Notes under the pieces: model-generated | What the model was told of the DNA's origin: nothing | Database searches by the model: none | The model's input: only the letters and a program-made list of their open reading frames with translations | Shown: positions 1-64,000 of the stretch, one piece after another | Position numbering within the stretch: position 1 is the stretch's first letter | Layout: the number at the start of each line of letters is the position of its first letter | Program-made: the position numbers and the translations under genes | From: Mesaphorura yosii | Taxonomy: Eukaryota; Arthropoda; Collembola; Poduromorpha; Tullbergiidae | Reading direction: 5' to 3' | Length of the DNA: 64,000 nt | Assembly: GCA_009869945.1 (NCBI GenBank) | Contig: WIXG01000003.1 | Location: 558,001-622,000 of the forward strand

Positions 1-3000
1 CAATTTATGTTTAAAGGCAAGCTGGCGATTGCTGGAGATTTTTCCCTCATCTCGGCCTTCAGAATGGAACGTAATATTGAACTGGATACAGTTCGCAATT
101 TTTCTCGGAATTCCTAATCGATTTTTAAGTTCTCCAGCTCGCAGGTCGCAGAATGCCGGGCTCCGCCGAAACTGTCACCAGTTTAATGGATTTTTTTTCA
201 ATTTCCAGATAAAAACTTGCACAAGATTTCATCACCCGCCAGGCTGTGATTAAAAACGAGTAAATTGAAATTAAAAATGTTTCCCAACTCAATTTTTCCA
301 TTTTTTAGTTTGGCTGGTCAAAGTTCACGATTCTCGACAATACGAAATGCTTAGAAAGCTTTCCTTCGCCTGACTTGTGAAATTCTGACAAATATCTTTC
401 GTAATTAATAATGTATTTATATCTGAAGTGAATTCAATGAAAGGCCACGGGCGGAGCATTTTTGAAGGAATTAGCTTCTCGTACCAGGGCGTATTTTGTC
501 TTTATTTTGAATCACAACCTTTAATGAGTCCTTTCATAAAGGCAGTAAGGAGTTCATATTTCACAATGCATGTTAATCATCTGACGTCTCACATTCACCC
601 AATGAGCTAGCAAGTACACAAGTTGAGAGAGTCCGCAATGTGAAACTTTGTTGTTGGCAGCAGGCCGCAAATAAGCTGGCATAATTTCCGACGTCAACGA
701 CCAACTTTTGCACATTATTTTACCCGCAAGGAGACAATACTCTGACTTATGAGCTTTGCGAGCTGCGTGCGGCGAATTTCTCAAGGGAAAGTGCCTGAGC
801 CCAAAATTACGTCCAAACAAAGTTTCCATTGAAGGCGTTTGAGTTTACGAACGCGTAAGGCACGACACAATGCATCCATGCCCATGATTTGTTATTTACT
901 CTGGCATTTGCTTGTTTTTGCGCCGTGAAGCCAAAGCCAGGCCAGAAACATTTTATGGAAATCACGTACGTGTTGCGTCGCTAGTTTGTGTTGCGGGTTA
1001 ATAATGAAATGTGCTCGGCACAAGTCCTCGCGCAGACAAAAGCACACTACCAGGGCCTTGTACGGTAATTTTTGTGTAAACTGAGTCGACAGTTTTAGAT
1101 TCAGGAGCCAAAGCCAAAGCCAAAAGTCGACATTTTTCATGCCTGCCTGCCTGCAGTCTGCAGTTTCCAGTTTCGTTCATGCTGCGCTTTCTCCTGCTTG
1201 CACGTGCCAGCTCAGCCGCATTTAAATGTAAACATTTTGGCCGGCGATTCTGGTCTGCCATGTATGCATTTTGTACCTTTTGTTGATTTCCAAGCTCAAT
1301 TTTATGCTGCCGTCGTTGCCGCTGCTCATATGATTGTGATTTGTGTGAATGAAACAACGCACCGAATGGCCGTATTTCGTATTTTTATTTACAATCGAGG
1401 CCCGTGCCCGCTTGTCGTGCTATGCAATATGGAAATCTGCAGGGGCTCATTCAATTCTTGCTCACGCTGTACGCAGCACAATGTAGCATGCCATGCCATA
1501 ATAATAATATACAACAGCGCAACAATAACGTGCCGGTGGCTCAGCAGCTGCAGTAGCAGCAAGCAGCATGATGCAAAATGAAATTTATTTGGTAACAAAA
1601 ATCTAAACCACATGATGTTTCTTTTCCTCGTGGAGAAAGTTTGCCGCAGCCGCACGCTGCGTGAGGCAAGACAGCGTGTTTTCGTAGTTTTCGTAGGGGT
1701 AGAAAAGAAATACGCGGATCGCGGCCGCTGCTGAGATGCTGAGAGAAAGATGAGGAAGGTAAAACTGTAGAACGGGACAGCACAGTGGCGGAACGTCTTT
1801 ATCCACTTTCCCTTACGTTTTTGCCAATCGCCATCGCCATTCCTCATCCGCGCCTGCTTTTATGACCGCACTTCGAGTCCAGGATCCAAGATTTCCCCTT
1901 CACTGCCTCGCTGCCAGTGCCAACGCAGCGTAAGCGTAATGTGATGTGATGTAATGTAATGACTTCCATGAGCAGCTCGTCGCCGTCGTCTCACGTTGCA
2001 GTAACAGGAAATTGAAACAATAATAAAAACCTTGGAGTCAGGGTTTTTATATTATTTTTAAAATGTCTGAAACAATTGCAGACGAGCATGTTTTAGGTCG
2101 ATATTGACTCTACCTTCATTTTCGTCACCTCACCACGCGAAACGAGCAAAACTTGAGAGCAGAACCTGAGAGCTTGGTCTTGTCGCGTCCCAATTATGTG
2201 TCCGGAATACGTAAACTTGTCGCAAATTGTTATATTGTGTACTTGCTTTTTATTGCACGCGTGACACGAGCACGGGAGTTGTTCAACGGTCAATTTCAAA
2301 ACCCACTCGACGTGATCTCGATCTCAGGCACTCAGGCCAGGCAGAGATTCACTGCTCACAGTTGACAATTCACAGTCGCATCGTAACCGTACAAGTACGA
2401 CTATGGCGTAATTTTCTCGCTTTCGCATAGCCTGCCTGCCTTGGCTTCCGTAATTGGGCCTGGCTGCAATAACACGGGCTGGCTATCACGACACGACACG
2501 GTTGACAAAACCCAGACACTTCAATATCAATACCACACAAAATAAAGTCACAGCCGTGCCTAGCCTAGCCATAGAAGACAAGTGGGTTCATCAAGTCCAA
2601 GTCCAGACGACCCAGCAATAAGCAATTTTGCACTCGATTCACGCACGAATCACGTTGAATAAACCACGAGAACTGCACTGCACTGCACGAGGACGTGCGA
2701 GCGTGAAAGCGAGGAGATGTTGTTCTTGAGAATGGGATAAACGTGGATCTGAGTCTGGCCTGGGCTGGGCTGGGCTTTGGTCTGGGAATTGTGACACAAA
2801 TAAATAAGTAGTTAAGTGTCGTGATCGGGCATCGTGCTTCTCGTTCTCACAAAACGAAATATAGCACACAAACACGGTAAATGGGCGATGGGGTGGTAAG
2901 GATCTCGATCCCAGCCTGCAATTACGGCATGCACAGGAAGAGAACGAGCGCGCGAGCAGGCAATTTAGGAATCACAAGGGCTAATAATTCCGTACAACTA

Positions 3001-5040
3001 CGACACAACGGCAGTGGCAATAGCAATTGCAATGTAATACATTATCTGAATCGGGCTCGGACTCGCTTTTTCCGTCAACAAATGTCAGCACTGTTTTTAT
3101 TGTTCACATCAGAATTTTCTTGTGCAGTGCAGTTTGTGTGACTGAATCCGAGAATTTCTCTTTTTATAATCTAATCAAAACAGTCTGCCTGTTTGCCCTT
3201 TCCTTGATGTTTTGTACTTCTTGAGTGAGCATCTTTGTACCGACGTCTATAACAATTACTTTACTGCATCTGCAAACTTGCATAATTGAGGCAGGGACCA
3301 TGGAGGACGCGGGGCATGGGCCAACTTTCTCCATTACTGTATTATCACATCATTCTAAATGTTAGTCGCGAGGCCAGTGCAATGCAGTTCTTTCCTGCAT
3401 AGATCGGCGTAGGTGTAGTGTGAACGTGAAGATCAGCCACGCGAGCGAGCCAGCGAGATGCGCTCAGAACTTGTTATAAGTGCACGAGACGCCAGGCAAC
3501 AGACGCAGACAACAGACAGTGCAGATTGAGTTTAATAAGATTTTCTCTTTGCATGTCATTTTTCTGTGTGTAGGCCGAAATGATGCAAAACTTTGATGAA
3601 ATCCTTCCTCCGGCCCGGAGCAAATGAAAATATTCATACAATCATCTTAGAATCTTGGATCTGCTGTTCTTTTCATTCACGTACGCGTACGCGCCAACTG
3701 CCAATGCGCCAAATCCTGTGACGAAGACGATAACGGTGAAGGCTGACGAGCACACAAAACACGACCGACACAATCACCCGATTACGAAATAGGAAAAGCA
3801 AACAACAAACAAGAAAAAAGCAAATATTTGGACGGACGTCATGCTCATGTTTTTGGTGCTTGTATGAATGACATCTTCATTCTTCATGTGCGTCGTAGCC
3901 GTGGTCGTCAAAAATGGAAATAGAAATTGAGATTCGTTTTTGACGGACATCCTCCAGAGACCCAAATCACAAGACACGTCGACTCGCCGCGTTATTGCAG
4001 GATAATTTACGAACCGTCTTTGGTCTTTGTGCGAAATGTCAAATAAATTCATTTATTCCATAAATCCCAGGCAGGGACGAGCCGAGCAGCTCAGCAACAG
4101 CACGAACGTGATGTGGTGAAGTGAAGTTGATGATGATGTGTCCGAATTTATAAAGATTTCGGCTTCTGCGGTTTAAAACGGAGGAACCAAACTGCAAACT
4201 CAAAGTAAAAGTGAAGTAAAGATTCTCAAGAGAATTGGCTCGACGGCTGAGTAGACTCGATGGGCATTGACTTTCATATCAACTCGGAACAGAACAGAAA
4301 ACGGGTCGCAGCGCTGAAGACTGAAGAAAGCACGTACGCCGCATCACGCCGTTAAAGGCTCTTGTTTTGAAGGAGTCCACGTTTACGTTCTCATCCAGCC
4401 AAGTCACGAACGAGCGCAGCTCGGCAAGAAGAATCTTTGTTTTCTGCGGTGCTTGAGTAAAGTGTGGGAAGAAAATTCAACGATTCAAGATCCGAATTAT
4501 AGCTCTCCGCTACTTCCAGGCTCCGTACATCATACCACAATTCGCAAGACGCGACAGGCCAGGCCAAACCGTTAAAACAAGACTCCAAGACCCAAGCCAA
4601 GTTATGGATTTTTCCAGCAGACTCTGCTGGAATACGTAATTCATGTTTTTTAATTAAGAATCTTAATTCAAGAGGACGGGCCACATTGCTAAGCTGTCTC
4701 GCTTCTCGCTTGGTGTTTGTACGCGGTACGTCGTGTTTGTGCAATGCAGTGAAATCAGTGAAAGGTAGGTTAGAAAGTGGTTGAACTGAACTCAAGCCAA
4801 GCGTGGCGTGGCGTGGCTCAAGTGGTGATGAATTTATAACGCGCCGAATGGCGAGTACAGATGCACTTTTTGTAATATTTATTGCCAGGATGGATTAACG
4901 CCAACGCCACGTCGGATTACGATTCGAAACGGAATAATTGCTCCGTTCTGTTCCGCTCGCTCTGCTCTGCCGCGCTTCGTTAATTCTAATTCAGATCCGA
5001 GCTTTCACCATTGCCGATTGCCCTCGTAGTCCAAGACAAG
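1..5040. other. Non-coding upstream region, no gene supported
   Basis: I see no exon with family similarity or a consistent splice chain here. Short open frames occur but lack coding character. A run of GCCT units lies at about 1140-1155 and TGGCG pentamers at about 4803-4818. A possible 3' splice site (TTCTAATTCAG) ends at 4994, 46 bases before the receptor start codon, so a non-coding first exon of the 5-HT receptor gene may lie somewhere upstream. Confidence 0.6.
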
Positions 5041-8000
5041 ATGAGTAGTACAAGGTCCGAGTACGAATACGGCGGTGCTGGGCCAGAACTGTGCGAGGAT
5101 TACAACAATTGCGACCACGAGCACGGGCAAGACCACGGCCAGCTGAGCGGCCCGTGGCCGCCCGGAAGTGACTTCGGCTACGACTTCGGCAACGACACGA
5201 ATGCGACCAGCGGCGGGAATGGAACGTGGGCTCTTCCCACAGTGCTCTTTATGAGCGTAACTTCATCAATACTCGGATTAATGATACTCGCAACGATCAT
5301 TGGTAAGTCTTAGGCCAAGTGAAAAAACCTTTCTCTTGTCGTGTCTTGTCCCCAATAAAATGTCAATGGAAAAGTTTGTCAAGTATTTCGGTAGTTAGGC
5401 AGGCAGATGAATCTCCGAACTCCGACTGAGTCTGACCTTCAACTCGAGCATGTTAAGTGTCTGCCTCTCAACGTGACAAAAATAAGTTGACAATCCGACG
5501 AGCAAACCACTTAGAAGTTTACGGCTCGGTTCGCAGCGAGCTCAATGAGCTCAAGTCGTCAACGAAGCACACACGCGACACGCAGTCAGAGTCACGCAGC
5601 AATGTCGTGGTCGTGGTCTTGGGTGATGTTCGGCACTTGGCCAGAGTTCTTGACTTCTTGTCTTGCTTTCCCAAGCGCCAACCCGAGCAGTACAGCAACA
5701 TATAAGCAATACTCATCAAGTGTCGTAGTCATAACGCAATTGCCATTCTCATCATTATCGTCTTCATTGAGCTGAGTGAGTTGAAGTTGTGTCTGCCAGT
5801 ATTTAAGAGTAAGAGCTTGGCCAGCCCCGACTCGATTTGGTGGCCATCATCTTGGTCTCCATCTGCGTCTAGTCTGCGGTTGAATTCGTCGTTATTAATT
5901 GTAAGACGCTGGCAGATCTTAGCCAGACCGCCATTGACTGACGCTTCTTTTATTCGTGTCCTCATTCTCCTTCTTTCTCTTCTTCATTTCTCTGTTATCT
6001 CTGATCCATGATCCAAGTCAAGTCAAGTCGATGCTGTTCGTCAGCCGACTGGCGTCCTGTTGTCTTGTCTTGTCTGCGCGCTACGCCCGTGCAGTGCCCG
6101 TCCGTCCTTCTGTTCTCAGAAACTCGGGGCTCGCTGCACTGCACAATCTTTCATTGTGTTTGTGGGAACCACGAACGAAGGAACGAGTCGAAGAAGAATC
6201 TTCAATCTTGACAGATATATTGAACAACAATTCTTCCGGTCTAATGTCTGGGCTTTGCGGTGGAGAAAGCACAGAGCTCACGGAATGATCACGAATTGAG
6301 AGCATCGTAGCAGCACAGCAATAGACAACAACTCCCACAAGTACACTCCACTGCGTCTTGTTTGTGGTCAGCGGCACCGGCAACAGTCCCATAACAAGTA
6401 CCAACATCTGCTGCTCTAGGTAGGCCAGGCCACAGGCAATTATTGACTATTGGCTTCATTGTCCATTGACTACACATACCAACATATTATTTGCGTCAGT
6501 TGTGTAGGGCACGGGCAACGGGCATCTAACCATCCAGATAAGGCAAGGGGCATTACAGCTGGCTAATTCAATCGGCCGACCTGACAATGCAAGAAATATG
6601 ATCTTAGATCTTCGAACTTAATGTAATAAGAGTCGCAAGGCCGAGCCGAAAGCAATTGAATGGACTCATCCGAGTCCAACATCCAAGTAAAGTGCAAGTA
6701 CAGGAAGTTGAATCATCGAATCGAGTCGGTCTTCGGTCGGTAGGCATTTGGCGTTTGGAGAATCGGCCACTTGGAGATGAAGATGAATTTTCGATAATAC
6801 GAATTTTCATTCTCACATACTCCACTCACTCCGATCAAACGCTGATGATGATGACGGCGATGTTGACTGGAACACTGGTGAATGAAGACGTAATGTTCGG
6901 ATGTTGACACGACGCATGAGTTTGCGTGCGGGAGAAAAATGTTTTCATTTTTACAAAGAGATGAGATTGAGATGGCAGGCAGCGCCGCGGCCAGCGCAGC
7001 AGCGCCGCAAAAGGCATAAGCAAGGAAGTTTAGGAAAGATGAGTTATGGACGCACATTCAAAGAATCTCTTTGAAGATACTCCTTTCACAATTTTTCATA
7101 AGATTCTCTCAGTCATCGTCATCTTCATCTTCTCAGAAACACGAAATTCTACGTCGCACTGCGTCGGGATTAGTTCTCACAGGCGGACGGACGGACGAGG
7201 ACGCGGACTCTGGATGGACCATTTCATCATCGTCATCAATATCGCTTGGCTTGTCTCTGTCTCACTCCATGCTTGATGGTGGTGATGTGATGTTGATGGC
7301 TTTTTTATTCACGTGATACGCGAGGATTTTCTCGCAAGTCAATCCTTTCATCTTCATCTCCATTTTCGCCGTCACTCGCGGCTCGCGTCGCAAATCTTCC
7401 GAAATTCTTATAAAAAGTCACATTACTCCACGTGCTGCATTGTGTTTTGCATACTGCATGGATTTGGAGACGGGGCAGCGATAAACGACGAGCTCTTCAT
7501 ATTTTTATCGCATAAAATACGAATTTTATTGCGATGGGTTAAATTATAAACAAAAGGAGCTTAATATTCTTGAATAAAGGCTCCTGCCTGCGGTGGCGGC
7601 GGAGTGTTGTGTCGGCCAGATCGTAAACATCGTCTTTATTGTAATCAATAACCAATTTAAAGCTTCACCCGCGTCGAGCACTTAGCAATATTGAATCTGC
7701 GTCGCGTCGGCCTCGCCGTGGCTTGGCTTGGCTTGGCTCGGGCCTCACAATTTAAGAAATGAAGAGAAAGCAGTCTGTTTCAAGAAAGATGGCATGCTAG
7801 CCAGTTTGGTTTGGATGCTTCTTATGTTTTTATCTGTTCTCCCCATCTCGACTGTACTTGAACATATTCTCCAGACGCTCCGACTCCACTTCGACTTGAC
7901 TCTTTCTCGCATTCACAATCTTTAACACTTAATATTTGCACTGGCGTACTTAAAATGCAGATTAGAAGCTTGTAAAGTCGAAGTCACGTCCCAGACTCGG

Positions 8001-11000
8001 ACCCGTGTCTTGCGTAAGCTCGTGTACAAAAGATATCGCGCATAAAATACGAGTTTTGACATTATTATTACAAAATTCCTGAAATTATGCCCTGCTTTTC
8101 AATTCAGACTTCAGACTGCTCCGAGCCCCGGAATTAAATCTGTACACAAAGAAACTTAAACTGCGCGGCAAGTACGTGATCATGATCATGACTTTCTCTG
8201 CTTTGGTAGGAAGGCGCGTGTCCTGTCGTCTCGACTCGAGCGTGGTGCGTGATTAATTGCCTCTGAGATGTTTTCATTCAAGCTCCGCGATTCACACGCG
8301 TGTGGCTTTTATTTTATGGGATTCATCGCACTCGTATTCTTATCCCTATTCGTGGTCTTAAGTCCATTAACATTGCAATTGCCAATTAAATTGCGTCTTT
8401 GCTTCTTCGAATTACGTCTGATTTCGGAAATCAGCCAATTTGAGGTGGTGGATACTCGAACCGGGCTGCTATGGCCGTGGCCATGGTCGTGGAAGAGTTT
8501 GAAACTGGATCCCAACTGCTTCGGGAAATCTCCCTTCTTCGCTAATTGGTCGTGGCGGCCGTCTTACTCGCCCTTCCGAACCCACAAGCCCGCCAGGTCT
8601 CATGTTTCCACCAAAACGTCGTACCGTATTATCGTTAATTGGTCTTCGATTGTTTAGCAGGCCATTAAACCGTCGTTTTGAATTTCTTCTGTGGTGCGGG
8701 AAGATGAGCGGATGATAATGGTAAGGACGGGGATGAGAACCAAGTCTCCTGAAATACGTAACACATAGAATCAATTAAGAACGCCCGCAGGAGCACGTGC
8801 GTAGCGTACGAAGGGTGATGAACTTACATGGACCCAAAACCGGCTCGAAGAGGATGACGATGAAACTCGTCGTTCGCATTCTCTTCTTCGTGGTAGTCGT
8901 AGTCGGGAGCGTATCCGCCGTTGTCATTAAGCGTTTCGTCTTTGTAATTAACACCACCATAATCATAACTTCTTGACTCTGAGCCTCGAGTTGGACTTGA
9001 AACTGGAACGGCGGATTCATAGTCGACTCCTGCCACTTCTTCTGCTGCTTGCTGTATGGGACCCAAACTCACGACGTCGTGAGCCCCTGGCTCTCCACCT
9101 CCTCCTTGTTCATAGGGCCGTGGCCCATACGGAGAGTAAGGGCCCTCCATCTGAACCCAGCCGTACAGGGTCGCAGGGCATACTGCGTGCGCGTGTATGC
9201 GCAGATCTTCACAGAGTCTGGTGTCTACAATCAAAATCAAAGTAATTAAGCCACAGCTTGAAAGAACACGGCTCGTAGCTGGATTGTTTTGTTGAAGATG
9301 TTAATTGATTATGAATTATGATTAGTGTGATTACGTACCGGCTGCTTTGCGTGTGCGTGCACGGGCGAGCGCTTGATGGTGAACTCGCACTGCCGCGCAC
9401 GATTGTACGATGATAAGCAAGAAGACGATTCTTGTGCTGGTGCTGGTGGGATTGGGAAAGAATGCCAGTTTTCTCATTCTGCCTATGTGTGATAAGCAAG
9501 ACGGTTAATTTTCAATTACATTGTGCATTTAAAACTACAGCTGAAGATCTGAACCCAGCTCAATTAAACTTTAGCAATAAGTGTGGGTTAAGTGCGAGTT
9601 AATCAATCTATAACAACGGCATCCGGCGACTGGAATATTGAGTTCGCTGAATTACTGCTGTTCGGAGATTATAAGCCAATACGTATTTCGATAGAGATTC
9701 ATAAAATCAACTAGTTTCAATTTGGTTAGTAGCTTGTTGTGTGGTATAGTAAATTAATTGTTGTAATGTCTATTTGCAGGCAATGTGTTCGTGATTGTTG
9801 CCGTGTTCAAAGAGAAAAACTTGCAGAGTGTCGCCAATTACTTGATCGGTAATTTACTATTTACCTACGCTACAGAACAAAATCCTAACGAATTCCGGTC
9901 GTCCAAGCCTAATCTCGGGCATATTTCCTGTCTTCTAGTCTCGCTGGCCGTCGCTGATCTGATGGTCGCCTGCCTCGTGATGCCGATGGGAGCTCTTTAT
10001 TCCGTAAGTTTGCTGTACTTTTTTTATTGCATTATCTCAGCTCAAATTGGACGACAGACAAATACAAAATACGAAAATATCAAAATGTCGGAGCTTGTAT
10101 GTTGACAAGTCAGAGAAAGCAGAGGAATGCACAACAAAAAAGTTTGAATTGCTACAGAATAAAAGTTGTTTTGTATTTTTAATGCTGGCGCAAACTTTTG
10201 TTGATAATTTTGATCTCAGGAGACGTGAAACAGACGCAAGGCCAGGCCAGATGAAGGCGAGAACCCCCCTTCCCCTCGCACGTGTACTTTTGACGTTTTG
10301 ACAGTCGGCCTTCGATTTCGGCTTTGACTCGTGCTGCCGTGTGATTCTGTTAGCGAAGTTTGCGACGTTGCATCGCCGTGCTCGTTATTATCAAGATTTT
10401 TCGCGAAGATCAATGATTCTCGCGCTCGGAATCAGAACTCTACCTGGACCAATTTTTATTTGTCCCGACCACAAATCAGCCCATTTACGCTTGAAAACTG
10501 CGAACAAGCGCAGGCACGACGGCGCGACGCAAGCTCGTTGACTTGATTTCTGCCACTTTGCAGCTTTTTTATGACAAAACTTTCCCGGCCCGCCTGCACA
10601 AAGTTCACATGAGTCGTTCGGGAGAAAAACGACGGCGACGAGCCGACGCTTGACGCGTAACACGAAAACTTTCCTCATTCAAAACTGTATTTATGCATTC
10701 TGATTGTCGTACGACGACGGGAATAGGCGATAGGCAATTGGCCATATGCGATTGCAGCAATTTAAAATTATCGGACCTCCATCAAGGATCAAGAACAAGA
10801 ACCGAGTTCAATTAAAAATTTATTGCGGCCGGTGGCCATTGTAAAAATGTCAGCCGGCGCTCAAGAGATCTAATTTCGTGTCATGGCCTTTTACTCTCGA
10901 TGAAATCGGGAGTCGTGCAGTGCAGTCGTGCATTGAAAAAACGCGAGTCGACTCGGTCCTTGATTTATGTTGTAGTAATTACTCTCCGGAAATTCCAATA

Positions 11001-14000
11001 TTTCATCTGTGCAACACTTTCTTTTGTCCTTTGTGAAACATGAATAAAATATTGAACAGGAACATACGGATAGGGAAAATGAATAGAACGCTCTGAAATC
11101 TGCCAGTTTGATTCCTGAAGTGGGAAATCCGCATCCGAGTCGAGCAGTGTTCTGTTCTGCTCTGCTTTATATTCCGCATTCCGTATTCAACATTCTCCAT
11201 TTTACATAATACATTGCAATTCTTCTTCTGAAGTGGTTTCGGTTCGTTTTCACAGTGTTCTAGTTGTAAATTTGTATGTCTCACACTCTATTGCTCATTG
11301 CTCTCTGCTTCCTGGTATTAGGCCAAAAGGCAGGGAACACAAGACATGTAATATTTAAAGATGAGGTATCGAAGATGCTGCTACTGCTCTTTTGTGATAG
11401 TGATGGAAAGGCAAAAGCCGAGAGCTCGATTCAAGTTTTCTTTTCTTCCGCTCTCATTCACCGCCACGGCACGGCGGCGCGGCGTCGGCGTGCCTGCCTC
11501 CATAATACATACAAAATAGGTTGCAAAAATTACATTACAAGTTACAGTCGCGAACCCGAACATGAGAAGTTGCCTTTTTTATGCAAACTTCGCGCTGCTC
11601 TATGCTCGTACCTCCTTGTACAAGATGCCGTAGCAAATTCCCTACGGAAAACAAGTTGAGACGTGATAAAATGTCAGAGAAGAAAGCACGAGCGCCAGGC
11701 TGACGACTTTCACCCTCCTCTTGTCTTGTCTGAAGTGGCTGCGATGCGATGCGAAATCATTACTTCTTGTTACCGCACTGTACTGCGCGCCTTTCCCAGG
11801 AATTTCGCAAAAGATCTTCTCTTGCCTTAATAAACATGTCACACCTCTGAACGCAGACTGGTTGGACGCGCACGAACGGCAGCCACGACACAATTTCCTG
11901 AGCCAGGACTCGAATATCTCGAAATATGACCACGCTTGAATTATTTGACTCGCTAAGCCCGCGAATAAAATACCCAATTGTAAAGTTGTCCGGATAAGAC
12001 ATCTGGCCGCCTGACGCCTGAGTTTGTATTGAAATTATTCTTTTGAGACAGGATCATGATCCACACGACACACGAGGCAAAATTGCAATCCACAGATTGT
12101 GAGATTTGTACGATTACGACTTACGACATTATGAGTAAGAACGAGGAGAAAAGAGGAAGGAAACCCTTTTCCGTTCGCTTGCATTCGTTTTTTGCTCACT
12201 TTCACCCCATCACTTGACTTGACGCTTAGCGTCGAGTGTCGGCCGGGCGCTTTTCTGTTCTTCTGCTTTTTACCTCGAGACAATACAAATCCAAATCCTC
12301 AATCCTCGAAATCTTACCTTTGTAAGAGATTTTTCTCCGGACTGAATCTCCGCACGACTTCGGATAAGCTCTTAATAATAATGGCAAACAATAATTGAAT
12401 TTGTCATCTCTTTTCTGTTCCTGCTCTACTCACTTTGAACTTTCTCCGACTCCTTTCCTTTCCGTTCTCATCGCGGTGCAGAATTTTTCTGTCCCTTTGC
12501 CGTGCCTGTACTTTGTCGGTGATTTATTGCTGTTGTTTCATATTTTTGTGTAATGGATTGGAATGCATGCTTAACTGAATTGTTTTTGATTCTTTGACAA
12601 AATCTCGTATTTCGCTCCGCATTTCTTCGCTCAGGTTCATATTTTTGGAACGAGAAATTTCTCATAACATAACTCGGGTTCATTTCCTGTGAGCGACGCG
12701 CCTGACGCTTCGAGTTTCCTGTCTGCCTTTTTGTGGAGACAGAAAAATTCACAATTTTGCAGTTAAAAAGTGGGACCAACTTTTTTCTTGCACATTTTTA
12801 TTGTTTTAGACTTTGAACTGCACTGCCGAGTGAAAGACGAGTCGAGTCGACGACGACTGCCTTTGACTTTATTACGTCGACACTTCCGTCTTCCTTTCCT
12901 TTCTTCACTTTCTGCCGCGCCGCCTAAGTGTAGCGCGTTTCTTTGTTCGTCATCTGCATCTTCCCGTGCAGCGCATGAAATATCATGTAATAATCATAAT
13001 GTAATCTTTGTAATGGTGTTCACACTTACCCTGAAAACTTTTCACTTTATTTCAACCCGCATTACCCGTCCGCGTCCACAGCCTTGACTTGGCTCAATTT
13101 ATGAATCATTGATAGCATTACGAAAACGAAATGGGCCACGTGCAAAGTAGCAGCAGCAAAGCAGCAATCTTTGCAAAAATCCAATTTTGGCCGCCTTGCC
13201 TGGCGCTGCCACGAGTCGGCCACTTTTAATTTGCAATGTAATTTGCAATTTGCACTCTGCACGTCATCAGACATTAGAGCACCACGCAATTCGTAAAATC
13301 AAGATTCGTGTAGCAAGTTAATGAATTTTTGTACATCAAATATCAGTATGATACAGTATTAAAAGTATTAAAAGGTCATAGCGCTACTATATCGCAAATA
13401 TTACTTGTGTAAATAGTAAAAGGGCGCGCCTTGTCCTAAGTTTAGTATGTTGCGTTGGCTGGCAGGTACTTTTTATTGTCTGTTAATGTCTTTTTTGGCG
13501 CATGCAGGCAATTTAGTGTCTGAGCACATATTTCCAGCTTCGGCTCACTATGAACTATGGCATTAAACAAGAATGATGTCGTAACTTATGCTATGCTGTC
13601 TGCTAGCTCGCCGGCACAAATTCTCCAGTGGTGGTGAAGTCCATAATTGAATGAGCTTCATGCGTAATTGTTTCAGTTCCCGACTTAAATATTTTATTAT
13701 GATGCTACCGAAAGTAAAGCTTGGCGAGACCTACGCCTTCATTAATTTTTTATCATCCCGCAGAGTAAAAGCAGGCTCATGCACTTGAAGACCCGGAGTG
13801 TGACGTATTCGTGTTCAAAATGAGAGATCGCAAGTCGCAGCTCGCAAATTTGCACACTGCACAGAATCACGGCCAAAGTCGTCGGGCCCGGCGACGATGA
13901 CGAAGACGTATTCGATAGCGTGGCATAGCTGGCAGTCGTGCGAAGAAGTGCTGAGTGCTGTTTATTTGTTTTTGATTCCGGAACCCGAATGCAATAAAAA

Positions 14001-17000
14001 TTCAATTATTTTCACATACAAAATTAACTAGACTTTTGGGTCACATTCCTGTGGTTGTATATTCGTGTAGCAGTACCAAATAGCAAGTAGCATATGATAT
14101 GTATAATCTTGAATTGAGTTCTTGCGTGTCCAACCGAATTATGTACACACAAGAATTTCGAATTTCCATGCAATCGGGTCACGCAGTAATTTTTATTGCT
14201 CCGACTCGTGGTTCGTAGCTTCTCCTATCTGAAATGGAATCGATATTGATTGACGGGCGGCCGAAATACAAAATGTATGTGGCCTTTTCGTTTCTTCGAG
14301 CATGCTCGGCTTCTCGATCGAGAAGCAATTTCAGAATAACAGTCACAGTCGTCGTCAGTCAAAAGGAACAGTCGCTGTCAGTGTCAACGTCAAATTCCAG
14401 CTAAATTACATTCGCAATTGCAATTGTGAGTTTGAGTTGCTGTGCCGCGATGCGATGTGCTGCAAATGTTAAATGTTACATCGTTTTGCTATGCTGCGAA
14501 TCTCCAAGTTCCGATCGACAAGATGTATTATTGACGTTTGTATAAATTTTTGTAGCGAGGGCAGGGCCGGCGTCAGGAGTCACAGAAGTCACAGTCACAA
14601 GTGATGTATGATGGTGACGATGACGCTACACCATGCTACACTTCTTCAGGCAGGCAAGGCCATCACTGATAAGATGCGCTTTCAGCGCAAGAAAGATTGA
14701 ACCCACTTCCACTCGAAGCAAATTGAAAAACTTATGAACGATGAAAATTTGCGACGGAAATTGCTGTTTTCCAATACAAATATTTGCAATAATATTTGCA
14801 CAATTGAAATTTGAGCGAATAGTGATCAAGAGCGAGAAGCGCAACGAATAACAACAAAAGAGCATCGACTTTTTAATAAAAATGACATGATAAATATTCC
14901 ATGCCTTCAATTTCCATGTCGTGTCCTCTTCTTTGAGTCTTTGGTGATGACAATTCATATCGAAAATTTGGTTCTATTTTTCATTACGTATTCTTCCTCT
15001 GCTCTTCTTACAGATAACTGGAAATAATTGGATTCTGGGTCCCGTGCTCTGTGACGTGTGGACCAGCTCCGATGTCCTCTGCTGCACGGCCTCCATTTTG
15101 CATTTGGTCGCAATTGCCGTCGATCGGTAAGTCGGCACAGCAGCTTGATAAATGATAAGTGTGATTCGCGATTCGCGACGGGCGACTCGGGATTTGCGTA
15201 CTTACACGTTATTAATGATCCAAAGTGGGTCGGTCGCTCAAGACTGTCGATTGTCGTCGTCCATGTCATCACCGTCATCAGAACATCATTATTATAATGC
15301 CTTGTCCGTCAAGCAGCGCCCAATCAGCTTGGAAATTTGAAGTAAAGGCCTGGCCTGAATAATGTCCACCATCAAAGGGCAAAGGCGAAAGGAGTACACG
15401 GATCACTTTTCGTTTTCGTTTTTGTAAAGAAATCGTTAAATCGAACTTCCTTTTGGCTAGTTAGTATAGTTAGCCAAGTCAGGCCAAGCCAAGCCAGTCG
15501 GCGAGTCAAGAAGTTTAGAAGAGCAAAAGTAAAGGTCTCGGCGCAAGAGTGAAGAGTGATTTCGGGAAATCCTTTTGTAAAAGCAACCATTAGTCATTCG
15601 ATTGCCTGCCTGCCATGCAGCCATGCTTGTTCAAGTCCGAGCCGAGTAAAGTGAGTAAATGAGACAACAAACGGACGGACGGACGACGGGTGGAAGAAAC
15701 GGCCGATAATGGGCGATAGACCAGGGCTCAAAGCTCAATTTTGATCTCTCTTTTCCATTATCATTCACTTAACCACGCTATTACGCTATTAATGTGCGCG
15801 TTCTCGTCGCTCGTGGCGGCCCCTCCTGAAAGGTCACTCAAAGGTTGATCTGATCGAAAATCGACGTAATGCATTCACATTTAAATTATTACCATCACCA
15901 TCTCGTACGTACAGATACTGGGCAGTCACGGACATTGAATACATTCGCTCGCGCAACCGTTCCCGAATCAACACGATGATCCTCCTCGTCTGGCTCGTCG
16001 CCGTCGTCGTCTCCATCGCGCCCATTCTGGGCTGGAAGGACCCTGAGTTTTATGTGCGTGTGGAGGTCGAAAGAAAGTGTTTAGTCAGTCAGGACGTTGG
16101 GTAAGCTACACGAAACGCTGCTACTTCGATTAACTGTAAACGTGCGTACGCTGAAGGCACCAATTTTTGAAAATCTAAACGGCTGCATTGCAGGTACCAA
16201 ATATTTGCGACCTGTGCTACGTTCTACGTTCCTCTTTGTGTGATACTCCTTCTGTACTGGAAGATATTCCAGACGGCTCGTCGGCGGATCCGCCACCGTC
16301 CCGGCGGAGCGGGCAGCGCCGGGAGACCTGCTTCCAAGGAGAAGAAGGTCGCCATTACCGAAGAGATTTCCTCAACCCGGGTAGAAGGTGGGAACGGAAG
16401 TGGTGAAGCTGCGTCCACGATTGAACAGGGTGAAGGTGCCGCCAGCAGGTCGAGCACGAGTGAATCACACACACATCAGCCCACAACCCAGTCCCAGGCG
16501 TCCCCAATTACAAATACGAATACTACGAACAACAATCAGGCCAATACGAAGCACTATTTTCATATACAACAGCAACAGCGGGCTCTACAAGCATCACAGT
16601 CGCCGACCTCTCCGACGACAGAGGACGACGACGAAGACGAGGAGGAAGACGTCGAAGGTCGTGGAGGTAAGAAGAGCGAGACGATCGAGTCACTCATTGA
16701 CGCCACAACGACACCAGAAGAGTACGGTGAGGATGAGGAAATGATTGGGCTCGATGATGGAGACGAAATTCATATCTCGACGATAGGCAAAACGGCCACT
16801 TCCTCTTTCACAACCCTCCTCCACCCGCACGGCCCAAATCACATGCCGTATGCCGCCGCGCACTTGCACGGGCAATCTACGCCGGCCAATCACATGCCCG
16901 AGTCACCAGTGATTAACGTGATTGAAGCTGCAAACACAACGACGACGACGGCGCCCGTGGCGATGGATTCGCCACCGGCAGACAGCAATAACAAGGCGCA

Positions 17001-17496
17001 TGAAGACGGAAGTGGGACGATTGCACTCGAAACGCTGTCCCCATCCACACTTCTCACGAGCTGCAACACTACTCAATCGAGTCTCGCGTCACCATCGAAG
17101 ATGCTGAAGCCCTCGAGTACGATTAAGAAGGGGAAGAGCACCAAAGAGTCGATCGAGGTGAAGCGGGAACGCAAAGCGGCCAAGACGTTGGCAATAATTA
17201 CAGGTAAGCAAGCTTGTAAACGTCGACTTCACAGTTTTGGCGAGTTTTGACAAAGTAAACCTTTGACAGGTGCATTTGTGGTGTGTTGGCTTCCCTTCTT
17301 CGTCATGGCGCTCCTGATGGCTGTGTGCACGCCCTGCTGGCTCCCTGACTGGGTCGTCACCTCCTTCCTCTGGCTCGGTTACTTCAACTCCACCCTGAAT
17401 CCAATCATTTACAATGTTTTCTCCCCGGAATTCAGGCTTGCGTTCAAACGCATCCTTTTCGGACGGAATTACGGCCGTCGAAGACGTGCAAAGTAA
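5041..17496 (+). CDS. 5-HT1: 5-HT1-like serotonin receptor (class A GPCR), 7 coding exons, 643 aa
   Basis: Coding exons: 5041-5302, 9780-9848, 9939-10003, 15014-15126, 15915-16100, 16194-17203, 17270-17496; phases agree throughout. The start is the first ATG of the frame. Seen: three N-glycosylation sequons (NDT, NAT, NGT) before TM1; TM2 with SLAVADL; TM3 with the amine-binding Asp in SSDVLCC (about residue 152) and Cys145 for the ECL2 disulfide; DRY followed by WAV; GWKDPEF after TM4; SQDVGYQIFAT into TM5; CWLPFF in TM6; NPIIY in TM7; a short basic tail. TM4-TM5 closely matches arthropod 5-HT1 receptors, which couple to Gi and lower cAMP. The third intracellular loop is about 300 residues, Ser/Thr/Glu-rich and wholly in exon 6. 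Ligand is inferred; another biogenic amine is less likely. Confidence 0.93.
5303..8468. other. First part of receptor intron 1, no further gene seen
   Basis: Sequence after the GTAAGT donor at 5303. Open frames here are short and lack splice or family support. Short tandem words occur, for example a CAAGT pentamer run near 6013-6030 and TGGCT pentamers near 7719-7738. Confidence 0.55.
8469..9477 (-). CDS. Unknown secreted, dibasic-rich protein nested in receptor intron 1 (3 exons, 271 aa)
   Basis: Coding exons on the minus strand: 9477-9339, 9224-8828, 8748-8469. Phases 1 and 2 match at both introns, the donors are GTACGT and GTAAGT, the acceptors are TTGTAG and TTTCAG, and the sum is 816 nt. 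The N terminus is a plausible signal peptide with core IVFLLIIV, cut after SCAA. Residues about 47-70 hold the only two mature cysteines ([13 protein letters not shown], ten residues between them). A Tyr/Pro/Gly/Asp-rich stretch follows, then a basic His/Pro/Arg part with several RR and KRR sites and no transmembrane segment, ending RPWPRP. This fits a secreted precursor or extracellular protein; I do not recognise the family. The cysteine spacing only loosely recalls an insulin B chain and there is no A-chain motif, so I do not call it insulin-like. Confidence 0.7.
10004..15013. other. Receptor intron 3 (5 kb), no gene seen
   Basis: Bounded by TCC|GTAAGT and TTACAG|ATA. Several 80-127 codon open frames are present on both strands, but none has a splice chain, family motif or supporting context. 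One of them, 11276-11659, begins with a hydrophobic stretch and is discussed under rejected items. Confidence 0.55.
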
Positions 17497-20400
17497 CTGC
17501 AAAGTTCTGGTGTAATCGTGTAATGAATCACAGATTTAAATGTATATTTTATGTATGTTTGTATTGTGAATGTACACTTCTCGTTCTCGTTGCTGTTCCT
17601 AATGGTTCATGGACCGACATGGAACGAACAGATGGTACTACTAATCCCAAGGCCATTGTCATTGCATTGGCTACTCGTACTCTTATTATCTGTGAAGTTG
17701 GAAAATAAAGTGATGATGTTGGAAAATAAAGAATAAAACGATTCTTGTACTAAACAATGTGCAATACAATACAACACCATCTTTTAATTTACTTGACTCG
17801 ACTCGGCACGGTGTGCTTGTCAAAAGATCCATCTTGCCATGTCTTCACTTCGTTCGCTTTAATATGAATCTCCATTTCCGTTTGCCGCGTTGTCCGCTTG
17901 TGCCTATTCACAAAACGGCAACGGCAATGAAGAAGAGCAGAGGAGGAGGAAGATTCTGTGAACTTTCACCGCCAGCAAGACCACGATCACGACCAACGAC
18001 CGTAAACGTGAAATAAAGTTTCCGCGTGTCGCGTGCAATAAAACAGGTCACCTCCTGCAGCGTTTCCTGTCCGCTACTGCACTGCATTCACCTTCGTACG
18101 TCTGCCTGCCTGCTTGACTGGCTGTCCGTTTAATGGGTAATTAACAGGGTAATTTGGGGTTTCAATATGAATCTACGAGCCAATAATTACTTTCTCGGGT
18201 CTGAACATACATTTTACGGCCTATAATGCAAAAACTCGTTGTCCGCATACCAGCTGGAATTCCGCACAGATAGAGGGCAGCGACCTGAATTAGGTTGTTA
18301 AACGTCGTCACATGCACATAATTCACACACCGTCGCCGTCTCGGGTCGGACGGCGCGAATGCGAAGAGAGGAGCACAGCACAGCACAGGAGAAAGTTGCC
18401 AGGACCGAGAAAAAGCGCAAACTTTTTTTCCAACTATTTAATATTGGAATAAAAGTGTAAAACTGCAAACTTTGCTCTGTTCGAGGTTCTGTTCTTTTTT
18501 GCAACCCTGCTCATCGCTCTTTCACTCGTTCATACGTGGCATATTCACTTCACATTCTCCTTCTGTTCTGCATCATCACATCATTATGCGAGAGAGAATA
18601 GCAGGCAAGCAAGCCGCCGAGCTGGGATCACAACGTCGTGTCATATAACGTTAAGAGCTGCGACATGTGCCTTGTGCAGTCAACTAAGGATTTTATTTCC
18701 CGATTTGCTCGCGGTGAATGGTGAAGTAAATTGTGATGTGACTGTGAGTTTGACTTTAAAAATGCCGAAACGAGATGGCTTTATCAGTGCAGGAGCGACA
18801 GCATCACATCGCAGCAAATTTTGACTTGTTCACTCAATCAACCCGTAAATCGGCAAATCCTTCCCCGAATTCAATTTGAACGGCAAGGTTGAGCAATGAG
18901 CAACTGGGAAATGTGTCAATTTGTGATATGAAACTTTGCAGAAAGCGAAAGACAAAAAGAGGAATGGGAAAATGCTCAAATGGGCGTCGAATTGGGCATA
19001 TACCGGGTTTGGACACAAGTACGAGTACAAAAATGGTGACACGAGCACCAAATCAGCAGATTATGTCACTCAAATGCTTATTCGCATGGAGCAATTCGTG
19101 AGATCGCGAGAAATTCAGCGATTTGTGGCCGCGCACGAATTCCAAATTGGTCGCTGTAATTGAGAGTGAAGTGACGACGACGACAGCAGCGCAGCAGAAG
19201 TTTGCAGACGATGACGAGCTGGAGATAATTTATAATCCCCTCAATTTGACGTTCCCGTTCGCATTCGCAGTTTGCTTTCTCGAGTCGACTACGAGCAGGC
19301 AGCGAGAAATCAAGCACGAACCAAGTTTAATAATGTCTGGAGACTCGAGTCGACGTCGACGTCGACATGAGACGGCGAGTTGAGTTGAATGGTATTAGCA
19401 GAAGTAGTGCAAGTGATTCGAATACTTTAATCCTCCGATACTAATGAAGAGTGCGCAAAGCCAAGCCAAGCCGAGGATCTCGCTATTGCACTCGTATTCA
19501 TGTTCCGAATTTCGCAGATCCAGCCTGAGATTGACTGATGCTGATGCTAAATGTTAATGAAGAGTATTCTGACTAGATTTGGGATCCTGGATTCAAAAAT
19601 AAAGAGTCAGTAAATAAAATAAGTGAGGAGGCAGCAAATCAGCACTCCTGCTTGCGATGCAAGAGAAAGTGGCACGGATCTTGGATTTCTGGAGATGCTG
19701 AATGTTGAATCCTGAATTAATCTTGACTTTTCTCCTTCCACGACTGCTTCTGCTGCTGGCTTGCTGCTACTGTCTTGTGCTTACAGTGGGACGAGATGAG
19801 ATGTGTATTTCTCTAAATGTAAATTCAAACCATCTCATTTCATCATCTCTTCACTTCTGGCCTAGTTTGGGTGCCTGTGAATGCCTGACCATGCTTCCTG
19901 CGTTCCGCATCCTGCGCGCCTGATTCCAGCCAAGTCAGACCACGCACGCCAAGATCTTATCCTGATCTGTATTATTGCCTGGCCTGGCCCGGCTTCCTGT
20001 TGCCTGCAACCCAACAGAAGAATAAAGTAATTTTGGATGAATTCGTGAAATGATGTGATGTCTTTTGGTAGCTGCAAGCATTACCGTAATTTATCTTTTA
20101 AAATTGCGCTGCGCTGTTCCAGTTTCCAGTCCCACTTCCAGCCAGCAGCGGAGTGGCGGCTGAGAATATTAGCATTTGCCAAATATTTACTCTTTTACTT
20201 ATCCACTGCGTCCCTTCTGCGTTTGCCATCGCCAATGCATGTCTTTCGTAGCCTCCGCCTTAGCGGTTGTGATGATAGTCGAAGTCGAAGGCGAGTCGTC
20301 GAGTTGATAAAAGAGTTGATCAAGCACTCGCTGCTGATGCTGGTCTTAATAAAGATAAATGATGAGATGATCACCCATTACGCCATTACACGTACACACA

Positions 20401-21797
20401 CTCGCTAAATTTGCATTTGCCACTCATTCCAATCTCATTCCCGTCAACAGGCATGCATACTGTGCTTCCCGTTCGGTTTTCGTAACTTCAATCTTTAAAT
20501 TCGTTACTGCTCCTTCCTCAGTTCGTTTCTTACATCGAATGCTCCAATGCAATGCACAGGAAATCGTCTTTCCCGGTTCGGTTCTAGTTTGAGAATCGAG
20601 ATCGTACAGCATAGCATGTGATTGATTCGGGTGAACGGTAAAGGATAAGATAAGATTAGCACGCAGATTAGTACGGGGGCGTGTGGCATAGCCGAGATGA
20701 GGGAAGAGGAAAGAAGAATGAGCCATCACATCAGCCACGCTGTGGAACGAAACAAAGGTCTTTTCTTGGCAGCAGCAGTCAAGACGGTGCTGTGGCGCTG
20801 TGGAATTCGCAGATAGTCACAGTCAGGATGAATGAGAGCAAAATGCACTGCAAAATCGTATATTATGTATGAAGTAACGCAATAAGCATCTTTAATGTTA
20901 TAACATTGGCATTATTACCGCACGACACACAGCATGGCACGGCATCGCAAGTTTTTGGAACAAATACAAAAACACGACGACCAAGCCGAAGACGAGAACG
21001 TGAATGAAGGAATGGAAGACCGGCACTGCGGAGATGAAGTTACCGAAAATAAACTCACAATCCATATTTAGAACATTACCAGCATATACACGGAGATTTC
21101 TCCCGAACATCTTCGAATCTGCAGTCTTCTGCGTCTGCCATATGGGCATGATCTTCATCAGCCTCAGGTTCGGCTCGTGCACACCGCCATGCGATGACGA
21201 TGAGGTAAATTCTAATTTTAACCCGCTTACACACTCGTTAAAATCGTAGTCGCAACTTGCTAAACGCTAAAATGAAAATTGAAAAAGATCCGTGTCTCAT
21301 TCAATCAAGTGATCTTCAGCAATCCACAACAAGACGCGAAGTCGAAGCCGCAGTCGAAAGTAAAGAAAGCAATATTCAAGATACTTCTTAGTTGAGATTT
21401 AAACCCACGCCACGAAAAATTCTTCGAAAGTTTTTTTGCTTGAAATCCAAAATTCTGCTTCGGGTTTGGCTTCGGCCAACTTGAAGTCGAAGTTTAATTG
21501 GTTTTCAGTCTCAAGTTTCTTTTTTAATTTCACGTGCCCCAACCAACTTCTCCTACGGTGTGAGTTCGTGTCGGGTTTTAGGCTTGGTTTAAGTTCTGCA
21601 CCGTAAATGGGATCAAGATTACGAACATCGGCGGCCTGACATTAAAAGTGTAAAAATACTCGTCTCGATCTCTTTGTCTGTCATTACCAGCGTCTGAGTC
21701 TCAACAGCACAAAGTTGACCGGCCAAATTGGCTTAAGTTTCCGATTTTTTTTCTCGCACGTTGCTGCGTGGCAGTGCTCTGAAACCTAGCAGTGATC
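17497..21797. other. 3' UTR and intergenic region, no gene seen
   Basis: The first 250 bases are the probable receptor 3' UTR. The rest has only short unsupported open frames. AAGCC pentamer runs occur (about 19458-19474). The promoter and any untranslated first exon of the thin-like gene should lie near the right end, but no clear core element can be called by eye. Confidence 0.55.
17704..17737 (+). terminator. Poly(A) signals of the 5-HT1-like receptor
   Basis: Three AATAAA hexamers lie at 17704-17709, 17724-17729 and 17732-17737, about 210-240 bases after the receptor stop codon. This is a typical position for the 3' end of its mRNA. Confidence 0.6.
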
Positions 21798-24700
21798 ATG
21801 GAGCAGCTGGAATCCCTTCTGACATGTCCCATTTGCCTGGATCGGTACCGGAATCCGAAGCTGCTGCCCTGTCAGCACTCGTTTTGCATGGAGCCTTGCA
21901 TGGAAGGTGAGTTTACTTCATTAGGCAGTGTTTATTAAACACGCAAGTCGCAAATGGAAAATTCCTTAAATTCACGTATTCACGTGCCCTCTTGATCCTG
22001 AGTGCTAATCTTAAAGATCTCGTCCTTAATTACTGTCTGCCTGTCTGATTGTTGCTTGTGTTTCATTGCAGGACTCGTGGACTACGTGAGGCGTCAGGTG
22101 AGTCTTCTTTTACCAAAATTCAATGGTTGCTAGCTATCTTGCATGCATCTTCTTCATCATAGCGTGCTAGCATTTCATGTACACGGGCGCAGTTCGCAGT
22201 TAAAATGTGACGTGCAAAAAGCTTGAAATACTGCGAACACTGCGAAGTGATGACATCTAATAATAAGAACCTGCCTAAGCATCAAGCGTCAAGTCTGGCT
22301 TGGCGTGGTGTGAGTCTGACTGGCAGAGAATTTGAGTTTGAACAAGAAAAATAGGGATTTAGGCCTACGACTGCGACTACGAGCAGGATTTAAGACGTGG
22401 GCTTGGACTCGTGTATCGTGTATCGTGTTCTCGGAATTCGAGTTCCTGGAAACTGGAATGTAATTTTGAGGCACAGTGTACAATAGTTTTAGAGTTTTAG
22501 AGCTGCAGCGTACGGCTGCGGATACTGGCTGCATCGGATTGCGTCTTGCTGTGAGAAATAATAAGAACTAAACGAAAAAAGCAACATGACATCCATTGCT
22601 TGATGATCATGATGATATTGCGATGCTGTTACTTCTACAACTACGACGTGCCTAGCGTCTAGTGTCTAGGGACACATAAGCCGGTACATATTGGAACAGA
22701 ATTCTGCTGCGTACTTGCCTGCCATTTGTTCACTTATTTTATGCTACGACACGGCGAAAATAGCAAGCAAAGTGAGACAAGGCGAACGAGAACAAGAGCC
22801 CAATGTCAATTAAATAAGATCAAATAATAATCAACATTTTCATCTTTCCCGCGACTGCGAGTCGCACCGCGTTGCGAATCTTCTCGAGCATCTTCTGTTC
22901 TATTGCGTAGCACATTCTTTTATTATTCAAATTAAATTGCGGTGAGGACCCTCAGCCCAAGACGCCCCAACCGAGCCTGAGCAGATGGAAAGAATGACAA
23001 ACTTGATCATGGCCACGCGCCGCGCCGCGATCAGGCGTTGAGCTTTCTTTTATGATGATTGCAGCGAAAATTCTTATAATTGAGTTCCCAACACGTAATT
23101 ACAGTCAGGCAAATCAGAAATTATTCAAATGGCCAGAGCCTCGGCTCGGCCGGGCCGCAGGGCGAGACAAGAAACAGGCTCACATAATTATTTATTGCCA
23201 AGTCAAGGCCAGTCATCATAAGCCAGCGGGCTTGGGTCCGGATTTTATCTCTTGTCGCCTGGAAATGGCAATGGACAGAACACAGAATACTAAACAGGCA
23301 ATTAAACTCTGGGCAACTCAATTTAAAGTAGAAAACTTGAACTTCGTCCTTTAGTTTCTCAGTTTTTATGGTTTGTGGAATTTTATTCGACGCAGTCGCG
23401 ACACAGCATATAACAACACAGACCAAAAATTCCAGAATTACATTTATTACTGCAAAGTACAAAGTAAATCATCTCGGCTCACTCTCTCGCAGTAATTCAA
23501 ATTTCTTGCATTTTAATTGCCCTCATAACCGTAAATATTCATTATGATGACAGTGGCCGGGTAATTAATTGAATTTTAAATGCGCTTTCAGGTCAAGTGT
23601 CCAGAATGCCGGGCGGAACACCGGATCCCGTACCAGGGCGTGCAGGCCTTCCCCACGAACGTCACGCTGCAGCGATTTCTCGAACTGCACATCGAGCTGA
23701 CTGGCGAGATTCCGGATCCGACCTCCAATCAAGTCATGGAGCGATGTCAAGTCTGCTCGGAGAAGTCGTACTGCGTCGTCTGCGCGCACTGTGATAAGAA
23801 AGTGTGTCCCGAGTGCAAGGACGCCCACATGGACGTTCTGAAGAGGGAAATCTCGCGGATCAGTAATCAAGTGCGGCGCGTCCTGCATCGGCTGGAGGAC
23901 GCGCTCAGCCTGACCGAGAAGAACTCGCTGCACCTGCAGCAAAATTCGCTGAGCGTGGTCGAAGAAATCGACGATGTGTACAGGTAAGCCTACAAGGCGT
24001 CGATTCTCGAATGGGTCCAACAGAACTTGAGTTACGACTTGGCTAGAGGCTAGTTAAAATTTCTATCGTGTCTTGGCGGAGCTCCAAGCCTCAGGCGAAC
24101 ATTTAGAAATTCTCGCTCTCATTCTCGGTCGGTCGCAAAATGAGATTACGAACACAAGGTTACACCGAACAAGGCAGCGAGGAGCGCCGGTTTATTTATG
24201 CACTCATCAACTGATTCATTGCCGCGTCTGTTCTATTTAATTTGTCCCGTAAACAGACGATTAGCGAAAACGTTAAAGGATCGGGCCGAATTCCTGAAGC
24301 ATGAAGTCGAGCGTTACCTTCAAACGGAATTGCGTAATCTCTCCTCCTTCAAGCATAACATGGACCAGGAGCTGAGCAACATCCAATCGAATTGTGATCT
24401 GGTGGACAAGTACATGCAGGCAGAGAGCACACTCACGACCTGGGACGACTGCGAACTCATGGGGTGAGTACGCACAAATGTTTATTACTTATGTTTTGTT
24501 AAGAGCTTATTCTTATGATTCTTATGTAACGTACGAATTGTGACCAGAATGTTTGGAATATTAGGTAGCTACATCAAATTCCACTTGAATGTTGTCTTTA
24601 GTAACCTCCTGTCTACTGATAACTGAAGTTGTTTCGAATTCAATTGAGTATTGGAATTGTGAAGATTAAAAAAAATCATTCACCCCTTGTCGCTGCTACT

Positions 24701-27700
24701 GTTACGCTGCTGTTAAAGTTGAACGTAGTGAAGTATGACTTGGTAGCCATTTCGAAATGCGCGATATTTCAGTCATATACAACATGAATGACAATGAAAA
24801 TTTAATTTCAAAGGACGAAGGACATTTTCCTCAAGACGATGGAATTCATCAGGAATTTCGAGTACGAGCCCGGCGACTATGCGAGGCGAGTCAAGTTTCT
24901 TGTAGAAAAGGACCCGAACACGCTCGCCGTCAGCTTGGGCACGTATGGCGATCTGTACTTGCCGACGACGAACCTTCAGGCGTGCATTTTGGGAAACAAT
25001 GCGGCTGGTGGTTCGGCTGGTGGGACCTCGTCTTCCGGGCTGCATTCGTCGAAGGGAGCAGGGGCGGATGCGGCATCGGGGTTGATGCGGAGCAAGAGCG
25101 ACCATCGCCTTACAATGCAATACCGTGGACAAGATTATGACGATGCAGGCAGTAGCAGCGGAGTCGGCGGACGCACGAGCCCCGTGTTTGGCAGAAAGTT
25201 TGGGGAGAGAAAAGAACGCGCTGGTGGTCGCAAAGAATTAGCCACCGCATACGACCCGAGCCTCGATCCCGACTTGGCCATGCTCGAAGTGCCGACCAAA
25301 TCAAGATTTCGCTCAAGATTTGCAAGACACTTGCAAGACTCGTTCGAAGACTCAGACACAGGTGGACGAGGAGATGGGCCAAGCGGACGCAAAGAGCGGG
25401 AACGCGTGCTGGATACGGAGGACGTGACACGCGGACCTCTCAGCGGAATCACAAAGCTGATCGATTCACCACGCGTCATACAAAGGCTCCAGGAGATGGA
25501 GGCGGCTGGGACAAAGATAAGTGTTAGCAAGCCAGGAGCGGGCGCAGACAACAAATCGAGCCCTGCTGCCCCCGTGGCAGCGGTACAGACTCCCGTAGCT
25601 CCCTGGCGGGCCACTTCGCGTCAGGTCAGTGAGGAGGACGAGATTGCAAAGCAGAAGAAAATGAACAAGGAAGGCGCGGCGGCGGTGAACGCGCGAGCCG
25701 CGGCTGCCACGCCAAATGCACCACGGCGACAGCAGAGTAACGAGCCGAAATCGCCACCGATCACGACGGGCGCCACTCGAACGTCAACCGAACGATCAAA
25801 TCTACTGGACAGTGCCGGAGCGGGGACGGCAGCAGGAGCAGTTGAAGAGACGGTGGCTTCCAGGCAACGAACCTCGCAGCCTCGCAAACTCAGCCCGGAG
25901 CGTGTCCTGCCGAAAAATACGCGGTCCGAGAGCTCAGACAGCGGACGCAGCGAGACATCATCGGGCTCGAGTCGAAATACGAACACAGGTTAGCATTAGC
26001 ATGCGCCTTTTCTGTGCACGCCACCCACGCTGATGCCCGGCTTAGCGATCGCATAAGGGTAACGTAACTCGATTTTGTAACCGTAGCCTTTTCGGAGACA
26101 ATTTTATTGACATTTTGCTGCTGCTATTTGCACAAAATTCCGATTCTGTTCCAAAAACGTCGTGGCTCATGAGATCCGTGCCAAACAAACCATGCAGCAA
26201 TGCATGCAGCTCGAAATCCGCAACCCACACGTTCTTAATTTAGAAACGGAGATCAGATCATCGCAGTCGAAGCGTTAGCAACTCGAAAAGACTCAGCTCG
26301 GGATCAAAATCCAGATCGAGATCACATCTGCTGCTTGGCTGTTGCATCTGCTGTCTAAAGTTCCATCCAATTCCACCTGCATGCAAAGCAAATGCAGCCA
26401 ACCGCCAAGCCAAGTCATGCATTCAGATCAGATCTCCTGATCTCCAATCCCAATTGAATAACAATTGCTGCTGCTGCGCTGATGATGAAAGCAAAAGCAA
26501 GGAATCAATGTGTTGATAACTCATCGTATAGCAATTTTAATTCGGTCCGTCCCAGAATTTTATTCTGTCCCGGAATTTCATAGGCTGTCTTAAATAATAA
26601 TTCGACCCCAAATAATCAAGACCCAGAATACTGAATAATGCATGGGCGGTATAGCATGGAATGATCGCAGCCAGTACAGCAGCACCTGAAGGCAAGGGCG
26701 TGACAGAAGCAGAACAGATGCAGATCATCACGATGATGATATGATATCCATTATTAATGAGATGAGAACCACACCGACAGCCAGCAGCAGTCAGCAGTCG
26801 ACTATAAATGCAAAATTCATCCTCATTCATTCGGAAATCCCATTCAATTATTTTGATCATTGTAAATAAGCTGAACCAGACACCGTGCCTTGCCCGTGCA
26901 CGCGCTTTCACCAGAATTCTGGGTCCAACTTTTTGTGGTCTCAGAAACGGTTGAATTAGAATTGCAAATTAGGGGTAAAGTGAAAGTTCGCTGGTTGCTC
27001 AATTCGTATTCGCAATCGCAATGACGGGATTTCGTTGTCGTGATTAAGAATTCTCCCTCCGTCTAGCAAGTCGCATGCACGCACGCACGCCCGTTGTAGT
27101 TGTAAGCCAACATGTCGTTGATGTTGTTGCATGTGCTTTCTGTTGACTGTGCACAGGTGCTGTCTTTTCCGCAGAGGAGGTTAAGCAACGATACCTTAGC
27201 AAGAGTTCTGAAAAAGAACAAAGTTCAGGTCGTACAACCCCTCAAAGTAGAAAAGACAGTACGACTGTCAATCTACCGACAGTAGATCAGCAAACGTCTG
27301 CAGGGTCAAATTCCGGTGGCGGAGCAGCAGTCGTCGGCGGAGCGGCGGCCAACGTCAACGGCTCCAGCGCCTCATCGAAGAAGTTTCAGAGCCGATTCTT
27401 GGGCAAACCGTCAACGACCGTCGAGGCGAGCAAGGAGTCGAGCACGAGCAGTAGCAGCGAGTCGGAGGAGGAGGAAGAGGAAGAATCCGAGTCTGAGTCG
27501 TCGGACGAAGGAACGGGCGCCACCGTGAAGAAGGCAACCGCCAAGGGCGCAGGCAGCGGCTCGACCGGGAAGCCAATGCCGGAGAAGACGTCGCGCATGG
27601 AGAAGACTGACATCGGCCCGCTGCTCGCGAAGAGTGCAAATGCACGGGACGGCTCACGACATGCAGCGGAGAACGCGCTGGGCACCTACAGCTCAAGCAG

Positions 27701-30700
27701 CCGGTCGCGTGGCGGCAGCGGTGACCTCGGCACGAGCGCGACGAGCCCGAGCATCGCGGCGTACAGGAGGAGCAGGGATGCGGTGAGCAGGGTGACTTCA
27801 CCACCCGAGAGGGAGGTTGTTCCGTCGAGATACAATTCGGGAGCGTCTGCTTCCAGCATCTCAACACCAAACAACACGTAAGAACCACGCGATAAGCAAA
27901 AATGCGTAAGCCAGTACAATAAAACACATGTTGCCGGTCCCACTCGTCAAGCCGGCTTGCTATGAAGTCCACTTTAAAAGATTCATTCGGGAATTTAAGA
28001 AATAGTTCGGCTGGGCTCGAGGATATTGTTTGTGTAGTACTTGTTCTTGTAATGTTTTCAGTGCTTTTCTCCTTGAGCGATTACGTAATGCTTAACGGAA
28101 CGGAAAACGGAGACTCAAAGTCTCCAAGTCTATCCAAATCCTTTCATTTCCTCGAGCTCGTCGTCCTCGCTAAGCACCTAAGCCTTTTAATAATGTAACA
28201 AAGCAGAGCAGCAGCAGGGCATGGCAGTTAGAGAAACTAATGTAATCTTTGAACATCATCACATTATTATCATAACAAAACATCTCCAAGCGCTGCCATT
28301 ATTACACATTAGGCATTACGAGACGAGAGTTATCATTCTCCTACAATGTAGCGAGTTTTAAAGTAGTTTCAGCACTTTCAGGACTGACTCAATGAGAAAA
28401 AGTAGAAGTTGGATACGCTGGCGCTTGGGTTATCTTGACTCGGTCGGCATTTGGTATCTGTTCAATCTGTCTTGTCTCTTTCTCTGTTCTCTACTTTTCG
28501 CTTTTGGCGTCTCAATTAACTGCAGAATCAGAACAGAAGACAAAAGGCGAACAGACAAGTTAATATTAACCAGGCCGAACTTCTTTGCGGCTGACGTGCA
28601 TTAATAACGTCTAACGCGGTCATGGCGTCCACATGTTTTGTATCGGAATGACCAGACCAATTCAAATGATTATTGAGGTTTTGCGCGAGCACGATACAAA
28701 TACGAAGATTGATGAGCCCACTTCCAAGAAATGTGAAAAGTGCGCTCTCGGCGCGATTCTTCGAGCTCGACTTTATTGCGTGATACATTCAATGCTCCTT
28801 TCTTTGCATTGCGCAGTGGCGGTGGCAGCAATTATGGAAGCAGTCGTTACAGCAGCAGCAGCGGCAGCGGTGGCACGGGCGCCGGCGTGACTGGCTCTGG
28901 GTCGGACTACGGAGCGGGGCTGACCCGCTCCCGCACGGGCTCCTCTCTCGCGTACAGCTCGCCGCTTGACTCTGTCGGAGTGGACTCGGGCGTAGGCGCC
29001 TCGGGCCGGAGCAGTGGAGCCTCGGACACCTCCTCACGCTACAACAAATACTTGAACCGCTCCCGCCACACTTTCGACGACGATGTGGGTGGCCTCGTCG
29101 GTTCATCCTCGCTCTCGTCCCCGTCCTCCTCTGCCGGACGCTATGGTACTGGTTCTAGTTATGGACGCTCTTCGTACCTCAGTAGAAGATAAAGCTCGTA
29201 GACCTTAGGATTCTAGGCTCCATACACAAATTAAGAATTACCGATCCGGATTATAATGTAAGTACGCCGCCCGCGCCCAGTTTGAATTAATTCTGTGCTT
29301 TTTTCTCTTTTCCGCGTGCCTTGCCTGCCTTTCTGCGCTGCTCCTTTGTTCGTGTTTTGTGTTTCACACTACACACTGACGACACTTAACTCGACACACG
29401 CTCGACACACTTCCTGTTCGTATCTCTCTCTTTGAACTTCGGATTGACCACGTAAGGCGATGAAGGTCAAGGCTCGCCGGAGCAGCATGCAGGTAGTCCC
29501 TCGTCTGGAGCTGCGAGCGCTCGAATTGCGGCAGTCAAGGACCGGGAGAAGCGGCGGGAGAAGCTGGCCAAGTCCAAGTCCAGTGCTTCGATCGGGCATG
29601 CAGTTTCGTTTGACGACGAAGCGTACGTCATTGGAGAAAGACGCAGTTCGCTGACTCGCCGCCCGAGCATTGGCAGCGCGAGCGGCGTGAGCATTGCTGC
29701 GGGCCAGGCTGCTGGGCGTCGTAAATCGACGAGCACGGCGGGCGAGATTATCCCGAGCAGCGATGACTCGGCCAGTCTCAGCTCCTGGGCGAGGTACCTC
29801 AAGAACAAGTACGGAAAGGGTCAGTCCAAGTCGCTGGACCGACGACTGAGCGTGGACAATGGGATCGCCAGTGTCACTGCTGGTGGTCTCGGTTCGCCAG
29901 GCCTCGGCTCGCCTCGCTCCTCCATCAGCGGGCCAAGCACGACGGCCGCCGGTGGCAACGTATACTTGAGCAAAAAGAAACTACTCTTCAAATTCGGAAG
30001 CCGAGGCTCTGATCCGGGCTACTTTACGTGGCCAAGAGACGTGTCCGTGGGCCCTGACGGACAAATTGTCGTTACTGACTCGAGCAATCACAGAATTCAA
30101 GTTTTTAATGAACAAGGAGCATTCATTTCTGAATTTGGGTCGTACGGGTCAGGAGACGGTGAACTCGACTGTCCAGGTGAGATAAGTTTAACTCGTGAAC
30201 ACTGAGCTGGTACTGAATTCATTAGAAGGAGTCATTTAGCCTATGTCATTGCCAATTTAGCTGGAGTCTGCGTTAATCGCATTGGCCAGTTCATAATTTC
30301 AGACCGCTACAACCATCGCATTGTTGTTTTGGATCCAAGCGGAAGGTTTCTCAGGTAAATTCCATTGTCCATAAACTGCGCATTCGCGTTTTTGCTAAGG
30401 AATTTTACTGGGCAGAATGCGATTTATACCGTTTATGCGTGATTGTGTACAGGGCTTTTGGAAGCCAAGGTACGACGGACGGACGCTTTAATTACCCTTG
30501 GGGTAAGTTTCTTCATTATAAACATTCGGGAAATAGATGTCAGTTTGATAGACGCCTCATTTTTGCGCGCAGGTGTGACGACTGACTGCTTGGGATTCAT
30601 TTTTGTGTGTGATAAGGAGAATAATCGCATCTGTGGTAAGTTTTCAACGCTTTCTCAATTTTCGCTAAGTATGCTTTTTAGCTGATCGAGTGTTGAAATT

Positions 30701-32498
30701 TGCAGTCTTCCAATCTGACGGCACCTTCGTCGGCAAAATTCTCGGTCTGAATCACCCGCACTACATCGCCGTTACATCCATGAATCGCGTAATCGTTTCA
30801 GACACAAACAACCACCGCATCGTCGTCTTTGACGTCAACGGGCACATGATCACGACGTTCGGCAGCGAAGGCTCGGACGAGGGCCAGTTCAAGTTCCCAA
30901 GGTACGTTAAGGCTAAGGCATTGATCGCCTTGCCTTGCCCTGATTCGTTCTGTGCTCGTCGTGTCGTTCCCGATCCGTGCCACCGTGCCGGTCACTGCAT
31001 CCGACTTCTTTTCTTTTGCTCATAATTCTTCTTCTACTTCTTTTCCATTCGCTACTATTTTCTGTAATGATCTCATTCCGAATTCGTATTCGCATTCGCA
31101 TTCGCTTGTTCTCTTTTCGAAAAGCAAAAGAATTCTCCTCCGAAAAGAAAAGGAGCCAAGGGATAAATTGTATCATCATTACTGGTGGCAATTTGACACA
31201 AAGATGACCAAAGCCCACACAAATCATTTTGTTGTTTATGTTTCCATTTTTTGTACCGATTCTTTTTCTTCTTTTCCTGGACGAACCGAGCGCGCGCGTG
31301 TCGCGATGCGGCAGCTTTTTCTTTTCTCCATTCATTTCACTTATTGTTCGGGGTGGGAAATTGGGGCCAGACAAAACCGTCTTTTATGATGTGAATAAAA
31401 TTGTCCTTTTATTACCATTCTATCATCGCAATGATCTGTTGTCGCTCTCGCGCGCTGTCGTTGAAAGAGAAATACGAATTCGTAATGATGAGACAGGCAA
31501 AAGAAAAGAAGAAGAAAAGGCAATAAAGAAAGCGGGTAAACACGCGACGCCACGTCCACGTCCTTAAAAATCCCGAATTCCAAATCAAATATATTTTACA
31601 GATCGAACATGACACGACAAAATACCAAGAAAAGAACCAAACAAGAGAACAAGAGAGAGATTTCAAATCACACGAACATTGAACACCACATTACACACAA
31701 TAAAACATCAACATCAAAAGGACAAAGACACAAAGACCGTTTGAACTCGCGTGCGCGTGCTTTCATTTTCATTTTCATTGCTTTTCGAAGAGACAACAGC
31801 AGCGTAGCAGAGCGAAAGACGAAAGAGAATGCGTATTGCGTATAAATAACTCCATAACAATGTGACCATAACATCTTCACTCATATTCGTATGAATGCCT
31901 GTGACACCTTTCGAGTTCCTGAGTTTTTGCACTCACATTTGCACATTTCTCTGACCTGCCATTTTAGAATCTTGCAGACTTGATTGTGTTAACAAGGAAA
32001 ACAGCGCAAACTTGCTGTTTTGCGTTTGCCTGTGCCAATTAATTCCTATTCGTTGTGCTATGGATTGCGATTTTTCATGCTCATGTTCGTGTTCGTCCTT
32101 GCATCATCCGCTCTCCTGCCACTCAATAACATGCCCATTTTGTGTGCTCCGCAGAGGAATAGCTGTAGACGAAACTTATGGATACGTGATCGTCGGGGAT
32201 TCTGGCAATAACCGTAAGCATTTTTGCAACTTTCGATTCGTTACGCTAAAAATATCGACAGCGACACCGACACGTAACATTTTCGAACTGGCACGTCATG
32301 CCTCACGCCCGTTTTTTTTTGCTGTGCCGTGGTGTTGCAGGAATTCAAATCTTTACGCCTGATTACAAATTCCTCCATTCGATTGGCACTTGGGGCTGTG
32401 GAGACGCCGAGTTCAAGGGGATGGAGGGACTCGCTGTCACCGGGAGTGGCAAGATTCTCGTCGTCGACCGAGAGCAGCATTGCGTCAAGTGTTTTTAG
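21798..32498 (+). CDS. tn: thin/abba (TRIM32-like) RING, B-box, coiled-coil, NHL protein, about 1430 aa
   Basis: Coding exons: 21798-21906, 22072-22097, 23592-23983, 24257-24463, 24814-25988, 27157-27877, 28817 to about 29145, about 29457-30176, 30261-30354, 30453-30502, 30573-30635, 30706-30901, 32155-32213, 32341-32498. Seen: C3HC4 RING ([26 protein letters not shown]), Cys-rich B-box-like segment ([19 protein letters not shown]), coiled coil to about residue 245, a 500-700 residue Ser/Gly/Arg/Glu-rich disordered part, then six NHL repeats ([57 protein letters not shown]). Domain order and wording of RING, coiled coil and NHL follow Drosophila thin, a muscle sarcomere protein orthologous to the E3 ligase TRIM32. 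The join between exons 7 and 8 is unresolved; the rest is phase-consistent. Repeat 4 is short. Confidence 0.92.
31082..31105. repeat. Hexamer tandem repeat, ATTCG(T/C) x4
   Basis: Four adjacent units, one ATTCGT and three ATTCGC, inside the intron between NHL-encoding exons 12 and 13 of the thin-like gene. Related CATTCG/ATTCGC words recur elsewhere in the non-coding parts of the window. Confidence 0.8.
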
Positions 32499-32624
32499 GC
32501 TCGCCTGGCGTATTTGGCGTGTGGGAGCCCGGGGCAGAGTCCTTCTTCATCTTTTTCTTAACTACTTACTTACTTGCTACTTACAACTTGTTATTTGCCA
32601 TTTGCCAATTTGCTTGTGTATGAA

Positions 32625-32630
32625 AATAAA
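32625..32630 (+). terminator. Poly(A) signal of the thin-like gene
   Basis: AATAAA 127 bases after the TAG stop at 32496-32498. No competing signal is closer to the stop. Confidence 0.5.
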
Positions 32631-35176
32631 TGCTCACAATATTGATACAGATCAACACGGAGGTTATTAAACTTTTAAAGCACATAATCATGTTATCCGC
32701 ATCCACTTGCACGTTGCCCGATCTCCAATCTAATTACGCACGTCCCACGAAATTACCCGACGAAGCCAAAAATTCTGAAATACGAACAAGTTGAGGATGA
32801 GGTAGAAGACTAGGAGACAAGAATAGAATTGTTCTTCGCCATGTTCGCATTCGCATTTCTTGCAACGCTACACGACGACCGACGTGAACGCGAAGCGACA
32901 AAGTTTCTCGATGATCGTGCACATCACCGCGTGCTGTGCAAATGGCATAAAGCCAGGCTGCTGGCAAGATGAACAACCGAAGATGAAGTCAAAGATTGGG
33001 TTCTGCGTGGAATTCTGGAATTTGGCCGGCTCATCAGATGACGACGACGACGAGAAAGAGTTAAGAAACTTTTATCAGAGAGATAAATTCAAATCTCCTG
33101 CGCTGCCTGATTTCTTTACCCTCTGATCATGTTTCTATTAATCTTTCGTCATCATCTACTTTTCTGGCGTGCGCATTCCACGTCAATGCACTCTATTTAC
33201 TTTGATTTGGGTTTAGCGAGCAGCCCGAGCAAAGAGCAAGAACAACAACAAATATGGAATCCTCGTCCTCGCCTCGCCTTGGCTTGGCCATGTTTAGTAA
33301 TTTGAGGCATGTGCTTTTATGAATTTTTCTTCGGATTCGAGGCAAACACCAATATAAATACAAAAGACAAACACAAATACAAATACCATCACATAAATGA
33401 AATCTTCCACGGAATACGCCGTACGCCAATACGCGAAAGTCGAGCAGACGACAGCCAGCAAAAGCAAGCAAAGGCAAACCCCCCGTCCTGAATACAAAAT
33501 TAAGTGAGCGTGGCCTTTACATTTACGTGCATGCCATTGCCAGCCAGCATCAGTAAGAAGTGATGAAGTCCTTATCTTATTGTTCCCCGTGCTCGTCGTG
33601 CTGTGCTGTGTGTGCTGATCTGAAAGATGTATTGTCCGTATTATCATCGTCACCATCAACGATACGAACAATGCTGACTGCTTGCTTGGCTCCTTGGCTC
33701 GTGGCATGGCATGGCATGGCTTTATTATTATAGAGACAAATAGCAGAACAATAGACAACGATACAGAACAGAGAGAAAAATGCGACCAGCATCCAAGACG
33801 CAAGCGAGTCCCAGTGGAATTCTTGTACCAACACATTCCTGCAATGTAAAGTAAAAGGCAGGGCAGCAAAAGCAGCAGCATTTCATCTGGAGAAAGTCAA
33901 ACTGTGGAGAAAGTAAATACGAGATACTAAAGAGAAAAATTAATAATGCATTCAGCGTCGAAACATGTTTGGGATGATAACAAAATAACATCGGAACCGG
34001 CAGCGGTCGCGAAGAACGAGGTAAAGATTCTTGTGGCCTTGTGCCTTATCTTTGCCCACTTTGGCCAGGCCGTCCGGTCATGCTTGAAGCTTGATTGACA
34101 CTGTCAGACTTCAATTTAAGCCTCAATCAAATCAAATACCAAAATACCGTTTGTGTTTGCGTAAGCGGGCTTGAGCCCTTATTAATATTTTGACGTATGA
34201 CTGGCTAGGCTTGACTTGAACTGTACTGACATCGGCATCCGCATCGAAAGATTGACAAAAGAGGATCAGATCCAAGCTCAGCCGAAGAAATTGAGGTCCT
34301 CGGGAGTCGAGAGTCAATACGACAAAAGACACAAGTCAATCCTTATGCCTGCTGAGCTGGGAGATGACAAGATTGGCGTATGATGAATTGATTTGTAGTC
34401 GAGCCCTCAAGACGTCGGGCTCAAGATCGCATTTCGGTCCGCATTCCATCCGATTATTATTTACATTGCAGACTGATGAAAGACGAAAGATTGGAGATGA
34501 AAATGAAATCCCACCATCACTGAATTATGACTTGAACCTTGGGCTTTTGGTTTTGGAACTTGTGACATGTTCAGTGACTCGGCAGAGAAAATGATCTCTC
34601 GGCTGTCGACTGTCGACTCATAAAAACATCTTCCAAAATACCAAAATTAAAGTTAAATCCTCTCTCCACCATTTTTCTTATATATTAACTAGCCAATCCA
34701 TGGTAGTAGTCTCATAGTAAAAATAGCTGCCCGAACTCTCTCTTTACCTGGACTTTCATGTACTTCATTACATTACTTGACGTCCTTTTCTTTGACTAAT
34801 TGGAGCTCAAGCTTATTGAAAAGAATCCAACCACAATTTGCTCAGCCGCCAGCCAGCTGTTCGCGTTCCAGACCACAATCCGGCTTTCATTCTGTAATTC
34901 GTAATTAATGAATTCTATCTTTCTAGCTTAGTTAACTAAGTTTTTTTTATTGCATCACGAATACAGCACATGAATAGCACGAATTTGGGGACAAAAGTTT
35001 TTGTTTAACTAACGCATTCATTAGCAAATCCCATAAGCCAAGCTAAAATTAAGAAACACGAACGTCAACGCGTAATTGCAATTAGTGTACGAGTCAGAAC
35101 CACACTCCACATACAAAAGGACTGAATTGTGGATTTTAACAACTACGGAAGTAGCCGTCCGTAATAAGATGCGTAA

Positions 35177-35197
35177 GTCGTGAGTCGTGAGTCGTGA
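35177..35197. repeat. Heptamer GTCGTGA x3
   Basis: Three perfect head-to-tail copies just downstream of NIT cyclase 1. No function is evident. Confidence 0.8.
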
Positions 35198-35241
35198 TTA
35201 AGTGCCTTGCCAGGAAGATTTGCTAGTGGTACCTAAAATTT

Positions 35242-38200
35242 CTACTTGACAATCTTATTCTTAAGTGCTGACGTCAGTGTCAGTGGAGGAGTTGCGCCTA
35301 TCGTCGCGCCCGATCCCGAAGTGTTGGTGGCCGAAGCAGACAGCGGTGGGTGGAGGTGGAAGGTCGCTGTCGACATCGCATCGAGTGGATCATCCAAATC
35401 CGCATCGTCTTCACTGCCAAATATCTCTCTCAAGTACTCTGGGACGTACGGGCCTTGTTGGATTACTTGATTCTCCGCAAAGAAACCTAGAATGACAATA
35501 AAGTGGGATTCAAATTAGATTTCGGTAAATCGGGTTATGCAGATGAATGAATGCGGACTGAGGCCCTCGAGCTGCGGCGGCATGGCTAATAATTGGGGAA
35601 TGAGGCTGCGCTGCGGCTTGGAGACATGAATGAGTGGGATGAAGAGAAGATAAGATGTCTCAAGATGAAAGACAAGCAGTCTGAGTCTGTCCTTACCTGG
35701 AGTGCTCACTTCCACGCTTCGCGGCAACCCACGCTCGAGTCCCTCCAGCCAGTACGTTGCCATTTTACCTTTTCCCTGTGAATTGCGAATAGAAATAGCA
35801 ATACCAAAATGAGATTAAAATCAAAGACAAGATGCAAGAGGTAGGCAGCCAAATGAAAATTTTGAATCTGGCAATCTGGCTCTCATCTTTTTGCTCGCGA
35901 CCAGACGACGATGCGATTAAATCGAAACAAGTTTGAAAAATACCATACTGAGTATAATTTCTTTGAAGATTACGCCTTTTCCTACCTTAATATCCACAAA
36001 CCCTCTCATCTGTGTAATAAATCCACCAATCTCGTCTAAATATATTTTTGTATCCTCCGTGATATGGATCCTCATCGCTGTAGATTTGCAAGCAAGAAAT
36101 TGCAAGAACAAGAACAATTGCAAATTAGATTTATGCTTCACATTCGAGTCGCTTGCATTGCAATTGGCATGGATGAATGCGTTGCTTTGACGAGACAGAG
36201 AAAGGTAAGGGAAAGGAGAAATGTGGCGTGCCGAGTGCTGATGTGCTGGAGGACAATTTAGCTTAAGGATTCCGGCGTCTAAAGAAGAAATGCCTGCAAG
36301 ATGCTTTGGAATGTGAGAAAAAGTACATCAACGCAAGACACAAGACGCAAAATGCGCAGGCAAGCCAAGTTGATGATGATCCGACACTCAGACGAATAAA
36401 AAAATTCTAAAATCCAGCCTAAAAGGGAAATAAATGGGAATTTTTGGTGAAAGTGAATAAGTGACTGGATTACGTGTTATTATTATTAGACAGGCAGCAC
36501 ACGAAAAGTGTTTTTGGGCTCTTTATTTGTACTACAATATTGTGTTTCTTTTCATCCCGATCCGCAACACTTGTCCGCGTGGCGCGTACTGAGTCCTTTA
36601 TGAGAAAAGTTACTTTCTCCAGCCCAAATGCGTGCAGCAAGCAAGTATACATGCATGCAAATAAATAAGTCTCAGCTCAACCCTGACAATTTATTTCTTT
36701 CAATTGACTTAGCCACGAAGCGCTCTCGGTATGGAGAGGCTGACTTTGACTTTGACTTACGTTCTCCCGTGCTGAAGACGCAAGCGATGCGAGCCCGAGG
36801 CAGCATAAAAGAAAAATAATGCAAATACATTCTATATTTGTGGGATTCACTTTCACATTCGCTTTCGCATTCGAGTTCTCACTCTTGTTATTATTGGGAA
36901 CATATTTATTAGCAACAGTATAATGACAGCTGGGAATGAGAATTTTATTCATTACACGCGGGCACGGGTGTCGGGCGTGTGAATTCTTCTGCTTTCTGCA
37001 TGAATTTTGTAAGGATTCGCCAGTGCGATTCAGCAGCTCACACCCGCATCGAATTTATTCAGAATTCAGTACGTGTGTGGTGTGCTAATTTAATTACCAT
37101 TTTATTCATAGTCCCCCCCCCACTGAACCGTAAGGCATAGCAAGGCGCTGCACGGTTGATTGACTCGACTCACCTTTCCATTCTGCTCGCCGTGTTGATG
37201 CTGTCTCCGAATAAGCAGTACCGAGGCATTTTTGTCCCGACCACGCCGGCGACGCATGGACCTAGAATTTCACATCAGAAATCACACTCATGAAGAGTAA
37301 GGTTCAAGAGCCTTTCGTTTCAACTTCACAGTCTCACCTGTATTGACGCCGACTCGAATTTGAAGTTTTTCCTCTGAAACCATACAAGATACAAAATACA
37401 AATGAGCATTTTTAATTTCGCGTTTCGCCATACCACGCTGAAGCAGCTGCGCTAGCGTGCGTGTGTTAAATTTCACATGACTGCCTCGTGCCGTGCTGCG
37501 CCGAGACCGAGTACCAGGTAAATATTTATAAACCCTGCCTGGCCTGGCGTAGGCTATCACGCGTGATCTCCGGCGTTGCTTATGCAAATCACAAATTGCT
37601 GGAAAGTGGAGATGGAATGCGTACCAGGTCTGTGAGGGATTTGGAATGTTTGAACTCCAGCAATCAAATCGAGTGCCATTGTGCCTATTTCACTCGCATG
37701 CTTTGATCCGTTTCGGTCCGGTAATCCGGATACGACCTGAATTAGAATATCACAGGGCTGTTCAGAGCCACAACACACAGGGCCAAATGCCTGTCTATGG
37801 CTAATTCACTAATTCCTGACCATGCTGTCAGGGTACGACTCACTCACCATGTACGCGTCGCCGATTGTTTCAACCTGTAGAAAATTACAAAACGGGACGT
37901 CAAAGGAAACCACAACCACATGAGACTTGGACAAGAGCTGTCTCTCGAGTGTCATCTCTCGATCCTCAGAATCCTAACCTTGTATACATCGTAGTGCTCG
38001 ATTCGCGAATCGAAGAGTTTGTAAAGTGAATTCAGCATGATGACAATCTGCGGGACGAAGAACGAAAAGAGAAGATGATCAAGGCAAAGATGATTAATGG
38101 CGAGCGGGCAAAAGAGAGCGTGAAAGTAAAGTGTAAATTTTAAATTGTTCCGCATGACGTAATCAATACAATACGAATACGAATGCGAGCTTACTTCCAT

Positions 38201-41200
38201 GGGCGAACTGTTCGATGACAGCCTCGTGAAGCTGACGATATCCGAGAAATATATCGTCACCTACGCCACAGTGTGCGAGAGCCACGTCGATGAAGCGTGA
38301 AGGCCCGACAGGATGAATTCGGGAGAAAGCAAGAAAAACAATGAAACAATGGAAATAAATCATTTTCACATAAAAACAACTTAAATTAAACTTCATAAAA
38401 TAAAATTGATGATTTCCGCGTTGTGCGTTCGATCCGCACTTTCATTCATCGGAGCATTTGTGTTATGCAAGGGCTAAAAATGTCTGACAACTTTCTCCCA
38501 GCAGCACTGCGACTAAACCAAGTTTTTATATTAGAACAATACATCATTCGGGATGATGCGTCGACGTGTGCTGCTGCTGTAAGAAAAGGATAGCTAGGAA
38601 AGGGCAAGAGACAAAACCTGCAACTGCAAACCTGCCGCAAGCGTTCACGTACCGATTGAAACATTTCAGCCGGAACTTGCTTTTTTTGTCTCAGCTGCTT
38701 CACGACCGTAGGTGGCAACATTTGCGAGAGCAGACGATCTGACTTTTTCTTCTCGCGACGGAGCGCGACGGTCCGGCGATTCAGTCCGGCTGCGTACAAC
38801 TGCAGAAAATGGTTTACAGGCTTGTTCCTATGATTGTGGTTTAATTAGTCCATTAGCATAACCGCGACCGCACGCACAAACCTGAATAGTTTTCGTGATG
38901 CTCTTGATCAAAAAGAGGATAATTGGAGAGATGCAGAGCACGATTGTCAGCAGGGCTGCGGCGAGCGCCTGCTTTCCCCTTGCGACCACGATTTCGTCCG
39001 CAACTCGCTTACTGCAAAGCAAAGAAATAGTGTAGCGTATTGCTTGTATTATTCATTGCTCGAGAATTGCCCGATGCTGATGGGAACTTATGGCTTATTG
39101 CATATTTTAAAATGCATACGCGTGGAGAAAGTTTAACATGAGAAAGTCATTAGGCAATGAACTGGAAAATGAGGCTTAGCCGACGAACATCTGTTACATT
39201 TTTTACTGCTTGCTTGTAGAGAATATTACTTGGAATGGTATTATGAATTTCTTGGAAATGGGAATAAAAAGAAGCTTTAGCTCTTGAATTGGTAATGAAA
39301 TGGGATGAGGACGATGAGAAATAAAGATGATTTTAGCATGATAAAGAATCTCTTGAATCTCGCTCCACTCACTTGATTGTATCGCGCAGTTTAAATTGAT
39401 AGCTTCTTAGTTCATTAATGTACAGGTTCATTTTCTTGTAATAGTCCTCCGCGTCCGCCGTGTTGGGCTCGATCGTCCGTTTTTCGTAGATCCGCTGACG
39501 CCTGGAATCAATGGCGGGCCAACGCCAAGTTCTGAGACATTGCGATTACAATTTTTGTCGTGTTCCCCTGTAATGTGAATGCGTGTACCTGTTTTCGAGC
39601 TCGTCATAAAAGTCGAACGCCTTCCCAAAGTGTTCGTAGTCTCGAAGAATGTCCAGTGAGAAGCTCTGCGTCGCATTCAGGTAATCTTCCGCGAGCGAGT
39701 CGTACTTGACGAACTTGACGAACGATTTAGCCGACAGGGTTCCTTTCCCATAGTAGTAGAGACCGTAGATCATCGAGATGGAATAATTTTCAATGGACCG
39801 AATTATGTTTTTGTAGGCAATCAAAGTCTGGAACGCGGCGGCAGTGAGTTGAAACAGAAAGAGAACAAAAGCAAAGAATACAGAGTAGAAGAAAGTCATT
39901 TGCATAAAATTGCATGCGTTTGCGTTTGCTGATCTTAATTAAAATGGAAGTCTGCGAGCTGCTGCCTGCCGCTCGTCAAGCCTCTTTTCAGTTTGATGAC
40001 ATGAAAGAACTCGTCTCGTTCGCTTGCTTATTGTGTGAGGTCCGCCGTGGCACGGCAGTCTGTACCTTTTGTATGTACTTTATATTCATTTCACTCAGAT
40101 TACTGATTAGCGTTTCTCGTTACTGCCATTGGCATTGCCAATGCCAAGCTTTGATGGAAACTAATTTCCAAACCAACCTACGATGCACTGACGTCCAAGC
40201 AGGCAGGCGGGCATGAACTTCAATGCAATCTGTTTTGATTCCCAGATTAGGATTCAGGGTTCGGAATTTCGTGGAAAGCAGTTAATGAATAGATACTCTT
40301 CGAAATTTCAATCAAGTTGTTTTTCAATTGAAACTCAACATCCACACAAAGCAAAGCATTAAAGCAGACATAAGTCGTGAGGGCATAAACCATAAACAAG
40401 GTCATTTTGTCGTCGTTTGCGCCAAAAATCTGCCTCGGCAGGAGATTTGCTTTGTGTTTAATCTTTCATGGAAGTTTTTGAAATTCTCGTGAAAAGTGGA
40501 AGACAATTCTAGCACACACTCATGTCTCATGCATGAAGCTAAATGGCATGCTAAAAAGTGATGCATAATTTTACTCGTACCTTCCAAACTCCCGTCGTGG
40601 ACGTTTCTCGAATTCTCTGAGACAGTTGGTCCAAGATTAGATCGTTCGCGACGTTGTACCTGGAAAGAGAAGATTAAAAACGTTACATGAATGGCAGAAG
40701 CACAGAAGCAGGCAGATATCAACTCAGAATGAATGAAGATGCGTTATTAAGTCTTCAGCCTCCGCGTCCGAGACTGCGAAGCGAGTCGGACGGAGTTCCA
40801 GTATCCAGTTTCGAAGATTAAATTAACAAGCAACGCAAATATTTAAAAGCGTGGGTGGGCAGCGCCAGCGTGTTTGCTTTGGCAGTTTGCAGTTCAATTT
40901 AGTTCATTCTCGATACTCGCTCGACCTGCTGCTTCAGTGATCTCTATGATTTTTCACTTGTTTACAGTATGCTGTCCTTTGAAGTTTTAATTTTTAATTT
41001 CTGCATGAAATTGAATATTTTGACAATATTTAGCAGTTGTACCGAAACACAAGCTGGAAACTTGTGCTTGGTTTATGTTTGGTTATTTTTCTTCCAAAAC
41101 TCCACTTGTACAGTCTGAAAGTCAAGCTAAGTCAAGCCGGTAACTTTTCCTTCACTTCAAGAAACTCAATCATTCACTTCACTCCATTAACATTAACTTC

Positions 41201-43113
41201 CAGTTCGACTATGAGTTAGAGTTCGAGTTGGACTCCTGAGAGTGTCGCCACGAGCAGTAACTTCAACTTGGTAGCTAAGAAGAATCGATGGGAGCCTGAC
41301 TGGGACTCAAGCCCACAAGTTTGCTTTGCATTGCTCAACTTTGGTAATCATCCATGCATGCTCTGGAGAAAAGTTTTTGTTTTGAAGATGAGCAGCGGAG
41401 CTCCATAAAAACTAATTTAATTTCTATTTTTCAAGTGATACAGTACACCAAGAGCAAGACCGCACACGCACACGTGCAGCCAGTCGCAGCCACAGCTGGA
41501 GTCGAGAACTTACCAGATCATTTCTTCCAGTGCTAAATCATCGGCCTCGGTCGAATTGGAGCTGCTACTGAAATGAAATTTAATTGGTGAGAGTACGAGA
41601 ACAAGAAATACGAACCCGAGTCGTCGATGAAGCCAAGATCAATTAAACTCAAAGCAAGACTCAAGATCGAAGAATCCAGACTGGAATCTGAAATCTACAT
41701 ACGCATGGTTGACCAACATCGATCTGCAGATGAACTTACGTAAGATTTAGAATCCTATTTCGTCTCAACCTGAAATGAACAGCACAACATTCAGCAGTAT
41801 ACATTGTACTGTTGTATGCGCGGCGCAGATTCAGGCAAGTGGAACCGACATGCAAAACAGATTACGGGACAGGAATAAATCTTGGCGGATTCAATACGAA
41901 TGCTGAAAACTTAAGAAAATGTTGCAATAATTCTTTCTCGCCGGCCATGTCTGACTGAAATTGAATCCCACACTCAATACAAACGCAAAATGTAAAGAAG
42001 GACTGCTGCTTACTGGCCAAAATCCTATTTTCATAACTCAAGACTAACCCGAGTGTTCGGAGATGCTGAGAGAACGTCGTCTTGCCCCGGAGTACGTGAT
42101 GGTCCAGAAAAACCGTTGTATTCTTGATTATCATGTCTGTCTCGGTGAATTTGTCTTGGAGCCGATCCCTGAAAAGCATGTGTCTAGAAAAATCAAACCA
42201 ATATTGCTGATCGTTGATTAGATTTTCGAGTGTCTGTCAACAGCACAGGACAGGCGTGAGATCGTCAGTGCCCAGTGCGAGTCGAATTTATTGTACATGA
42301 GAAATGAACTGGCTGGAAATTGGAATTGGGTCCTGTAGTCTTGTACCTGCTTCCAACCGTGAAGATGTAGAACGCAGTGGTTCCACGTTCGCCTTGCAGT
42401 GACTGAATAATTGTCGTGGCTTCGACAGTCAGATTAATCTGGTGTTGAATTTCGTGTGCTTCGCTCAGCGCAAAAACGACGGAGGACAGAAGGGTCGAAT
42501 TCTGAATCACCAACGCCACGATTGGGATGAAGGGCAAAAATAGCATCTGTGGGAAGGAGCCAAGCAAAGAAAGCCAATGCAAAAGGTTCAAGTACTCCGA
42601 TTTTAGTGTATGAATTGGATTTAGCCTACAGTCTAGGGGCTACTTGCACAAGACAAATGAGTGATCGAGTGATTAATTATGTTTAGGTCTAACCAATAGA
42701 ATATGTACTTGGATAATTTGTATGCGGTTGGTCGAGGCTGTGTTTCCAATGCATGTTAGCCCGTAGCACCCGGTCTTGATGGAGACGAGGCTGTTGGACA
42801 TGGACGAGTCTTCGAGGGAGGCCATCGAGTTATGGGAGCCGGCATCGCCAACACCGCCGCCGCAGCCTTCGCCTTCAACGTCCACAATCGCGTTCTTCAG
42901 AATGGGAATATTCTCCTTCTTCCCAAGCTGAACACCCATTTGCGCACTTCGCAGGGCGTGTGAAGTGTCCTTGGGGCTCGCGTTGTCGTGCCTCAGCTTC
43001 GTAGCACTCAACTCAAACTCTGTCTGGCCCACGCCTGTACCCGCGCCGGAAGAACGTTTTGTTTTCATGTCGATGAACTGCACTACGCCGCAAGTGCTCA
43101 GAAAATGGCCCAT
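35242..43113 (-). CDS. NIT-domain membrane guanylyl cyclase 1 (20 coding exons, 785 aa)
   Basis: Minus-strand exons: 43113-42709, 42546-42347, 42168-42049, 41769-41740, 41567-41514, 40659-40581, 39827-39589, 39501-39373, 39011-38882, 38799-38653, 38260-38195, 38047-37979, 37874-37848, 37736-37625, 37373-37338, 37261-37174, 36771-36761, 36077-35986, 35775-35697, 35486-35242. All phases close (2358 nt). Order: Gly/Ser-rich N terminus; TM1 (about 135-152); NIT domain ([14 protein letters not shown]) with several N-glycosylation sequons; TM2 (about 435-456); helical [14 protein letters not shown] linker; class III cyclase domain about 512-680; 100-residue tail. Catalytic signs: metal Asp in YFSDIVSF, guanine-selecting Glu in VETIGDAYM and Cys in [15 protein letters not shown]. 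It should turn GTP into cGMP as a dimer. There is no kinase-homology or haem-NO domain. ATG at 43068 is an alternative start. Confidence 0.88.
36761..36771 (-). other. 11-nt microexon (exon 17) of NIT cyclase 1
   Basis: On the minus strand the sequence reads CTTCAG, then CACGGGAGAAC, then GTAAGT. It joins phase 2 of exon 16 (GAA AG) to phase 1 of exon 18 (CG ATG) and spells S-T-G-E-P inside ASRMES-TGEP-MRIHIT. The paralogue has T-Y-G-E-P here without an extra intron. No other reading joins these exons in frame. Confidence 0.85.
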
Positions 43114-43905
43114 GAAAGCCAAGACAATTGGTACTTTATATTATAATTGCAATTGTGGCGGAATTGTTGACTTGACTTTGACTTGTGCTGTCTGTCGATG
43201 AATGGATCAATGATCAAATGATCACATCATCAACAATTTCTATTGGTTTCGCGATTTCGGAAGGAATTCATGTATGGTTGTGATGGTGGTTGGTGGCTCA
43301 TGGATCTGCAATCCAGACCATTAAGCGAAGCCACCGCCGCCGCTGCCGTGCATCCATGTTGAGAAAGCAGAGGAGAGGTACGTCGCATTATGTGATCATT
43401 AGTGTTATTATTAAGATTATTAGCAAAACTTTTTCCGTAATCCTAGCACGTAAGAAATTTTATTTAATGATGCGATCAAATATCATGAATCCGTGTGTCG
43501 AACACGAGATTTGAGATAGGATGAGCCCACGAACGAACGCCAGGCAGGCAAAATTTTCTCCGCTGTGATCCATATTCGTGATTCTGCGAATGCGAATGTG
43601 AATGCGAGCCAATTAAAATATGGATCTTTGATCTTTCAATCCCAAAACTGGTGAGCTATCTCTCATGTGGTTGGAGACTGGGGTTTAATTCGAATTCTTT
43701 AATAAAACTTCGCTGTGGGTTGAGATTATACATTGGTTATTTGGCATTCACTTACAACAAAGCACAGAAAGAATGTAATAAGATCAATACAAAAACAATA
43801 ACAATAAATTGGCAAATGGCAAAAACAAAAGCAAGAAAGCAGACAAAGAGCATGCGTTCATGAAATTCAATTAAGGTGAAGCAACCACAGTCCCCGCTCC
43901 CGCAG
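43114..43905. other. 792-bp spacer between the two NIT cyclases
   Basis: It holds the 3' flank of cyclase 2 and the presumed promoter and 5' UTR of cyclase 1, both read on the minus strand. TTTATT at about 43459 (AATAAA on minus) could be a distant poly(A) signal for cyclase 2. No coding segment is seen. Confidence 0.5.
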
Positions 43906-46900
43906 TCACTCGACGTCGTCATCACAGAGGTCGGCCATGTACGCCGGATGGTGGTTCTCGAAGAATCCCGGCGTCTCCAGCTCGACTGCTCGTCCAATCG
44001 GTGCTACTTTCGAGATCAGCCAGAATGTGGTCATCATGCCCTTGCCCTGCAGAAACACAAGAAACACGTATAAGCACGAGTCACGAGTCACGATTCTTGT
44101 AAATTATTCCCAAGCCCAAAATGAAAGAAAGCTGGCTAAATGATTATGAGACTCGTGCGTCGTGTGCCGCTGCGAAATAATTGAAACTTTAATGCAACAG
44201 CGGAGGAGCGACTCACTTTAATATCTGTCATTCCACGACTCTCCATATTAAAGCCACCAATTGCATCCAGCGCCAGCTTCATCTCCAGGCTTATATGAAT
44301 TCGTAATGCTAAGCAGCAAGGGAAAGACAAGAGTACATAATGATAAATTCATAATTGTCAATTTTGGGATATATGAAATTACATACGTTCTCCGTAAGTT
44401 TCCATACGCGAGGCCGTATTGACTGTGTCCCCGAATAAGCAGTACCGAGGCATCTTCGTCCCGACCACACCAGCAACCACGGGGCCGGTATGCAGGCCAA
44501 TTCTACGTCGTGGACGAGAGCAAAGGACAATATCAAATTCCTTTTATTGATTGCAGTCGACGTTCGACATAATTTTCTGCTGTTTTCTTACCGTATCTGC
44601 AATTTTTCACCTGAGAACACAAAATATGAACACACGATATAATTTCGTCAGTCTTGCAAGTCAATGCCAACACAATCACTGTGAAGACTCACCTGGTCTT
44701 TTTGGGATGGGAAACAGCACAGAGCCCGCCAACAGGTCCAGACTCATGGTTGCAATCTCCGCGACGTGCGCGTCTCCTGTGACAGGAAACACAAATGCTC
44801 ATGCCTGAATTTAATTAAATTTAATGATGACAGGCAAAGTATACCATTGGGTTCAGGCAGGCCACTGGCTACCATGTACGAGTCTCCAATCGTTTCCACC
44901 TTGTACACATCATAACGCTCAATTCGCGCATCAAACAACTTGTAGATCGAGTTTAGGAAAGTCACAACTTCAAGCGGGCTGCATTCCGCAGCGATTTCAG
45001 TGAATCCGACAATGTCGCTAAAGTAAATTGTGACCTGATCAAACGTTTGCGCTTGAACGGTGCGTTTCTGTTTCAGCTCAATTGCGACGGACGCTGGTAG
45101 CATTTGGAAGAGCAGGCGGTCGGATTTCTTCTTCTCCTTCTTCAGGGCCTCGGCTTTTAGGAATAAATTCAGGGCAAAGAGCTGAATAGTCGTAGTAGCT
45201 CGATGCACTAGGAAAATGATGATCGGAGAGACGATCAGCACAAGAATCAAAGCTCCGATTGTGATCATTGCTTGTGTGTTGGCGTCTTGCAACCTGTCCT
45301 GCACCGCGTCTCTGCACAAACCGGTGCAAAACTCATTTTAAAGGCAATTGAGGTAGTCTTTGCCTCGGCGGTTATGAAACTTGCTGCTTGCCTGATTTTA
45401 GCCCTCATCGTCAATTGCATTTCACGCAGTTCGTCAGTGTAATTGCTCATGATGTCGTAGTACCGAATTGCTTCCTCCAGATTTGGACTTTGTCTCTCAT
45501 TCAGCAGAATCTTGAGTCGCCTGAGTCCAAAAGTACAAATGCACGCATTAACGCATTAGCAACCTGAGGCATTAACTCAACTCGTATCTCATAATTCATT
45601 GCACTTAAACTAAAACAAAGCCAAACTGTGACTCTGACTCACATTTGTTGAATTTCATGCCAACTTCGCATTCTCCCTGGAATGCCGTCGTAATAAAACT
45701 TGGCAGCCGAAGCCATTTCAATGGACGAATTTATGTACTCGGTTCCCAGCGTGTCGTGGCGCACGTACTTGATGTAATTCGGTGCACTCAAACTTCCCTG
45801 CAACGCAACGCAAGCAAATCGTAAAACGTAAGTAGTCGAGTACAGTGTGTAGAACATTCCATTCCGAAATTAATTAGACGCTTAATTACCCGTCCGAAAT
45901 AATTGATTCCGTAAACGACCGAAATTCCCAGGTTCTCCACAGCCCTTAGAATATTCTTGTACGTGATCAAATGCTGGGAAAGAGAAACGAAAGATCGGCA
46001 AGGTAAACAAGGTTATTACCGCTTTTAATGCTCGAAAACGTGTTGCGCCAGATTTTATAGCATTTAGACAGCACTTCGCGGAGTCCATAAACTCAGGGTT
46101 TGGCTTTGGCATTGCGTATTGTGTTTTACGATAATATCTCACACATATAAAAGTCATCGCATTAAATGAATAGCGCATAAAAATAAAAATACATAATTCA
46201 TAAAATATTCTCGGTTATTCTCACAGCATTACGCATAAATTATTACCCTCCAGACATTGCTCGTGTTGGTCTCCTTGATTTCGTTGGTGAGGTATTGGAG
46301 CATCATCTGATTTATCTTTGTATCTGAAATATACACAAGCGAAAACTCATGAACATCGAACGCAGGCATTAGCATTGGCAGTAATAATCTCAATTTGCAT
46401 TTATGTAAATTCTCCTTCGTTCTCGCTTACACCAGTCCATGATATCCGCCACAGTGTTGTCTTCTGGGCTGATTCTTTTTCTGTACAATGCGCAAGATAT
46501 CAAAGTTTTATATTTTCAATACATTTCACTCTCACAATGCTGTGCTGTGCTTTGTGCTGTTAACCTGAATTCATCGAGTCGGATCTGAAATCGGAGTTTT
46601 GACTCAAATATTCGGTTCACGTCCTGCACTGCAATGTTGTCGGGCCAGACGACGATGCTCTCGAGCGCTTCATCTGTCTGATGAAAACGATCACTCAAAT
46701 TGGTTCTGGAAAAGTACAGGTTACATTACATTCCGCATTACACGAGCGCTGGTGCTGCTGCTGTTACTGGCGCGTACGAATTACGAAGAGTAAATAGCGT
46801 GCTTTGCTTTTGCTTTACTCTGGAGAAAATTGCTTTCTCCTTGACTCGTGGCACGCTGCGCCGCAGTTGAGCCGCGCGCTTCAAGTTAATAGTTAAGAGT

Positions 46901-48664
46901 GGTGACAATTTCCACTCTGTTTCCAGGAACAGGAAACAATGAAAACGTATGAGTGATCCCGGTTTCAGGCCGAATGTCGAGGAAGTGTATGGAGAAAGTT
47001 GAGTACAAAGGGAAAAAGTTCGCAGGTTGTTTCTTTCATGTTTAATAGATAAGTTTCTTCCGCTTCAGTCTGTCGTCTGCCCATGAAACAATACGGAACG
47101 GCCGCACGGTCGTGGCGGTGGCTCGAAAGAAAGTAGTAACGCCAGTAATTTAATACATGCAATGAAACCAACAACGTACCCTTTGTACAGCGTCTCCGTA
47201 AATACGAAGAAGGAAACTTCTGCCCTCTCGTTCTGGATCTCTGCACCAAAGCACAGCAGGATAAATGTATGTAGCTGATTAACTCCGAAATTTGGAGTCA
47301 GTCCGAATTGCATCTGCCGTTGCAGTGTCAAAGTATTTATGTGCTAAGTGCTTGCCTGAGACGAGCCGCCCGAGATTAAGCGTCCCTTGAACCTGAAATC
47401 ATAAAACAACAAAGCGAAATGCAATGAAATTAAAATCTGGGCTGGACGTCCGAGCAGCGGAGCCGTTCAGGGCAGTGGGTAGTTCATTAAAATTCGAAGA
47501 GCGGTGGTGCAGACTTCATTTTATGGCATATTTTGATATTTTAGTGACCTAGGCGCAGCAGTCTCCGAGTTTTAGCCGTGATTTGATGACCAGGCATTTA
47601 TTACCACTGAAATGTTAGCTTTACACCTGCAGCTATAATATTTTTAACGACCACAATCATCTCTTCGGATTCCAAACGAATTCTGGTACGGGATAGAATT
47701 CGTCGACAGGTTCTCCGTTTTATTGTCCGAAACAAAGCTCCTGACTTGACCTTGAAGGAGTAGAAGTGCAATAAGCAAGAGAGAACTAGTCTCACCTGTC
47801 TGTCGATGTCCAGTTCCTCCGCCTGGTACTCCAGAACAGTTTCAAGGTGCACCACATTCTGAATAATTAATGCGATAATCGGGATAAACGGAAGAATTAT
47901 CTGCAAAACCACGAATACGAACACGAACCTTTAAACTTAAAATCATAATTTCACAGAAATCACTTGAAGTCAACGGCTTTCCCTGCGTAGGAGCTTACCA
48001 TTTGAATCATCTGCCACTTGCGAGCCTTTGGCGGGCTGACACACCAATTCCTTTGCTGCAAATTCAGATTATTACGCGTAACAGTAATCAGTTAGGTTAT
48101 GTCTGCACATACATTTAATGAATTAACCTTTGTGTGCAAATTAGTCGACGTTTCACTCCCAAGCGACCCTGTCTCGATCCGAATTTCGTGCTGCTGGTGT
48201 TGGGAATGGTGGTGTCCCTGTCCTTGCCCGTGTCCGTGTCCGTGATCCTGTGTGAACAACCCCAACGTCCCCTTCTCCTGCTGCTGCAGTGGTACTGCCA
48301 CCGTCGTCTCGTACACCTGACTGACCTGCCCACGACCGTAACCTTGGCTTCCTGTGCCCGATGCCGCCGATGGCGGCTGCAGTTCAATGAGAGGCCCATC
48401 TCCACGCTCGCGTTCACGCTGCCCTCGTCCGCTTCGTTCTCGATCTCGATCTCTGTCATGATCACGACCTCGATCATGGTCGCGATCGCGATGCTTCCTG
48501 CCTCGCCTTTGACTGGTGTGCACGACGAGCTGCTGTTGCTGATCTCCATTGTAAGGGGAAAGCGGGATCGTCACCGTGTTCGTCGTCGAATTGTTCGCAC
48601 TCCGGACGACGGGTGCGCGCCCGATCTTGATGTTTCGTCGAAACGCGAAAGCTTTAGAAAACAT
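43906..48664 (-). CDS. NIT-domain membrane guanylyl cyclase 2 (17 coding exons, 783 aa)
   Basis: Minus-strand exons: 48664-48128, 48055-47999, 47900-47796, 47392-47356, 47240-47180, 46705-46565, 46480-46431, 46323-46247, 45973-45890, 45797-45643, 45520-45392, 45311-44845, 44776-44693, 44610-44592, 44502-44387, 44308-44217, 44046-43906. All phases close (2352 nt). Exon 1 encodes a 179-residue cytosolic N terminus with Arg-Asp repeats and a His/Gln/Gly-rich run. Then TM1 ([13 protein letters not shown], about 199-211), NIT domain ([14 protein letters not shown]), TM2 (about 493-514), [14 protein letters not shown] linker and cyclase domain ([36 protein letters not shown]). The guanine-selecting Glu and Cys are present. 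It lies head-to-tail with cyclase 1 and shares several intron positions with it, so the pair is an old tandem duplication. Confidence 0.9.
44592..44610 (-). other. 19-nt microexon (exon 14) of NIT cyclase 2
   Basis: Minus strand: TTCTCAG, then 19 bases giving (G)EKLQI(R), then GTAAGA. Phases 1 and 2 match the neighbours, and the residues are needed for the conserved EKLQIRIG segment. Confidence 0.85.
45312..45391 (-). other. GC-AG intron 11 of NIT cyclase 2
   Basis: The exon ends AAA ATC AG and the intron begins GCAAGC and ends TGCAG. No GT donor gives the required phase 2 join to [12 protein letters not shown]. Confidence 0.75.
47241..47355 (-). other. GC-AG intron 4 of NIT cyclase 2
   Basis: The exon ends CTC GTC TCA G and the intron begins GCAAGC and ends GTGCAG. 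The nearest GT (GTCTCA) gives the wrong phase. The exon-intron junction CAG|GCAAGC is identical to that of intron 11. Confidence 0.75.
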
Positions 48665-49626
48665 GGCGATGGCGACTGGCAGGGCAGAAGTTCGAAATCA
48701 AGACTAGACTAGGTCGAAGACTAGACTAAAAATAGTCGGTCAGTTCCAATTCATTCGACGAATTCACTGACGCCGTCACTGTTACCGTCTCCCTCCTCGG
48801 TCGTCGTGAATGTAAAGTGTTCGTGGAAACAATCAATTTGGATTTGCGACTGCCTGAGTGTACGATGCCGACTGTCACAGAATTTCGTGATCAGATTCAA
48901 TATCGCAAGCGAGCCAAATTGGATTTGGTGTTATTATCAGCCGCGGCCGCCGGGGTACGTACAAAGTAAAAGTGTGCATTTGCCTGAGTTCTGAGTTTGA
49001 GTATTCCTGAGCTCAAGTGCCTGCACTTTAAATGAAAATCTCAAAATTAATTTCTCTCTTTGTATTCCCGTGTCGTTTGTATGAAATTGCGATTGCGGCG
49101 CGGCTGGCTGGCTCGCTTGACTTTCACTTCACAGTTGGAGACTTGAGGAGGCTGGACTTTCACTGCATTGGTTATTGGATTCTACGCTTCGTCTGCTCCC
49201 GCTTCCGTATCGTGTAATAGCTCTCATTTGGAGAAATAATTCTCTGTTGACTTTTGCCATTATTAATCGCCGTCATCATCATCATCGCATGCATCGTCGT
49301 TCACACGCGTATTCGGGTATCGCAAATTCATTTCATACTCATTTGAGTCCAGCCGAGCCGGACGAGACGACGCCACGCTGCGCTGAGCAGGTAAGCTGGT
49401 TCTTGGTAATTGCTTCCAATTACACGGCATTACGAGTCATGAGTATGTCGTTAAATAATTAATTCCTCACCTCTCCATCGCTTCATCAGAAGCCATCTGA
49501 AATGCAAACATCCGTCGCACACACGGCACGGCACGGCTACACGCGCTGCGATGTGCTTTCACCACGGCACGTTTCGTGTTTTGGGTCAGAACAGTTATGC
49601 CATGGGATTCGCCATTCGCGATTCGA
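48665..49626. other. Intergenic region, no gene seen
   Basis: It holds the presumed promoter of NIT cyclase 2 and the 3' flank of the phosphatase gene. Open frames are short and unsupported. Confidence 0.5.
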
Positions 49627-52600
49627 TTAGAGTGTGCACATTACCCAAATGGTTAACAACGCCACGACTGCGACTAGCGGCTTGTGGATTAATGAGCAGC
49701 ACATTTCAGGAAACGGGGCCACCTCTCCTTGAGGCTTTGTACTTAGCAAGAATGGAAATCTTTCAAATGGCAGTTTATGCCCAAACTTTCTTTGCCAATT
49801 TCTCGCGTAAGCATCCGTAATCCTGGAGATTATGACCCGTATTCCTTTAATCCATGCATTTTGAAGCGCCTGTGCCTGTGGTATCGTTTGGCGCCGTGGA
49901 TCGTCGGCCACAATTGACTGACATTTCATATAACAGAAAACGATTGCAGTACTCGATTCTTCAATTTATTGTTCAACAAAGTATAAAATTCCATATCTGA
50001 TAACAATAACCAATAGTCATATAGTCAATGGTAAGTGTATAGCATAAATATAAAAGGGCAAATTAACTTAGCGCTTAGCATTTAGCTTAGCTAGCACTGA
50101 TCATTAAGAGGCGCTTACGGGCGGAATAGAAGGGTTTGGCAAGCGTATGGGTGCAGACGAAAGCGACGGAGCAGTCGGCTCCCCCACAATGGAGCAATAA
50201 TGGATACCTGGCCCCATGCAGCTCGCGAAGCCGAGCACGTGAGGAATGTACGACTGATCCTGGACGCCAGTGAGCAGATGCGCGAAGGGACCACGGGAAT
50301 AAATCGGGACATCGTCACCACCGTGTGTCTCCGACAGCAACGGCAGTCCAGTCATTTGCATGTAGTCGGGATGCTCCAAGTTGTCGTTCGTCAAATCGTA
50401 CCGGTCGCCATTTTCTTCGGGATGCTTGTAGCCTGGTCCATTCGAGTAGCTGAGTGTAGTATACGGGAGTTCGTCCATGTCGGAGATGCCAGCAAAACCG
50501 AGGATCGGATTGCCCCGTTGAGGGTAGCCGCTGATTGTCATCACATGAGCTGCGTAACGTATTAAAAATGAATTAGAAAACCCGCACACTGCAGTTTTTC
50601 GTCAGTACAAAAGTTCAATCGCTTACAGTGATCTGCAGTCACAACGATTAGCGTGTCATCTTCTCTAGTCATCGTACTCGCGGTCTGGAAATCGTCGCAC
50701 AAAATGTAAACAATCATTAAATATGGGACAGTAATATCGAAATACCAGAACTCTGGTCTTTCTGGTATTGTAATTGTCAATGCGGCACACACCTGAACAG
50801 CTGCGTCCATGCTGATCGTTTCAATGAGCGCCTGAAATTGAGAAATGGTAATTTAATTAGCATAAACTGTGCGTATAAAATCGATCGCGGCGAAGCTTGG
50901 GCGCCTCACCTTCTGCGCCTTCGTCGAGTGATGCGCGTGGTCAATTCGTCCTCCTTCAACAAACAAGAAGAATCCCTTCGGGTTTTGACTAAGAATCTCA
51001 ATAGCAATTCTAGTCATTTCTGGAAGGCTTGGATCTTCATTTGGAACGGAGTCCAGCACGTAGTCCATATGATCATAAGCGAATAAACCTGACAGCCATT
51101 AATATGGAACTTTACATAAGCAATCTCTTTCTGCATATCCTGATTCTGCGATATGAGTTCATACCGAGTAAATATTTGGTCGCAGATGTGTTCAGTGCCA
51201 TCAACTGCTCCCTGTTATGCACATAAACTCCTCCGTCCGCCCTCTTCAAGTCCTTCCAAGTCTGAATGAGATTCTTCCCGTCGCCTCGTCGACCGGGTTG
51301 CTTCGATTCAATATCAAGGACGTTCCTCGGCGTAAGCTCACGGCGACCGCCTCCCATTATTACCTGCATACGTTAGTAAAATTAACAATTAACAACCTGG
51401 TTTCAAAGGCGGCAGCCGCGCCTGCGCCACGACTTACGTTAATTTTCTTTCCCGTTTCGGAGAGAATGAGTTGCTCAGCAATGTCGTCGCACTTTTCCGG
51501 ATTCTGGCCTGATGTTCGAATCATCTGGTCACTCTCCCAGTCCCTGAACAATTAACAGGAAAAACTTATAAATGCAGTTAAATGCAGCAAACTTTAGGAT
51601 CAAAGTATTAATTAGTCACCTGTCAGCAATTTTAGCGTACGTCCCAGCTGGAGACGCGTGTGTCACTCGAGTCGTGGTGATGACGCCAGTTGATTTACCG
51701 GCGGCCTGACAAAATAACACATCGTTTACAATGTTTTCTTGAGTGTAATGTCAGTACTGCATGGGTTGGTACATCGGTAGAAGATTAGTCGAGTAAAAAC
51801 TAACCTGAGCCCATTCCAGAACAGACATTGCATGGTTGCTGACGTTCATCTGGGCATTGCAGTCTCGAAAGTGTACCGCGGGCGTCACTCCTGCAAAATT
51901 ATACACGCCTCAGTTTAATATGCACGCAAGACAAGAGCGAATGCTTGCAGGATTCGTCGATCATCAATATTTTTACCGATTGTCGCAATATTCGCTTTTG
52001 TTCCACACAAATACGCTGTAGCAGAGCACCTGCATAATAAACACATAAAATTTTATGACTTTCGAGAGAGGAAAAATCCTTCGCTGACTTTGCCTCTTGC
52101 CTGGTTGTGCTATAACTTACGCTGAATCGGCAACTTGCGAATCCGTGCAAAATGTCTGGAACCAGAAAAAGAATGTTAGAAGACAAGAACAACACAATAA
52201 CCACACCGCCATACACGGACAAGGCAGGGCAGGCTAGGCAGCCACACGAGCTTAATTACCTTGGCTAATCCGGTATGTGGAAATCTCTCGAAGTGGAGCA
52301 GACCCTCTTCGCCAAACGGAAGACCTTCAAGCTGTCCTTTGAGAATTCTCGCTGCGACACACGTCTGCAAGCTCATTCCGTCTCCCAGGAAGAAAATGAT
52401 GTTGTCGGCTTTCTTCTCGATACGCGTCTCGCGCAGTTTGGACATAATGGCGTCCTGCTGCGATTTGTACCAGTGGGAAGCTCCTGAGAATCGTTTCAGT
52501 AACAATTTTGCAATTATACGCGGCTCAGTAATTGAAAGTATATGCTATGCATTGTCATTAGCGTAGAATTTACCTTCGGCTTTAATTGTCCCAGCCCGGA

Positions 52601-52763
52601 ATTTTAAATTCGGTCGTTCTCCATTAAACTGGTGCATCCAGTCACCAAAATCTTCAATTTTGCTTAAATAGTGTGTGGATTTAGAACTAACTACGGCTAC
52701 ATGTAAACTATATAATAAAATAACGAGGAATGTCCTGAGCTTGAGTGAGATTAGTTGAGACAT
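49627..52763 (-). CDS. Alp: Alkaline phosphatase, soluble (566 aa) or GPI-anchored (597 aa) by 3' end choice
   Basis: Minus-strand exons: 52763-52574, 52483-52260, 52155-52121, 52029-51977, 51890-51805, 51705-51620, 51543-51438, 51363-51165, 51088-50910, 50831-50793, 50684-50627, then 50549-50104 (stop) or 50549-50119 spliced to about 49734-49627. All phases close. The N terminus is a signal peptide ([14 protein letters not shown]). Metal and catalytic residues are present: FFLGDG (Asp98), nucleophile Ser149 in [35 protein letters not shown] and SETHGGDD. The enzyme hydrolyses phosphate monoesters with two zinc ions and one magnesium outside the cell. The last exon encodes [10 protein letters not shown], then a hydrophobic run and stop, the form of a GPI-anchor signal. 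The acceptor of that exon (49734 or 49722) is uncertain. Confidence 0.92.
49965..49970 (-). terminator. Poly(A) signal for the soluble phosphatase mRNA
   Basis: TTTATT on plus, so AATAAA on the transcribed minus strand. It lies about 135 bases after the read-through stop at 50104 and inside the intron that precedes the GPI-tail exon. Confidence 0.5.
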
Positions 52764-54231
52764 TATGCTAATAACGCTAAGAACAAAAGAGAAATTCTGG
52801 TTCACTGGCACAAATTCACAGTCACAACTCAAAGCAACGAAATGCCAAAGTGCAAAGTCAGAGTGAAGCTCGAAAGCTTCCACGAAATCATTAGGAGGTA
52901 GAAATCACTTTAATTCTTCGAACAATGAACTTAAACACTTAACTGAAGGTCCATCGCACGGCCTTGTTTGCTGTCATTAACTCGAATTCAAACTTGAACC
53001 TGGCTCTCTGCTGTGTCTCAACGGGAATCGTAACTGGAATTTTGACTGGACTTGTGTAATTTTAACAGGACAGGAAGCTCTCGAGACGTTTGCTCGTGCA
53101 GCATCTTCACATTCTGTGCTGATAACTTTGTTGTCTAGTCTTTGCTGTCTTCTCAATGTTGTCAAGTTGCACTCGTGGCCTTTAAACTTAAACTGAGACT
53201 TCTCTTCATTTTGGTTTCGATTGTAACACTTTTCGCGACGACGAAGACATAAACTTTTCTTTTCCACACCATTTTTAATGCCTATTCAGTTATTTATTAC
53301 TGTTTTAACCTTAACTAGATGCAGATGGGCTGAACCTGTGTGCAAGTGAAATTGACATTAAAATTAAGGTTTTAATGCGTAGGGAGTTCAGAGTTCACAC
53401 AAGCCAGCCAGCCAAGCGAGTGCACTGAGAACTGGTACAATAACAACCACAAAAGGACTTCCTTCCTCCTATAAATGGATTCTCGCGTCCTCAATCTCAA
53501 TTCTGCCATTCTGTCCGCCTGCATTGCAGTTTGTCACTCTAATGCTAAATGCTAATACTAATACTAATAATATGCTAACTGCTAACAGTATAATAGAGTC
53601 AGTCACCACACGCGATTAGGGAAACCAGAGCCAGTGAACCACAGCGCTGATAATGATAAAAGCTCTCTCTAAATACTGTGTCCGTAAACGCGTCTACGCG
53701 TCGTTCTCGCTAAACTGGCTTGGCAAAACTGCAACGTCAAAAATCTCGCAAAGGTAAAGCGTAAGAAATTTGTTAGTTGTCATTGCGGGTACGGAATGTA
53801 AATGTAATGAGGATGGATGCGGCTAATTTGATTTAAATAAAGGTAATCAGCATTTAAGATTTCGATCTTGAGTTTGATACTCACTAGTTGACACTTTTAG
53901 GCTATTTTAACTGGCGTTTCACTCACGAGAACGGTGAAACCCAAACTCAAACGCAGTCTGTCATCTGATTTGGCATCTGTGAGTTAGTGCAGGGGACACG
54001 CGTTAAAGCGCAAGCGTAGAAATTAACTTTAGTGTCTCAGCCTAAACTCGAAAAATCGTTGATTCGTCGATTGCCTTGCATTGTTAGTCACAAAGAAGCA
54101 GTTGCTCTCAAATCAAATCGTTTTGTTGTTAACTGCAATTAATTCCAAGTTGTTATTCGCCGTGTCGTGGAGGTGGACTGCAAACAGACTGGAATACCTG
54201 GAAGTGGGTTAGCCGGTCTTACTTCCATTAA
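52764..54231. other. Intergenic region between divergent genes, no gene seen
   Basis: It should hold the promoters of the phosphatase (-) and TFAP4-like gene (+). It is rich in short AT words (for example CTAATACTAATACTAATAAT near 53550). No transcript-like open frame is seen. Confidence 0.5.
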
Positions 54232-55259
54232 ATGTTGTCATCAGCCCCATTCTTGATCAGGATTCTGATACAGGAGGAAGAAGTGGAGGTAAGTGGGTGG
54301 TTGCCGCAACTGCTTGCTACACATTTTTAACACTCACTGATTTCGGCCTGAATTTATAGAATACCATGAATACCAGTTCGAAGAGTTCGACCTCCAACTC
54401 CCCAACGGCGACGACAACTGTGGCGGTGAAAGAAGACTCTACACAGAGGCGTATACGTCGTGAAGTCGCCAACTCCAACGAGCGACGCCGGATGGAGGGC
54501 ATTAATGCTGGATACAACGCACTACTGAACTTGTTGCCACGTTCATGTAAACATGAAAAAATGAGCAAAGCTGTCATTCTTAAGTCGAGCGTTTTGCACC
54601 TGTTTCAATTGAAGCGAGATAATGCACAGTTGCGGGCACAAAACTCTGATCTGCAGCGAAAGTTGCTGAAGTTGACCCAAGGTGGGGCGGGTCAGGTATT
54701 GGAAGATGAAGTGGGTTCGGCCATTGCCAAGAAGCCGAAAATAGACTTATCCGGCGTCGTCGAAACCTGTGTCCACGGATTTGGCATTAGTGAAGCAGCT
54801 ACATCAAAAGACATCAAAGAATCCGCACGTGACAATCTGGTGAAAGAACTCATTCATCTTCGACTCCAGTTGGACATCGAACGAAGACAGAGACTTGAGA
54901 TGGAGAAACTCATGGGGTATTCGACATCGGAACCAAAAGTATCAAAATATGCAGAAATTACTCAAGATCAAGCGGTGGCCACTCCGGCGGCCCCGACCAC
55001 TCCAGAGAAACAAGTCACCGTTGCTGAGGGGAAAACTGAAACTACAGCTTCGGAAAGCTCACCACCGGCACCAGCAGACAGGTTTTTCTTAATTTTAGAG
55101 GCAATCAACCGCGTCGAAGGAAAGGAAGTGTTCAAACCTGAGCCTGAGGATGTCGACGGGGAAACTATCATGGACAGATCATCTGCGTCCGGAGCAATTT
55201 CGACTTCGGAGGTTGACGATAACGGTAAGAAGCATCTGGACCCAACTAACTTGTACTGA
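54232..55259 (+). CDS. crp: TFAP4/cropped-like bHLH leucine-zipper transcription factor
   Basis: Exon 2 (54360-55259) holds the whole recognisable protein: Ser/Thr-rich start, basic region RRIRREVANSNERRRM, HLH (INAGYNALLNLLP, then EKMSKAVILKSSVLHLF), a contiguous zipper (LKRDNAQLRAQNSDLQRKLL), a second Leu/Arg helix (ELIHLRLQLDIERRQRL) and a disordered acidic tail. RRIREIANSNERRRM-type wording and the extra helix are AP-4 hallmarks; AP-4 binds CAGCTG E-boxes as a homodimer in the nucleus. An upstream ATG at 54232, with an in-frame stop directly before it, reads 19 codons to a GTAAGT donor at 54289 and splices in frame to 54360 (318 aa). If that exon is not translated, the start is ATG 54366 (297 aa). 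Confidence 0.88.
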
Positions 55260-56045
55260 ACCGTGCGACTGGCGTGTGACGTTATCTTTTGTAAATATTT
55301 TGCAATGACCTTCACCTCTTTTTCTATATTACTTGGATTGGTCCTATTGCTAGTTTATTTTTACTTAAATGTGACGAACTCCTATGTGAATTAATTTGTT
55401 TTTTATTCATTGATCGTTTAAGTTTAGTTATCTTCATTTTGGTTTCTTGTGTAAGATTTGGTCTAAGATGGTTGTCTAACCACAAGTTGATAAAATAGGC
55501 TTGGCTTATAGTACAAATAAATTAAGTATGATAGGACGCACAGGTAACAAACATTTATTACAGCTACGCACTGGAACCTAGATTTTCAATCTAATGCAGG
55601 TGCAGGACAGAACAGGGACAGGATACAGCCTTGAACCGTCATTGCCCCACCCACCTGGGGAAATCTGTGCCTAGAATGTTTCGTAACCTTGCACTGACCG
55701 ACTGGCCTTCGTCTTGGCCTTATCTCTACTTTAGTTAGAATTTTAGGATTAAGTGGTTAACTGAAATCAAATGAGCGCTCTGCAATGCAACCAGGCAGCA
55801 ATTCATTCTTCATTAACATTTGACTTAGGCACGAAGCAAATACAAAGAAATTACAAGCTTGTGTTTATAATTTGTTGTCTTCATTAAAATAATTTTGTTG
55901 ATAAATTCATTACAAGTCTCAGATCACTAGAATTAATTACATTATTTAGTATGTGGGGACTGGATTCCAACGAACGGCTCTTCGTTCGATTAAAATAGTT
56001 CAATTTTAATTATCAATGCGTATCGGCTAGGTAGTTATTGTAAAT
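55260..56045. other. Convergent 3' UTRs of the TFAP4-like and Fray genes
   Basis: The sequence is AT-rich with no coding signal. TTTAAT at 56005-56010 (ATTAAA on minus) lies about 40 bases after the Fray stop and is a weak poly(A) candidate. Confidence 0.45.
55516..55521 (+). terminator. Poly(A) signal of the TFAP4-like gene
   Basis: AATAAA about 255 bases after the TGA stop at 55257-55259. Confidence 0.45.
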
Positions 56046-59000
56046 TCAGTCTGATATGCTCATTTGAGCGAAGCCTGAAATTTGAAACAAAGATGCATTA
56101 TTATTATTATTTTATTCTCAGGCTAACTTCTAGGCTAAACAAACAAACCTATTAGAGCTTTGTCATCAGGAATCTCTGTCGGCGGTAAGCCCGAATTCTG
56201 TTAAAACAAGCAACCGAACCGTAATTAGTTAATTAAGAAGCCATTAAATATTGATGACAATAAAATAAAGCCTTAGGTCTCTGTTTTGTAACAAGTATAA
56301 AACTTACCAATGAAAATGTGACATGTTTGACAACATTTCGTTGATCCATCAGTTTCTGCAGATTAGAGGCAATTGATACTACGTCTTTACCGTCTACCAG
56401 TCCAGCGCCAACGAGCTCCGCCGCAATTCCGTCAGGTTCTGAGCAAATTCACAATTGAACGATTTACTAAAAGTGACGCTTTGAAAAGTAATCGGCGCAA
56501 ATATTGGGAATCTAGCAATACTTAAAAATTCAACGCAATGCAACATGCAAAATTGCAATCAATCTTGAATTGAGCTTTCCCAAGAGCGTAAAATTTCGTT
56601 CTCAGTTCTCACAGAGGACTCCTCAGTGAGAAGAAAACTAAGAATTCAATCACAAGATTCGGGTTTTCAGTTTCAACCACCCTTGTCTTTTCTAAAACGA
56701 ACGTCCTCTTTTCCGGATAGCTTTAATTAATGATTCACCTAACATGAGCAAGCGCAAGTTGGAGGAGGCAACCGTCTCATCTTCATCAAATGAAGAGTCT
56801 ATCTGAGAGGAAGGTTCAGTTTCGAGTTTCGTGGAGGAGTCTGGCGATGAAGACAGTTCGATCGAAGACACTGACGGTTCTCCGAAGAAGGTGGACAAGG
56901 GAAGAAAGATTCTCAATGTAAGGGCTATAATCACTGACTTTAATATTTAACGGTAGCTGACAAAGACTAATTTCAGGTTTACAAACGAGCAAGACCATTT
57001 AAGTGCACTGAAAGTTTGAGGAATGGAGGTATCTGTACGAAGAGATACAAAGGGTGAATTGGTTAGACTCGTCATGTTGACAGCGTAAGATAAAACACCT
57101 TTGCAAAGCATGCCTCTAAAAATGATCTGGAAATTTTTGTACAGATTCACCGTGGAATCCGTTACAATTGCAGGTGCTGTGGGATGGCATTTTCTCAAAA
57201 GCACAGTGTTCGACTTCACATGAAACAAGTAAGGCTCGGCACAACCCGTATCCCGAACAATCTTCGAACTCTACATCATGCCCATTTAATCTAGGTTTAC
57301 AAGGGACAGAAAGGCAAGTACGACTGCGACGAGCGTGACAAAACCTACGGCCAAAAAAGTCATCTCATACGTCATAAGCAATCAGTAAGAAAACTGAAGT
57401 ATAATCGAAATTATACTGATTGCATTAGTTAACCCGTCCTCTTTGCAGGTTCATCATACCCCGGCCGAGTTCCCGTGCCCAGTCATGAATGAATTGATAA
57501 TATTTTGGCGATCTTTTCACCTGAATCGTATTCTATTGCAGTATCACAAGAACTATCAACTGATTCAAAGCCAGCACAAGAATCAGCTCCGTCATTGAAC
57601 AACCCCTTTAGCCAAGGTTTCCAAGCAGACGCAATTAGTGAAGGAGACTTGTCTTCAATACTTGAGAATTCTTATTGGAAATAAACGAGCGTAACTATTA
57701 TCTGTCTGCCTAAACTAACTGTCTATCTATCTGTGAGAATGAAACTTACCATCCTTTCCAGGGATGTACTCAAATCGGATGTCGTTCAGCTCCCGCTTCG
57801 CATTTCTGTTTTGACAGTCAAAGTCAAAGTTAGCATTTGATCTTGGTCAGCCAAGGCGCATAAGGCAAATTCAAATCTGTTGCTTACCTCATTCGGAGCA
57901 CCAAATTGACTGGCGTATCAATTCCGTTTTCAGGCCCCGAAAGAGATTGACGAGGTTGGAGGACTTGCTGTCCAGGTTGACATAAATCTGATACAATTGG
58001 CTCTGATGGACGTCTCGCAGCTGTGGTGACAGAAACAGGCGCTTCTTGACTGACATCACCGCCCGGAGAAGTTGAAATTGAGTCAATGGGTCCGCCTTCG
58101 GCGGCTGAAGAATGTCTTCTCACATTTTTCCTCGCTCCTCCAGGCTCGCCTTCGTCGTCACTTGACCACACCCACTCGCCACTGATCGTTCGATGGAGTT
58201 TCCCACTGGCGCCTGGCTGCTTCTTGGAGGCCTTCTGCACTCGCGTCTCGATTGAGGGTCCACTTGTTAACAGGGCACCTTGAATATATTTCTTATCCTT
58301 AGCTTTCCTAAAGAACGGGTGCTTTAAAAGTTCGGAGGCGGTTGGTCTTTTCGAGGGTTCTTTCTGCAGGCAGTCGGCAATCATTTTACGTATTGTCTTT
58401 CCATAAGCTTTGTATTGATCTTTGTCTTCTGCGCCAGTCTCAATTGTCGGGGGATCATTTTGAAGCGTCAACTAGAACAGGAAGTAAAGGACTTCAGCAT
58501 TTTGCATGAAATTAATTTGCATTCTGGCTAATGAAGGCATGCGTGCCAACGGGCCTTACCATTAACACTTTCATGGGAGGGTACTTGTGGTAGGGTGCAG
58601 TACCGGTCACCATTTCAATTGCCGTTATCCCAAATGACCAAATATCAGCCTTGAAGTCGTAGCCTCGGTCGTGGAAAAGTCGAACAAATTGAACACATTA
58701 GACATTTTGCTTTTGTTGGCTCAGTATGAGAACACTCATATTGTAAACTTATCTGCTCTAAAATTTCAGGAGACATCCAGCAGGGAGTTCCGACGAATGT
58801 GTGTCGGACCTTTTGTCGGGACAGGTCACCACCAGTGGCCAACCATGAACTGACACCAAAGTCCGCAATTTGCTGCAACATGCAAATTATAATTAATACA
58901 ATTCTATGCGCCGTCTGAGAGTCTACAGCTTAGTTTCTTTTACTCACCACGGTTCCATCTTCGCCCAGCAAGATGTTCCCAGCTTTTATGTCTCTGTGAA

Positions 59001-62000
59001 TTTGCCCATTACTGTGAAAGTATTCGAGGCCTTTCAGAACCTCCTTCAAGACCGTTGCAATCGTGGCTTCATCGAACACTCCGTGTTTACATTCACCAGG
59101 ATTTGACTTGATACGATGCTTTATAATATCTAACAACGACCCACCTGTAAAATAAGAGAAGAAAACATTTCAAGCAAATGCTCATCAGAGCCATCATACT
59201 TCAACACCAAACGTCCAGTCAACTTATCTTTAAACTGAAAGTTATTTAATGAAAAATTACGTTAATGGTGTGCGATCGAGAAACTGTCGGAATAATTTCT
59301 GGGGCTACTCTGAACAATTTCTCTAGGAACACACTACCGGAACCTCTTGGAACAATTGTCTGGAAACATTTCCCTGCAAACTGTGGAAACTATCTACACA
59401 GAAGACCCAGATTTAAGGAAATCGTGTCTTATGTCTTACCTTCCAAAAGCCTTAGCACAAGCCATAACTCTTCTTTGACGACAAATGACGTAAAGTAATT
59501 TACTACGTTCTCGTGATTACAAGAAGACATGGCGTGAATCTCTTTCTGTAATGCACATTACGTGTTGTTATTGCTAACTTTGACGAATGAGCTGATCATT
59601 ACGCATTTAATTATCTTACCAGGAGTTCTTCCATGCTAGTATTCCACTTCTCCAAATTGATTCTCTTGATGGCACACTTCTCCTGACGCGGTATGCAGTA
59701 GGCGGCATGAACCACAGCAGTTGCGCCGACACCTAAGAATAATTAAATTGAAGTACTAGTTTAATTTAATACTAAAATAAGTCACGCCGCGAGGGTTTTG
59801 GTAAACTTACCAATGACCTCCCTAAGTTCGTAGTCCTCTTTAACATTAGGCCACGGCTGTGGAGGTGTAACCGGTGATTCAGCCATTCTGCCAGTTAGCA
59901 ATTCACCCAAAACTAAACCCAAACTTCCACGTCTCCGTGTTGAGTCTTTTCGGCTGCCACCGGAGCTGTGATTATGACTGGACTTGCTGGAACTGGATTT
60001 ATGATGATGATCACTGACACTATTATGTTTGCCGCTGCCGGTGTGGTTGGTGTTATTATTATGATGAATTCGACTAGAAGCGTTACTGGATGCCGACGAT
60101 GCAGTCGAGTTATTCGTGTTCTGATGACTCAACTGTTGAGCCTGATGACTTTGACTGTTATGGATAGATGAATGGTTTGACGTAGGCGCCGCAGCAGCAA
60201 CAGGCGGAAGTTGATGTTGTGAATTCTGTGACGAAGACGATGACGACTGCTGTTGGAGGAGTTGGGCTGCTGGCGGTGCTGTACCCGAAGATTTACGTCG
60301 GTACGACCCAGGTGAACCGGGTGGTGGTAATCCGGGCGATATTTTCCTGTGGTTACGAATGAGAAAATGAACACAGCATTAGTATACGAGGAGAGACAAG
60401 ATTAGAACTCCTGTTCCTACTGTTGTACAGTGCAGCAGTGGATTGACCGCAAAATCAAAAGAAACCTCACTGAATCTTTTACTTGTCTGGTGCTGGTCGG
60501 TCTTGTGTGTTTGAGTTCTTGATTCGAGACTCGCAGGCAAACTCACAACGCAGTAGCAAAAAAGTCTTGCGGGTCTTCCCGATTCCAACCTCGACTTTTA
60601 ACTCTTTGGCCTTGGCATCGTGTTCGAGTGTTCACAATCGTAATTAAATGGTGAATTATGTTTTGGAATTAGTTGAGGTGTTAATTACCAAGAATTGAAA
60701 TGATGCACTGCACTCTGCATCTGCAGTAGACTAGGACTACTACTGTGGCTCGCCTGGTGTGGTTTAGCGTGGTAATTGATGACGAAATGACGACAATTGG
60801 CGATAACTCAATAAAATTCTCGCTGACGTTGCGTTGCAGTGCAGAACAATCGCGCTGTCATCGTCGGGATTTGGTATTTTTATGTCTGGCTCGTGGTTTT
60901 ACTACGATGCAAGATTACAAGCTCATAAATTAGCACGTAAAATATGAAATCGAAGGTCAGCAGAGAGCCAACGGATTACGAGCAGGATGCCATTCATTCC
61001 AGACTCAGTTTCGAAATTACAACCTATCTCTTGACTTGGCATCTGGCATCTGGAAACGGCTAAAATAAATTTAGCTACGCTTAATGCTTCGGTTTTGAGG
61101 AAGGTCTTGAACTTATTTTATGAGCCAGCCAAGTTGCAAATTGCGCTTAGCGTCTTTAAACCATGTCGTGGCGGCGTGGGCTTCAACGCTTTCGTGGTTG
61201 CAACACGGATTGTGAATTTACGCATACCGCAAACAATGGAACATTAAATCAGTCAATTTGCAAGTGTGCTCCATTAAGCAGCCCTCGTTGTCTCGTAAAT
61301 TGGGATATTGCGAAAATTGGTCATAAACTGTGCCATGCCGTGCCGTGTACTGCACGGGCTACTGGCAAGGATGCAGGTGTTGGCAATTGGCAATTTGGTC
61401 CAGACTCCAGCACCATGCACAATATAACATATAACCCATGACGTCAGCCGTGAATAGTCAACAGTGAAGTAAATTTGAACTGAAGAATAAACACAATTGC
61501 AATTACTCTCAACACTGCTCGAATTATCATAAATTAGCCAGAGTATACGATTTGCGATTAACTGTGATTATTTTCTACTGTGAGTCGTTCTGACGCTTGC
61601 TACGATGCGCCTTCCTGATTTCTCTTCGACGAAGTGCAGAAAAAAACAATTCTGACTTTCATTGGTCTTGAATTTGGGTCGATTTGTGTCAGTGTGCCTC
61701 TCTTAAGACAAGCATTCACTGCACTGAGCCAACAATTGGGGTCATGAATCTCTCTCCAGTCGTATTTCTCGCAGTCAGAGTTTTCAAAGGTTAATCACAT
61801 TTGAGTGAATTGAGTTAATGCGAAACGTGATTACTGATTAATGCTATTGCTATTGCTAATGATCAGTAAATGACTGTATGACTGGCTGCTTCTGCTAATT
61901 GCGCTTTTGGTGCTAACTACGTAGGTCATACTTATCTTGGAGTGCAATTAGTAATTAGCCAGGACGCAAATGGCATGCCATGACCGCTAAAGCACTAGCG

Positions 62001-62918
62001 CTAATTATGCGCTTTGATGGGAATTGACAGTTCTACGTTGTAGTTCAGCAACGACCACGACCACAAGATAAGAAAATGTACCTCATTTTGCTTTTTGAAC
62101 CCCAAAATCGCAATTTAAATTTAGAGAATTTGGTCACCTTGTATGAACATTATTTAGCGGTCCAGCTCCTGCCCGGTACTTATTAACTTTTCGTGCAGAC
62201 ATTTTGTAGCACCGCAAAATCTCCAACGGCACCAGCCAAATCAATTTCCAATACAAGAATTGTACAGTAGCTGCAAATTTCTACAAATTCTTGCACGCGC
62301 ACGAAACTGCTGAACTTGGTGAACTGGAGTGCCTGCCTCCAGATGAAATTATGAACTGATTCTCACTCTAAGCCATGCCATCAATGCTATCCAGCCATTC
62401 TTTGTGCTTAAGCCTATGAAATTATGCTAGCATAGAGCACGGTTACGGATTATGTGAGCCTGCATAAATCAGAGCATAATTAATCCATGAATTTATTAAC
62501 CTTTTGCTATTGTGCTTCTAATTTTATTCTGTCTAGTTGACGTTTGTATTTCACGTGTAATACGTCAAAGGCCAGCCTGTACAGGACGCCAGAACACAAA
62601 GATGCTTCGAATCGAAAAGAGTTATCTGATTGAGTTCACCAATTAAGTCATTGCACGACTGATTGAGACGACAGACGAGACTGAGCATGAACTCCATGCC
62701 AAGCCATGGCCATGGCACATTCCAAAGGCAATGGCAGGGATAACCTCGTGACGACGACATATGCCATGGAATTAGTCACTTAATTACCCAGACCGTCAAA
62801 TTAACGCATAAGTCGCGCAGCATAACTCGCATAACGCATTCCTATCTGTGCGCATTACGTACCTCTTCCCGAATTTGGTGGATGATGGAGACGACGAAAG
62901 TCTGCTGGAGTCGTCCAT
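56046..62918 (-). CDS. fray: Fray (OSR1/SPAK) STE20-family kinase, 12 coding exons, 695 aa
   Basis: Minus-strand exons: 62918-62863, 60346-59811, 59732-59620, 59545-59440, 59144-58948, 58872-58753, 58670-58560, 58471-57888, 57805-57750, 56438-56308, 56197-56149, 56074-56046. Phases close (2088 nt). Seen: a 190-residue Ser/Gln/His/Asn-rich N terminus; kinase domain from YELREVIG, with CAIKR Lys220, [14 protein letters not shown] and T-loop HTFVGTPCW (Thr361, the site WNK kinases phosphorylate in OSR1/SPAK); [21 protein letters not shown]; regulatory linker with [13 protein letters not shown]; and a C-terminal CCT/PF2-type domain ([13 protein letters not shown] to [10 protein letters not shown]) that binds RFx(V/I) peptides on WNKs and cation-chloride cotransporters. 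Role in osmotic and ion balance is from the family. Intron 6 appears to be AT-AC. Confidence 0.93.
56744..57684 (+). pseudogene. Decayed C2H2 zinc-finger gene, antisense within a Fray intron
   Basis: ATG 56744 opens a Ser/Glu-rich 58-codon segment ([11 protein letters not shown]) with an in-frame TGA at 56804, ending at a GTAAGG donor. Zinc-finger remnants follow in blocks with splice-like edges: 56977 on ([10 protein letters not shown], then a TGA), 57145-57228 ([18 protein letters not shown], intact up to its last His), 57295-57384 ([19 protein letters not shown], second Cys now Arg) and 57449 on ([11 protein letters not shown], second Cys and first His lost). An open Ser/Glu-rich frame ending NSYWK closes at 57684. 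Lost zinc ligands and stops argue for a dead, unprocessed copy. It sits wholly inside the 1.3 kb Fray intron 57749-56439. Confidence 0.6.
58671..58752 (-). other. Probable AT-AC intron 6 of Fray (82 nt)
   Basis: The exon ends ATT TTA GAG CAG; the intron begins ATAAGTTTAC and ends CTTTTCCAC; the next exon begins GAC CGA GGC TAC. This restores E-Q-D-R-G-Y-D-F, matching E-Q-x-x-G-Y-D-F in OSR1/SPAK kinases. A GT-AG alternative (donor 58748, exon from 58663) is in frame but gives E-Q-I-S-Y-D-F and loses the conserved R-G. No U12 branch motif (TTCCTTAAC) is seen, so it would be a U2-type AT-AC intron. Confidence 0.65.
60347..62862. other. Fray intron 1 (2.5 kb), no gene seen
   Basis: Bounded on the minus strand by AAG AG|GTACGT and CCACAG|G. 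It has only short unsupported open frames. Confidence 0.5.
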
Positions 62919-64000
62919 CTTTCTACACAAACGTTTAACACTGTCTTTCAAAGTTATGGACACAATTCACTGATCGACGATTCACTGGAGACTGGCAAGT
63001 TATTTTGTACTTTTACACTGGAGATTTTCCGTCCAGCATGGCTTCACCAACGGTCCGGTGAGATCACACAACACAAGCCTGCGATCATTTTGATAATGTC
63101 TGAATGACTGAGTGAATGGTGTCTGTTCAATCGCTTTGCTCGAACTGGCTTCACTGTGTGCCGTGAATGGAGATGCGACAGTGATATGAATATAAAACTC
63201 GTTCTTCTTGTCGCCGTGCGTGCTGTCGACTGTCGTTCGCGTGTGGGTCCAATCTGCTTTGTTCTGGATTTCGATTGCGATCAGCCTCTGCGACGCGATG
63301 CGATGCGATTGTTGTTGTTGGAAGACGAAAACAGAAATTCCTCATCCACACTTCAGCAGGGTTCAGTTAATGCCTAATTGCATACTCATGTAGCAGGTTT
63401 AAGCACTAAGCACCTACTTAGCACTTGACAATGTAATTCAGCGTGGCTGTATGGCTGCGTGGTTCGTGGCGTGCCGTATTTTTTGCGTACAATTTACAAC
63501 CACTGCCACTTAATGATGGCACTGGCAGGCAGGACAAATTGACGCTGACACTCTTTTGCTTAGCTTTGCTGGATGCTGTCTGGCTTCAGTTGTCAATTCT
63601 AAATGCTAAATTTAGCGTCTAATCTCTTGCGATGCAATGGTGTGAGCTGGAACGAACGCGACTCGAACACACAATCGATGGAATTCACAATTGCACAAAC
63701 ACTAAACACAAAAACGCGATACGAAACAAACGACGACTGAACGAAAGTGAATCTCTTTTGTATCTGTCTTGTCTCGCGTGCGCGTTGCCGTAGCGTGGCG
63801 TAGCCTAATCGTAGACGTGAATTGAAATGTTTACATTTACGATACTGAGAAGATGCTTTTGCTTTTGCCTGCCTTTGCACTTGTGATTTTGTATCCCTTT
63901 GTCACTGTAAAGCGTAATGATCCGTGAAGAACTGTGGAAAGATCGAAGACCGATCTCCGTAATGTAATCTTGTTTGTTTAATTGAGCTCAAGCGCGAGTG
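62919..64000. other. Fray upstream region, no gene seen
   Basis: This is the presumed 5' UTR and promoter of Fray. Nothing firm can be called. Confidence 0.5.

Follow-up and report, generated by a model that had tools for sequence, protein, structure and literature searches.

The question raised by this locus is what a pair of neighbouring membrane guanylyl cyclases in a collembolan, Mesaphorura yosii, may sense. Both genes lie in the window, by which we mean the whole stretch of 64,000 nucleotides of contig WIXG01000003.1 that was analysed; coordinates below refer to this window. Each gene encodes an NIT sensor domain together with a cyclase, and the parts of two earlier papers cited here propose animal NIT-cyclases as nitrogen-oxide sensors (PMC1592074, PMC7400543). 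The proposals of nitrate, nitrite or NO for animal NIT-cyclases rest largely on the bacterial relatives of the domain.

Gene models and domain organization

Genes A and B are intact, intron-rich neighbours, arranged head to tail on the same strand:

43906..48664, minus strand: gene A, NIT-type membrane guanylyl cyclase (17 exons, 783 aa; Pfam NIT and Guanylate_cyc)
35242..43113, minus strand: gene B, NIT-type membrane guanylyl cyclase (19 exons, 780 aa; Pfam NIT and Guanylate_cyc)
36761..36771, minus strand: predicted 11-nt microexon of gene B, within the cyclase domain (phase 2 in, phase 1 out; AG/GT flanks)

The exon models have a terminal stop and no internal stops. A has 16 introns and B has 18; each of these 34 ends in an AG acceptor, and the donors are GT with the exception of two GC donors, both in A. 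The microexon was assigned because the frame and an S-T-G-E-P motif require it; the matching residues are encoded in A without a preceding intron. The earlier note had placed the ends of the locus at 35242 and 48664, which proved exact to the base (the end of B and the start of A, respectively). It had also described two complete paralogues of 785 and 783 aa; their completeness stands, while the lengths are replaced by those of the exon models. The pair is as divergent as was claimed, with 42% identity overall, but the divergence is uneven: the NIT regions are 32% identical (72/227), against 64% (147/228) for the S-helix (signalling helix) and cyclase. The N-terminal tails, of ~195 residues in A and 130–135 in B, are just 25% identical in the part that can be aligned.

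The two proteins have the same organization, in the order TM1, NIT (~235 residues), TM2, S-helix and class III cyclase, and Pfam and hydropathy thus bear out the shared series of elements reported before. The main elements are:

47844..47900, minus strand: gene A TM1, aa 199-217 (hydropathy; place checked)
45392..47365, minus strand: gene A NIT sensor domain, aa 243-477, several exons (Pfam PF08376, 81.2 bits)
45209..45265, minus strand: gene A TM2, aa 494-512 (hydropathy; place checked)
44014..45058, minus strand: gene A guanylyl cyclase catalytic domain, aa 563-748 (Pfam PF00211, 214.4 bits)
42487..42543, minus strand: gene B TM1, aa 137-155 (hydropathy; place checked)
39373..42411, minus strand: gene B NIT sensor domain, aa 181-413, several exons (Pfam PF08376, 58.6 bits)
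38906..38962, minus strand: gene B TM2, aa 431-449 (hydropathy; place checked)
35740..38673, minus strand: gene B guanylyl cyclase catalytic domain, aa 500-685 (Pfam PF00211, 221.8 bits)

The NIT assignment, for which an HMM check had been suggested, is clear in both copies: the Pfam scores compare with a cut-off of 24.9 bits, and the E-values of 2e-22 (A) and 1.5e-15 (B) are far above chance. An HMM built from 31 bacterial NITs gave 49 bits for A and 39 bits for B, and profile-profile comparison (hhalign) with 24 bacterial NITs gave a probability of 98.3% at an identity of 17%. When the PDB was searched with each NIT domain by itself, the matches were at chance level (E of 0.11 and 1.9), and the link to the structure 4akk was reached via a bacterial NIT. 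Searching plasmids by tblastn with the NIT of A found nothing, and no loci related to the pair were found in the scanned collections of genome contigs and viral contigs. The sole further NIT trace found in the genome comes from contig C581, where a degenerate fragment lies. A Pfam NIT search of the same genome gave no match, which does not argue for absence because the exons are short; its control likewise went without a match.

In both copies the NIT is flanked by two hydropathy-predicted TM segments, and we place it outside the cell because of these two membrane crossings. The 'many' N-glycosylation sequons that had been offered as evidence for this topology are weak support. Shuffling predicts 2.2 sequons for the A ectodomain and 2.1 for that of B, compared with observed counts of 4 (P 0.16) and 5 (P 0.03); since the count in A is not significant, sequon density was rejected as evidence.

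The motifs FSDIV, VETIGD, YCLFGD and NTASRM, which we take to be catalytic and guanine-selecting, are found in both A and B. Judged by sequence, the two proteins should be membrane enzymes that make cGMP. When the catalytic domain of A was searched against solved structures, NPR1 was the best match (278.4 bits), followed by GC-C (232.3 bits) and adenylate cyclase 5 (186.1 bits), with soluble cyclases at no more than 171.3 bits. This receptor-type character speaks for a reading of A and B as ordinary receptor or soluble cyclases whose usual domains had been missed in assembly or annotation. Such a reading is very improbable, however, and was rejected on the Pfam results for A and B and for the other receptor-cyclase loci. 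No kinase-homology match was listed for either protein at an E limit of 10, nor any Pfam match to the HNOB haem domain, as the earlier note had claimed, whereas kinase matches were obtained at four of the five other receptor-cyclase loci of the genome, the fifth (C317) being cut by the contig end. In A and B the ectodomain position is occupied by the NIT, the DNA is continuous and the exons are all in order. A match to HNOBA falls below the cut-off and covers the last 27–34 profile positions alone, which correspond to the helix preceding the cyclase. In a tree with the receptor cyclases of this genome and haem-type cyclases, A and B group as sisters outside both (UFBoot 84); several nodes of this tree are weak (UFBoot 29–77), and the exons of its input sequences were roughly stitched.

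Residues at the sites of the bacterial nitrate pocket

To locate the pocket residues, A and B were compared with 31 bacterial NITs, which form all the other rows of the alignment. The positions of interest are:

47224..47226, minus strand: gene A helix-1 Arg251, kept nitrate-type arginine (alignment, 31 bacterial NITs)
42385..42387, minus strand: gene B helix-1 Arg189, kept nitrate-type arginine (alignment, bacterial NITs)
45917..45922, minus strand: gene A Ser373-Val374, replacing helix-5 Glu-Arg (HMM, hhalign, multiple alignments)
39771..39776, minus strand: gene B Ser309-Met310, replacing helix-5 Glu-Arg (HMM, hhalign, multiple alignments)

The helix-1 arginine, present in 31/31 bacterial rows, is retained as R251 in A and R189 in B, and the Q-x-E-R noted earlier after TM1 is kept as the helix-1 motif of both. 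The second half of the pocket differs. In NasR, E175 and R176 of helix 5 are predicted members of the nitrate pocket, according to the text cited (PMC7496416), and the residue numbering of PDB 4akk agrees with this placement. The pair is well conserved in the bacterial rows (Glu in 28/31, Arg in 29/31), but in both copies serine stands in place of Glu, and a hydrophobic residue, Val in A and Met in B, in place of Arg. This loss was seen in all six alignment settings (6/6) as well as in the HMM and hhalign alignments. The changes extend to other conserved columns: there are 19 in which at least 87% of the bacterial rows share a residue, and that residue is retained at 8 of them in A and at 7 in B. 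Because the helix-5 Glu-Arg is replaced in both paralogues, it is unlikely, as far as an alignment at 17% identity can tell, that A and B bind nitrate in the manner of NasR. The helix-5 arginine is also missing from 2/31 bacterial NITs, and its loss therefore need not abolish binding.

Possible signals and mechanism

The reading that we prefer, and hold to be somewhat better than even, is that A and B belong to the animal NIT-type receptor guanylyl cyclases and arose by an old tandem duplication, and that their ligand is not nitrate or nitrite gripped as in NasR, given that just one contact arginine of the two is left. Binding where the two helical bundles of the extracellular NIT meet would shift TM2; the shift would pass through the signalling helix to the setting of the cyclase dimer, and so to the level of cGMP. 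The two copies probably read different signals, since their sensors have diverged much more than their enzyme parts. Some other small molecule is slightly more likely than not to be the ligand. A more specific history, in which an arthropod NIT receptor lost half of the bacterial nitrate pocket before the genes were duplicated or at about that time, and the re-tuned copies now read two different non-nitrate signals into cGMP, is put forward tentatively.

Alternatively, A and B could sense NO from the animal's own synthase, or nitrite or nitrate, at the NIT and raise cGMP, a proposal for which the retained helix-1 arginine, the nitrogen-oxide hypothesis cited above and the genome itself offer some support. 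The genome, which looks arthropod from its 66 cuticle-domain matches, although a search for arthropod 7SK found nothing and neither did its control, carries exons of NOS domains (contig C41). Moreover, a commentary, in the part cited, describes NO signalling to ciliary photoreceptors as dependent on annelid NIT-GC1 (PMC10584369). The loss of helix-5 Glu-Arg from both paralogues nevertheless weakens the earlier suggestion that oxidation products of NO are sensed. No Cys occurs in either ectodomain, and the two have no His in common at an aligned position, so that no conserved thiol or histidine haem ligand is seen for NO, and the genome has haem-type cyclases with HNOB matches (contigs C126 and C210) that could serve NO instead. 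A and B may respond to NO through some other chemistry, yet we consider NO or its products doubtful as the ligand, and this reading as a whole is equally so. Less probable still is that there is no ligand and that the NIT is a degenerate spacer, leaving the enzymes constitutive, controlled from the cytosol through their long and differing N-terminal tails, or controlled by a dimer partner. The small share of bacterial-conserved columns retained and the divergence of the tails are consistent with such decay; the Pfam scores well above cut-off, a frame open across all NIT exons and the helix-1 motif common to both copies argue against it. A constitutive or partner-controlled enzyme without ligand is accordingly regarded as improbable.

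A and B keep the domain and the enzyme but half of the contacts are gone, and hence the name of nitrogen-oxide sensor should not be transferred without checking. As a pair they offer two natural variants for probing the ligands of animal NITs. In an arthropod with NOS and haem-type cyclases, they also represent a second possible input to cGMP, one that is directly testable.

Comparison with known systems

NasR of Klebsiella oxytoca (PDB 4akk) shares with A and B the NIT domain, as connected through bacterial NIT profiles, and the helix-1 Q-x-E-R. It has the helix-5 Glu-Arg that they lack, and its output is an RNA-binding ANTAR domain, in contrast with the cyclase output of these membrane proteins. 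The likeness to NPR1 and other kinase-homology receptor cyclases lies in the catalytic domain and the preceding helix; those enzymes carry a peptide-binding ectodomain and kinase homology, whereas A and B have an NIT at the ectodomain position and gave no match to a kinase-homology domain. Soluble (haem) guanylyl cyclases likewise combine a class III cyclase with a signalling helix, but A and B have no HNOB match, possess two TM segments and show lower catalytic similarity to them.

The closest counterparts are the animal NIT receptor guanylyl cyclases, which have the same NIT ectodomain, two TMs, signalling helix and receptor-type C-terminal cyclase. In 2006, NIT-S-helix-cyclases were described from insects and sea urchins (PMC1592074); NIT-cyclases from placozoans, arthropods and others followed in 2020, with the NIT between two TM segments and a C-terminal cyclase (PMC7400543). 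Annelid NIT-GC1 and NIT-GC2 are further members (PMC10584369). A and B differ from these in forming a tandem pair whose sensors are only 32% identical. The placozoan NITs are said in the same source to retain critical residues (PMC7400543), whereas A and B are without the helix-5 nitrate-contact arginine. The architecture of A and B is thus already known in animals; what is added here is the observation on the pocket.

Gene models and domain architecture

Genes A and B, the tandem NIT-domain guanylyl cyclases, were rebuilt by hand on the minus strand.

Features of the gene pair
48664-43906, minus strand: gene A, 17 exons, 783 aa, one stop, terminal
43113-35242, minus strand: gene B, 19 exons, 780 aa, one stop, terminal
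47355-47354 and 45391-45390, minus strand: GC donors (GCAAGC) that follow exons 4 and 11 of gene A, in its two GC-AG introns
48128-48664, minus strand: N-terminal tail of gene A, low-complexity, charged, rich in Arg-Asp and His-Gly/Gln repeats
36771-36761, minus strand: 11-nt microexon of gene B, required between two portions of the cyclase domain
Gene A, aa 243-477: NIT (PF08376), Pfam 81.2 bits, cut-off 24.9
Gene B, aa 181-413: NIT (PF08376), Pfam 58.6 bits, cut-off 24.9
Gene A, aa 563-748: Guanylate_cyc, Pfam 214.4 bits
Gene B, aa 500-685: Guanylate_cyc, Pfam 221.8 bits

The intron acceptors are AG in 34/34 cases and the donors GT in 32/34, the remaining two being GC, both in gene A; such a donor is unusual, and here it occurs twice within a single gene. 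The residues matching the gene B microexon are encoded in gene A with no intron preceding them. Seven intron positions are the same in place and phase (gene A has 16 introns, gene B 18) and an eighth is off by one column, so the two genes most likely descend from one intron-rich gene. The 792 bases from the stop of A to the first ATG of B contain four poly(A)-like hexamers. The low-complexity tail of gene A differs from the tail of gene B.

The earlier note had described tandem membrane cyclases with a NIT sensor and with neither a kinase-homology nor a haem-NO domain, and this description is borne out by the rebuilt models and by the Pfam NIT and Guanylate_cyc matches in both proteins; the sole further match is an HNOBA tail, under its cut-off, which corresponds to the helix preceding the cyclase. 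Hydropathy places one membrane segment upstream and one downstream of the NIT domain in each protein; for a cytosolic cyclase, these two crossings would put the NIT domain outside the cell. Catalytic and guanine-selecting motifs are found in both proteins.

Outside the pair, a Pfam scan of 10 of the 22 window open frames of at least 150 aa gave the following.

Other features of the window
16171-17247, plus strand: 359-codon open frame, sub-threshold match to rhodopsin-type GPCRs (E 0.0026)
29456-30205, plus strand: NHL-repeat protein exon, Pfam NHL, E 1.1e-10
50107-50601, minus strand: alkaline phosphatase gene exon, Pfam E 1e-21
54360-55256, plus strand: exon of a bHLH transcription factor, Pfam E 8e-11

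Cyclases and NIT copies in the genome

The assembly (93.0 Mb, 1127 contigs) was searched, its other cyclases serving as controls. A cyclase motif search picked out seven places: A, B and five others. At four of these five (contigs C82, C366, C496 and C240) kinase matches lie upstream of the cyclase; 10 open frames were scanned and 8 of them gave such a match. The fifth, on C317, has no kinase match, yet the locus ends about 1 kb upstream. The haem domain HNOB is matched on C126 and C210, and NO-synthase domains on C41. The haem-domain cyclase at C210:58500-68400 carries PRWCLFGDCVNTCSRMETT where C126 has PRYCLFGNTVNLTSRTETT; it resembles the atypical (oxygen-type) insect soluble cyclases.

Among solved structures, the nearest relative of the A catalytic domain is NPR1 (278.4 bits), followed by GC-C at 232.3 and adenylate cyclase 5 at 186.1 bits; no soluble cyclase exceeds 171.3 bits. 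In a tree of the two NIT-cyclases with five receptor-type, two haem-type and six bacterial sequences, A and B are sisters, separate from the rest (UFBoot 84), although several nodes are weak (UFBoot 29-77) and exon edges were roughly stitched. None of the outcomes that the earlier note listed as refuting it appeared in the HMM matches, the gene models or this tree of the genome's own and bacterial cyclases.

Each NIT domain, searched against the genome, matched genes A and B and one extra place, C581:1592-1732, a degenerate fragment of about 41 codons that is 83% identical to one gene B exon and contains a stop. Two intact NIT-cyclases are therefore found, while a very divergent third could escape the exon-by-exon search. 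Chitin_bind_4, a cuticle-protein domain typical of arthropods, has at least 66 matches, which supports an arthropod genome.

The NIT sensor compared with bacterial NIT domains

Bacterial NIT matches were found in 5 of 30 genomes in one set and in 53 of 274 in a second, 52 of these above the curated cut-off; 37 NIT loci were obtained, and 31 of them went into the alignment. An HMM built from these 31 scores A at 49 bits and B at 39 bits. When the pair is compared, profile against profile, with 24 of the 31, the probability is 98.3% (E 1.8e-14).

In the helix-1 Q-x-E-R motif, Glu and Arg occur in 31/31 bacterial rows and both are kept in A (R251) and B (R189). For the helix-5 motif the corresponding figures are 28/31 (Glu) and 29/31 (Arg); at this site A has Ser373-Val374 and B Ser309-Met310, a placement on which six of six MAFFT settings, the HMM alignment and hhalign agree. 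A third invariant Arg is present in A (R313) and is Ser in B (S250). Cys is absent from both ectodomains, and the alignment shows no His common to the two.

When the NasR structure (PDB 4akk) is aligned via a bacterial NIT-ANTAR-like protein, G-Q-E-R falls at chain positions 200-203, which with an offset of 27 become G173-Q174-E175-R176. E175 and R176 of NasR helix 5 are predicted within the nitrate pocket according to PMC7496416, which names Q174 on the same helix; two further papers give NasR both arginines of an asymmetric site (PMC8199190), and the NIT interface two conserved arginines, with placozoan NITs retaining the critical residues (PMC7400543). The second nitrate-site arginine would, on our reading of the conserved column, be that of helix 1. 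The residues of the A/B pocket weaken the case for nitrate sensing, one part of the proposal that the pair may sense NO or its oxidation products. Several points count against this pocket reading. The alignment with bacterial NITs has 17% identity, and the helix-5 Arg is also absent from 2 of the 31 bacterial domains. Because 19 columns show at least 87% conservation across the bacterial rows and A keeps 8 of these and B 7, the helix-5 loss may be one change among many.

Known animal NIT-cyclases

The open-access literature searched yielded nothing on the helix-5 residues of arthropod NIT-cyclases. The Drosophila gene CG33958 is a putative NIT-cyclase. In PMC10248080 it appears just as an inferred membrane cyclase, within a group described as 'uninvolved in NO reception'. 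The class itself was known before the present pair: PMC1592074 (2006) describes a third class of animal guanylyl cyclases, present in insects and sea urchins, whose members carry an extracellular NIT domain and a signalling helix and are proposed as receptors for extracellular nitrogen oxides, and PMC7400543 (2020) extends NIT cyclases to molluscs, annelids, arthropods, priapulids and others. In annelids, NIT-GC2 serves as a marker of photoreceptor cilia (PMC11412693), and NIT-GC1, as a 2023 commentary has it (PMC10584369), is required for retrograde NO signalling to photoreceptors.
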